A stretch of DNA of 64,000 nt from Gautieria morchelliformis (taxonomy: Eukaryota; Basidiomycota; Agaricomycetes; Gomphales; Gomphaceae), in assembly GCA_015179125.1 (NCBI GenBank), contig WHVA01000136.1, forward strand, positions 124,001 through 188,000, given 5' to 3'. A model generated the notes under the pieces. It did no database searches. It had not been told where the DNA came from and saw only the letters and a list, made by a program, of their open reading frames with translations. Positions 1 through 64,000 of this stretch are shown here, one piece after another. Made by a program: the position numbers and the translations under genes. Positions within the stretch are counted from its first letter, which is position 1, and the number at the start of each line of letters is the position of its first letter.

Positions 1-180
1 AAGCCAACAAATGTGAATGACATTGCAATTCCATGGAATTCCTCAGTTATATCCTCACAGCCAACAGCTTTACCATGGCTGAAGATATAAAGTCCAGACC
101 ATCCACGATTGGCCCAAATCTCAGAAGGTAAAAGACATCCAGCCCTTCCTTGGCTTCACCAATTTTTACCACCACTTCAT
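1..180 (+). mobile_element. Ty3/Gypsy pol fragment (fossil)
   Basis: A short relic of a Ty3/Gypsy LTR retrotransposon polymerase gene. Translation on the plus strand gives the end of the reverse-transcriptase region, including the characteristic stretch QTIHDWP followed by KVKDIQPFLGFTNFY, which in this family lies just before RNase H. Only this small piece is present. It is cut by the window edge on the left and runs into an oppositely oriented LINE on the right. No LTR is visible. It is broken and is a fragment only. Confidence 0.8.
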
Positions 181-1689
181 CTACACTGCGCCACTCTGGA
201 AGTGCTCATTTATTGTGGTTTGCTTTGAGCCCGGTCTTGTGGCTGGCCTTGACCTACTTCTCGCCGTCTGCTGCTGCCATCTGTCGTCCCTGTGCCCAAT
301 TTGTGGGTTTGCTGTTGCTCTTTTCTGCTGCATCTGGCCTACCACCCCCTGCTGTGTCTGTCCCACCTGGACTTCCCCTTGCATTGCTCATTTTATCCCC
401 TGCAACACCGTTGCTTGTTCACCGTGTTCTTCTGCAACCTCTTCTCACACCGCTCCTGCATTGGCATTACCCTGGGTGATCTGCTGTTCCCATGTCCAAG
501 GATTTTTGTCAGGGAAAAACTTATATGTGCTCTCCGCATCGTCCTTTTCAATTCTCTCACTTGCTCCAATGAATTTTGGGCATTTCCTGTCCCACGAGGT
601 GTGACCTGTCATATCGCAATTAACACATCTAAACCTGTCCAGGTTCGTTTCCTTGCAAGTGGCCATTCTATGCTCCCCCACACACATGCCACATGTCTTC
701 CTTTCCTTGCATGCCACGGCAAGGTGCATAGCATATTTCTGGCATTTCAAACACCTGTGAGGCTCTCTTCACATCCTTCTAGCCCACGTGCACTTCCCCA
801 CTATAACCAATCCATCCCTAATTGCAACGTTTGCCGCTGCTGTGGTACTGAATTGTGCAATCAGGTGTGCTGTTCACTGTCTTGGGCCGCATCTCTGTAT
901 TGGTTTTATCCACCATGTTGTCACTAATGTTCCCTCAGGTATGCCAGAGTCTCGCTCGATCCTGGCCTGCTCTGACAGGGGATCTGGAGCATGGCTGATG
1001 GGGATGTATTCCACTATCACCGAAACAGGTCTCTCTTTGACTACAGCAGATGCGCTGAATTTGAATAGGAAGTCCTCCTTGTGTGCTTGGATGATGCACG
1101 CTGCCTCCTGTGTCTCCAAGTTGAAGACGATTCCCCCGTTGACTAGCTTTTTAACCCCCACAAACCTTGGCTCCTCCCCTTTGCCAAGCTCATCCATGTA
1201 TTCGACTGCCTCATTAGCTTTAGCGATGAGTTCCTGCTCAGTCAGCTCTCCAAAAGGGTTGGTTTCTGTGTTGGGGTCCTTGTCAATCAGCATCTGTCGG
1301 TTCCTCACCTTTGCTCTGGCCAGTGTGTTGGGATGTGCGAGCAGTACCAGCCTTTCAATGCCATAGCATATGTCAGCTCCGGGGCTAGCCCAAACCCAAC
1401 CCCCCACCCCCCTGCTTTGCACGCCATTCTCTACTGCATCTGTTGCCAGGTCGGCGGCTCTCACCATGTCGTATGCCACCTGTCTGAGTGTATCCGTCAT
1501 TTCTTCTGCATTGTGCATGACCGGCTCCAGCCTCTTCTCCACGTACTTCATCACCTGCTCCCCCATGCTCTTCACTGATGCATCTATGATCAAAATCGCT
1601 ACAGCCCTTGCTCCTTCCTTCAGCGCCTTCAGCGGAATGTACAGCCCACCCAAATGATTTCCTTTTCGAGTGACACCCAAAAATAGCAA
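181..1689 (-). mobile_element. LINE (Tad/jockey-like) ORF1, decayed
   Basis: This is the ORF1 (gag-like) protein of a non-LTR retrotransposon of the type common in basidiomycetes. The N-terminal half (1689-874) is one open frame. The C-terminal half carries three zinc knuckles: around CLKCQKYAMHLAVAC (C-x2-C-x5-H-x4-C), CGMCVGEHRMATC, and CVNCDMTGHTSWDRKC. A conserved YKFFP/WTWE segment and a polar, Q- and R-rich tail follow, ending at about 181. The frame shifts near 880, and a TGA interrupts it near 765, just before the first knuckle, so it is dead. No ORF2 follows; the element meets the Ty3/Gypsy scrap instead. The family call comes from the knuckle arrangement and is fairly secure; the clade is an inference. 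Confidence 0.8.
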
Positions 1690-1757
1690 TTAGCGCCAGG
1701 ATACTTCGGTGATTCCCCTTTAGGGCTTCAACGAGATATTTTCTCTAAGTCCTTCCA
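1637..1757 (-). repeat. Left arm of LINE 5'-end inverted repeat
   Basis: About 120 bp covering the LINE ORF1 start and its 5' flank. It recurs in opposite orientation at 2,898-3,031 with only scattered differences. The shared core runs from the ORF1 start through the block around ATTAGCGCCAGGATAC to the edge of the satellite. The two arms enclose the 7-bp satellite and the SINE-like piece. Confidence 0.85.
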
Positions 1758-2348
1758 TAACATAAAACATAAAACATAAAACATAAAACATAAAACATAA
1801 AACATAAAAACATAACACATAACACATAACACATAACACATAACACATAACACATAACACATAACACATAACACATAACACATAACACATAACACATAAC
1901 ACATAACACATAACACATAACACATAACACATAACACATAACACATAACACATAACACATAACACATAACACATAACACATAACACATAACACATAACAC
2001 ATAACACATAACACATAACACATAACACATAACACATAACACATAACACATAACACATAACACATAACACATAACACATAACACATAACACATAACACAT
2101 AACACATAACACATAACACATAACACATAACACATAACACATAACACATAACACATAACACATAACACATAACACATAACACATAACACATAACACATAA
2201 CACATAACACATAACACATAACACATAACACATAACACATAACACATAACACATAACACATAACACATAACACATAACACATAACACATAACACATAACA
2301 CATAACACATAACACATAACACATAACACATAACACATAACACATAAA
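1757..2348. repeat. 7-bp satellite (CATAACA)n
   Basis: A head-to-tail 7-bp repeat. It begins with about seven CATAAAA units and then shifts to CATAACA, repeated about 76 times with no interruption I could find (about 1,813-2,345). Because 7 is not a multiple of 3 and the unit makes no stop codon on the minus strand, all three minus frames stay open and give apparent ORFs of about 200 codons with a seven-residue C/V/M/Y/L cycle. These are not genes. The unit is not the usual fungal telomere repeat TTAGGG. Confidence 0.98.
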
Positions 2349-2599
2349 ACAAGAAAGGGTACTTTCACTTGGGTTGAGGTTTTATCATGTCTGCCAGGCG
2401 CATGAAGAGGACCAACCATTCACCAACACTTCCTCCCTCGCTGCACTCAGGGGTTCCCCCAAACCGGGTCGGTTCAGGTCGGCACACTAAAGCCTCGTTC
2501 ATGCATTCCAAATAGTATGAGTGCTTCATGAATTTAACCGCTCCATGATATAATCAATGCAAAAGTGAATTAACCAGTGGCAAATTTTATTAATCAAAA

Positions 2600-2695
2600 T
2601 CTGCAAAGCAAAAGATGACTAGGAGAATTGAACTGATGCCCACAAATACCACAGCTAATGCTCAAACTACTGAGCTACAATAAACATTGTGGGGA
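2600..2695 (-). mobile_element. tRNA-derived SINE head
   Basis: On the minus strand this reads like a decayed tRNA with both internal RNA polymerase III promoter boxes. The A-box-like TAGCTCAGTAGTTTGAGC lies at 2,677-2,660 and the B-box-like AGTTCAATTCTC at 2,634-2,623. Their order and spacing (about 26 bp) fit a tRNA head. There is no clean cloverleaf, so it is not a functional tRNA gene. The downstream sequence towards 2,480 may be the SINE body, but its 3' end is not defined. The call rests only on the promoter boxes. Confidence 0.55.
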
Positions 2696-2897
2696 AAAGT
2701 CAAACAATGGCATTTCTCTAGCACAGGCTTTCCTGGAAACATCTTTCATGAGATGAAAGCTGCGAGCTTTGTGGTTCCACAGTCTTCAAAATGTTTGACG
2801 CCCTTTAGAGTTCCGTAGATTGACCTTTTGTATTTGTAGTGAGCGCGGCTGCTGGGATTAAGTAGGACACAGTTGTCTGTATCATCGTGGACAACGC

Positions 2898-3031
2898 CGA
2901 AGGACTCAGAGAGAAAATATCTCGTTGAAGCCCTAAAGGGGAATCGCCAAAGTATCCTGGCGCTAATTGCTATTTTGGGGTGTCACTCGAAAAGGAAATT
3001 GTTTGGGTGGGCCTTAAATTCCCTTCAGCGT
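2898..3031 (+). repeat. Right arm: inverted LINE ORF1 5' fragment
   Basis: A second, inverted copy of the LINE 5' flank and first ~40 codons of ORF1. Its frame LALIAILGCHSKRK matches the ORF1 start on the other side of the satellite. The match ends near 3,031, after CCCTTCAGCG. Either two 5' fragments were inserted in opposite orientation, or a fold-back rearrangement duplicated this end. Confidence 0.85.
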
Positions 3032-3129
3032 GGTGTTTTGGGCCATGCTTAACAGGGCATAGCTCAAACTTTCCTGGGATATCGGGTCTTCTTTTGCCAC
3101 GTACTGGTTCCTGTCCAGGAAGTTCCGCG

Positions 3130-3752
3130 TAGTGATGGGCACGGCCTGGCTTGGCCTGAAAGCCGTGGCTTTGGCCTGGCTCGCCCTGGCTTTGGCTTGC
3201 TAAAAACCTGAGCCAGGCCATTAGCACTTGGCCTGGCTCGGCTCGGGCTTGGCCTTGGCTTGGGCCGTGGCCTGTTGGTGGGATAGATTAGTAAGGTTAA
3301 TAACTGTGATATATATACTATTACCTTGTGAAACACTCACATATGCCTGCGAAGTGTAGATACATCATTGGGTGACTTTCCGTAGAGCTAAATTCCTAAA
3401 TTCCACGTTCTAAACGTCGCGGAACATCGAGCCGAGTACTAGCCGATGACAGGGAAGCGTTTTACAAGTCCGCTATGACAGAAAAATTAATGTTTTAAAC
3501 CAAAAATAACATGTAACTACACTACATATCATTGAAAAATGTTATATACCCACCAGTATCAGAGAAAACATACCCTTTTTGGTGACCGAAGGTCCTGTAT
3601 TTAGGCGCTCGCCAGGCCACGGCTTCCTGGCTCGGCTTTGGCCTGGAAAAACCTGAGCCGGGCCATGGAGCCGGATGCGCCACCGGCTTTGGCCTGGCTT
3701 GGCCCGGCCTATTGGCGGCTCAGCCAGGCGGGCCAGGCCATGCCCATCACTA
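3130..3752. mobile_element. Non-autonomous hAT transposon (MITE-like), 623 bp
   Basis: A complete short DNA transposon. Its ends are inverted repeats beginning TAGTGATGGGCA on each side, the typical start of hAT elements, and the match continues into GGCCTGGC. It is flanked by a perfect 8-bp target-site duplication, GTTCCGCG, at 3,122-3,129 and 3,753-3,760; 8 bp is the hAT rule. The subterminal regions (3,140-3,280 and 3,600-3,740) are packed with GCCTGG/CCAGGC motifs in both directions, as expected of transposase-binding sites. An internal pair sharing AAACCTGAGCC lies about 450 bp apart. No transposase ORF is present, so it must be mobilised in trans. The perfect duplication suggests a fairly recent insertion. 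Confidence 0.92.
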
Positions 3753-3760
3753 GTTCCGCG

Positions 3761-4305
3761 CCTGTTCTCTGCTACGCACTGATGAGCTCACGTTATCTAT
3801 TAGCTCACCTCTTGTTTTCGCTTGCTCTACTTGCTGCACTGTCCCCGCTCTCGTTCTCCCCAGGTGTCCCCCCCGGCGGTTGCCTCCGTACTCAACGGCG
3901 TGATCATTTTGTTTGCTTCGTTCTACCGAAGCACTCTGTCTGTTTTTAGCGTTGCTATGAGCTACACTAGCTGCAGACAGTTTGTGATAAAGCGTAGTAA
4001 TGAGAGTTTTTGGTGGTGGTGGTAGGCGTGAGAAAAGTCCCGCTCATATACCTAACATCTTATATACTAGCTTAAACACGAGAGCGGATACAAATATCTT
4101 GAACATGACGATGAGTCTGTCACGAATCTTGGCGGCAATAAGGGGAAAGGAGTAGACCTTGGCGAGCAAGGTAATCATTGTTCAACTTGGGTGGCACCCG
4201 TACCGTAGTGGGGCCCGTAAACTGTGAAGATTAGTCTCACCCTTCTGAGAGATGGATGGCAAATCCAATAGGAATAGCACGATTCCCAGCGATGGACAAT
4301 GGAGT
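3761..4305. other. No gene recognised
   Basis: Between the hAT element and the aldo-keto reductase pseudogene I see only short unsupported reading frames and no recognisable domain, RNA or repeat, apart from a short GGT run at 4,011-4,023. Confidence 0.6.
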
Positions 4306-5612
4306 TTAACCCCACAGGTCGGGCGTGTCCTGTGTATAGCGACCCCCTTGCTCTTGAAAAAGGAGAGCACTTGGTGTATATTGGCGCGTTCTTCTGTAGA
4401 AAGTATGATCTCTCCGGCAACAAGATTATCAAAACTGAACTTTCTGTACACAAAAATAAAAACAGTGCTGATGAGACATGACATGCATGAATGCAATAAA
4501 ATGTACAGAATTCTAACTTACGAAGAACCAGGCAATGGTATCATGATGTGTGGCCCGAGTGACCGCACCCATGCAATGCTGATCTGGTAGGCGTAGCATT
4601 ACAATGCTGAGCGTTGTTGGCCAAGTAATTGACAAGCTGACGGTTACGGTTCTTATGAAAATTCTAAACGGTGAGTTATTGGCTTGGTGCAGTTTTGACA
4701 GGGGTGCTTAAATCGGCTCACCTCGGGGTAGAATCGTTCCGTATGTCGGCGAATGTCCCCGTCTGGTATATTGTCTGGAGACTTTACTTTAAGTAGTCCA
4801 CGACGTAGCGGGCTGTACGCCGATTTGAAGATCTGAAGTTCCCCAGCAGTGGAATTGACTTGATGAATGATCAGTATTGGAAACGTGGTACAACAATGAG
4901 AAGAGTGGCCGGACCTCTTCGTGTTTCCTCCTCGTATGACCATGGCGAAACCTCAATCTCGACCGATCAAGTGGGGTGCGCCATGTTGGCTCGTCTTAGC
5001 GTCTTTGCATTGTCGCTCATGCCTATATGATCAAATTTTGAGTCTTGGTCCCAATAGCACTGTTGCTTGGCTTACGTCGCGATGGGTGTATAGCCGTGGG
5101 GTTCCAGTCCTCCCTGAACGTATTTACCTCAGAAACGCACCCAAAAAGTGTGAGCGCTACGGCTTACATAGACGCATAGCACTGTTTTATAGGCGTAGTC
5201 GGGCTACTTCTGGTAGAATCGAGCGAGCAGTTCAAGGTTCGCGGTAGTCAATCCGTGACCAGAATTCCCCTGAAGCATCTGATTTTCCAGTGTCCTGATA
5301 TATGGAATAGATTTTTACTTGCGGCTGTTTAAAAGCACCTTTGCATCACCGGCTGCGTCTACGCCTGCCTTTATGGCTCGAAAGGCTTGCTCGTCAGAAA
5401 TAGGGTTAGGCGTCCATCTGCATGGCAAAGAAATGAGATATTCTTGTGAAGTGAGGAAAAAATGGACGTACGTCCAAAGCTTTGCATCTGCGCCTGAGCT
5501 GAGTTTGGCCATGACCTGGTCAAGTGCATCAGGTTCATGAACATGAGTCCATGGGCCACATTGGCAACCTCAACCGTGACGGTGTGCCCCTAAGGCAAAT
5601 GGTGCGAACCAT
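4306..5612 (-). pseudogene. Aldo-keto reductase (pyridoxal reductase-like) pseudogene
   Basis: A decayed copy of an NADPH-dependent aldo-keto reductase close to yeast Plr1-type pyridoxal reductases. Successive minus-strand pieces fall in family order: VTVEVANVAHGLM near the start (ATG at 5,612-5,610), then WTPNPISDEQAFRAIKAGVD and KVLLNS, then GHGLTTANLELLARFYQK with PDYAYKTVLCV, then AYSPLRRGLLKVKSPDNIPD, and last NLVAGEIILSTEERANI and a C-terminus ending GRYTQDTPDLWG at 4,306. The frame changes several times: early in the first exon, at the SGEF/GHGL junction, and near 4,342 where one G is missing. A TAG interrupts FYQK*PDY. Middle exons are poorly preserved. It probably makes no enzyme. 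Family identity is secure; the exact substrate class is inferred from the closest motif pattern. Confidence 0.85.
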
Positions 5613-7041
5613 GCTTCTCTAAAGTAAAAAAAATGAACAACAGTCGCCACGGACGTTTTGACAGGCATACTTTCACCTTATTACTGCGTTGTAGTTCCGG
5701 ACCTCCGTAACGCTGACATCTTCCCTTGTAATCCTTATAATAGACACCGAGCTAAGATCCAGTTATGCTGGACGTATAGGCTGAAAGGCCTTAAGACGCC
5801 GCTGGAGACCTTGCGAGGACACTGTAGTCTATTTCACTTGAAGTCCCGGGATTGCCAGTAAGAATAGGATACTCCGACGTGCACCACACGCTCACCAAAT
5901 TCATCTCGGAGAGAGAACTCCCGTGCTCTGCAACCTTCAGATGTAGCATATCATGAACGGTGCCCTCCCTGAGCCTTCCCGGAGGGGCCACTGGTATCGG
6001 GGGTTCGAATCTGCAGAATCAGCCCGTTTCCGGTCAAGATCTATCATTACTGGCCGCAGCTACCTACCGACAGCCGTGCGGAACTACTGTATCGATCTGC
6101 TACAGCCTCTACCAGCGACAGAGCGGCCAGTGCTGCCGTTGCCCATGCGCGTGGCACATCGGAAGTCGACCCGGCTGGGTCCGAACCCTTCCCTTCGCGG
6201 TCTCTCCTTGTCTCCGTGCCTCCGTGCTTCCGTGCTTTCTGTGCTTGTCTTTGCTCTGCTATGGTTGAGAGGATCACCTGTCTCAGGATCTGTTTGATTT
6301 AACCCTCAGAATCTCGGCAATGTGGCTGTCAATCCATATTTCGCCACTAACGCCATAGGTTCAAACAGCCTGCTGAACGGAAACTTAGGCATTCACTGTA
6401 CGAAAATAGCCGCAGGACATATACGACACTCATTGCAAATTAGATAGGGGATCAGCCGGTCTAATTTCTATATACGTATAACACTAGTTCTAAAGCAGCT
6501 TCGCGTGAGAAAAGTTTTTAGACCAAGTTTCAAAGCGTAAGACCAATTTTCAAACGAGAATCGTAAGGTCCAAGCTGTCACCGGCGTAGAATGGTGACGA
6601 ACATCGCGCGGAGCTTTAATGTGCTTCCCTGTCACGGTGTCACCGGCTAGTTCGCGGCTCGCTGTTTAGGATTAATAGGATTTTAAGATTTTAGGGCTAC
6701 GGAAAGCCATCCACTATGCGAACACGCTCCTAATGCTGTTGACGACACCGCACATAGCTACTGCGGATAAGGATTATTTTCGGTTCGTAAGCCATCAAAC
6801 CGGTTGAGTCCCATACCTCACATGCTTCACAGCGAGGCGGTACACTGATCTGCTCGGAAAGGCGATGGTGTACTGTATTGCTGTGAATGATTGCGGTGTT
6901 CACCTCCCCATATATGAACGGACGACTCTCATTGCCGCAGCTATGGCGTCTATCGGCTCAGAATGTTAAACTAATCACCAGGCTATGGTGCACATTTAAG
7001 TCGACCTACGTTCGAGTCCTATCATCCCAATATTCTCCTCA
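5613..7041. other. Intergenic, no gene recognised
   Basis: Overlapping short frames occur around 5,950-6,300 but none shows family motifs or a convincing exon structure. A stretch at 6,200-6,240 is made of imperfect CCGTGCNTC repeats. The last few hundred bases before 7,042 should hold the promoter of the DUF7702 gene; no clear element could be assigned. Confidence 0.5.
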
Positions 7042-8024
7042 ATGGCTCTCGATCAGTTTGGTAAAATCGCGGCTGCTGAAATCGCCTTCTATTCTCTCCT
7101 GATCTGCCTTGCATTTTTCACTGCTCTGAGGCATGGTTTCGGCCGTCGGGAAGGCTGGGTATTTCTCTTTACCTTTTCCCTAGGTGTGTTCTACCTTCGG
7201 GATTTGATTAATATTACCGACAAGCTGTCAATAGTTCGTCTTGTCGGGGCTGCCATTACCGTTGCTTCGAAGGCGTCCCCGTCGATAGGCCTCGCGATTG
7301 CCGCAGCCGTACTCTCCGGAATTGGACTTACTCCCCTTCTGTTAGCTACTCAAGCATTTATCGCCAGACTGTGAGTGAAACAAGTTTCCCTTGCCAAACG
7401 GCGCCCGGCATTTACAGTAGTTTCGGCAGTGCGCACTATGGTCTCTCTTCACCCCAACTAGTATTGCGGCTGATTCGGGCGCTTCTCGTTGTTGCACCTA
7501 TTCTGGCAATTGTGGGCGGCACTTCATCGTCTCCTGCGAACTCAGCCTCCTCGATAGCTACTGGTCGTTCACTTACTCGAGCAAGTGTATGCCTATTTAT
7601 GGCCGCATTCGTCGTCTTGTTCGGCCTGCATGTCATGCTCTGGCATGCAAGGGCATATCTGCAAGACCATCACCATCGCGTGAGTCTATCCCAATATTGT
7701 GATGTTTTAGTCTGATGAGTTTTGTCATGGCAGCTCCTTGCAGGTGTATCTCTCGCTCTCCCCCCTCTGTTCGTGCGACTCGTGTATGCTCTCCTAGGCG
7801 CCTTCGCCGCGTCTCCTATTTCACGCTGGTCCTCCATCTTTGGTGACTGGAGGATATACCTAACCATGGGCTTGCTTATGGAGTTTATAGCCGTTGTTAT
7901 CTACGTCGCCACTGGCATTTTGATACCAGCACATAAGGATGAAGATGCCGTTGCGAAGGGTGACGTACAATTGGGCCTGCTGCCTGTTGAGCCCGGGGAT
8001 GCTGTGGGGAGAGTTACACCATAG
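7042..8024 (+). CDS. DUF7702-type multi-pass membrane protein
   Basis: An integral membrane protein of a fungal family of unknown function. Four exons join in frame: 7,042-7,183, 7,235-7,370, 7,418-7,679 and 7,734-8,024, giving 276 residues. The introns of 51, 47 and 54 bp all have GT...AG ends. The start is the first ATG of a good family N-terminus (MALDQFGKIAAAEIAFY), followed by RHGFGRREGW and VRLVGAA, typical of this family. About seven hydrophobic segments alternate with short loops, and a polar tail of about 35 residues ends the protein. There are no disruptions. The next gene is convergent, about 440 bp away. The family is recognised from memory of its pattern; no function should be read into it. 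Confidence 0.85.
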
Positions 8025-8465
8025 CCCATTGCATCATCATGATGAATTTCCAGCAGACGTAGTGGATCGTGCGTTTGCGGTGCAAGGATGAACTGCATGT
8101 CATCCCGGGGGAGGAACAGCCGAACTCTCAGCCTCAGGCATCATCACATTGGGTAGGAGCGAAGACTTGGAGACGTGAGGCAGTTTATGATGGCGTCTTA
8201 TAAACATTAAATCTAGTTGGTTAATTTCTGGGAACATGGTATTACGGGAACATGGTATTACACGAACTTGAACTAGCTACGACTGCATATATACCAATAT
8301 ATGCGTATACGTCACGTGTTCAGGCAGTGACAGATAATTATCTGGCAAGCACGCAGTTGTGTAGCGTTTTATTTTTATTTATTTTGTTACAAAGTTGATC
8401 ACTATGTACCGGAATAAACTAGAACAGGCGCCCTGAATTGTCATTATAGTTCCTTGGCACAAGCC
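8025..8465. other. Convergent 3' intergenic region
   Basis: This lies between the ends of two converging genes. It contains a tandem pair of a 16-bp unit, GGGAACATGGTATTAC, at about 8,230-8,261, and an A/T-rich stretch near 8,365-8,390 that could serve polyadenylation. No gene is seen. Confidence 0.5.
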
Positions 8466-11085
8466 TTAGTTTCGTGACGACAAGAACTGGTCCCAGCCGT
8501 TCTCTGGTTGTTCGCTAGCGGCCGTAAACACTTCGCCCGCCGCGGCCTCGTTCAAACTCGAATCCTGCTGGGAGGATGTTCGTGGGACATCACGATGGAA
8601 TGTGGACGATCCTGCATAGGGTGGCATGTCCGTTATATGATCAGTCATCATTGAATATGACCGTTGAGCGTCAGGTGCACTGCGATTCGTGTCCGTCTGA
8701 CGAGAAGATTCACGGAAACTCGTGAAGGCGATTGCCGCTTTATTCTTGAGCCTCGGGAGGGCCACCTTGATGGCAAACTATTTCAGAAATCTTCCAACAG
8801 GCAATGTAAACAAATACACCTCACATTCGCGGTCTCTGATTGAAAGCCACCCTTGGCCTTGGAGAACATATCACATGTCTCTTCAAGATGTTGCAGCGCA
8901 TCTGGAGCCAAATCGCAGCCGGGACTTTGCAATATCAGCGCACCCAGAACTAACTAGCAGGCAAAAAAAGTTGACTGTCAGCACCTGTGGCTTTTGAACG
9001 ATCAATGTGTTACCCACGGCCGCAGAATGTGCGTGGCTCCATAAAGGCGCTATTCTTTCGACAAGCTTTGGGTACATTGACCATATATGGCGCATGTGTG
9101 AGACGATATTGCAAGCACTAGACTGGCAAATTTAGAACATGAATTCCAAAAAGGACAAAGATGACCCCACCTCCTGTGGGCCATGATAACTGAATACCAG
9201 TATTGACTCTGGGACGGATCATCAGGATGTTTTGAAACTGCTTCCCAGAAATACGGCCTATGAAGATACATGATAGCTGCTCTCGAGGGATTGAGCCAAC
9301 GCGCTCTCAAAGTGAATCGATTACTTACATAGTTGCTGCCATAGAGACGTAGCAAATCTTTGAAAAGATTTGCCTATGACCTCATACGTGGTCTCTCTCT
9401 GGGGCCATTCAAGTAGTGGTGGTATATAATGTCCTCGGAGGTCCTTCTCGCACTCGAGGATGTCATCGTACACAACAGTACACGTACCCATGACAGAGAT
9501 GATGTTAGATACTAGCCGCGCAAAAGAGTACTTCCACGGGTAGACTGTTTGAAATTCTTAACTGGAGCAGTAGTGAAAAACCCAATGGTGGTGAACGCAC
9601 ATTCCGGTTCTAGGCCGGGATATGAGTCAACCTGAAAGGGCGGCCTGCAGTGTATTACGCTGCCAGACATCGAGGTTGGGCGTCCAAACATGAAACTCTA
9701 GCAAGAGATTATCTAGGTAAGGATCTATATAATAACATTACAACTACTTGCCTGCCAGGTGTCCATGGTGTTATATTCCCAAAATGTCTGCTCGCAGCGC
9801 TTGGAGCAGATGGGATCTTGGATATATAAGGATGCATCACGGGAGTTGCGATCTGGATCAAGACATTAACTTCAGTGACATGTGGGCGCACTGCCACACC
9901 CACGCAAACCAATCTAGAATCTTGAGTTAGTGAAATCCATTACGTTCATTGGCGAGGTCCACGTACAGCTTGAACAAGCTTCGTCAGGTAGCCTGATAAG
10001 GCCCACTGGTAGCTGAGACTTTAGTTACGTTTAGAGGCGTGAGCTATTGAACACATATTCGCAGATAGAGATTAGCGGCTACCTTCTTTTCCCGGGACAC
10101 AGACGGAAATACCAAATCATTAATATCTGAAAACCTCAGTTAAGTCGTCACGCAAATCATATAGAACCATACGAAGGGGCTCACAAATGCCTGGACGGCA
10201 TGTACAGTGGTGTTTTCCGTCACCGGATCGGAAGCCAACGCTGCTCTGGCAAGCAGATGGTAGTCCTCAGCCTCTAAGGAAGCTCTCTTACAATCCATCT
10301 CCATGTCATACAAGGTCCCAAGAAGAAAAACCATGAAAAGAACGGCCAGTTTATGGGCATCAGCAGGCTTCAGGATATTAATTCTTCTACAATGTGGGTA
10401 AAATGTTAGGAATATCCCATCCAGGTCATCATTCGGAATTGGCATGGCACTAAGTGATATCTCAGAAAGACCGTATTCAAGAAAGAGCCTGAACTTACAG
10501 CCACGAAACATAAGAGACATAGTTTTGCAACAACAGCCGAGCGCGGTCATATACAGGCATCACCTCTATAAATCGAGCCATATCTGGTGGCGCTTGGCCT
10601 GGTGGCGGGGATGGAAACTGCACGTTCAATAATAAAATGTCTGGATACGCATCCAGTTTAGACGGAGGATAGTTTATGAGGGCGCTGGGTCCAGCTTTGC
10701 GTTCATCGGGATCGGCTGCTTCAGTAGATGGCACCTTCTGACGAGATAACTTGAGAAGGTACTGAAAGGAGGGGAAAACTGATATAAGAGCAGGCAAAGA
10801 GGATCAGATGTAATTGTGAACCTCCGATATCGCTGTGGGACCGTGGAATTCTACGTTGCCACGGTTGCGGATGGACAGTACTCCAAATGCTTCGGCAAGT
10901 AAGTCCTCATCCTCATCAGGACCGTGTATCGGCTCATCTATAATCTCGGAATCGTGCGATGATGTATGAGAGGAATTCGGAGGATAAGACGACGAGGCCA
11001 CAGCCAACAGAGGATGGGGGTTGGGGGAGACCAACTTCTGGAGCTCTGCGAGAGCCTTCTCGAGTGTTTGAGTATATACATACAT
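8466..11085 (-). CDS. Fungal-specific transcription-factor domain protein, no visible zinc cluster
   Basis: A multi-exon gene with the middle homology region of fungal Zn2Cys6 regulators (Fungal_trans type). In order on the minus strand: a coiled-coil-like linker YTQTLEKALAELQKLV; an acidic spacer; FIEVMPVYDRARLLLQNYV; MPIPNDDLDGIFLTFYP; ADAHKLAVLFMVFLLGTLYD; EQTFWEYNTMDTWQ; FMFGRPTSMSGSVIHC; WKYSFARLVSNIISVMG; IMYLHRPYFWEAVSKHP; SPGCDLAPDALQHLEE; and a serine-rich tail ending SSRN at 8,466. Introns are about 50-60 bp, and the one after DTWQ appears to use a GC donor. Two places need a frame change (near 9,840 and near 9,565), so it is either damaged or carries sequence errors. No CX2CX6C DNA-binding cluster was found up to 11,760, although the linker that normally follows it is present. 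Family identity is strong; activity is doubtful. Confidence 0.75.
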
Positions 11086-14000
11086 CTGGGAGATTTCTTC
11101 GTGCTGTTGCTTCCTAGGGTCCAGAAGAGAGCTGTCGTGAAGTTTGATGGAAGAATTGCTACAGCCTAAGACTGGGAAGCATACCGGGCACCCTTCATTG
11201 AGGATATTTGATGACCCCTAGAGGAGCGAACTCGACCCCGACCTCTACCTCTACCTCGTTTTCCACTAGAAACTGTCACCGATGTCATAAGAACTTAGTT
11301 CAAACGAGGTGGCCTACCCTGTTTGACCGTGGCCGAGAACAAGAGACCAAATTATGTGTTGTGCAAGGCAATATTATCATAGGAGTGGCATGGTCATCAG
11401 AGAACATCTGAGTGCATCATTGCATGACGAAGTGAACATACCAGACTGGGGGCCTATCGCTTTGTGCCTACAGGAAACAGAGGTGTGTGAGCTCACAAGC
11501 GCCTTGGGTGGCATTCACCTTACCTTTGTGTACGGTGGACACTGAGATGATCTTCATCAACGCTGTGTTGCTTGTTACGCTGTTCGGAATTTTGGGGTTC
11601 ATGGTCAAAATGCACAGAAAGGCCAAAGGCCAAAGAATAAAGGTATGAAAGGCACAGGACCACGTAATGTTCGCTCACGGCAAGGTGGAAGTGGTCAAAC
11701 TCGAGCGCCGTCTCGGGAATCATGGGAAAGGCGCCGCTATTAGCCTAGTTGAGCAATACTCCAGGAACCCCTTATCTGGAGTATTGCTCAACTAGGTTAT
11801 GGCATTTCGTCGAAGAAGATCGTTGACCAGACTAATTGAACTGTTGGAGTGTCTGGGCAGACTTTTCGAATAAAATTTGAATTGGCAGGAGCCCATCACT
11901 AAAATGAATCTTACCCAGGTCCTATGGGCTCTCGGTTGGCACTAGCGACTCGTTGAGTCAATGCCGAACAAGCGATGTCGTTGCTCTCGGAGGCGGGCTC
12001 AGTTCAACTTGGAATATGATGCTGACTCGCTACTGTACTAGTACTCGGTATTAGTGACATGCTTATTAGATTTCAGTATGATACGACTTACTCCGACATA
12101 TTGATTGTGATCTCAAATAGGTTAGGCGAGTAGTCCTACTATAGATGACGTGACCTGTGTTCCCGAAGCACAGCTTATGACACTGGCAGCATTAGTACAT
12201 AATCTAGGAAATGGCGCGTTGCAAGGATCTAGCTGAGATCGATCTACAATGCCCGCATAACAATGGAGCGCCTTTCTCTATTGTCAACCGACCAGGCGGT
12301 GCGGCTCAGAGACCGCAAATTGCACGGCATAGGCAGGGCATTTTCCCTGTACTTAACCGTTGAAGTACGCCGATCCTCGTACTGTAATCAATTACATGGT
12401 CATTCTACTGAGGCTAAACGTTATGATGTAAGTTCAAAACCAATAACCTGTCGAAAAAGCTTACTTTTGTTCTCGCTCCTATCACTAGAATATAATTCTT
12501 GATCTGGCAGCCTGATGGTGAGTGGCCGGTCACGTTGGGGTGCCATCCCTGACCAATGTCTCTCATCGAAATGTCGCAGTAGCTACCTGGGTCATCAAAT
12601 GACCCGCTTAGACGTCGAGGAGCCCCTGACACAGCTCCGCCGTCGTGATGGAGCCTTGCCGCAAATGAACAGTGCCACACTGAGACTCGGAGATGCCTCA
12701 GGCGACCTGGATTCACGTCTATGCACAAGACATACCGTCGAGATGAAGTAGAATATTGACTGAAAGGTATCCAAGGTTAGTGCGACGTATATTATTGACA
12801 ACGTACTTGATCGACCAACGCTTCAACGTCAGGGGTTACCATCGGAAGTCCTACTCGTAATGTCCTTCCGAGGGACATAGATGTGGAATTTAGGGAAGAC
12901 ACCCAGCGATAGGCCCGACAAAGGCGAATGAAAAGCGCACACCATCACGGTTCCGAGTCCTCTCCACGCAAGTGAGTCGCCGCCGAGCAGCTACTTGCTC
13001 CCGAATCACACGATTGACGATGATACGCTGCTTTACAAACTTGCCGTGTCCCTGCCGTCAGGTGCATGAGTTGTGTCCGTCATCAACCGGAGACAGACGA
13101 TTGTCCTTTGCACCCAGTGTGAGAAGGTGCAGGACCCGAGAGTCCTAGCTTGTACGTTATCGCGGAATCGATGATTCTGAAGGCAGACCGTGGACTCCTC
13201 GCCAGCTTGGGAAACGTACCCTTGCCATTACATTCGCTAGTCGTATGCCGTTGGAGAATGCCGAAGTCTCACAGCCATACGATGTCGGTGATGTTCACAT
13301 TGTTCCAAAGCCATCCCACGCTGATGAACATTGAAGTTAGAAACAGGACAGAAGTTGAACTTACAGTAATCTTTCACGTCCAATCCCAAGTCTTTTCTCG
13401 TCATATCAACGGCTACGTAAACACTTGAACTTGCCTTGCATGCATCTAATATGTCAACCTGGTCTGAGGCCTTCGCTTTACTGTCAAACCTGGGACCCCG
13501 TCTCGCCTCTGGAACAAACCTCCCTCCGGTTTCAAATTAGGAGATGAACCCCTCTTACCAACAAGGTGAGCGCAGTGAGCAGTGAGGCGCTTCCCACAGT
13601 GGACGGGGTCATGATTATGTGATAAAACTGGTAGAGTCCTTCGATGGGATCGCCATTGAATATAGCAGTAACCTTAAGGTCGGAAGTCCATGGCGGACGC
13701 CACACAGAAGAATGACGAACTTGGAGCGGTGTGTGGCGTATCAACGCCATAACTAACGCTTATCGGGCGTTCTCATAGATCAATCAAGACTTCTTTTTTT
13801 CCCGAGTAACGCGGCATATTGCAGTACAGATGCTGCAGGTAAAGGTGCTTGAAAAAATATTCTGTCTATCACCGCAATTAATGCAGAAGGATTTTTTAGT
13901 GATAACCTTCTAATCAGGGCCTTCAAGCCATTGCAATAGCTTGATATTGCTAGAACCAGAAAATATGGCAGTACAAACATAGGGCGCGCTTGGTTGCAAC

Positions 14001-14110
14001 GGATAGCAGTGCACTCAGGAAAAAAAAGGTTGGCATCAGGCCTTAGTGTACATTCCATCAGGGGCTATCTGGTGGTTCACTCTGATTCTATCCGGCAGCA
14101 CGGCAATCGC
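11086..14110. other. Long intergenic stretch without a recognised gene
   Basis: Several short frames exist, such as 12,414-12,728 minus, 13,150-13,428 plus, 13,532-13,750 minus and 13,780-14,058 minus. None shows a domain, and adjoining exons with proper splice sites could not be assembled. One strong hairpin at 11,744-11,796 is listed separately. Small unrecognised exons could be hidden here. Confidence 0.45.
11744..11796. repeat. 21-bp perfect inverted repeat (hairpin)
   Basis: Arms CCTAGTTGAGCAATACTCCAG (11,744-11,764) and its exact reverse complement (11,776-11,796) are separated by 11 bases. An RNA or single strand would fold into a stable hairpin. It may be the collapsed remains of a small inverted-repeat element; no target duplication is obvious. 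Confidence 0.9.
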
Positions 14111-16728
14111 CTAAACCACTTTGTCGCTCCTTATGGCGCATTGACCAAAGTTCTGCTTCACAAGTCCCTCAGGCTTGGGAAGAATGTCCTGTATGTAACA
14201 CCTCAGCACTGATATACTGTTGAGATTAGTGCTAGACTCACATGCTCGAATATCCCAATTGGGAGTGCAAGAGTGACGCATGCGTTGGGTGAGTCCTTGT
14301 CACGGATGATCCGGTCAATGCATATGCCGCTAATAATATCAAGAATTGGTGCATACCACTACGGCACCGACGTGACTTTCCACAGGTGCGGCAGACAGAA
14401 GTAAGTCTGACAGGTAAATGAGACTTCAGATGAGACACAAGTATGAAGACAGGACACGAACATGCTTGCTCCCGAGCTTAACATACAGCAGAATCAGTTT
14501 TTCGACCAGGAAGACTATATAATTCCTAGTACTTACTGTAACCAACCTATATAGAGAAGGGGGCGTCAATGCTTAAATCTGCGAAAAATCGGGATTGCAT
14601 GTAAGGCGTGCTCTGCATACCTTCTGCAAATAGGCAATAGCATTCAGAGCCGCTTGCTTGTAGGCCACGGTCCTTTACGGTTGAGAGTAAGTATCACTGT
14701 GCCGGAGTGTGTTACCTGCACTCACGCATCCATGTTGTACTGTTTTCCATCGCCATCTATATTCCAAAGCATAAATCAAATAACCAGTGACGGAAGGAAG
14801 CTAAAGCGCACGATAATCCACGCTTATTCCTTCGAAAACAAGCTGTAGTCAAGCTCATTAATGACGTCATCTGACGTGAAAATGACAGGAGAAAGTACCT
14901 TGGAAGAGTACATTGGATCTATCGGAGATGGCTGAGAAACGAAGTTAATGGTGGTCTTAATGATTTAGGAAGATAAATAATACCAAGAAAATAGGTTGCT
15001 TTAGGGCGAACTTTTCAACGCCTCCTTTGATGATGCTGGTCTTGAAAGTGATGATACCGGCCTGCACATAACGAGGTCAGAGTATTTAGTGCTGATGCCC
15101 TAAACCCAATACATCGAGAACGAACCATTTCGATAGCACCACAGAAGGAGAGCTGGATCGGATTCGTGTCAACATCAAGCGACGATCAGACAGTGGTCTG
15201 CCAATGCATTACCTCGCCCTGTGTATGAGTTGTTGGAGATCAGTTGAATAGCTGCATAATTAGAGTTAATCCACGAACATCTCCCTGAGAGAAATGCAGA
15301 TCCCCAACAGAAAGGTTGGCTCCATTAATGTACACAGGAAAATAGCATCGCGACCCCCTTTAAACAAGTATTAATCAAAAAGACACCGTCACCGAGTTCG
15401 TTCGGCCAACCTTGACAGATTCTTAATCTATATCCAAACCAACAAGAGGGAGAAGGGTCATCACTTGAAATAAAGGAAAATGTAATAAACACATACGTCG
15501 CAATTTCCGCCATGCTCTCTTCCTGGAATAGTCCTCGCACCCTCTCTGGCAATCTTGTCTCTCACATTATTGCTCAAATCCTGCCCGACATATGCCCCTA
15601 CAGGCTCTGGCGCAAATGCAACCGGTGGAACAGCGCCAGGATGCTCTGCGATGAGACCGCATTCACGTGCATTCCACGTGTCAAGCAATTCTTGCGAGGG
15701 TGCTGTGCCGCTGCATAGGTGAAGAATTTAGTGCATAAGATGTCGTAAGTAGTCGTTGTGGCTCGCAGTGCAGTGCTGACGTACATCAGCCCTGGATGAG
15801 ATACTCCAGCGAAGCGGACGCCGGGGATGTGACGTGAACTTGCATAGATGCCTGTGGGAATGGAGAAACGTGTTAGAAGCAACTTTCACCTGCCAGAGCA
15901 AACATCGGGTCCTGACCATGGAAGTCCCAAATCGCCTTACAAGCCTTGCTATTGAATTCCCGGGCTGGAAATCGATGGCATCAACCAGAAGAATGGAATA
16001 TCATGCTTCTACTACACACCGAAAAGGCCACCTCCATTGTTCAGCTCAAAGATTCCCTGTGATTTATTCAGCAAGAATTGTAATAATGCACGTGACTGGT
16101 TTGACTTACAGTATACCCCCAAGGCATCTGCTCAAACGGGGTTACTGAGAAAGAAGTCAGCGCGAAGCGTTGAATGTCAGGAAATCCATGATGTACCGTC
16201 CAAAATGTCAACAACAAGCGCATCTCCTGGCTCTGCACCCTCGACGGCAATAGGACCAGTCAGATTGTGAACTTTAGTCAGATTCACATTCTTAATATCA
16301 TCGCTGTCTAGTTTATATCAGAACATATATTGGAGGGAAAAGACTAAATCCATCATTTAGAGGACATACTATCATTATTTCCGATCTGTGCGCCAGTCCA
16401 ATCTGTAAGAGAGTTGGCTCAGTGGTGTGACTACATATAAGCACCACGCACCAACACATTCTATTTTGAACACCTGAGAAGACATGTCTGTCATGAAATC
16501 CTACATATGGAAGACAGATTTCTCACCTGACCCGGTTTAACGGTCACGACTGGGGGTATGGCGGGACTATGATGGGGTAGCCTTGTCAGGCCGCAATACC
16601 ATTTCAACGGCGCTTGCTTACTGCCAGCGATTGTGGAGACCCTGGAAAAACTACGCTTAAAATAATAGAACATTGATTCAATACATGTGACGCACCCTTT
16701 GTTGGTCTGCTGGACTAAATGAGACCAT
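14111..16728 (-). CDS. Formamidase (acetamidase/formamidase family)
   Basis: An amidohydrolase that converts formamide to formate and ammonia, probably cytosolic and used in nitrogen supply. About two dozen tiny exons follow the family order on the minus strand: LHNRWHPAIPPVVTVKPGQ, DWTGAQIGNNDS, NLTGPIAVEGAEPGDALVV, PFEQMPWGYTGIFELNNGGG, KACKAIWDF, IYASSRHIPGVRFAG, HPGAVPPVAFAPEPVGAYVG, GREHGGNCDIKNLSR, VYINGANLSVGDLHFSQGD, LSFCGAIEMAG, YKQAALNAIAYLQK, LLSAAPVESHVGAVV, DSPNACVTLALPIGIFEH and a final exon ending in IRSDKVV at 14,111. The chosen ATG (16,728-16,726) opens MVSFSPADQQR and splices in frame to LHNRW. A more distal first exon cannot be excluded. Introns are about 45-60 bp, with GT...AG ends wherever the borders could be set. 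I saw no disruption, so it is probably functional. The intron density is unusually high for a protein of about 400 residues. Confidence 0.88.
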
Positions 16729-17555
16729 TCAAGACCGGTTCGTCAGCTCGCTTCGAATTGGAACGATCCAGACGAGATCGGTAAAGACTCACACAAAGGG
16801 ATCGACCTTCGTTTCGAAGATACAGTGCAAAACAGCACGAAGGACCCCAAATGAACACATGTCTTATTGCCTCTTCGCTTCACATTCTAGATTTCGCCCA
16901 AACGCACCTTAATGAGGGTTGGATGGGGTACTGAGTTCTCCTTCGTAGCCATTTTAGTACGGTAAGTTGGTTCTGAGATACACGTTGAACGTCCGGGATA
17001 TCGAGCAAGTCAAACAGGCGGAAGCTCAGAGTAAGTAGCGACCAAGAGGTGACCAGATAGACGGTGAGAACAACAAGTGTATTGTCCAGCTTATCAGCCA
17101 ACTCCCGGGTGTGGGACTTCGGTTGCTCAAGATCACCCGGAAAACGACTTGCCTTTTCTAAATGGTTTTTCCCCCATGCTCAAAGATAACACATTAAGTG
17201 ACCCACGTGACGGCGACACCCGAACGTGACTGTTCTGTCACTGATGTCACACCGACAAGCTTAGCTTGAGGCATGAGCAGCTTATTTTCTGTATTAGCCT
17301 CAGGGCCTCCCATGGACCTATACCTCTAAGGTTACAATGCGCCCATGTGTTCCACAAACATGATCGTAGGAGCGAGAAAAGGGAGCAGCAATCCCCATAA
17401 TGCCGCTGCGCCTTTAGCTCTTTTAAAAATAGTAGGCACGTCCGATATCTCACTGGTGCTCCTGTAAGTTAAAACCAACAGGATCCATCCAAGACATGAC
17501 TTAAGCGTGAGCGGTGCCAGAACGTAACATATCATCATCTGCTTCCATGCCGCTT

Positions 17556-17592
17556 CGATGTTCACAGGCAGTTCAACTGTCTGTGAACATCG
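17556..17592. repeat. 37-bp near-perfect palindrome
   Basis: Arms of 18 bp, CGATGTTCACAGGCAGTT and its complement with one mismatch, sit around a single central base at 17,574. There is practically no spacer, so this is a cruciform-type rather than a hairpin-loop arrangement. Confidence 0.9.
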
Positions 17593-17653
17593 ATGCGACA
17601 TAACATAGATTTGGTGGAATACCAGGCTTCTAATTCTCTCCTGACAAAGATAA

Positions 17654-17676
17654 CCCTGAAATAACTTATTTCAGGG
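17654..17676. repeat. 23-bp perfect palindrome followed by T8
   Basis: CCCTGAAATAA and its exact complement flank one central C. A C and eight T residues follow (17,678-17,685). The layout imitates a bacterial intrinsic terminator, but the surroundings are fungal, so that reading is not supported. Confidence 0.85.
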
Positions 17677-19228
17677 CTTTTTTTTGGCAGGAAACAACGA
17701 GAAGCCTTCTACTTCCACCATCTTTCTATGTTACCCTTACGCGCGTTCAAGATCACAGATACTCTCAGCCGCAAGTGCCGGAGCTCACTATACGTGAAAG
17801 GCACACCCCTGTGGCGATCATGACAGATCTGCTACCGTGAGATATGTGCCCATCTGAATGAACGGTAACAATGGAATGTCACAAGTGTTTTGTAGCCTCA
17901 GCGACGATGATGAGATCCAAAAAGACATCGTTATTGTGAGCTTATCTAGGTTGTCACATACTGTGTTCTTACTACGGTGCGTTGGTCAGATGACTAATCT
18001 TATGAGGGCGATGGATACAGCATCGCGATTCGACGGTACAACCGCCATTGTCCCAGGTTCCCGGCATCCCCACGATTTGGAAAAGCGTCACACTTGCAGT
18101 TGGGGCATGATGGCTTTCAGCTCTGGAGGAAGTATAACGTGAACAACAGAATGAGCAAACGTGGAGACAAACCTGCTGGATCAGAATGGACACCACCACC
18201 CTATATACAACAAGCGGGAGACTCCTGTCTTGTCGCTTCTGTGGAATATGTCAACCAGCCAAAGTAGTACGGGAGAGGAGACGCCACAGCTTTGACCATA
18301 GTACCTGCTGTGAGGTTAAATCTAGTTTCTGGACAAAAGCGAGCATAAAATGTTGCTTACAATAAAAGCCAGCAGCGGGTGGCACGTGTATGCGGTCGAG
18401 TGACAGCGCGGGCTCCAATCCAACCTATGCATCGTAAACTCAGCGAGGGACCGGTAAAAGTCGTTGCAGGGGGTATGAAGCGTAGCTCAGCAGGCCGGGG
18501 AGAGACAAGGTGAGGGTGGAAGTGCCCAATGGCCGTCGATGTGCGGCGACAGGCAGCTATACTAGCTGCCTGGCAACGAGCACACCGAGAGGGATGGGAG
18601 GATATGGTCATCAAGGCTGGTCCCCTAGATCAGGATTGGACGTGTGTCAATGCCTATCGGTATGCCATCTGTCATGGCATGGCCGCAAAGCAAGGAGGAC
18701 CGCCAGTCGCTGCTCGTGAGGACGCGACTATGGAGAGGGCAAGTAGATCGGAGACCGACGTGCGTTGATGGCTGTTGGTACGCCGTTCCGGAAAGCAAGA
18801 GTTGCGCGAGGATGCACTGTTATGGCGCGAAATGGGAATCGACAAGGGAGTGCCGCAGGGTGGCTTGACGAGGCATGCGACCAGGGACTTGAAAGAGGAT
18901 TATATAGGCCCTGCTCGCCAAAAACAACGATTAGGTTGAGAAGCCTGAAGGGAGACACCATGGAACTGTGGGCCAATGTCGCGTTCGCTGATGGGTGATT
19001 GTATCCGCGGAGAAAGCTGCGAAGGGTAACGGGGGGCTACTCGATGGCACTAGCTGTTCGCGTTAAGGGTAACCATCGAAGCGCTCATGGAACACATCAG
19101 AGAGTTCCACATCGAAATTTTGTAGGCGGAAGGTTTCGGCAAGATGAAACGTTCATCAACTGACGGCAGCAAATAGATACATATAATGTCCCGCACTAAA
19201 ATGTCTATAGAACTATTTTTTCGTGCAT

Positions 19229-22200
19229 TCAAACGCCCGACGACCTGGTACTCCTCCTTATCATTGTCTTCTTGGGAACGGTTCTGGCACCTCCGTCAGT
19301 ATGCGGCAGGATCTTTTTTTTCCCGGCGCCTCTGTCATCTCCCGACTCTGGGCCGTCAAACAGGGCGATGAGCTTCCTCTTCTCGGCTCTCTGACCCGGA
19401 TCTTCATAAATAACCCTCAAACTCGACTGCACCTCTTCCGAGAAAACACCACCTTTGTGCGGAGACAGGCTAGAGACGGGCGGAGATCCAGTCGCGAAAG
19501 ACAGTGCAGGCGACAGGCCACGCCCTGGTTCCAAATCCGTCTAAGCCATATGGGTATGAGATATGACAGCGAAAGGCGGATCATGACACATCAAGAAGCG
19601 TGCTCTCACCCTGGAAGGAGGTCGAGGTCTCTTGATAGGTCTACTTGAAGGTTTCTGTGGCCCGTCTGCTTCTTCTCTGACCTCCATGCTTCGCTTACCC
19701 AGCAACGCCGTGATAGCTGTCCGCAATCCCCTTGTCTCGCTGATGTGTGAAGTCATTGTGTTTGATTTGATCGGGACTTTGAGAGGTGAGGGTGAGTGTG
19801 ACGAAGGTATCTGAGTCGTCTGTTTGTCTTGCTCAATCTCCGCAGCCGATGGTCGTCGTGTGGTGTGATTAGGCTTTGGGGTCGTTGACGTAGGCCGTGG
19901 GGACTGGCCCGAAAGGGATAGAGGGGTGGACCCTAACGTGTTTGCCGCCCTCGAAGATTCGAGGGATGTGACAGACAGAAGGGCATTCGAACCAGGACCT
20001 GGATCGACAACGCGACTCGATAGAGTGGGGCACTTCGATAGCTTGGATGGTTCCTTACACTCGAGGGAGCTACCGGTTCGTGTCACAGGCTGCACCTCCT
20101 GCGAAGCTCCTCGAACCCGAGTCGGGAACATCAATTGAGAGAAAGCTGAGCATACGACGACCTCACCATTAGTGATGTCTATAATTGCCACCTCCCTCTC
20201 TTCTGTCTCTGTGGGGCCTTCCTTTCTCTTTCCTTCGATATCCATCTGCCGGCCGGTCCTGGCATCGATTAACATGGGAAAGTCTTGGCCTCTTCCATGG
20301 TCCACCTCGAGTTCCTGCGTTAGAGGTATCTTGCCACCAGTTGCAATCATGAATAGCCATTCCAAGCCTACGACGCTGACACCCCATTCTCTTGCCTTTT
20401 CGTACTTCGCACCACAACCTGAAGGACATACGAGATGGGTGGAGTGACGGGAAAATGTCAATGGTAGGTTTCCTCCTGCAAATCAAAGAGTTAAGCATAT
20501 CAATGTCATATATCAGATATATATGTTATATAACGGCATGCAAACAGATGGGAGACAGGGACTGAGCAGACGAGCGTTTTGACCATGTCAATCACAGGGC
20601 TTGGCCGCAACTGCCCAATATGCGCTTTAGAGAAAATTCAACAACTCACCAATAGCTCGCACCAAGCGTTTGGTCCAGCACGTTTGAGCAGAGTCCAACC
20701 CGGATAGGCTTATATGTAAGTTTTCAGCACCTAAAGGTGCAGTAGCTTCTCGTCAGTTTCTCACGACACGCTGAACGCGTCGACAGATGAATAGCGGTGG
20801 CAACACACCTTCGACTGGACAACTGATCTTGAGCGGAGTAAACGTGACATGTTCGTTGGGATCGCATATCCTTTCTTCAAAAATGCAGCGCTCAACCCAA
20901 CACTCAGTCCTATACTTTGCACGCTCATTCTCATCATCCTCTTCGCGCCAGAACATGCCACCACTGTCAAAAAGCTTCAGGAAGGCTGCCATTACAGAAA
21001 ATACAATGTTCACACCTGACAAGCCTTACGACAAAAAAATCTGCATCTTGATCCTCGTCTTCTGTGAGCCATTGAGCCCCAAGTTCTTCGAGTGCCTCGC
21101 GTAAAGTAGGCCCGTATGCCTCTCCAAACGCACGAAACTTATATCCAGTGAAGAGACGCGAGTCGCTTGACATTGAGGCCCTATTCGATGTCTGGGGGGC
21201 AACTGCAACGCCACATGAAGAGGAGACAATACGCCGGAACGGCTGGGGAGCGTGCTGGGGTGGGGAAGAGGACCGTGCGAACGACGCAGCGCGGTGATTC
21301 GAGAGGCGGGTCAATACGGAATTAGAGTCCGCATGAGTATCCGTCATCTGGTTCGAAGGTTTGATCCGTGGTTTGGGTCTGGGTATGTGGTCGGTTTGCG
21401 ACTTCAAGTTTGGGACTGTCGACGACGTCTGAGATTGTTCATGCCCAGAACTGTTATTTTTGGAGCAATGTGAACCCTCATCCGATTCAAAATAGCTGCG
21501 CTTTTGAACAATATGCTGAAATATACGCAGACCAATATCTCGTTGTTTGTAAGTCTGTCCATATTCTGAAGTGTCATCCCCGAGGAGTGTAGATGTGGGA
21601 ATGGAATATGGCAATGGCGTATGCTGGGAAAGGGTTGCAGTGGGAAGTTTGGAACTCTCGCCGATGGTTTCGGAGACTAATGAAATGCAACAATCAGCAT
21701 CTCAAATATTTGTCCTTCCGCAAGTACCTACTCTGTGAGACAAACTTGCGTGCTGGGCGCGCTTTCGTGATTTCATAACTAGATTCATCCCATCTACCTG
21801 TGAGATGTACATCAGTAAGGCCTTAATTGAATATTTCTACGCACCTCCAAATTCAATGCAGTCCCAGAACCATTCCTCCCATACGATACGAATCTGATCT
21901 GTCTGACTCTGTGTTCGATTATGATCTCGCGTCCACTTCAGCTTTGCACTAGTATCTGACACACAGCATAGCAGGTGTGTCGCAGTGGCATTGAGGGATT
22001 TAAGGTAGACACCACCTTCTTTCGCCAGCCACGCATGGACCTTATTGCGCAAGGCGATATCCTCCATCCCGGTAATACAGAGCTTGACGCCAGAGAAAAC
22101 AGGCAAGCGGTGGTCAGACATGGTCTGTCAAGCGGCTTCAGCAATTCCCTTACTGACGAAGAGGAAGGTTTTTTTGAGCTCGCCTGTTCAAGGTTGACGA

Positions 22201-22759
22201 CACCGCCGTTCAGCCAAGTGTGATAGGCCTCTTCCACCCATGTCGCTTTCAGAATTGGGAGATTCCGCTCGACGGCGCACTACGTTTTCTGTGAGAATTT
22301 ATACGACACCGCAGAGACGACAAGACAAGCCTTGTATTTAGCACTTCCAGGAGCATCAGCTATCAGGTGCGTGACCTTATCCGTGAAGTCATTGGATCTA
22401 ACTGCCCCCAGCTCTTGAGCGCGCGAGAACAGCGTACGCTACTGTGTCGTCAATCGCTGGATACGCTTACTTATGCGACTGGTGACTATTCACCTTGTCC
22501 AGGTCCCCTGAGGCACAAAGCACGATTCCATGAAACGGCTTGCCTCCTGCACTGAGGTCAACGGCATCGCCAGGAGCGTCATCTTCGCGCAAACCGACAC
22601 GTGGTACACTGGTCTGCCGTGATTTCGAGCTTGCGCTCGAGGCCTGTACCGGACGCAATTTGACGTTCGGTACCTGAACAGAAACAAAGTGGTAAGAAGA
22701 CGCTTCAGTATCGTAGCAAGTAATACCTTGACTGCACCACGGCGCTTGGAATTCTTCAT
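19229..22759 (-). CDS. Four-BRCT replication/checkpoint scaffold (Dpb11/Rad4/TopBP1-like)
   Basis: A nuclear scaffold protein of the Dpb11 (budding yeast), Rad4/Cut5 (fission yeast), TopBP1 family, which links phosphorylated replication and checkpoint factors to origin firing and ATR/Mec1 signalling. The start MKNSKRRGAVK splices in frame to VPNVKLRPVQ, a typical N-terminus. Four BRCT repeats are visible: FHGIVLCASGDLDK with VTHLIADAPGSAKY and WVEEAYHTWL; LPVFSGVKLCITGMEDIA with WEEWFWDCIEFGG; LFTGYKFRAFGEAYGP with YRTECWVERCIFEERICDP; and LHISLSGLDSAQTCWTKRLV with STHLVCPSGCGAKYEKAREW. A long basic/serine-rich region follows, and a last exon with SSLRVIYEDPGQRAEKRKL ends SSGV at 19,229. Introns are about 50 bp, except one of about 190 bp (near 20,475-20,660). 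It appears intact. Yeast Dpb11 also has four BRCT repeats, so the layout is complete. Confidence 0.9.
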
Positions 22760-23616
22760 AATCACGGTCGAGATGTTAGAGTCTATCCACTACCGACGCG
22801 TACACATGGACCTACAATATCGGAGAAAGTTCATACACCGACCTTTCGCGTTCACCTTCAAGTGCCTGCAGTGAGCTGCTACCCAACTTTGCTGCTAGTG
22901 CAGCTCAGTAAGATTGTATCTCCGGCTTCACTACTACAATGCATTGGACCGATCACCGCCTCTTTTTCGCGCTCTTGCACCCTCATAAATCATAATCTCA
23001 TAACCAGCCCTGAGAACCCCTGAGGCAGGCGGTACTTGGTGCATGCCACAGACTTATTCCCCAACCCTGCCATATCTCACTAGATATTGCCGATTTGGAT
23101 GCATCTTTGCAAGTTGGTGACGGTATGTACTCGCCCATAACTGAATAATATATACAATACAGAGCATTCATGTCCGTTCAGCCTAAACACAGCTACTTAT
23201 TGTCGTGACTCAAATATGAATCCGAGCTAGGACGATTAACTCGACTATATCGTACTCGAGCTCCACCTGGGGGCAGTATTTGTCCGCGGTATCAACGCGA
23301 AGGAGCGTGCACATCCCGAGGTGACGCCTGTTGGCGGCATGTGAACTGGAGACAATGTGTTCAGCTTAGCATTCGCTACATGCAAGATACAGCCCTCCTC
23401 AAGCACTAGTCCGGGACAATTCAAGTGACATATACACTTGGGGACAAAATCTCATACAGTTGACACTGGACTCATGGGTGCACGTGTTAAAGTAAGCATC
23501 ACCTCGTAACCTCGTATCCAAGCTCATGCACGAAAAGCTGATCAGTAGTCAGAGGCTCAGGTATAGATAAGATGTGGCATGTTACAGTAATAACGACTTG
23601 ATAAAAACACAGAATA
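22760..23616. other. Upstream region of the BRCT gene, nothing recognised
   Basis: This should contain the promoter of the Dpb11/Rad4-like gene. No gene, repeat or clear element is seen. Confidence 0.5.
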
Positions 23617-23733
23617 ATGGGCAATAAGTCTTCACCCTTCACCAAGAGAACCAATGGCCCAAAGCCACTCAACGATCAAGTTTACAAGGACCCTTCCAAA
23701 CCTACATACAAACTGGGTACTGGTAGAGAGTGA
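23617..23733 (+). CDS. Candidate 38-residue small protein
   Basis: A short open frame starting MGNKSSPFTKRTNG and ending YKLGTGRE. The Met-Gly-Asn-Lys-Ser-Ser start resembles an N-myristoylation signal. The composition is rich in Lys, Pro and Thr, unlike random translation. No homologue is recognised, and there is no direct evidence of expression. It could equally be the first exon of a longer gene or chance. Confidence 0.35.
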   Translation: MGNKSSPFTKRTNGPKPLNDQVYKDPSKPTYKLGTGRE

Positions 23734-23758
23734 CAGCCTGCGAAGCTTGTCTAGCCGA

Positions 23759-24146
23759 TCACGGAGAATTTCGTTCATAACGTCGACACTGTCGGAGAAC
23801 GAGGATCGAAATGCTCTCTGATGAGCTCTCCCATAGGTGATTCATCAAAATCATTAGTGTCCTTATTCTCGAGCTAATCCAAATATGAGGAACGGGTATA
23901 CTCACTGGGATTAGCAGCCTGGACGTCTTCTCGGGGTTCATACTGTTGCTCAAAACCGAATAGGTCCTGCCGCAATGTTCGTCGCCCATCCTTATCAACA
24001 AGACGTTGGCCAACATTCGAATTGAGGTGGGCGAAACTTCCGAATCCCCTACCCGAAATTAAAGAACGATGGCATACGGCCTGGTCAGATGCTACTGTAA
24101 GCCACTGCGGTATTGGGTTGTCAGCATAGCATGATGGCTCTGACAT
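23759..24146 (-). CDS. Unidentified two-exon ORF
   Basis: The first exon begins MSEPSCYADNPIPQWL and includes GRGFGSFAHLNSNVGQRLVD and QQYEPREDVQAANP. A GTGAGT donor follows, and after a short intron the frame continues as DTNDFDESPMGELIREHFD before a stop near 23,785. Splice sites and composition look coding, but I recognise no family. It ends close to the MFS fragment at 24,363 and could itself be a truncated gene. Confidence 0.4.
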
Positions 24147-24362
24147 ATATCACGGACAGACATGAGTGTTATAAAGGTGCAATTTTTTGGCTATGAAGAA
24201 CAATCCGGTGCCACATATATTGCCTGTAAGAAATTATATATAACAAATGTCTACATATGCATGATGGATATATATATGGCGCCCACCAACGTCGAGCAAG
24301 AGCTATCAAAGCTGGTACAGCTCTGATATTGTACCCAACCTACGCTAGCTGTCACGACGGCA

Positions 24363-24722
24363 GTCGACTCCCTCGTGTTCTTCGCGAACAGGTGGGCTCC
24401 CCGAGCTCTAGCAAGTGTGCACGGGTCGCCTTTTCTGCGCTGAATTTCTGTCATAGAAGATCGTCACATGAACCCGCGATGCCATGGTTTGTTTGTCTTG
24501 CGCACCTGCGACTAGACTAGTATCTCAAGTTCGAGGTGGGTGTTAGCCGTTGAAGAAACAACTTCGGACTCAGCTCAGAAGCATAGATGAGCAATGAGCA
24601 TATAAGATGTAAAGTGATCAATCGAGAGTCGTCTTTTAAGGCAGATGGGCTGCATTATTGTCCAGCTTGCTATGGTCATTGGTTATCCACGCCACTAAGT
24701 ATGGGGCGTATCCCGGTCTTCT
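24363..24722 (-). pseudogene. MFS transporter 5' fragment (copy D)
   Basis: The upstream region and first ~30 codons of the MFS transporter found whole at 38,948 and 52,703. On the minus strand the flank (TTAGTGGCGTGGATAACC, AAAGACGACTCTCG, AAGTTGTTTCTTCAAC) matches the 5' flanks of those genes. The coding start ATGACAGAAATTCAGCGC lacks three bases present in the others and shifts frame. Homology stops exactly at GTCGAC (24,368-24,363), inside exon 1. The remaining part of an MFS gene beginning at the equivalent GTCAAC lies at 34,670. It therefore looks like the detached 5' half of copy A, or of its tandem neighbour. Confidence 0.8.
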
Positions 24723-25286
24723 TCATTTCATAGTAAATCGTTTGCCGTGAGGACATATTTCGTGCCTGATGTAGCGCGCCAATAGCTTTGAATCCACAAG
24801 CGTGCTATAAGCGGAGTTTGAATGTATGACCACATCGGACAGCGTCTCAAGGATGACCGCCTCCTTCTTTAGGGTCGGATTCCGCATAAATTTGATATTA
24901 AAGATCAATTAATTAATACAGTAAAATTTCATGGACATCTGACTGGACAAGGCCTCAAGCTCCCGCTGACACCGAGCATGTAAACGAGGCTTCCATGAAG
25001 GAGAACCGAGATCCTTTGGATAATTCTGTGCAGCAACCCCGGGTGTACAGAGAACTCTTCGTCCTTTCAGACTCCCAGATATTTGAATGCACGACGGCTG
25101 AGCTGTACTAGATGGTGAACACCTGGAGGTGCAGACCTTGAACTGGCGAATAACAGAGACTCGACTCCATGTCACGAAACCACAGAAGATAAGACTGGAC
25201 TGGGGATGACACGACACCACTCAGACCCCTCCGAGTGGTCAAGGGCCATCATTACCTTTGGCTGCATATGGTTGTTGTCTTGGTCG

Positions 25287-26710
25287 CTATCCCTGAACTA
25301 TTCCGTGGGTGCCAATGATGAGAACTCTGCCCGTTGGCTTGCCTGTCGCATTGTTTCCTCTGATAATTGTATCATTTGTCATGACTAAAGGTTGCTTCGA
25401 GGAAAACTTACCAACGCCAAGGAGATCATATTGAGCTACGATGCCGTTCGATGGCTGTTGTGCCTCCTTGCCCTTCTTCGTCTTCTTAGATGGCCTCGGG
25501 CCGGGGGTCTCCGTCTCCGAATACACCCACAAGCGGACCTATGGCAGAAAAATGAGCATAGCAAGACAAAGTGGTTAACTCTCGGAGGCATACAGGACCC
25601 AGACCATGGTACCCAGCCGTGGTGAATTGAGTGTAGCGGCCCAACGTCTGTCTGATGAGCTTCTAGAAACAAGAATGAGCTATCAGTACCAAGACACTCG
25701 TGATCCTGAGTCCCCAGCTTCTGCAATCAGAACTGATAGAAACGACACATATGCCGAGCGAAGGCTGAAACAAAGATGAAGATAACTCACAGTTCTCACC
25801 GTTGTGCATAATGGGAAACGCTTTTGGAGCACGATAGATATGTCCATGACAGTCAGCGTTTTAACTGGCGATCCTAATATAGCCGTCTGGATGGCGTGAT
25901 GCCATCTACATGGCAAATTCCTTGTGGTGTTCCTAGCACCAGGCAAGGAGTTGGGGCCCTGTCGCTCGCATTCATCAACGGCCGCGGCTACACAAGCGAA
26001 GCGTGAGTAGTAGCCAGCATATGAATACTTGGTACGCGTACGATCCATCCCATCGAACGCGGCCTGCAAGTGTGCCGGGTAGTACTCCCGATTTTGGAAA
26101 CGTGGTGGGGTGTCTGCTATCAAACAGGTAGGGGATGAGGATTAATATGATCAATGATTCGCATAGGAAGTCTACCTTCGTCAGCAAAAGCAATGAACCC
26201 GGCCTGGCAAAGTTGCGGGTAATACACCCGATTTTGTAAAAGTTGTCGGTGGTCTGCTATCAAACAGGTAGGGGATGAGCATGAATATCATGAATCACAT
26301 AGGGAGCCCACCTTCCTCAGCACGAGCATGGAGCTCGCTTGGGCTGTTGGGTGCCACATGAGGCATCTCCTGTGATGTACGAGTCGTCTCGTACAGATGG
26401 AAATGTGGGTGGTGACAAAATGCTTTATAGCCACGTGGGGGTGGCAGATATCGTGAACTGATATCCAATTTGTCGTTCACCGAAGGCCGATGGGGACGCA
26501 GGTCCTGATGAGTCTAGTGCGAGTAAGCAGTAGATTAGAAAGTTTCTGAACGTCACAAAAACGCAGAAAATAAAAAAGTGAAGGTGCAGAGACCGCAGCA
26601 TAGTATAGACCATGGATGCCACACAGGTGTTGCATCAGGAGGCACCAGGCTACGCTGGAGTTCAAGATGTACAGGTAATCAGTGTGTATACTTACCGATG
26701 CTGGAAGCAT
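25287..26710 (-). CDS. Putative fork-head-like (winged-helix) protein, left copy
   Basis: A multi-exon gene starting MLPAS (ATG at 26,710-26,708) and spliced in frame to DLRPHRPSVNDKLDISSRYL and HHPHFHLYETTRTSQEMP. Two similar small exons follow, each preceded by an intron ending CTGTTTGATAG: QNRVYYPQLCQAGF and QNREYYPAHLQAAF. The next part has RTRTKYSYAGYYSRFACVAA and then WHHAIQTAILGSPVKTLTVM with VLQKRFPLC. That last block matches the first helices of a fork-head domain in spacing (AILGSP, LT, RFP). Later exons (LIRQTLGRYTQF, a K/R-rich part) are less certain. The left copy stays open where the right copy has a stop. The family call is tentative; gene structure is moderately secure. Confidence 0.5.
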
Positions 26711-27689
26711 TTTAGAGGAGGAGGAGAGGTGGAGGAATGGGAGTGGGGTATGGATGGATGGCTGAAAGAAAGGTGCCGAATTATATAACATTCCATCTGG
26801 GCGGCACTGACGGACCTTGTAATTTGAGAGCGCTGATAGCCATCGCGTAAATGAATGCGCACATTCCAGGAAGCATCGGAGAACGATTTTGAGACCTGAT
26901 TTGGGTTAGACGTGATCAACAGACATTCCGATGCACGGCCGCGAGTGCCTTGAGGTACATTCCCCCAAACATTCTGAGATGCGACATTTGCGGAAGAAAG
27001 TGAATCGCATGTGAATCGCACACTCCTGAAACACAGTATAACTTTGTAGAAGACGTCCATATATGGTGCTCCAAGCCATCCCCCGAGATGTACGATCACT
27101 AGCAACGTCAGCCTTTAAAAACAGTGGCACTGATGAGTAAAGCACTTATGCAAAACATAGCACCAACAATGGCTCAAATTGTGGTTGTTATTTTCATTGT
27201 TACTGAAGCTCGCATAGAGTCACGGTTGTGTCACGGGTACAAACCGACCGCAAATCTCTTCCACCTCGATTCGCTTAGAAATTAGCCATCCCTAGACGCG
27301 CTTCAAGTACAGTGTGATGATCTATCTCCCCCTAATCACTTCGGTTTATCAGCGCACATTTCGACCTGGGAAAGACTGGGTGTAGAACAGCGCTCACCGC
27401 TTTCTGCAAGGATAATACAGTGAAAGGTAAGTTTCACATACCGCTGCCTTGCAGTGTTTGAAACGCTCATGATGTGCCTCACGTCAGCCTTGAATCCATG
27501 GCTGGAGGAACGCGTACATCATCTAACTCAACATACATACGACTATACCAGACGCGGGATGCTCGCCTGCAATCCGAGTGCGTCGTTCTGTGCTTACACA
27601 GCGGACGCACCTTGGGTCTAGGTCAAAACGGCCTCGCCGATGACGGGTTGGAGGCATTGAGTCCGATCCACGATTGAAACCTACATGAA

Positions 27690-28375
27690 ATAGTATGTCG
27701 ACTTACTTCCATCTTTTGTCCGTCGAGTGGCTGACGACAGAATAGATCTCTGCGCGCGAGACAGCCAGTCACGATCACAGGACAGTGCGCAATGGCCGAC
27801 CGAGTTGTGGATGCCGTCAATGCGAGACAGGAACTGGCGGGGACGGGTTTGGAAGTTGGGAGAGATTATTTATCATGAAAATAACAAGGAATAAATAGGC
27901 ATAGTGTCCCACACATGATGATCGGGCTGCGGGGTATGATCAGTAAACAGGTATGTGAATTAGCTTCACCTATAGTCCGCTGAATACCTGACCGACAGGA
28001 TACATCTCTACACGCGAGACAGCCAGTAACGATCCCATGACATTGTGCAATGGCCATCCTAGTTGTGTCAATGGGAGACATAAACCGGCGGAGACGTCCT
28101 TAGTGATTATTTGCCATAAAATCACAAGGAATAAATAGGCATAGTGTCCTGCACTTGCTGATCGGGGCACCGGGATATGATCAGTAGACAAGTATGTCAA
28201 TTAGTCTCACCTATTGTCCGCCGAGTACCTGACCGACAGTATAGATCTCTACACGCGAGACAACCGGTGACGATCTTAGGACATTGTGCAATCGCCAACC
28301 CAGTTGTGCAGTCACCGCGAGACGTAAACCGGCGGAGATTGTTTACCATGAAAATGACAAGGAAAAAATAGGGTG
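27690..28375. repeat. ~245-bp tandem repeat, three units (left arm)
   Basis: About three head-to-tail units of about 241 bp. Each contains GGAATAAATAGG (27,889 and 28,130, altered at 28,362), a TATGATCAGTA block, CTGACCGACAG and CGCGAGACA. The same family in the right arm has four units. No coding sense is apparent. Confidence 0.85.
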
Positions 28376-28849
28376 ACTGTGCAAGACATCGACGGAAGAC
28401 TTGCTTCCTTCTTCCTTCGTTGAAAGGTCTAAGATTGGTATTACTTACCTCGTTGGACCAGCCTATCGACTGACCGTTGACCAGCAGCGTCGAAGTTCCT
28501 GACGAGTGCCCTCCATGCCTGCCGAAGACTCCCTCCGATATCATTGGTTGAAGGGTCGACTACTTTCAAGTAGATATGCATGGCCGACACGCACCACCTT
28601 TACTTGCAGCTTGTGCGCAGTGCGCTAAGTGAAACCGGCAACCATCGGATCCGTAGCAGGAGTAGGAGCCTCATACGATGGCGGGACAGTTGAGTCACTC
28701 GAAGCCCCGAGAGCTGGAAGAGAGCCAGACAGTGGTAGTTATTGCGCTGACTTGTCTCTCGCCTGTTTTGGTCACCGATCATGGCCGCGCGATATGCGCA
28801 GGGTCATTATGTAACTGTCTTGGCCGATGTGCACCTACCTCACCTTCCA

Positions 28850-31800
28850 ATATAAAGATTTGATCAAGAAATACAAACAATCCGCATCTTGATGCGTGGG
28901 TGCTCCATCTCATTTCTTTGCGTTTGTACGCTGACAGACCTATTTGCCAGTATCATCCGTATCTCCTCGTCGCTCGTCCTACCGCATACCCGCGAACACT
29001 ATCTCACCATGTTCATTATCATCGTCACCACCACCACCAGATGATCTATACATTGCGTGCCGCCATACACTTTACAACGCTGCCTTTCCAGCAGGCTAGA
29101 AGATGTCAGGCATGAGTTGGCGGCAACAGGTTGTCAAAGGGACTTCAGCAGCTCCGCCCCCAGTCTCCTTTCGCCGCCGCAAACCGGTACAGCCGGGCCT
29201 TGGATGAAACAGCGTCGGAAGGACCACTACCCATGCCTACCCCCGCACCAGGGCGTGAAATGGAGGCGCAGCATGGTGCGAAGATTCTGCTCCCGCAAGG
29301 CATACCCGAGACAAAATGTGACGCGCGTTCAGCACGGGAAGCCAGGGTGGAATCACGACTTCTGTAGTCGCATTATGGGCTTCCATGGCGCAAGATGGGG
29401 ATAAAAGTGACCGGTTTAAGCCTCCCGCCAAACCGGTCACTAGGACGCTGTTACAACCCCTGAGTTCTTAGGTGTGGCAAAGCTAAAACTTATCGCTCCA
29501 TGCACCCGAGAAAGACCGACACCTACAAACGAAAACGCGGCCACAGGGCCATCTTTAATGTCGGATCCTCGCCAGCCTGCGAATCTGGTCAGTTCAGCAT
29601 CGGTCCCTGCTTCTATTGGTCGTGTCACGCTAGATCTATCGAGCACTGCGTCGCTGACTCGCCCTCCTTTAACACCTTGCCAAGTGGAGCCGCCTTTCTT
29701 AGCTCAACCTCAGCTCGTCCCTTTCAGGGGCTTCATCGGATAAAGTTACTCCGGTCTTGCCGCAACACATGGCTTTGGGGCATGCTAGGCTTAAGACTTG
29801 ATCAAGAAATATTAACAGTCTTCATCGTGACACGTGGACGCTATCCATCTCATTTCTCTGCGTTTGTGTGCTCATCATCTTGAACACTTATACTCTAGTG
29901 TCCTACGTATCTCCTAGACGCTTGTCCTATCGCATGCCACCAGCTATCACCAACACTATCTCGCCATGTTCATCATCATCATCATATCACCACCACCACA
30001 TGATCTCTACATAGCTTATGGCCATAAACATTTATAACGCTGCCTTTCCAGCAGTCTAGAAGATGTCAGGCATGAGCTGAACAGGTCGTCCATGACAGAC
30101 TTCAGCAGCGCCTGCCGTGTCACCGAAGGCTCTGCCCCAGGTCTCCGTTTGCTGCCGCAAAGTACCGCCTTTGGCCGAGACAGTGTCAGAGGAAACACTA
30201 TCCATGCTTACCCCCACACCAGAGCCTGAAAAGGAGGCGCAGCACTCTGCGAAGATTCTGCTTCTGCAAGGCATACCCGAGACAAAATATGATATGCGTT
30301 CAGCAAGGGGAAGCAGGGGTTGAAATCTAGCCGCATTGTGGGCTTCCATGGTGCACGATGGGGATAGAAGTGACAGGTTTAATCCTCCGCCTAACCCGAT
30401 CACCAGGGCGGCTGCTACAACCTCTGGGTTCTTACGTGGGGCAAAGCTAAAACCTACCGCTCCATGCAGTTGAGAAAGACCGACCCCTACAAACGAAAAC
30501 GCGGCCACAGGGCCATCTTTAATGTCAGAGCCTCGCCAGCCTGCGAATCTGGTCAGTTCAGCATCGGTCCCTGCTTCTATTGGTCGTCTCACACTAGATC
30601 TATGTTCAGCATCGGTCCCTGCTTCTATTGGTCGTCTCACACTAGATCTATCGAGTACTGCGTCGCTGGCTCGCCCTCCTTCAACACCTTGCCAAGAGTG
30701 GAGCCGCCTTTATTAGCTCAACCTCAGCTCGTCCTTTTCAGAGTATTCATCCAATGAAGTGACCCCGGTCTTCCCGCAATACATGGCTTTTGCGCCATCT
30801 AGACTTAAAGACTTGATCAAGAAATATCAACAATCTCATCTTGGCACCTGGACGCTCTCTTTTCTCATTTCTCTGCATTTGTACGCTCATCACCTTCCAC
30901 ACCTATCTCCAACTGTCATACGTGTCTCGTAATCGCTTGTTCTGCCGCATACCACAAGCTATCGCTAACGCTATCTCGCCATGTTCATTATCATCATCAT
31001 CACCGCCACCACCACATGATCTAATCACTGCTTACGGCCATATACATCTGTAACGTTGCCTTCCCAGCAGGCAGGAGTTGAACAGGTTGTTCCAAGAAAC
31101 ACTTCAGCCACCCGTGCTTCGTCAGCGAAGGCTCCGTCCGCTCCCAGTCTCTTTTCGCCGCCACAAACCGGCACCGCCATTGGACGAGACAGCATCAGAG
31201 GAAACACTATCCATGCCAACCCCCGCACCAGAGCATGCAAAGGAGGCGCAGCATTCTGCGAAGATCCCGCTTCCGGAAGGCATACCCAGACAAAATATGA
31301 CATGCGTTCAGCAAGGCAGCTGGGGTGAAATCGCAACTTCTCTAGCCGCATTATGGGCTTCCATGACGCAAGATGGTGATGGAGGTGACCAGTTTAATCC
31401 TCCGGCAAACCAATCACCAGGGCGGCTGTTACAACCCCCTGGTTCTTAGGTGGAGCAAAGCTAAAACCTATCGCTCCATGCACTGGAGAAAGACCGACAC
31501 CTACAACGAAAACGCGGTCACGTCTATCTATAAGGTCGGAGCCTCGCCGGCCTGCCAATTTGGTCAGTTCGGCATCGGTCCCTGCTGGTATTGTTCCGTC
31601 TCACGCTAGACCTTACCTGTCGACTATTGCGTCGCTTGCTTCCCCTCCTCCAACAAGTGGAGCCTCCTTTCTTAGCTCAACCTCAGCTCGTCCCTTTCAG
31701 AGGATTCGTTCAATAAAGTTACCCCGGCTGGGACACGGCTTTTGCACAAGCTAGGCTTAAAGGCTTGATCAGGAAATAACAATCTTCATCGTGAGACGTG

Positions 31801-32030
31801 GACACCTTCCATATGTGCTCTCATCATCGTTGTATACTTATTTCCCAGTGTCATACGCATCTCCTAGCTGTCGCTTGTTCTACTACACATACCAACAAGT
31901 TATCGCAAACACTACCTCGCCATGTTTATCATAATAATCATCACCGCCATCTGATCCACGGCCATACACATCTATACTTAAATCTGCCTTTCCAGCAGTC
32001 TCTAAGATGTCAGGCATGAGTTAAAGGTTG
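28850..32030 (+). repeat. Tandem array of arrestin 3'-end copies (left arm)
   Basis: A partial unit (28,850-29,103) and three full units of about 930-1,010 bp, bounded at about 29,103, 30,063, 31,072 and 32,006 by GATGTCAGGCATGAG or its variants. Each unit equals 55,520-56,489 of the parental locus: the last ~240 arrestin codons (from about PSPVSFRRRKPVPPLDETAS), the stop, the 3' flank and the edge of the MFS 3' end. Frames are broken and no promoter or arrestin domain is attached. The second unit has an extra 48-bp direct duplication at 30,556-30,651. Confidence 0.88.
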
Positions 32031-34670
32031 TTAAAGAGAGACTATGGAGAAACTTGCTTCAATGGGTGATAAGAACATCAACTTGATGGAGGCTGCGACG
32101 AGGAACAGTGATGCTGCAACAAAGACAGGTACGGAAGTATTGAGATCTCCACAGGTGGCAACTGCGATGTTAACCAATGAGAAGAAAACAGTTGAAGCTG
32201 TCCAAATGCACGAACTGATAGGCGCCATAAGTCCGGTAACCCTGTCAAGTGTCTCGAATTCGAACGCCGAACACATTGGGAAGTCGAGATGAAGAACGCA
32301 CCGGTTAAAAGCAGAGCAGGCGGCATCAGCGGTATCACTAGAAATTTGCTGTTCACAAAAACATGTCCTGCAGTTCACATATACGGCTACCGGTGAGGAA
32401 CGGGAAATACTTCGGGCATAGCTTCATTCACCAGCACAATATTAGTCTCAGAAGTTGACCAAAAGATTCTCAACAAATCACTCACCACGCCGTACATCTG
32501 TATCGTTATGGTTTAGCTCTTACTGTGGTACATGAGTTTAAAGAGCAACACACGGCATTCCTATCGAAACAAGTTAGTATGCACAGTGTAGTAAAGAGCA
32601 GGAGGAAGGTCTCTACCCACTGTGTCAAACTTGTTACACAAGCATATTCTAAGACCCCAGCCTGATTTGTCGCAGTAGTGAACAGAAACAAGAATGCCTG
32701 TCAGTGCTGTAAAGGTCGACATAGCAAACTTGCGACCACCAAAGGAGAATCGGCCTTTACGTGTCCAATCCACCATCCAGCATGCGATAAGCGAACCTGG
32801 TATGGCAAGTACAGAGATGATACTATAGTTACTAGATGCGGGGTATGTGTGACAATCCATCCACTCGTTGATAAACTGCGGCGTCGAACATACCGATAAG
32901 TTCCGTTGACGCCCAGCCCGGATGAGACGGAGTGGTGGCTCAGATAAATGGGTAAAAAATTATACAGCGGGTATGCGAGTCCAATCAATCTTGAGTAGTC
33001 ATCAACCCCCATCCTAGGAGAACATGCCCGCAGTTCGTGAAACCTTACCCCCAAGCCAGATGGTAATGGTAGAATTAACCGCGAGGCGTCTCGTTGCGAA
33101 TAATGGCATGATCATATGTGAAGTACGCAGGTCCTTTAGCCGCCAACGGAAGCAAGCAAGGAGATGACCTATAGAGCGACGTCCCTCTCAGGGCGCGCCT
33201 GAACAACTGAGCAGAACTCAATGGTACAGGGGTCGTTTCACCGGATATGGCCTGAAGTTTCTCAAGCGTGAGCGTGATTGTCCTGCCGTTCTTCTTTGCT
33301 ACCCGTTGGAGAACCCGTGATAGACCAATTACACAATGGGTTAAGGCCCTATACTGGGGACAACAGAACGCACAGCGATTGCCTCTTCGTCCTGGCCTTT
33401 GGCGAGGAGGTACTTGGATGACTCCTGAAGATTAAAAATGAAATAACGGCAAATAAACATAAGAAGTGTTATCCCGCCCCTTCAGAACCGACGATTGTTA
33501 TGTGAACATCGTTATCTACCCTTGCAGCATATGTAAGCACATACATAGTGAAACTGTAGGCAGCATTAGTAGGACGACCAAGAAATTATATTCACACGAC
33601 TATTCGAATTTTGGGATACGTACGAGGTATATCTCCAGCCATTGTTCTGCGCTCGCGGACACGTGCCAAGTCAGGTCGTGTCGGGACACCAAAAGTTGGC
33701 GATGAATACCCAGCCAACACAGAGGGTAGGGTTAGTGTCACTATATCGGTCTTCAGTATGGTTCCGATGGTAATCATAGTACAACCCACCTGGTATCGCT
33801 GAGGAATGTGTTCCAAGTACAAGGCGCCTGCCATTAACTTAGCAGACAAGGAAAAGAAAGGTCTAGATGTATCATTGCATACCATCTACCAGTAAACTAA
33901 CATTGATTAGAATTCGTTAGTGTGATACTAAAGGCTCTTAAATATATAGTTGCTCACTTTCCACCAACGCCAAAGCCACAGCATGCGACGAAAGCGCCCA
34001 GTGCGGCGAAATTGGGTGTTCCGCCTGCTGCGATACCGAATACCCCAGCAATTAATAGAGTGATCTACACATAATAATTTCTAGACAAGAGTGCGAAATT
34101 TGATGTTTGGGTTTACGGACAGTCCAAGAAAACTTCCGGCCAATGATATCAGCTAGAACGCCCTGGTGGACCAAGGGAAAGCAAGATATCAATACATAGA
34201 TCTTTCCATGGTGAATGGAAGGGGAATACACAAGTTGTTGCACCACAGATTACTAGCCCACATAAAGTGCAAGGGGTGGATTCATTTCCAACGCGATTTG
34301 GGGAAGAACTATGGCGACTCCTAGACATAGCTGTTAAAAGTCATCTCTTCGCGCATTGAATTATTGGCACCCTGTAACCAGATATCTGTGCAGTGTATGA
34401 TGGTCAATAACATCAGGGAAACGATAGAACAAGTGAGGAGGGCTCGGGTCTGTCAGCCGCCCACCCAAAGCCAGAAACGATGAACAATATCTCCCCAATC
34501 CAATTTCTGCACACGCGCAGAGCTAGGGTTCAACGGGACAAACTTACTCAGTGCACACTGCAAACAGTGGCTCACTGCCCCGGATTATGTCATGTACGTT
34601 AGTAACGTACATGACGAAGACTCGGTACAAACTCACCGAACTCGCGCTTCAGCTCGTAAATCTTGTTGAC
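32031..34670 (-). pseudogene. MFS transporter (SVOP-like), copy A, 5'-truncated
   Basis: The body of the same 12-helix major-facilitator gene as copies B and C. Exons visible on the minus strand include KIYELKREFG, IWLQG, the LEHIPQRYQ exon, GRFSFGGRKFA, TALTG and a final exon ending MFLSPIEASFSIVSL at 32,031. It lacks the promoter and first ~30 codons; homology begins at GTCAAC, 34,670. The GT donor after the RRALRGTSL exon (near 33,180) is changed to CT. A 27-bp palindrome sits in its first intron. It probably makes no full transporter. Confidence 0.82.
34589..34615. repeat. 27-bp perfect palindrome in MFS copy A intron
   Basis: GTCATGTACGTTA and its exact complement surround one central G. 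The equivalent intron of copy B has only half of it (ATGTACGTTA near 39,100), so the second half was added in copy A. Confidence 0.9.
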
Positions 34671-35289
34671 AGTGACGACGCCGCGTTTACTTTCCGTTGA
34701 TGGTCAAGCCACTAAGTCAAGCTTTTCTGAAGCCAGGCAACATGTTGTTTAGTTCAGCCAAATCACTGCTAGTGAGTCAAGCTTCAAGCTTCATGCAGGC
34801 TCAACTGAATCGAAGTCTCTGGTGGATTGGAGTCAATCTAAATATGCTCATTGCAAATAGTTTGGCTACACCGGGCAAACTTAGACGCCAAAGGTACTTG
34901 CTGTGCCCATATATATAGGCATTCTTCCGATGTGCCCGTTCGTAACGTACTACCGTGTGAATGGCTTCAATGCCATTCCCAATCCGACGGAGAGACAATG
35001 CATAGCAATCTTCGTATGCTTTTATGTTACATAGGATGAGCTTGGTTCAATGGTTATTACAGTAAACCAGAAGAACCGGGCGCGATCTCTTTGTGATTGG
35101 TAAAGGCCTGATACACTGCAGCTCACGCACATCAGCAGTACTAACAACGCCCGACATCTTCATGATGTTCGGATCTTGCGGCCTGGGCTTCCTGGAATAT
35201 ATAAATATGTGGTAACCAGTTATTAACCACTCTGTTCTAAGTGCCCACTCTTACGTCGATTTCAGTAACAATAGAATTTCAAGTTGCCC
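34671..35289. other. Spacer between inverted arms, left part
   Basis: Single-copy sequence between the arm border and the small conserved gene. It contains two copies of AGTCAAGCTT (about 34,713 and 34,773) but no recognised gene. Confidence 0.5.
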
Positions 35290-36004
35290 ATGGGTGCACT
35301 CACAAACCGCTATGAGGATGATGTAGGTGCTCAGTAGTGCATTATATATTAGTACAAGTGTATTGTGTTGACAACCTTCTTCTGCTCAGGATGCATACCA
35401 TCTCCCGCCAGGAATGACGCGCGTTGGTTATGACGAGAGGACGGAAAGATACACGTTCCGCCAGGGAGATGAGTTATGGCTGGGAGAATCGGGTTCGCTT
35501 TACGGTGGAAAAATGAAATGGGCAGGGAAGGCACCAGACGCCAGTCCTCCAAGTGACGAGGATTACGATACGGATAGCTCTGGAGTGAGCAAAGATGGCA
35601 GTACGTTCCTAGTGCCGTAACCTTGGGGTGCTTAATATTGAAGCCACTCCACAGAAGTCTCCAAGAAAGTTGCTACAGGTATCCACAATGGCGGCTTTAC
35701 GACACTTCCGTACTTGCAAGAGAGCAAGAACGAGTGGGGTGTACCAGTCGCTTCCATCTCTGACACCGGTGCAAAGCCTCCTGATACATCATTGGGACGA
35801 AGAGGAACTCAGTTGAAGAAAGTGGCTCAGTCGACGGTAACTGCCCTCGGTGTTACTCGGCGATGGTCTAGAAAGAAAGTACCTTCAAGGGATGGGGATG
35901 TGGATGGGGAGAAACAGTCTGGTCAAAGAAGTGATAAGAAGGAATTCAGCCTGGAAGATGACAGTTTTGCAGAGAAGGCTCTCCCAGTTCGGCCTGAGGA
36001 TTGA
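35290..36004 (+). CDS. Conserved fungal small protein, LysM-protein-like N-terminus
   Basis: Four exons (35,290-35,322, 35,390-35,600, 35,655-35,678, 35,721-36,004) join in frame to 183 residues. The N-terminus MGALTNRYEDD, then DAYHLPPGMTRVGYDERTERY and LWLGESGSLYGG, resembles a group of fungal proteins often annotated with LysM/CBM50. I cannot see a clear LysM repeat here, so binding of chitin should not be assumed. The rest is polar, basic and probably disordered. No signal peptide is seen. Introns are 67, 54 and 42 bp with GT...AG ends. It is single copy and lies between the two inverted arms. Confidence 0.7.
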
Positions 36005-36952
36005 ATGGAAGCTATGTTGTCGGCAAACGGGATATATACCCAGGTTAGTTTTCCTGTGCAGCCCTGCATGGACTCTTGTATTTTATTTTGCGCCTTCCAC
36101 GTAACATTCCCGTGCAGACGCGGCACCTTTTATCTAAATCATTGACTGGTACCCATTAAACATGTAATACGTGATATATCTTTCTAACATGTATTAATAG
36201 AAAGAAATAGCCGCAGAAACATGTACAGACTGGATTCACAGGATAGAACCGAATCATTTCTGTAATGCATGTGCCAGTGCTGGCCTCAAGGAGCTGCATG
36301 TATCAATTAATTAACGTTGATGCTGCGCTGATCTGAACACTCCACGAGAATTACCCTCCGATCCAGTCTCATCATTTAATCAACCTAACAGTGAGCTGAG
36401 ACGCACAGAGGACATGACAACTGATACAATCTCGGATCGATATGATCATCCCAGAAGAATGCGAAACTTGGGTCGAGCTAGGTTGACTGTGAAAATTCGA
36501 GACGATGTGAAACGGCTCGTTTCGCTCCGTAGTGCTAACCCAGGCAGGCATCGTCCCCGTAAATGCGTCCTGGTTATCACCTTGCCAATCCTTGAGGAAG
36601 CAAGGTTTGGATTTACGCGGACAATTAAAATGCCAGTGGAATGATTAGTTGCTCATTGGAACGGGCACACCTCCGAGCATATTCGTAAGTGCAGCCAAGA
36701 GGGTACACGGCCGAATGATGTACCGAAATAAGTAGTAATGATGAAAGGTTGCGTTAACTTGAATAGTACCCTAAGTTGGAATGAGTGATTGATGAGGGTC
36801 TGCATTGGCTAGTATAAGATCAATTGACACGTCAAAGTACCCACGGAAAGCCTATCCTTGACGTGAGGAATGAGCTGGTTACGCCTATTACTAACTGGTG
36901 CTCTGAGATAGCTCGATCGAAACAAAGAAAACAGAAGTCTGACAAGGCATCC
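36005..36952. other. Convergent intergenic region, nothing recognised
   Basis: Between the ends of the small protein gene and GET4. Short frames only, and no repeats shared with the arms. Confidence 0.55.
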
Positions 36953-38228
36953 TCAATCAAGACCAACTCCCCCGGCAGGACTCAGAGTTCTTGGCTGTGC
37001 TGATCCTGCACCACCAAACAATGATGAGAGCATATCCTGCAAGGGATTAGCAGCTTGTCCACGTGGTAGAGGAATGCTGAAATAAAGGTGTGCGAGCTCC
37101 GATAGCGCCTTCAAACATGGACAGCGTGAGCTGGTGCGTTCTAAAAGTGACAATTTCGAACCTTGCGCATTGGGGGGCTCGCCATTAGCCCACCCTTCGA
37201 CTGATAAGTACCGCAGAGTCGTACCCAAGCCTCTCTGACTGTCTTGTTTTTCTCGCCTTGGGCACGCTGACATGTTCGAATTGCAAGCTGTAGGAAATTC
37301 AGAACCTGGTCTTTTGTAAAAAGGATTTCATCTGATGTGGAGCCAACTTGGAGAGGGACCGTTTCAGCCAAAACTTCAGGGTGGGAGGATATAAGGTGGG
37401 AAAGAAAATGGGAGAGAAACGTCCGGGCGGCGAGAATATTGCCTTCAAGTAGGTAGCTGAAGGGAGCAGGTTGAGTTGGGTGGCACTAAAAGAGGGCCAA
37501 GACGCACGCACGGAATTACGCCCCTAGAGGCATATAATCCAAAATCAGAAGCACCATTCGACCAGTCAAGGAGTAGATCCGCTAAAAGACGGGCACTGTC
37601 ACGTTTTCCCGCGGCCAGTAAATGAAGTTCAGCAAGCTCAAAGGAACCATCTTTATGGGCTTCAAATTAGCTGCGCTAGAATAATATAACGAATGAAGGT
37701 CATGCCTTTATATAGGATCTCTCCAGCATAGTGGTGCATTTCCGGATCGCCTGCTGGACAAGGCCCATGCTTCGCAGACCAACTGTTTTCCACTTTTTAA
37801 GGGACGTAACAATCTCGGGAGAAAACACAGCTGACGAGATGCATTTATCAATTAAAGTTTTCCTCCAAGATCCACCTGAACCGGTTAATGCGATTAATTG
37901 CGTCAAACGTCCTATCATCCAGGTCAAGTTGGTACACTCTTACTCCGCACAAGATATTCTGACCTCGAGACTCCTCAGTAACGGCTTCATTTTTACTGTC
38001 ATAAACTTCAAGTAGAAATCCTCCAAGGTCCGTTCCACTGCCTTGTTGACCTGCCTTGAGCAACTCTCTGGCCGACTGAAAGAGCACGTCTATCGCCACA
38101 TCGTACTGACCCGCCTTCGCGTAGCGCGAGGCAAACGTTCTGGCTTTTTGGTGAGCTTCGTATGGCGCGGTAGCAATCTGAGGGAGGATCGCGGCTAAAG
38201 CTCGTGACGAGGAGGGTGCTGGAGGCAT
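36953..38228 (-). CDS. GET4: GET4, tail-anchored protein insertion factor
   Basis: Cytosolic Get4 forms a complex with Get5 that passes tail-anchored membrane proteins from Sgt2 to Get3 for ER insertion. Six exons join in frame on the minus strand. They include APYEAHQKARTFASRYAKAG, AIDVLFQSARELLKAGQQGS, RLTQLIALTGSGGSWRKTL, WSAKHGPCPAGDPEMHHYAG, AELHLLAAGKRDSARLLADL, LEGNILAARTFLSHFLSHL, VGSTSDEILFTKDQVLNFLQ, VREAWVRLCGTYQSKGG and ALSELAHLYFSIPLPRGQAA. The C-terminus DMLSSLFGG...GVGLD is the typical end of basidiomycete Get4. The start is ATG 38,228-38,226 (MPPAPSSSRALAAILPQ). One intron after EILYK appears to use a GC donor. There is no damage. The gene is single copy between the inverted arms. 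Confidence 0.93.
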
Positions 38229-38664
38229 TATGAAGGCGCGTGACTGGTGACACGTGACGTTTCTAAGTCTGGTGTTCACAGCGAATTTCAGAGTTCCTGA
38301 GGTCCAGACAACATGGAAATTTTTCATAAAAAGTGGGTTTTTACACAGGCTCGCATCTAATGAGTTTGACCCAACTTATAGACCAGTCGCAATCAGCGAA
38401 CGCCGAAGTACAACGGTCTAATCAGGGCTACGGGCTCGTCGGGCTCCACGGTCAATATAATGTATTCCTTGAGATACATTATCGGTCGCTATTTTTTCTC
38501 AGGGTCTCTCCTCAGCCGATGCGAAATCGGGCAATTTTTCGGACCGATGTCGTCATATATTCAATCTCCGCTTTGCTTCACTATTACTATCGGTAACTCG
38601 GTTACTTGCCTCTCTTCTTGCGTTTATCAGAAACGAAATATGCCTGTGGTCATCAAACTTACTG

Positions 38665-38947
38665 AGTAACGAAGAAGACTGCAATTCAGATGAAGCCCCA
38701 TACTTAGCGGTTTGGATCAATTAGCAGGCTAGACAGTAGTACAATGCCGCCTACTAGTATGTGCTCTAAAAAGACGACCCTCGATTGATCATTTTAATTT
38801 TTATGGGTTCATCTATGCTTCCGGCTAAGTCCGAAGTTGTTTCTTCAACAGTCAACCCCCACCTCGAACTCGAGATAGGTGCGCGAGACAAATGAGGCAT
38901 CGCATCCTCGCATCATGTGACGATCTTCTTCTGCGCAGCCTTTTCAC
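38665..38947 (+). promoter_or_regulatory. Shared 5' flank of MFS copy B
   Basis: This flank is recognisably homologous to 52,425-52,702 (copy C) and to the reverse of 24,430-24,722 (copy D). Conserved blocks include CATACTTAG, AAAGACGAC with CTCGATTGATCA, GTTGTTTCTTCAAC, and CATGTGACGATCTTCTTC just before the start. Conservation across three copies marks the likely promoter, but no specific factor site can be named. GET4 starts about 430 bp further left in the divergent direction. Confidence 0.5.
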
Positions 38948-41740
38948 ATGACAGAGAAATTCAACACAGAAAAGGTGACCGGTGCACACTCACTAGAACT
39001 CGGGGATCCTACCTTCGTTCGTGAAGAAAACGAGGGAGTCGACAAGATTTACGAGCTGAAGAGCGAGTTGGGTCAGTCCCTTTGTACCGAGTCCCCGTTA
39101 TGTACGTTAATCTGGGGGGCACCAGTGAACCACTGTTTGCAGACTGAGTAAGTTGGCTTTCTGGCCAAAAGTAGCTTGTCCGTTGAACCCTAGCTCTGCG
39201 GGTGTGAAGAATTGGATGGGGGAGATACCAGACGGAATTATTCATTGTTTCTGGCTTTGGGTGGGCGGCTGACAGTTCGTCCTCCCTTGTTCTCTCGTTT
39301 TCCTGATGTTCTTGACCATCATACACTGCACAGATATCTGGTTACAAGGTGCGTTTCCAATAATTCAACGCACGAAGCGATGACTTTTAACAGCTACCTG
39401 CCTTACGTCTAGGAGTCGCCATAATTCTTCCCCAAATCGCGTTGGAAATGAATCCACCCCATATCGCATTTGCTACCCTTGCGCTTTATGTGGGCCTAAT
39501 CTGTGGTGCAACAACATGGGTATTCCCCTTCCATTCGTCATAGATGTACATATTGACATCTTACTTTCCCTTGGTCCACCAGGGCGTTCTAGCTGATATC
39601 ATTGGCCGGAAGTTGTCTTGGACTGTCCGTAAACTCAAACATAAATTTCGTACTCTTATTTTCAAATATTATATATAGATCACCCTATTAATTGCTGGGG
39701 TATTCGGTGTTGCAGCAGGTGGGGCACCCAATTTCGTCACACTTGGCGCTCTCGTCGCATGCTGTGGCTTTGGTGTTGGTGGAAAGTGAGCAACTATATA
39801 TTTAAGAGCCTCGAGTATAGCACTTATGAATTCTAATCAATGTTAGCTTACCGGTAGATGGTAATGATACATCCAGACTTTTTTTTTCCTTGTCTGCTAA
39901 CTTAGTGACAGGCGCCTTATACTTGGAACACATTCCTCAGCGATACCAGGTGGGTTGTACTATGATTTACCATCAGAACCGCACTGAAGACCGATATAGT
40001 GGACACTCACCCTACTCTCTGTATGGTGGGCTGTTGGTCAGCTCATTGCTTCTCTTGTTGGCTGGGTATTCATCGCCAACTTTTCGTGTCCCGACACGAC
40101 CATACCTGGCACATGTCCGCGAGCGCAGAACAACGGCTGGAGGTACACCTTGTACGTATCCCCAAGAGTTCAATATTCATATCAATATATCATACGGCCG
40201 TCCTACTAATGCTCCCCACAGCTTCACTCTGTATGTGCTTACATATGGTGTTGTACAGATAACGATATTCACATAACATTCGTTGGATCTGCAGCGGGGG
40301 GATAACACTTCTTATGTTTATTTGCCGTTATTTCATTTTTAATCTTCAGGAGTCATCCAAGTACCTTCTTGCCAAAGGTCGGGACGAAGAGGCAATCGCT
40401 GTGCGTTCTGTTGTCCCCAGTACTGGGCCTTAGCCCATTGCGTAACTTGCCTATCACAGGTTCTCCAACGGGTAGCAAAGAAGAACGGCAGGACAATCAC
40501 GCTCACGCTTGAGAAACTTCAGGCCATATCCGGTGGAACGCCCCCTGTACCTTTGAGTTCTGCTCAGTTATTCAGGCGCGCCCTGCAAGGGATGTCGCTG
40601 TATGGATTGTTTTCTTGCTTGCTTCCGTTGGCCGCTAAAGAACTTGCGTAGTTCGCATATCAAACCATTATTCGCAACGAGACGCCTCGCGGTTAATTCT
40701 ACCATTACCATCTGGCTTTGGGGGTAAGATTTCACGAACCGCATACCTGTTCTCCTAGGATGGGGATTGATGACTACTCAAGATTGATTGGACTCGCATA
40801 CCCGCTGTATAACGCATTTTTACCCATTTATCTGAGCCACCACTCCGTCTCATCCGGGCTGGGCGTCAACGGAACTTATCGGTATGTTCGACGCCGCAGT
40901 TTATCAACGAGTGGATGGATTGTCACACATACCCCGCATCTAGTAACTATAGTATCATCTCTGTACTTGCCATACCAGGTTCGCTTATCGCATGCTGGAT
41001 GGTGGATTGGACACGTAAAGGCCGATTCTCCTTTGGTGGTCGCAAGTTTGCTATGGCGACCTCTACAGCATTGACAGGAATTTTCTTGTTTCTTTTCACT
41101 ACTGCGACAAATCAGACTGGGGTCCTAGCATATTCTTGTGTAACAAGTTTGACACAGTGCGTAGAGACCTTCCTTCCTCCTGCTCTTTATTACACCGTGC
41201 ATACTAACTTGTTTCGATAGGAATGCCGTGTGTTGCTCTTTACATTGATGTACCACAGTAAGAGCTAAACAATAACGATACAGATGTACGGCGTGGTTAG
41301 TAATTTATAATCTTTTGGTCAATTTCTGAGACTAATATTGTGTTGGTGAATGAAGTTGTATGCGTACACGCCCGAAGTATTTCCCGCTCCTCACCGGTAG
41401 GCGTATATGCAAACTGCAGGATCATGTTTTTGTGAATAGCAAATTTCTAGTGGTACCGCTGATGCGGTCTGCTCTGCCTTCAACCGGTGCGTTTTTCATC
41501 TCTGAGTTCCCACGGTGTTCGTCGTTCAAATTCGAAACACTTTACAGGGTTACCGGGCTTATGGCACCAATCAGTTCGTGCTTTTAGACAGCTTCAACTG
41601 TTTTATTCTCATTGGTTCACATCGCAGTTGCCACCTATGGAGATCTCAATACTTCCGTGCCTGTCTTTGTTGCAGCATCATTGTTCCTCGTTGCAGCTTC
41701 CTTGATGCTCTTCCTACCCATTGAAGCAAGTATCTCCTAA
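38948..41740 (+). CDS. MFS transporter (SVOP/SV2-like), copy B
   Basis: A plasma-membrane-type major facilitator with about 12 helices; substrate unknown. Exons in order: MTEKFNTEKVTGAHSLELGD with VDKIYELKSELG; YQTELFIVSGFGWAAD; VAIILPQIALEMNPPHIAFA and YVGLICGATTW; GVLADIIGRKLSWTV, the helix 2-3 loop signature; AGVFGVAAGGAPNFVTLGAL; GALYLEHIPQRYQ; WAVGQLIASLVGWVFIANFS; SSKYLLAKGRDEEAIAV; RTITLTLEKLQAISGGTPP; SIISVLAIPGSLIACWMVDW; RKFAMATSTALTGIFLFLFT; and a last exon ending MLFLPIEASIS at 41,740. Around a dozen short introns separate them. I saw no certain disruption, though not every border could be proved. Next to it lies the array of arrestin tails. Confidence 0.8.
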
Positions 41741-44715
41741 GTCTCTCTTTGACAACCTGTTAACTGATGCCCGACATCTTCTAGACTGCTGGAAAGGCAG
41801 CTTTATAGATATGTATGGCCGTGCATCATGTGGTTGTGATGATGATGAACATGGCGAGATAGTGTTAGCGTTACCTTGTGGTATGTGGTAGAACAAGCGA
41901 GTAGGAGATACGAGACAAGTATGCAAAGATGATGATAGTACATATGCAGAGGAATTAGATGGAAGGTGCCCACGTGTCACGATGAAGATTGTTATTTCTT
42001 GATCAAGTCTTTAAGCCTAGCTTGCGCAAAGGCAATGTCTTCCGGCGAGACCGGGGTAACTTTATTGAACGAATCCTCCGAAAAGGGACGAGTTGAGGTT
42101 GAGCTAAGAAAGACGGCTCTAGGGACGCAGTACTCGACAGGTGAGGTCTAGCGTGATATAGAACAATAGCAGCAGGGACCGATGGTGAACCGACCAGATT
42201 AGCACGCTGGCGATGCTCCGACCTTATGAGAAGATAGATGTGCGGATGTGTGGCAGCGTTTTCGCTTGTTGGTGTCGGTCTTTCTCCAGTGCATGGAACG
42301 ATAGGTTTTAGCTTTGCCCCACCTAAGGACCAAGGCGTTGTAGCAGCCGTCCTAGAGACTGGTTTGGCGGGAGGCTTCAAATGGTCACCTTTATCATCAT
42401 CTTGCGCCCCATAATGCGGCTACAGAAGTTGTGATTCCACTCTGCCTCCCCGTGCTGAACGCGCGTCACATTTTGTCTCGGGTACACCTTGCGGAAGCAG
42501 AATCTTCGCAGAATGCTGCGCCTCCTTTTCAGGCTCTGGTGTGGGGGTAGTGTTTCCTCCGACGCTGTCTCGTCCAAGGGCGGTGCCGGTTTGCGGCGGC
42601 GAAAAGAGACTGGGGGCGGAGTCTTCGTTGACGCAGCAGGGGTGGCTGAAGTGTCTCTTGGAACAACCTGTTCAACTCATGCCTGCTGGGAAGGCAACGT
42701 TATAGATGTGTATGGCCATAAGTAATGATTAGAGCATGTGGTGGTGGTGGCGGTGATGATGATGATAATGAACATGGCGAGATGGCGTTAGCGATAGCTT
42801 GTGGTATGGGGTAGAACAAGTGATTAGGAGATACGTATGGCACTGGGAGACAAGTGTGCAAGATGATGAGCGCACAAACGCAGAGAAATGAGATGGAGGG
42901 CGTCGACGTGTCACGATGCAGATTGCTAATATTTCTTTATGAAATCTTAAGCCTAGCATGCCCCAAAGCCATGTCTTCCAAGACTGGAGTAACTTTATTG
43001 GATGAATCTTCTGAAAGGGACGAGCTGAGGTTGAGCTAAGAAAGGCGGCTCCACTCTTGACAAGGTGTTGAAGGAGGGCAAGCAAGGGACGCAGTGCTCG
43101 ACGGGTGAGGTCTAGCGTGAGACGTAACAATGGCGGCGGGGACTGACGCTGACTTGACCAAATTGGCCGGCTGGCGAGGCTCAGGCCTTAAAGATAGACA
43201 TGTGGCCGCGTTTTCGTTTGTAGGTGTCGGTCTTTCTCCAGTGCATGGAGCGCTAGGTTTTAGCTTTGCCCCACCTATGAACCCAGGGGTTGTAACAGCC
43301 GCCCTAGTGATTGGTTTGGCTGGAAGCTTGAACTGGTCACCTCTATCGCCACCTTGCGCCATGGAAGCCCATAATGCGTACAGAAGTCGCGATTTCACCC
43401 TGCTCCCCCTTGCTGAACGCATGTCATATTTTGTCTCGGGTATGCCTTGCAGAGGCAGAACCTTCGCATGCTGCGCCTCCTTTTCAGGCTCTGGAGCGGG
43501 ATAGTGTTTCCTCTGACGCTGTTTCGTCCAAGGGTGGTACCGGTTCGCGGCAGCAAAAGGAGACTAGGGACGGAGCCTTCGGCGACACGCGAGGAGCTGC
43601 TGAAGTCTCTTGGACAACCCGTTAAGCCCATGCATGACATCCTCTAGACTGCTGGAAAGGCAGCATTATAAATGCGCATGGCCGTAAGCAATATAGAGAT
43701 CGTGTGGTGGTGGTGATAGCTTGTGGTATGCGATAGAACAAGCGACTAGGAGATACGTATGACGTTGAGAGATAAGTGTGCAAGATGATCAGCGTACAGA
43801 TATAGAGAAATGAGATGGAGGGCATCCACGTGTCAAGATGCAGATTCTTGATATTTCTTGTTCAATTCTTTAGGCCTAGCATGCCCAGAAACCATGTCCT
43901 CGCGGCAAAACTTGGGTAACTTCATTGGACGAATCCTTTGAAAAGAACGAGCTGATGGTAAGCTAAGAAAAGGCGGCTGCACTCTGGGCAAGGTGTTGAA
44001 GGCGGGCGAGCAAGCGACGCAGTCTTCGACAGGTAAAGTCTAGCGTGAGATGGAACAATACCAGCAGGGATCGATGCTGAATTGACTGGATTGCAGGCTG
44101 GCGAGGCACCAACCTTGAAGATAGACGTGTGGCCGCGTTTTCGTTTGTAGGTGTCGGTATTTCTCCAGTTCATGGAGCGATAGGTTTTAGCTTTGCCACA
44201 CCTAAGAGTCCATAATGCGGCTACAGAAGTCGTGATTCCACCCTGCCTCCCCATGCTGAACGCGCGTCACATTGTGTCTTGGGTATGACTTGCGGGAGCA
44301 GAATCTTCGCAGAATGCTGAACCTCCTTTTCACGCTCTGGTGCGCGGGTAGGCATGGGTAATGGTTCTTCTGACGCTGTTTCGTCCAAGGCCCGGGTACC
44401 GATTTGCGGCGGCGAACGGAGACTGGGGGCGGAGCTGCTGAAGCCTGTCTTTGACAACCTGTTGCGCTGCTGGAAAGGCAGCGTTGTAAATGTGTATGGT
44501 CGCAAGCAATGGATAGATCTTCTGGTGGTGGTGATGGTGATGGTAATGAACATGGTGGGATAGTGTTCGCGGGTATGCGGTAGGACGAGTGACGAGGAGA
44601 TACGGATGACACTGGCAAATAGGTGTGTCAGCGTACAAACGCAGAGGAATGAGATGGAGCATCCACGCGTCAAGATGCGGGTTGTTCGTATTTCTTGATC
44701 AAGTGTTTATATTGG
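41741..44715 (-). repeat. Tandem array of arrestin 3'-end copies (right arm)
   Basis: Three units bounded near 41,769, 42,690, 43,633 and 44,460, and a partial unit to about 44,715, coding direction minus. Each starts in the arrestin reading frame near PPVSFRRRK and runs through the stop and 3' flank. Junctions have the form GTGGCTGAA followed by GTCTCTTGGAACAACCTG, joining arrestin codons to the MFS 3' edge. Frames are broken by scattered changes. The third unit is shorter (about 830 bp), having lost internal sequence near 44,210. Confidence 0.88.
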
Positions 44716-45224
44716 AAGGTGAGGTGGAAATAGTACCACCGGTTAAGGTTACATAAGGCTTTGACTGGCTGCCCCCTGCGCATGTTTCTTTTATTGCGAG
44801 GCCTTGACTGGTGACCAAAGCCTGTCAGGCGAAATTACTCGTGTCTTGGCTCTCGTCCAGCTCGCAGGGCTTCGAGCGACTCAACTGTCCCGCCATCGTA
44901 TGAGGCTCCTACTCCTGCTATGAATCCGATGGTTGCCGGTTTCACTAGCGCACTGCGCAAAAGCTGCAAGTAAAGGTGGTACGTGTCGGCCATGCATATC
45001 AACCTGAAAAGTAGTCCACCCTTCAACCAATGATATCGGAGGGAGTCTTTGCCAGGCATGGAGGGCACTCGTCAGGAACTTCGACGCTGCTGATACTGGT
45101 TGGTCAACGGTTAGTCGATACGCTGGTCCAACGAGGTAAGCCTAAGTAATACCAATCTTAGACCTTTCAACGAAGGAAGAAGGAAGCAAGTCTTCCGTCG
45201 ATGTCTTGCACAGTCACCCTATTT
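44716..45224 (-). repeat. Shared segment between tail array and 245-bp array
   Basis: The counterpart of 28,376-28,850 in the left arm. A minus-strand frame (45,068-44,835) with DSLRYHWLKGGLL and ATIGFIAGVGASYDGGTVES is open in the right copy and partly matched on the left. No family is recognised, so I leave it as unassigned duplicated sequence. Confidence 0.5.
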
Positions 45225-46150
45225 TTTCTTTGTCATTTTCATGGTAAATAATCTCTGCCGGTTTACGTCTCGCGGCGACTGCACAACTAGGTTGGCGATT
45301 GCACAATGTCCTAAGATCGTCACCGGTTGTCTCGCGTGTAGAGATCTATACTGTCGGTCAGGTACTCGGCGGACAATAGGTGAGACTAATTGACATACTT
45401 GTCTACTGATCATATCCCGGTGCCCCAATCAGCAAGTGCAGGACACTATGCCTATTTATTCCTTGTGATTTTATGGCAAATAATCACTAAGGACGTCTCC
45501 GCCGGTTTACGTCTCCCATTGACGGCACAACTAGGATGGCCATTGCACAATGTCATGGGATCGTTACTGGCTGTCTCGGGTGTAGAGATGTATCCTGTCG
45601 GTCAGATACTCGGCGGACTATAGGTGAAGCTAATTCACATACCTGTTTACTGATCATATCCCGCCGCCCGATCCTCATGTGCAGTACACTATGCCTATTT
45701 ATTCCTTGTCCTTATCATGGCAAATAATCTCTCCCAACTTCCCAGCACGTCACCGCCAGTTTACGTCTCACGTAGACGTGATCCACAACTTGGTCGACCA
45801 TTGCACACTATTCTGAGACCATGACCGGATGTCTCGCGCACAGAGATCTACTCTGTCGTCAGACTCGGCGGACAACAGGTGAAACTAATTGACATACCTG
45901 TCTACTGATCATATCCCGCCGCCCGATCATCATGTGCGGGACACTATGCCTATTTATTCCTTGTTATTTTCATGACAAATAATCTCTCCCAACTTCCAAA
46001 CCCATCCCTGCCAGTTCATATCTCACATTGACGGCATCCACAACTCGGTCGGCCATTGCACACTGTCCTGTGATCGTGACCGGCTGTCTCGCGCGCAGAG
46101 ATCTATTCTGTCGTCAGCCACTCGACGGACAAAAGATGGAAGTAAGTTGA
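45225..46150. repeat. ~245-bp tandem repeat, four units (right arm)
   Basis: Four units of about 240-256 bp, each closing with CACTATGCCTATTTATTCC (ends at about 45,463, 45,704 and 45,960), preceded by TGATCATATCCC and CTCGGCGGACAA. The third unit has no separate counterpart in the left arm. Confidence 0.88.
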
Positions 46151-47088
46151 CATACTATTTCATGTAGGTTTCCAATCGTGGATTGGACTACATACCTCCA
46201 ACCCGTCATCGGCGAGGCCGTTTTGACCTAGACCCAAGGTGCGTCCGCTGTGTAAACACCTTGAGTACGACGCACTCAGATTGCAGGCAAGCATCCCGTG
46301 TTATAGTCGTATGTATGTTCGGTTAGATGATATACGCGTTCCTCCAGCCATGGATTCAAGGCTGATGTGAGGCACATCATGAGCGTTTCAAACACTGTAA
46401 GGCAGCGGTATGTGAAACTTACTTTTCACTGTATTATCCTTGCAGAAAGCGGTGAGCGCTGTTCTACACCCAGTCTTTCCCAGGTCGAAATGTGCGCTGA
46501 TAAACCGAAGTGATTAGGGGGAGATCATCACACTGTACTTGAAGCGCGTCCATTAATTTCTAAGCGAATCGAGGTGGAAAGAGATTTGCGGTCGGTTTGT
46601 ACCCGTGACACGACCGTGACTCTATGCGAACTTCAGTAACAATGAAAATAACGACCACAATTTGAGCCATTGTTAGTGCTATGTTTCGCACAAGTGCTTT
46701 ACTCATCGGTGCCACTGTTTTTAAAGGCTGACGTTGCTAGCGATCGTACATCTCGGGGGATGGCTTGGAGCACCATATACACAAAAAATACGATTCACTT
46801 TCTTCCACAAATGTCGCATCTCAGAATGTATGGGGGAATGTACCTCAAGGCACTCGCGGCCGTGCATCGGAATGTCTGTTGATCAACTCTAACCCAAATC
46901 AGGTCTCAAAATCGTTCTCCGATGCTTCCTGGAATGTGCGCATTCATTTACGCGATGGCTATCAGCGCTCTCAAAATTATAAGGTCCGTCAGTGCCGCCC
47001 AGATGGAATGTTATATAATTCGGCACCTTTCTTTCAGCCATCCATCCATACCCCACTCCCATTCCTCCACCTCTCCTCCTCCTCTAAA
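46151..47088 (+). repeat. Shared upstream region of winged-helix gene (right arm)
   Basis: Matches 26,711-27,690 in reverse. It should contain the promoter and 5' leader of the winged-helix gene. Short frames here, such as one starting MLVLCFAQVLYSSVPLFLK, occur in both arms but are not recognised. Confidence 0.55.
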
Positions 47089-48502
47089 ATGCTTCCAGCA
47101 TCGGTAAGTATACACACTGATTACCTGTACATCTTGAACTCCAGCGTAGCCTGGTGCCTCCTGATGCAACACCTATGTGGCATCCATGGTCTATACTATG
47201 CTGCGGTCTCTGCACCTTCACTTTTTTATTTTCTGCGTTTTTGTGACGTTCAGAAACTTTCTAATCTACTGCTTACTCGCACTAGACTCATCAGGACCTG
47301 CGTCCCCATCGGCCTTCGGTGAACGACAAATTGGATATCAGTTCACGATATCTGCCACCCCCACGTGGCTATGAAGCATTTTGTCACCACCCACATTTCC
47401 ATCTGTACGAGACGACTCGTACATCACAGGAGATGCCTCATGTGGCACCCAACAGCCCAAGCGAGCTCCATGCTCGTGCTGAGGAAGGTGGGCTCCCTAT
47501 GTGATTCATGATATTCATGCTCATCCCCTACCTGTTTGATAGCAGACCACGGTCCACATTTCGAAAATCGGGTGTACTACCCAGAACACTACCAGGCGGG
47601 GGTCGTTCCTTTTGCTGCGGAAGGTAGGCTTCCTATGCGACCCATTGATTATATTCATGCTCATCCCCCTACCTGTTTGATAGCAGACCACCGACGTTTA
47701 CAAAATCGGGTGTACTACCCGGAACATTGGCAGGCCGCATTCGATAGGATGGATCGTACGCGTACCAAGTATTCATGAGCTGACTACTACTCACGCTCCG
47801 CTTGTGTAGCCGCGGCCGTCGCTGAATGCGAACGACGGGGCCCAAACGCCTTGCATGATGCCACGAACATCGTAACGGACAAATTGCCGTGTACATGGCC
47901 GGACGCCATCAAGGCGGCCATCTTGGGGTCTCCGTTCAACATGCTGACTTGCAGGGACATATTTACGGTGATCCAAGCACGGTTCCCACTGTGCACAAAT
48001 GTTAAAATCGTGAGTTGTCTTCATCTTTGTTTCGGCCTTCGCTCGGCATGTGTGTCGTTTCTATCTGTTCCGATTGCAGAAGCTGGGTGACTCGGGATCA
48101 CTAGTGTATTGATACTGATTGCTTGTTCTTGTTTCTAGGCGAGGGTCAGTAGCGTGTTGAGTACAAACCCACAATTCGAGAAGCGAGAGTGGTGGCGGCT
48201 TGTGAATCGTGTATGCCTCCGAGAGTTAACCACTTTGTCTTGCTATGCTCATTTGGGCTGTGGACGTATGTGGAGACGGAGACCCGGGTGCCGAGAGGAT
48301 CTTAGAGGAAGAGGAAGGGCAAGCAACCAGAACATCTAGTAAATGCCACGTAGCTCAATATGATCTCCTGCACGTTGGCAAGTTTTCCTCGAAGCAAACT
48401 TTAGTCATGACAAATGATCCAATTATCAGAGCAAAAAATGCGACTCGCAAGCTAACGGGCAGAGTTCTCATCATTGGCTCCCACGGAATAGTTCAGGGAT
48501 AG
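47089..48502 (+). pseudogene. Putative fork-head-like protein, right copy, interrupted
   Basis: Same exon order as the left copy: MLPAS, then DLRPHRPSVNDKLDISSRYL, two small exons (ENRVYYPEHYQAG, QNRVYYPEHWQAAF), then the helix block WPDAIKAAILGSPFNMLTCR with VIQARFPLC. Codon TAT of the left copy (KYSYAG) is TGA here at about 47,776, so the protein would stop before the domain. The domain region itself has diverged strongly from the left copy although surrounding DNA remains similar. Confidence 0.6.
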
Positions 48503-49035
48503 CGGCCAAGACAACAACCATATGTAAGCAAGGGTAATAATGGCCCTTGACCACTCAGGAGGGGTCTGAGTGGTGTTGTGTCATCCGCTGTCCAGTCTTA
48601 TCTTCTATGGTTTCGTGACATAGGGTCGAGTCTCCGTCATTCGCCAGTTCAAGGTCTGCATCTCCCGGTATTCACCATCTAGACAGCTCAGCCGTCGTGC
48701 ATTCAAATATCCGGGAGTCTGAAAGGACGAAGAGTTCTCTCGACACAACTTTGTCAGGTTAATGAATACCAGACGTGTGGTCACTGACATTCGGCTGGTG
48801 TCCCGGAGTTTGTAGGTACCTGGTCGCCGATGCTACACCCGGGGTTGCCGCACAGAATTATCGGTTCTCCTTCATGGAAGCCTGGTTTACCTGCTCGATG
48901 TCAGCGTGAGATAGAGGCCTTGCCCAGTCAGATATCCTCGAGATGAGAAAGAGTTCATGAAAATTTACTGTATTAATTAATTGATCTTTAAAATCAAATT
49001 TATGCGGAATCCGACCCTAAAGAAGGAGGCGGAGG
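48503..49035. repeat. Outer end of right arm
   Basis: Matches 24,862-25,290 in reverse. It includes an A/T-rich stretch (TTAATTAATTGATC) and ends in a short frame, MRNPTLKKEA. No gene is recognised. Confidence 0.6.
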
Positions 49036-49140
49036 CTGTCCCGGTTTTATACCATGATCCACAAGCATTAGTACTAGAGATCTATCTCAACTATGATTGG
49101 GATCGAGACGCGGCAGAGAATAGTTATGAGGTGTAATTGT
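49000..49140 (+). pseudogene. Fragment resembling a Sec7-family ARF-GEF exon
   Basis: The frame NPTLKKEAEAVPVLYHDPQA followed by LVLEIYLNYDWDRDAAENSY resembles the conserved HDPQALVEIYLNYDCD region upstream of the Sec7 domain in large ARF exchange factors. Only one exon-sized piece is present. In the left arm the frame departs after LKKEA into unrelated sequence. The resemblance is short, so this is tentative. Confidence 0.4.
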
Positions 49141-49856
49141 TACTCTCACCCTAGATCTGCACCAACCTCACGCGTGTCGGCCTTCAGTCTCATGAATATA
49201 ATATAAAAAATGGGCACCTCGCGGCTTTCTGCCCCAAAGGAGAAGCTTGTTGATCACACAAGCCCTGATCAACTCGGTCTACACTCCACCCATCACTCAG
49301 TACAAATGCGTATTGGGGACGCGACCAGGAGACCCGGATAGCAATTCTTATGGTCTATTTGAAGGCAAGCTGAAGCAGCAGAGTTTAGAGTGGTCCACCC
49401 CAAGAGACCCTAAATACGTGCTCTACCTGAGCTGGGATTTGACGAAAAGCGAAGCTTCTGTGCATTGGTCGAATAAAATAGGTTCCGTGGGCCGGCAGGG
49501 CATCATAGGTCGTGCGCCCAGCGAGCAGGAGCTTATAGACGCATTGAATAACAAACATCTTGTCATGTGAGCTATCGGCGAATTTTTGCTGGTTCATATG
49601 GGTTATGGCCGATCGGTGCATAGATATATTGGATATGAAGGTGCAGAGCAGTATGTTCGGTCGAACAAGATAATTAAAACAACTCCGGCGGTGTGCAGCT
49701 ACCATGCATTGGGGCGGCTCACTGGACTGATGCGGAACACGGGCGATTTTGACCGTGTGCATGTTGGGCTCCTGCCCCAACTGCTTCTCGGGAGAGGCTT
49801 GAGGAGAGTGTCGTGAACTGAGCGAAGGCCATGATCTATAATCTATACCAGGGTGG
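49141..49856 (+). other. Unidentified ORF-containing stretch
   Basis: A 107-codon frame at 49,247-49,570 contains TRPGDPDSNSYGLFEGK and LEWSTPRDPKYVLYLSWDL, with composition that looks protein-like. A second frame at 49,586-49,816 follows. I recognise no family and cannot tell whether these are exons of one gene. Confidence 0.3.
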
Positions 49857-50067
49857 ACTGATTAGTCTCACATGCGCGTAGGGCGATTGAGAATCGCCAT
49901 ATGATGACGAACAGGGTGAAAATGGGCCATTCTTAGGGAGAATAGCCAGAACAGCGCGAGGCTGAGGGTTGAAATAACTCTAGTAAGCAGAAGCAGAGTG
50001 GGCGAGGTAGTGGTAGAGGCATCGTATGCTGGAGATTGGCTTGACTACTAGAGAAACCGGCGACGAC
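49857..50067. repeat. ~205-bp direct repeat, left copy
   Basis: Closely matches 51,853-52,057, from CTGATTAGTCTCACATGCGC to GAGAAACCGGCGACGA, with few differences. Together they flank the rearranged segment 50,068-51,852. The right copy directly adjoins the LINE ORF2 tail, so the repeat may be LINE-derived. Confidence 0.88.
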
Positions 50068-50074
50068 TTGGGGC

Positions 50075-50525
50075 GGAGCCTTCGTCGACGCAGCAGGGGT
50101 GGCTGAAGTGTCTCTTGGAACAACCTGTTCAACTCATGCCTGCTGGGAAGGCAACGTTATAGATGTGTATGGCCATAAGCAATGATTAGATCATGTGGTG
50201 GTGGCGGTGATGATGATGATAATGAACATGGCGAGATAGCGTTAGCGATAGCTTGTGGTATGAGGTAGGACAAGCGATTAGGAGATACGTATGACACTGG
50301 GAGATAAGCGTGCAAGATGATGAGAGTACATATGCAGAGGAATGAGATGGAAGGTGCCCACGTGTTACGATAAAGATTGTTATTTCTTGATCAAGTCTTT
50401 AAGCTTTAAGCCTAGCTTGCGCAAAAGCAATGTCTTCCGGCAAGACCGGGACTTATTGAACGAATCCTCTGAAAAGGGACGAGCTGGGTCGAGCCAAGAA
50501 ACGCGGCTCCACTCTCAACAAAGGA
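50075..50525 (-). pseudogene. Arrestin-tail fragment joined to winged-helix leader
   Basis: An incomplete arrestin-tail copy starting with the same GCAGCAGGGGTGGCTGAA junction as unit 42,690. It is cut near 50,525, where sequence jumps directly to the leader of the winged-helix gene. Everything that lies between these two parts in the arms (about 2.4 kb or more) is missing. Confidence 0.8.
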
Positions 50526-51092
50526 GGGCGAGCAAGCGACGCATGTCTGCTGATCACGTCTAACCCAAATCAGGTCTCAAAATCGTTCTCCGATGCTTCC
50601 TGGAAATGTGCGCGATAGCTATCAGCGCTCTCAAAATTACAAGGCTATATAATCTGGCACCTTTCTTTCAGCAGTTCATCCATACCCACTCCCACTCCTC
50701 CACCATTCGTGAGTATGCATACCGATTACCTGTGTATCTCAAACTCCAGCGTAGCCTGGTGCCTCCGGATGCGACACCTGTGTGGCATCCATGTTCTATA
50801 CTATGCTGCGGTCTCTCACTGCTTACTCGCATTAGACTCATCACGACAAACTGGATATTGGTTCACGATATCTGTGGCACCCCCACGTGGCTATATAGCC
50901 ACACTTGCATGGAAAGTTCCGGGTAGTACACCCGATTGTCGAAACGTGGTCTGTTGTCTGCTATCAAACAGGTAGGATGGGCTTCCTATGCGAATCATTG
51001 ATGATATTCATGCTCACCCTACCTGTTTGATAGCAGACCACGGACCACGTATCGACAATCGGGTGTACTACCCAGAACTTTGCCAGGCCCTA
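50526..51092 (+). pseudogene. Winged-helix gene 5' fragment with internal fold-back
   Basis: A shortened copy of 46,870-47,720. It carries leader sequence, an internal deletion, and then the small QNRVYYP exon twice in opposite orientation. Arms at about 50,919-50,978 (minus sense) and 51,025-51,090 (plus sense), each with TGCTATCAAACAGGTAGG or its complement, face each other across about 45 bp. It is not coding. Confidence 0.78.
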
Positions 51093-51616
51093 CCTGCTTT
51101 TTTTTTTTCTTTTTCTATTTCCATTTATATCCATTGAGTCTGCTCATGTAGGATAATACATGTCATGTAACTACCAGACCATGATCAGGGTGACTCAACA
51201 TTAGCCCTAAGGTGGGTGGTCCCAGGTTGGACTAACACCCCAAAGAAATTAGCGACTGTAAGGTATGAGAAGTTAATAATGTAAATGGGTGGGCAAGTCC
51301 CGTAACACAGCCGAAAGCGTCCTTGCATGTCATGACTACATACGAAAGAGACCTTTGTCAAGAGTGAAAGGGAACAGGACGGGCAAACGAGGCGGGCGCG
51401 GCAAGCGGATGGGTAAGGCGTGTGGGACGAGCGGGCGCGTGGGACAACCGAGCGTGCATGCGGAACGGGGTGTGCGGAACGGGCAGAGCTTATGGGACAT
51501 GCAAAAGGTGGGTGCGACGAGCGATGCGTGTGGGCGGTGTTGGCTTGATGTTTTCCTGTGAAAATATCTGTTGTGTGTCAGCTGTCAATTCTGCTGTGGG
51601 GGAAGGTCAGTTCTAG
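51093..51616. other. Low-complexity and GC-rich stretch, no gene
   Basis: A T-run (51,098-51,109) is followed by unassigned sequence, and a G-rich region (51,360-51,550) built from irregular GGGCG/GGGAC motifs. The T-run lies at the junction with the winged-helix fragment. Confidence 0.5.
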
Positions 51617-51857
51617 TTCATGGGCTGGGAGGAAGGGGGAGTCGGTGGGGGGCGGGTGGGTGAAAACACCTCATTGCGTCGACGTAGTCGAGTGTGTATT
51701 CGATGCAGTTTGGGCCGGAGAGCAGTTTTGATATGTCTAGTGCGTCGCACCTCAACGCTGCGAGCATACCTTGGCGATGTCTTGCGTGTGCGATACAGGA
51801 GAGGAGGAAGTGCCGGACCGACTCTTCTTTCCGGTTGCAGCACGGGCATAAAGCTGA
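51617..51857 (-). mobile_element. LINE ORF2 C-terminal fragment
   Basis: The last ~75 codons of a non-LTR retrotransposon ORF2. It contains the C-terminal zinc motif LCPCCNRKEESVRHFLLSC (C-x2-C-x8-H-x4-C), a short leucine-rich part and YTLDYVDAMRCF before a stop at about 51,618. Such a motif follows reverse transcriptase and RNase H in basidiomycete LINEs. The element is heavily 5'-truncated. Confidence 0.75.
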
Positions 51858-52057
51858 TTAGTCTCACATGCGCGTAGGGCGATTGAGAGTCGCCATATGA
51901 TGACGAACGGGGTGAAAATGAGCCATTCTTAGGGGGAATAGCCAGAACAGCGCGAGTCTGAGGGTTGAACTCACTCTAGTAAGCAGAGTGGGCGAGGTGG
52001 TGGTCGAGGCATCGTATGCTGGAGATTGGCTTGACTAGAGAAACCGGCGACGAAAGA
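51853..52057. repeat. ~205-bp direct repeat, right copy
   Basis: The partner of 49,857-50,067. It overlaps the upstream edge of the LINE ORF2 tail at 51,857. Confidence 0.88.
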
Positions 52058-52424
52058 TATAGGCTTGTGTTGTGATGGGGCGCGGATGTGGTGTTGTGGC
52101 AATGGACAAGGGAAAGGAAGAGGCGCGATATACGGCCTTGTTCTCGTGGGGAAACCCCGAAGCTGCACTCGAGCGTGTTCAGCGAAATTCACTCGCGTTC
52201 GAGTGCACATAGATTGTTTGCCAATATTACATAATCCCACCGCAACGACCGCTTTTGGAATGTACAGTGCTGAGCGCTGAAGCGCTGATAGCTGCTGATA
52301 GCTGACATCGGTTCTAGCAAGCTTGTGGATTCAACTATCGGCTACCTCTGTTCTTGGGATTCGTGGGTGAATCAGACATGAAATAGACCCTGTGGTCACG
52401 GCAACCGATTCAATATCAACTGAA

Positions 52425-52702
52425 GAAGACCAGGATAAGCCTCATACTTAGTGGCGTGGATAACCAATGACTATAGCAAGCTGGACATTAATGCAGCCTA
52501 TCTGCCTTAAAAGACGACTCTCGATTGATCACTTTACATCTTATATGCTCATCTGTGCTTCTGAGCTGAGTCCAAAGTCGTTTCTTCAACCGTTAACACC
52601 CGCCTCGAGCTTGAGATACTAGTCTAGTAGCAGGTGCGCAAGACAAACAACGCATGGCATGGCCGCTTCATGTGACGATCTTCTTCTGCGCAGCCTTTCC
52701 AT
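52425..52702 (+). promoter_or_regulatory. Shared 5' flank of MFS copy C
   Basis: Conserved with the flanks of copies B and D, including CATACTTAGTGGCGTGGATA and CATGTGACGATCTTCTTC. It is closer to D than to B (for example ATAACCAATGAC and GCAAGCTGGACA are shared with D). It probably contains the promoter. Confidence 0.5.
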
Positions 52703-55538
52703 ATGACAGAGAAATTCAGCGCAGAAAAACCGGCCGGTGCAGGCTCGCTAGAGCGCCGTGATGCTACCTTCGTCCGCGAAGAACACGAGGGTGTCGACAA
52801 GATTTACGAGCTGAAGAGCGAGTTGGGTCAGTCCCTTTGTGTCGAGTCCGCATGTCATATGCACTAATCTGAGGCGCACCAGTGAACCACTGTTTGCAGA
52901 CTGAGTAACTTCGGTATTCTGGCCGAAAGTGGATTGTCCCATTGAACTGCATGTATGTAGAATTGGATGGGGGAGATACCAGACGGAATTATTCATCGTT
53001 TCTGGCCTCGGGTGGGCGGCTGACAGTCGGTCCTCACTTGTTCTCTCGTTTCTCCGATGTCCCTGACCATCATCGTCCACTACGCAGATATGTGGTTCCA
53101 AGGTATTTCCAGTAATTCAACCCAATGCTATGATGTTTAACATCTACACGCCTTATGACTAGGTGTCGCCATAATTCTTCCCCAAATCACGTTGGAAATG
53201 AACCCACCTCACGTCGTGTTCGCGACTCTTGCGCTTTATGTGGGCCTAATCTGCGGTGCCACAACTTGGGTATTCCCCTTTGATTCGCCGCACCAAGATC
53301 TACATACTGACATCTTGCTTTCCCTCGGTCTACTAGGGCGTTCTAGCCGATATCATTGGCCGGAAGTTGTCTTGGACTGTCCGTAAACTCAACCAGCAGT
53401 TGTCGCACTCTTTTACTCAAATTATTATATGTAGATCACCCTATTCATTGCTGGGGTATTTGGTATCGCAGCAGGCGGGGCACCCAATTTTGCAGCTCTT
53501 GGTGCTCTCATCGCATGCTGTGGCCTTGGTGTTGGTGGAAAGTGAGCAACTATATACTTAAGAGCCTTTAGTATATATGAATTCTAATCAATGTTAGCTT
53601 ACCAGTAGATGGTATGCAATGATATGTCCAGACCTTTCTTTTCCTTGTCTGCTAAGTTAATGGCAGGCGCCTTGTACTTGGAACACATTCCTCAGCGATA
53701 CCAGGTGGGTTGTACTATGATTTACCATCAGAATCGTGCTGAAGACCGATATAGTGGACACTCACCCTACTCTCTGTATGGTGGGCTGTTGGTCAGCTCA
53801 TCGCTTCTCTTGTTGGCTGGGTATTCATCGCCAACTTTTCGTGTCCCGACACGACTATACCTGGCACTTGTCCGCGAGCGCAGAACAATGGCTGGAGGTA
53901 TACCTCGTACGTATCCCAAGATTCGAATAGTCGTGTGAATATAACTTCTTGGTCGTCCTACTAATGCTGCCTACAGTTTCACTCTGTATGTGCTTACATA
54001 TGCTGTTGTACAGATAACGATATTCACATAATAATCGTTGGATCTGCAGCGGGGGGATCACACTTCTTATGTTTATATGTCGTTATTTCATCTTTAATCT
54101 TCAGGAGTCATCCAAGTACCTCCTTGCCAAAGGTCGGGACGAAGAGGCAATCGCTGTGCGTTCTGTCGTTCGCAGTACAGGGTCTCCTAGTCAGCCCTTT
54201 GTATAATTTGTCCGCAACAGGTTCTGCAGCACATAGCAAAGAAGAACGGCAAGACAATCACGCTCACGCTTGAGAAACTTCAGGCTATATCCGGTGGAAC
54301 ATCGCCTGTGCCGTTGAGCCCCGTTCAGTTACTCAGGCGCGCCCTGGATGGGATATCGCTGTATGGACAATCTCCTTGCTAGTTTCATGTTTTTCGTTGG
54401 CAGCTAAAAAAATCGTAGTTCGCATGTTAAGCCATTATTCGCAACGAGACGCCTCGCGGTTAATTCTACCATTACCATCTGGATTTGGGGGTGAGCTTGC
54501 ACGAGCTGCTAGTCTAGGATGGAAGTTGATGACTACTCAAGGTTGATTGGACTCGCATCTCCGCTGTTTAATGCATTTTTACCCATTTATTTGAGCCACC
54601 ACTCCGTTTCGTTCGGATTGGGCGTGAATGTAACTTATCGGTATGTTCGATCGGAGCGGTTATCAAAGATTAAATATTGTCACCCACACCCCGCATCTAG
54701 TAACTATGCCATCATTTCTGTACTTGGCATACCAGGCTCGCTCATAGCATGCTGGATGGTGGATTGGACACCCAAAGGCCGATTCTCCTTCGGAGGTCAC
54801 AAGTTTGCTATGGCGACCTCTACAGCATTGACAGGAGTTTTCCTGTTTCTTTTCACTACTGCAAAAAATCAGGCTGGGGTCCTAGCATATTCCTGTGTAA
54901 CAGGTTTAACACAGTGCGTAGAGACATTCCTCCTGCTCTTTACTGCACTGCGTATACTAACTTCTTTCGGTAGGAATGCCGTGTGTTGCTCTTTAAGTTG
55001 ATGTACCACAGTTAAAACTAAACAATAGCGACACAGATGTTCGGTGTGGTTAGTAATTGGTTGCGCATCATTGCTCAATTTCAAATGTTAGTTTTTTGTT
55101 GCCAAATGTAGCTGTATGCATACACGCCCGCAGTATTTCCCGCTCCTCACCGGTACGCATATATGTAGACTGCACGGGCATGTTCTTGCGAATAACAAAT
55201 CACTAGTGGTACCGCTGATGCAGTCTGCTCTGCTTTTAACCGGTGAGTTATTTCATGATCAAATCCCTCAGTGTTCGTCGTTCAAATTCAAGACACCTTA
55301 CAGGTTTGCCGGACTCATGGCACCAATCAGTTCGTGCTTTGGGATAGCTTCCACTGTTTTCTTCTTCTCACTGGTTAACATCGCAGTTGCTACCTATGGA
55401 AATCTCAATACTTCCGTACCTGTCTTTGTGGCAGCATCATTGTTCTTCGTTGCAGCTTCATTGATGCTCTTCTTACCCATTGAAGCAAGTATCTATCTCC
55501 TAAGTCTCTTTTTGACAACCTGTCCAACTCATGCCTGA
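52703..55538 (+). CDS. MFS transporter (SVOP/SV2-like), copy C
   Basis: Same protein family and exon order as copy B. It starts MTEKFSAEKPAGAGSLERRD. Later exons include GALYLEHIPQRYQ, the SLVGWVFIANFSCPD block, LTLEKLQAISGGTSP, SIPGSLIACW-type helix 8, GRFSFGGHKFAMATSTALTG and NTSVPVFVAASLFFVAASLM. Four extra bases before the normal stop (ATCTATCTCC in place of ATCTCC) extend the end to LLSLFLTTCPTHA at 55,538. No certain break was found. It converges on the intact arrestin-like gene, whose stop lies 235 bp away. This arrangement, with a complete neighbour, suggests C sits at the ancestral position. Confidence 0.82.
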
Positions 55539-55772
55539 CATTTTCTAGACAGCTGGAAAGGCAGCATTATAGATGTGTGTGGCCGTAACCAATGTATAGA
55601 TCATGGGAGTCGTAAGGGTCATTATGATAATGAACATGTCGAGATAGTGTTAGCGATAACTTGTGGTATGTGGTAGAACAAGTGACTAGGAGCTACGTAT
55701 GAGACTGGAATACAAGTATGCAAGATGATGAGAGTACAAATGCAGAGAAATGAGATGGAAGGCGTTCAAGTG

Positions 55773-58700
55773 TCACGATGCAGATTGTTGATATTTCTTG
55801 ATCAATTCTTTAAGCCTAGCTTGCCCAAAAGCCATGTCTTGGGGCAAAACTGGGGTAACTTTATTGGATGAATCCTCTGAAACGGACGAGCTGAGGGTTG
55901 AGCTAAGAAAAGGCGGCTCCACTCTTGACAAAGGTGTTGAAGGAGGGCGAGCAAGCGACGCAGTACTCGACAGGTAAGGTCTAGCGTGAGACGGAACAAT
56001 GGCGGCAGGGACCGATGTTGACTTGACCAAATTTGCAGGCTGGCGAGGCTCCGACCTTAAATGTACACGTGTGGCCGCGTTTTCGTTTGTAGGTGTCGGT
56101 CTTTCTCCAGTGCATGGAGCCCTAGGGTTTAGCTTTGCCCCACCTAAGAACCCAGGGGTTGTAACAGCCGTCCTAGTGACTGGTCTTGCCGGAGGCTTAA
56201 ACTGGTCACATTTATCCTCTTTTTGAGCCATGGAAGCCCATAATGCTGCTACAGAAGTCGTGATTCCACCCCTGCCTCCCCGTGCTGAACGCACGTCATA
56301 TTTTGTCTCGGAGTTGCCTTGCGGACGCAGAAACTTGGAAGATTGCTGTGCCTCCTTTTCAGGCTCTGGTGCAGGGGGAGGCATGGATAGTGTTTCCTCT
56401 GACGCTGTTTCGTCCAAGGGCGGTACCGGTTTGCGGCGGCGAAAGGAGACTGGGGACGGAGCCTTCGGTGACGCAGCAGGAGTGGCTGACAAAATCGGAG
56501 TGTCCACCACAGATTTGGACAACGGCCTGCCTTGTAAGACATCTGGCTTGTGTGGCTTTGGCGGAGATACGGATTCTGGAGGTGGACTGAAGGATTTCGC
56601 AATCGAAACGGGGTCACTTGGCGCCCTTGCTGTCTTGGTCTTTGGGGGCGAAACGGGAGTTCCTGATGATGCAGGTACAAGTACATCACCCGGTGTCTTC
56701 TCGCTCGACGGTCCCTGAACTGGAGATATGCCTTCTGTCCCGCTATTCCTTCTTAGTGGTCGGGCAGTAGGGTCTGGTCGAGGAGCTACGTCACCCAACC
56801 AATCAGCGACTCTACCCTTAGCAGCCTTCTTCAGTCTAATCGCCTCCAGTTCCTTGGCCTTCTCCTCTCTCAAGCGTTCCTTCGGTGTCGCAGGTGCTTT
56901 ATCAGCGGCAACCGCTCGCGCTGAAATTCCATCCTTGACATTCCCTTCACTCTCCACGCGTGAGATTTCGGAGACAAGAACGGGTGTAGAGGGCGAGGCC
57001 ATTTCCTGGAAAGCCTTGCGTTGACTGAAACCTGTCGAACGGGTAGGTGCCAATGCCAAGCTTGAGATCTCCAATTCTCCGGCGTCCGGGTGTGTAGATG
57101 CACTTAGATGTGGGATGACGGGTGAAGTCGCGGTAAGCCCTAGTTCAAAAACGGATGGGCGGTAAGGTGCATTAGGTTTGCGAGTTCCAACCTCAAGCAA
57201 AAGTCGCTTTTCGAGCGCGTCCAACCCATTGGAATGTTGCTCAGGGCTCAATTTTAGGGCATCTATACTTACAATCTCCTCATCCCGGCCCCTGCCAGTC
57301 CATTCCTGGCCCTTGCCATCTGTGCTGATCCGCCGGGCCATAGGACTGGGTCTCAAAATTGACTTATTGGGTTTGTCCTCTTTGGCCTTTTCAAACATTT
57401 GTTGGACTGGTTGCAACCCAAAGACTTCACTCGCCTTTGGGATGCTCGCCACCTTTGTCAACACCTTTGCTTTGCCGCTAGGGACGGGCGGCTTCGGCAG
57501 AGTCTTGTCCGTCTCCATCTCCTTCTCGGCTCTCTCCAAATATTTCAATACATCCTTGACGCTCTGTCCTTCCCCACCAGGTGCAAGATCGACCAACTTC
57601 TCCAACAGATCAACCCTCTCGCTTCTTCCAGTTCCATGGTCGGTGTGCTTGACCACAGCATCGGCTGTGAACGAGTGCCGTGGGGATAGAAGCGGTCGTG
57701 GAGACAGTACAGGCGGGCCGTCCTGGTGCCGTGGACTTGTTGCATGCACCATAGCCGCCGGGGGAGGCGCCGATGATGTGGTGGGAAATCGGTGTGACGT
57801 AGGGGACATGGACCTTGCGCGTGTTGACATCCGCAAGTGATGAGAGATTCTTGAAGCACGCTCGCCTTTGCCTTCTTCTCCTCCTGCGTCTGTGAGCAAC
57901 TCTACGTCGGGGATGGAATGTGATTTTGGATCGAATGAGAGGTCAGTTTGCTGCTGGCGGTGATGGACAGCAGGGTATACCGTCCCCACAGCCTCGACAC
58001 CTGGAAGCCCAGTCGGAAGACCGCTAAGTGCTGGGGAGGCATTGTGTAGTTGCCCGGTACCAGCGCTGTTGGGTCTTGCTGGATACGCGAATGGAATGAG
58101 TGCCATAGGTTGGAGGGGGTAGTAGTAAGCTACTTGTGAATCAGGGGCATAATATGGGACAGGTGACACAGCAGCTGGTGGCGGGGGAGACCATAGATGT
58201 CGGGTTGGAGATGCGACGTGTGCATATGGAGGGATATGCGAAGAGAATGGATGGTGCTGGTGCGGTGGGGAAGCAGATGACGACGGAATTGGAGGTGAAA
58301 CATAAGGATACGATGGCGAGGATGTTCCCGAGTCTGGACCCGGTGAGTGCGTGAAGTACGGATGTGGAGGATGGAAGATAGGAGACATCGAACGTGGACT
58401 TCGGTGGCCATACAACGCATCCGGCGCGACTGCATGGGCCTGTGCATCTGGGGATAAAGAGGGTTCAAAACTTGGGGTGGGGTCGGGAAGTGTAGCAGGA
58501 TGGCTGAGCTGAACCGGCATCTCAAACACCATATCCTTACTACAAGATCATCGAGTATGAGAGGATGATGAAAAGAAAGTTTAAATAACCACGTACTGTC
58601 CCAGGCCCATCCCAATCTTTACGCCTAACAGGCACTGTATCTCGAATAACGGCTCCGTGCGTCTGCGGCCCCCTTCAGCATCATCGGAACCTTCACGAAC

Positions 58701-59658
58701 CCCGCCCTTGACTACACGTGCTGCTTTGGGTACATCAAAGACGAGGTTTGCAACACCCTCTGTGCCCGCTTGAACGCAATACTCAGCACCACGGAAGCTC
58801 TGAGAAAAGAGTGTATCAGAGAGCTGTAAAGGAGCCTGAGTAGTTGTAACAGCATTGTGTAGATGCAAGTTCCGCGTGAGCGTGAGCGAAAGGCCCGTGG
58901 TCTAAAAGTAGAATTAATATGGGGGAATGCAGAAGGTACGTCCATTGACCTTCTTTGACGAATGATTCTTGACGCGCAACTCAACACATGCCTGCTGACC
59001 TGAAACAATTCTTCCACCGATTATCCGTCCGTGGACGTATAATTTACCGTTCTCGCCCACGACAACGTGTTCAGTGGCTACGCCATCCATGTCTTCACAC
59101 TGCACAACGTCGGTTTCAATGATGTCTGTGACCACACGCTTCTCGCCTCTGTGAGCGACTCCGACGCTGGCTCGAACTTCATAACGAAGTGTTGCAAGGC
59201 CTGATGCAAATGAAATTGAAGACGGTGAGGACAAGGGAAGGGGAAACCGGAAGAAGAATGTAGTGATGCCGCGGCGTGCAGAGAAGTAACCTTGTGGAAG
59301 TGGTAGTTCCCCAGGAGTGGGGTGTGACTCGACAGCGTTAGACGGTGGAAGGCCAGGTCCTTGAAATAAACGGCGGGTATGCAGGAATGTCGAACTAGCC
59401 GAATGGTCCCGAGAATTGAGCTCTAATAAAATAATTTAAACCAATATAACTACAAGCCCATGTGATATGCGTACCTTGTATTGCAAACAACTCAACCATT
59501 ATGAGGCCTACACCGACACTTTTGTCCGCTCTGCACTCCATCTCCATCTTCCCAGTGATATCTTGGCCGGCGATGAACAGCGCCGAGGAAAGAGCTAGGG
59601 ACACCTTGACCTTTGAGTGATGCGGTGTGGCATTCATGTACACCGGCCCAGTCGCCAT
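55773..59658 (-). CDS. Arrestin-like (ART-type) protein with long disordered tail
   Basis: An arrestin-fold protein. Alpha-arrestins of fungi act as adaptors that bring the ubiquitin ligase Rsp5 to membrane transporters. Four exons run on the minus strand. The first starts MATGPVYMNATPHHSKVKVS and contains ALFIAGQDITGKMEMECRAD, the arrestin N-domain opening. The second contains LFQGPGLPPS, RFPLPLSSPSSISFASG, RYEVRASVGV and CVELRVKNHSSKK. The third holds the arrestin C-domain (LSLTLTRNLHL, IQCLLGVKIGMGLG). The fourth is one open frame of about 910 codons (MVFEMPVQLSHPAT onward) that is rich in Pro and Ser, with a coiled-coil-like KERLREEKAKELEAIRLKKA and the end LKELIKKYQQSAS. A VPYY sequence in the tail is a weak candidate PY motif for Rsp5. 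It is intact. Its last ~240 codons are the source of all the tail arrays. Confidence 0.85.
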
Positions 59659-59875
59659 CGCGGACGACGTCCTGTAAGGAGGGTGGGTGCTTGTAGGCCC
59701 ACTTTGTAACTTCTACAGTACGCCGGTGGCCCCTTACCCCTTCCGCTAACCTTCCCGCTAACCTTCCAAACCTCCTATGGTAATAGAGAATGGACTATTA
59801 AACACATGTAGTCTAGGCTTTCTGTGACCAAGTACTATAACTAGCTACGGCTATCTGTTTGGGAATATCGACATC
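59659..59875. promoter_or_regulatory. Divergent intergenic region, arrestin / protease
   Basis: 217 bp separate the start codons of two divergently arranged genes and must hold both promoters. TATAACTAG (59,835) lies about 40 bp before the protease start. No factor-binding site can be named. Confidence 0.5.
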
Positions 59876-61421
59876 ATGTTTTACCATCTTTCAGCACAAG
59901 CTTTACTTGCCTCGACTGTTTTGGGTGCTTCTATTCCTCAGACTCTCCACCTCATTCAGCGAACGGGCACCAAAAATACACAAGACCGCTCCACTAACAC
60001 CTCCAGGGGTGCTGAAGAACCGTTGCAGAACGTGTTTGCTGGAACAGACCTCCAGTGCGCCTACTTTCACTTCTCGTGTGAGTTTACTAACACAACAGGA
60101 ATAACTGGAAGATGGTTCGGGAAAATAGGATTTGGTACACCACCTCAAACATTCCAGGCAGTGTTTGACACTGGCTCGTTTGACACTGAAATCCCCGGCA
60201 TCATGTGTGCGCTTCCATGCCTCAAGCAGCAACAGTTTGATTACACCTTGAGTTCTACATTCGTGAACATGAATGAAACGGGAACAATGCATTTTACAGG
60301 GAGGGGTGTGCAAGCTAGTGAGTCGACTTGATCAAAGTTCATTAAGCATTGCTAACGCATCTCAGATGTACGTTCTGCTACCCAACACGGCTGTCTGTTT
60401 GGCTGCTACATTTGTTCAGGACACTGAGTCAGTGGATGTCCTGAAAGTGGTAGACACCATGATGCTACTTGGGATGCCCGTACCAGAGACTACTTTCTAT
60501 CTTATCACAAATCAGACAGTCGGATTTGTCAGTGATGCAACCAAAATATCGTGTTCTTCGACGCCCTGATTCTTATTTTCAGTTTAATAATCCATACGAT
60601 GGTATTGTCGGTCAGTTGCGTTGCCATCAACGGGCTTCATCAACCAGTTGAATAGCAATATCACAGGTCTAGGATTCGAACCAAATTCTAGTATTTATAC
60701 CGTATTGAGACATAATAGTCTTCCAGGTACGTGCGTTCCATATCAATAGGAATTCTATCCGATGGCCACGGCCTCAGCATTATTCAGCTTGTACTTGACT
60801 CCTCGCCGCATCGGCAATGCTCAACTCACCCTTGGTGGCATCAACGACACCATACTGAACGGCTCCGACCTTCTTTGGGCTCCTATTCTGAAGTCGAACA
60901 ATAAGCGTGACACCTGGTCGCTCTCACCCTCCGGGATGATGGTGAACGGCCACGCTTTAAAAGAAAACCTTTTTGCGAAGCAGCCGATGGACTTTAACTC
61001 GCGTACAAGCAACATCGTCATGTCCCATACATTGGCGACTGTGAGTCAGCACCTGTACTCTCCATAGGGGTAATGCTGACGATATGGCGGCCGCCTATAG
61101 GCTATGAACGCTCTCATTTCGCCGGAGATTCAGCCCATCGGGCCAAGCGGAGCGTTCGGCATGCCATGTGCTAGGATACCTGGTATTCATGCTGAAATCA
61201 CTTTCACGTTTCATTCCACAGCGGGAAAGCCATTCAATCTCACCATCCCGTCGGAAGAACTTAGCGTAGGGCCCTTTGTCGACAATCCAAGCATTTGCCA
61301 AACTTTGATTAACAGTATGAATATTGAAGGCGGTATCATCGGGGCCTCTCTACTAAAGCATTATTATTCGGTGTGGGATATCGACCATGCGAGGATGGGC
61401 TTCAAACACAATAACTTCTGA
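59876..61421 (+). pseudogene. Pepsin-like (A1) aspartic protease, second active site lost
   Basis: A secreted aspartic protease relic. A signal peptide is visible (MFYHLSAQALLASTVLGASI). The first catalytic site is normal: FGTPPQTFQAVFDTGSFDTE. Later parts are VPETTFYLITNQTVGF, NNPYDGIVG, FINQLNSN, FSLYLTPRRIGNAQLTLGGI and a C-terminus IGASLLKHYYSVWDIDHARM ending KHNNF at 61,421. Where the family has DSGTSN, this protein has NSRTSN (near 60,995), so the second catalytic Asp is Asn and the Gly is Arg. One base is also missing near 60,615, between GIVG and the following exon. Both changes argue that it no longer works as a protease. Introns could be placed at 60,307-60,418, about 60,527-60,583 and 61,040-61,101. 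Confidence 0.82.
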
Positions 61422-63315
61422 GTGTGTCACGGACTAATTCTAACTCGGACCATGTATGCATTCTGTATTTTTACCATTTCCCGATATATCAATATATCTT
61501 TTCGTGCCTTTTTTGTGCGTGCATCCATGTAAGATGGCGTGCAAAACACGTGGATCCAGGGCTAGGGAAATCTATTGGCAGTACTGCGCTTCAGCTTCCT
61601 GACGGCTACCATGATTGCGTCGAGGAAACTGCGAGGTCACCAATACAATCTTACGCTACCGTTTGCTTTCCGTGATCCTTCGGGTTTATCAAAAACGGGT
61701 GTGCTGAAGAGAATCCCTTCGTTTCACATGCGTCACAAGGCCAAAAAAAGTCTGTACTAATGTCCAGCTTTCATGGCAAGTTGAATTGGTAAGATTGATA
61801 GATATATCCGTACAGCTCATGAAAGACTGACGTACACTTTCGAATCTCAGTCCTGGTATACTACATGCACTTATCTGTCTAGGAGGCTTGATGGATAGCC
61901 GTGTGCCACAGTTGAAAGAGCTTTCTCTAGGATCAAAGGGGAGGGGGCATTGGCTGTTACGAAAGGATAGAGAGGTATTTCATGCTTTCTGGGTACACTG
62001 CCCTCCCACTTTCAGCGCTTAGCTACAGCATCACTCGTGCTTAAGGTCCAGGAACCAGCGTGGGCTGAAACATAGCGACCCTTCAAAATCAAAACTAAGT
62101 CAGATGTTAAAGATAAGTTCGTGGGCAGTAAACTACTGAAGCAGTAAAGCCTGGACCGTCCTGACTATGAGCGAGCCACGGTAACTATGGTAATACCTTG
62201 AAGAATGGCTGAAAACTGTATTGAACGGATGTGAACTACAGAGAAGAAGTTTCATTTGGGACTGACCGTAACATTGACCTTGTCTCGGTGCCAATAAGAT
62301 GTCGATCGTTTAAGCTTCAAGATGATGTCGAGTTTGTGGCGCACTGCCAGTATGCGGCTTCTCCGACGTCCATTTGCCGACGACCCTTTGGCTACGTGCC
62401 CTCCATCATCCGAAGAGAGAAGAAAGCTATTGCGGGAATACTTATCTTGGGCGTAAGATTACGGGAGAAACCTAGCGCCAGCCAGTGACTCGGAAGACTC
62501 GCATAGCTCAGGCTGTTCAAATTTCATGCATTCGGCGGAGCTAAACTTTCGGACCACTTGACCACTTCACAGCCAGGGCCTGACAGTGGTATCTCCCTTA
62601 TAAAGTTTGGTCTTCTCCGTTCCTAAACATTAACTTGGATACTTTTAATTGTTGACCTTGTGGCGCGGCGGGGCCCCGGGATGCAGTTCATTCATTGACG
62701 CAACGTCTACCATTGCAACGCTCCAAAGGACCTTGATAAGGTTCACACTGATTCACAGGCTTAAATATTTGCGGAGATCAATGGACAGAAGATCAACATG
62801 TTGCCGCGCCCTTTGAGCCCAATCTAGAGCACATGATCTGCCTGCTGCCGGAATTACTTCCCGCGATACTTACAGATTCTGTCCCTTTTCAGGAGACATT
62901 AGCAGCCCAGTATACTAAGGTTGTGACCCTGCTGGCCCGCCTGTCAATGTGATCGTTCTTTGACAACAACCCCTGCTACAGCGCTATAATTGGATGACTA
63001 AATAACACGTTGTTCCCTCGCCCCCTCACCCCACTGCACTGCCAGAAGCAGGCTAGCCTTGGATTCCTCGACACTTGTTAGGGTTGTCATCGATCGGCGC
63101 AAAGCCAGCAGGGTTACACGCGTTCAAGCTGCTGTCGGCCATTCAAACAACCCTATTCGGGCATCAAAAAGAATCGGTGTGTACACCCAATTCAATGCTC
63201 ACAGTAGCTATAATGATTTCTAGTCCAGTGTCTAAAAGGCTTGATGTCTCTCCCGTATCGTTCTTCCATCGTTGAACCACAGCATCTAAGCCACCGACCA
63301 AGCCAATCGCCCTCC
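61422..63315. other. Intergenic, no gene recognised
   Basis: Short frames such as 61,424-61,675, 61,575-61,760 and 62,231-62,488 show no family features or joinable exons. A TATAAAG (62,600) and a GGGGCCCC core (62,670) occur, but nothing ties them to a gene. Confidence 0.5.
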
Positions 63316-64000
63316 ATGCTCTTCAGTAGTGACTCAGCTTCGTCAACGCGGCGGGTGCCGCATTCTCATGCCACCCCCGTCGCCAAGGCTTCTCTTCAAG
63401 AGCAGTTTCATTCTTTCCGCTCCACTGCCATTTCTGCTCCTCCCGTCTCCGAGGCTCAAACAAACCCCATTTTCGACTCAACTCACCGTGAAAATCGTCA
63501 TCACCGTCTCCCCTCGCTGCCTTTCACCGTTTCTCCTGTCTCAGATTGCTCCTCTACGGGACACCGCCACCGCTCGCCAGTGGGTTATCCGACGTCAGTG
63601 GCACGCCGTCTGACTCCAGCTATCAACCTTCCCACCCCGTTACGCATGCCATACCAGGACTATGAACGAGAAGCACGGAACTCGACTAATGGGACGGATT
63701 CTGATAGGTTCCCATCCAATCACGACGAATCTTATGCCAAAGCACCGCATAGACATGCCAATGGCGCTTTCTCGCGACGATGTGACCCGGGTGGTGCCAC
63801 GTTAACAGCATCAACGCCGATAATTTCACACCGTGTCGCTTGGGAGGACTCCCATCTGATGACCCCTAGCGAGCTTCCGCTTCTTGGAACAAGAACCGCC
63901 GACCGATGTGGTGACTTATATCGACAAAAGTCACCCGCTGACTCACTGGGTGAACATTGGCTCCCGGAAACTGATGGAACCAGGACATCCTTTCAACCAG
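63316..64000 (+). CDS. 5' part of an unidentified gene, runs off the window
   Basis: From the ATG at 63,316 (MLFSSDSASSTRRVPHSHA) a frame stays open to the last base of the window, 228 codons, with no stop. It is rich in Ser, Thr, Pro, Arg and His (AISAPPVSEAQTNPIFD, MPYQDYEREARNSTNGTDS), suggesting a disordered N-terminal region of a larger protein. No domain has begun by the edge. No signal peptide is seen. The length of the open frame and the compositional bias support coding, but the product cannot be guessed. Confidence 0.6.
   Translation, partial: MLFSSDSASSTRRVPHSHATPVAKASLQEQFHSFRSTAISAPPVSEAQTNPIFDSTHRENRHHRLPSLPFTVSPVSDCSSTGHRHRSPVGYPTSVARRLTPAINLPTPLRMPYQDYEREARNSTNGTDSDRFPSNHDESYAKAPHRHANGAFSRRCDPGGATLTASTPIISHRVAWEDSHLMTPSELPLLGTRTADRCGDLYRQKSPADSLGEHWLPETDGTRTSFQP

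Follow-up and report, generated by a model that had tools for sequence, protein, structure and literature searches.

A transporter-like gene split at one hexamer, its halves at opposite ends of an inverted repeat unit beside a tandem array

The window analysed here is a 64-kb stretch (C156:124001-188000) of a 122-Mb assembly in 1113 contigs, and its layout was established by comparing the window with itself (+ strand; E 1e-10). In order, it presents a unique segment (L); a segment bounded by gene halves (X, 24363-34670); a single-copy spacer (S); a copy of a repeated gene (MFS C); the body of a repeat unit; about 3.4 kb of extra sequence; a second copy of the gene (MFS B); and a long ORF (G). 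In what follows, p and q are the parts of the MFS gene before and after a particular hexamer, and R is the unit body. The features are these:

24363-24722, minus strand: D, the 5' part (p) of the split MFS, starting from GTCGAC (24363-24368); homologous to B 52798-52425 and C 39043-38758, the match to B extending to about 24750
24363-24430, minus strand: C-like patch adjoining the cut, with a switch to B-like sequence at 24430-24438 (diagnostic sites, permutation, two-state model)
25049-28731, unstranded: core of the unit, a dispersed repeat family; 88.6-91.3% to 48740-44842
28853-32020, plus strand: repeats in which the 3' part of the 919-aa ORF recurs in degenerate form (self-comparison, genome search)
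32031-34670, minus strand: A, the other part (q) of the split MFS, whose end is GTTGAC (34665-34670); C-like for the most part but B-like at 33497-33860
34671-38757, unstranded: S, single-copy spacer with a GET4-like gene (pieces at 37144-38375, minus strand); its one genome match is itself
38758-41837, plus strand: MFS copy C, unsplit (self-comparison, genome search, diagnostic sites)
42121 to about 48740-49032, unstranded: unit body between C and B, the counterpart of 25049-32020 (self-comparison)
50065-51089, unstranded: inside the B-C unit, what is probably left of one more unit; a fragment of the 919-aa ORF followed by pieces of the core element, mostly in unit order
52425-55538, plus strand: MFS copy B, unsplit (self-comparison, genome search, diagnostic sites)
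55773-58547, minus strand: G, the 919-aa ORF (924 aa from stop to stop); the unit fragments resemble its 3' part

The repeated gene is a putative, transporter-like one, and the name MFS is in part presumptive, from sequence motifs. One exon-like piece (54018-54203) gave sub-threshold matches to Sugar_tr (PF00083, E 0.014), TIGR00898 (E 0.0036) and PcaK (E 0.069); the other MFS pieces scanned matched no transporter profile, and a PDB search with two MFS pieces returned nothing. The GET4-like gene in S is better marked (PF04190, E 2e-12 and 7.5e-12). Pieces of genes for a twin-BRCT protein and an aspartyl protease also lie in the window, and such genes in pieces suggest a eukaryotic genome, probably that of a fungus and perhaps of a basidiomycete. 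The window also has 84 near-perfect copies of the 7-base ACATAAC at 1760-2351. The 919-aa ORF is without a Pfam match at E 0.01. Its region has 13 genome matches, 12 on its own contig and one of 34 bases on contig C753; the many degenerate fragments in the units correspond to its 3' part alone, starting at about base 2112 of the query, and G is taken as their putative source.

The core of the unit belongs to a dispersed family: a search with 24700-28700 gave 42 candidate places, counting the window itself, of which 40 were scored and contain 168 matching pieces. The family is internally repeated, with many places on contigs C626, C870, C512 and C328. No coding family was found for the core: two open stretches near the end of family copies had no Pfam match, and of ten open stretches taken from its loci five had none either, while the other five matched reverse transcriptase, RNase H, NACHT, RA and F-box-like domains, most of them in neighbouring sequence. 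A tandem repeat of about 250 bp is present in 2.0 copies in X (27864-28338) and 3.5 copies in the B-C unit (45282-46155).

By self-comparison and alignment, X duplicates one repeat unit in inverted and diverged form. Its counterpart is the unit that runs from MFS C to MFS B: both of these read p q, and X is the reverse complement of the sequence from the C hexamer to the B hexamer, minus 3.4 kb. The window thus reads L, -p -R -q, S, p q R p q, G. X lies 4.1 kb from the source array, and X and the C-B unit form large inverted repeats flanking S. The first-pass annotation had described X as exactly one unit, with its two gene halves in the same orientation. The ends of X do enclose one unit by homology, but its length is 10.3 kb against 13.76 kb for the B-C unit, which has about 3.4 kb more (49032-52396); and D and A do share an orientation, but X as a whole is inverted relative to B and C.

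The remnant at 50065-51089 suggests that the array may have been longer in the past. Within it, 50065-50543 matches 42608-43093 (84.9%) and 50543-51088 then matches pieces of 46872-47597; the short stretch 50913-50976 is reversed relative to the core. This remnant lies between 209-bp direct repeats (49858-50066 and 51854-52053).

One transporter-like gene is split, its halves lying at opposite ends of X. In three-way alignments D starts at GTCGAC (24363-24368) and A ends at GTTGAC (34665-34670), and both ends lie opposite one and the same GTCGAC, at 52793-52798 in B and 39038-39043 in C, within the stretch EGVDKIYELKSEL, which reads identically in the two copies. Similarity ceases outside both ends of X, and the breakpoints agree to one 6-bp overlap; the earlier claim that both halves were cut at the equivalent hexamer is borne out, at the same base position within 6 bp. 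A hand estimate puts the chance that two independent breakpoints in a 13.76-kb cycle coincide this closely at about 1/1000. The copy starts and ends at one point of the donor cycle (hexamer 24363 / 34665), as a permuted duplication would. A hexamer at both ends is to be expected from a staggered cut with fill-in, or from a hexamer that pre-existed at the target. The ACGACG reported beside each junction is present (24354-24359 and 34675-34680) but is weak evidence for a target duplication or microhomology, because, among 100,000 flank pairs drawn at random, 2.0% had a 6-mer in common within 15 x 15 bases.

The flanks are single-copy. In a genome search that passes over simple repeats and very common words, L (21000-24362) and S (34671-38757) each have one match, themselves, and the first 501 bases of X have three, all within the window. 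A transposon residing in the MFS gene, with a 6-bp target duplication and with copies flanking X, was considered and ruled out: L and S are single-copy, and neither is seen in the self-comparison at E 1e-10. When 22300-24362 was joined to 34671-36700 in silico, no disrupted gene spanning the L|S empty site was found; two open stretches longer than 30 aa cross the join, of 33 aa and 52 aa. Four short ORFs in the flanks (35642-36001, 36321-36641, 35352-35672 and 21941-22279) are without a Pfam match at E 1, and no RNA families were found at gathering threshold.

Copy A has five genome matches: itself, C, B and two short fragments on other contigs. One of these, C335:15041-15532, matches 33686-34176 of A over 492 bp at 95% identity; it seems to have left X after X arose, because it has A's deletion of about 34 bp, which is absent from B and C. 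The other, C425:63164-63655, is an MFS 3'-end fragment, 77% identical to 32030-32517.

The split gene is a mosaic of B-like and C-like sequence. Diagnostic sites were counted after removing alignment columns with a gap in B, C or X, and those in which X agreed with neither of the other two. For the first 67 bp or so past the cut, D is C-like at 11/16 sites; over the next 260 bp or so it is B-like at 44/52 (C-like at 8/52). The best single change point in D has a permutation p of 0.002 (5000 shuffles, sites taken as independent). A two-state model, with an error rate of 0.18 and a switch rate of 0.01 both chosen by the analyst, puts the switch at 24430-24438, the same block under three alignment settings; in the shorter stretch of D to which it was applied, 25/31 sites past the switch are B-like. 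Copy A is C-like at 237/314 sites, with one B-like block in the same model (33497-33860, 27/32 sites). On its own the patch in D, 11 C against 5 B, falls short of significance (one-sided about 0.1, by hand), and B may have evolved fast there: the B-C distance is 0.307 in the patch, as against 0.15-0.22 in most other blocks. Across A's B-like block it is only 0.092, and that block suggests that conversion-like exchange may occur here too.

Distances (K2P, to the nearer of B and C) are similar throughout X, at 0.07-0.12, with 0.14-0.16 in the short patch of D. The patch is 0.143 from C and 0.253 from B over 70 bases, or 0.164 and 0.293 over 62 bases; past it, D is 0.083-0.097 from B. The two values for R are 0.115 and 0.070. 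The outer part of A is 0.078 from C and the inner part 0.112; at 33430-33724, A is 0.095 from B and 0.154 from C, and its B-like block overall is 0.067-0.095 from B. These values roughly fit a single separation time for the whole unit, with a hybrid MFS that would have been intact when cut.

The source of X was probably a unit with one intact B/C hybrid MFS, formed by exchange between B-like and C-like copies and then cut once; the mosaic make-up of both D and A, together with the similar distances to the nearer partner, points this way. The join within the hybrid is not at the cut site. Because the switch in D lies 67-75 bp away from the cut, the gene was probably hybrid before it was broken.

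One account locates the whole history in the array itself. It supposes that X derives from a three-unit array in which a hybrid middle copy, MFS2, was cut by an inversion, S then being turned by a repeat-mediated flip; this is the favoured account, held tentatively and at somewhat short of an even chance. The starting array, at its native place, would have read L-S-MFS1-R-MFS2-R-MFS3-G, with MFS2 having become a B/C hybrid through unequal crossing-over; a first inversion, with its ends at the L|S border and inside the MFS2 hexamer GT[C/T]GAC, would have split MFS2 and placed S between large inverted repeats; these repeats would then have recombined and turned S back, to give the present order. 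The former adjacency of L and S is part of this proposal, and S does look like the native neighbour of C, because C's homology to the other copies stops at 38758, at the border with S.

On paper two inversions suffice. In a breadth-first search over inversions, the present order lies at reversal distance 2 from an assumed L S pqRpqRpq G, with content conserved. The numbered path (invert S up to the middle hexamer, then flip between inverted repeats) yields the present order; the search also printed another two-step path, whose first step inverts S and the first p, and both are possible, so that the sequence of events given above would be one of two. Inversions that split genes at their breakpoints are well known, and repeat-mediated flips of segments between inverted repeats are frequent; a literature search on flip frequency turned up another rearrangement only. 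A blunt join would not put the hexamer at both ends of X, and this account calls for a staggered break with fill-in or for a hexamer present beforehand at the target.

A second account supposes that recombination between MFS copies freed a unit-length circle with a hybrid MFS, and that this circle, once cut within the hexamer, joined the chromosome between L and S through microhomology or through a staggered cut that was filled in. The common hexamer at both ends of X is what such an event would leave; the mosaic MFS, with its join away from the cut, is what a circle made by homologous recombination would carry; and permuted duplications by way of circles have been described in yeast and human. 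The C-to-B switch at 24430-24438 could serve as the closure junction, but unequal crossing-over or conversion would give the same, and the hybrid arises equally as the middle copy of a three-unit array. The target is only 4.1 kb from the source, a coincidence of about 7e-5 if insertion were uniform over 122 Mb (by hand). A single such insertion was found, since A's matches come down to the three window copies and the two short fragments; no insertion at unlinked or several sites appeared, nor any other long copy among the matches listed.

The costs of the two accounts differ. Local inversion requires the array to have held three copies and to have been inverted twice; the circle takes one excision and one insertion, but also a third copy or a sister chromatid, because two intact MFS copies remain in the array. 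Inversion predicts both the reversed orientation and the 4.1-kb distance; re-insertion only allows them. Local inversion is ranked slightly above the circle, whose re-insertion, proposed in the first-pass annotation, is possible but on balance doubtful: one unit opened inside one MFS and breakpoints within 6 bp stand from that proposal, and the hybrid gene fits it, but inversions reach the same order. Its most specific form, in which a unit circle was closed by homologous recombination of MFS copies diverged by about 15% (the scar being 24430-24438, 67-75 bp from the cut) and used one 6-bp match to re-enter the chromosome at a distance of 4 kb from its source, is if anything a shade more doubtful. 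If this form were true, the closing and opening points of a natural eccDNA re-insertion would both be legible in one probably fungal genome.

Template switching during break repair (MMBIR or gap repair) is unlikely. Here a broken end of L would pair at the hexamer of one MFS copy, copy one unit, leave the template at the corresponding hexamer of the next MFS and be joined to S, which accounts for an inverted local duplication with the same 6-bp microhomology at both ends; but a straight copy from the B hexamer to the C hexamer makes all of D B-like, and its first 67 bp are C-like, so that template switching would require one more switch, a conversion afterwards or a template array with more units. 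It is very improbable that a larger inverted array lost sequence in two independent deletions ending at one site (a formerly longer array is the one point in favour, with no direct evidence, and the 6-bp coincidence is about 1/1000, by hand) or that the assembly is at fault, a duplicated-contig artefact being disfavoured because X differs from its nearest partner at about 7-11% of ungapped bases over the longer stretches compared.

Both candidate events, an old local inversion and a circle re-insertion, are of known kinds, and nothing here lies outside known rearrangements. What is new is the mosaic nature of the split gene: diagnostic sites can separate the closing point of a moved unit, by homologous exchange, from its cutting point, at the hexamer. 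A caution follows for other loci, that identical breakpoints at both ends of a unit do not alone prove a circle, as an array cut and rearranged by two inversions looks the same.

Inversions with staggered breaks leave small duplications and split genes at their breakpoints. X resembles them in having gene halves at two breakpoints and a short duplication at the cut, and differs in that its halves bound one unit of a tandem array, so that a second, repeat-mediated flip is needed.

Three described cases resemble the circle account. A Zygosaccharomyces bailii segment in wine yeast is, like X, a fungal genome segment in circularly permuted order, from which its authors infer passage through a circle (PMC3053389); as described there, its several copies lie at separate sites, were opened at different points and show little if any similarity at the breakpoints, whereas X is one copy beside its source with a 6-bp hexamer. 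Human segmental duplications by way of circular intermediates share with X an altered block order and short microhomologies at junctions, where indels are also described (PMC7450558); in the five resolved cases given, however, closure homology is at most 2 bp and acceptors are distant, whereas X would have been closed by MFS homology and its acceptor is 4.1 kb away. Human eccDNA-mediated duplications share the single cut point, the circle being cut once and reintegrated in permuted order (PMC7188851); the account of these events gives no evidence of insertion with local homology, and the donor there was apparently not a tandem array.
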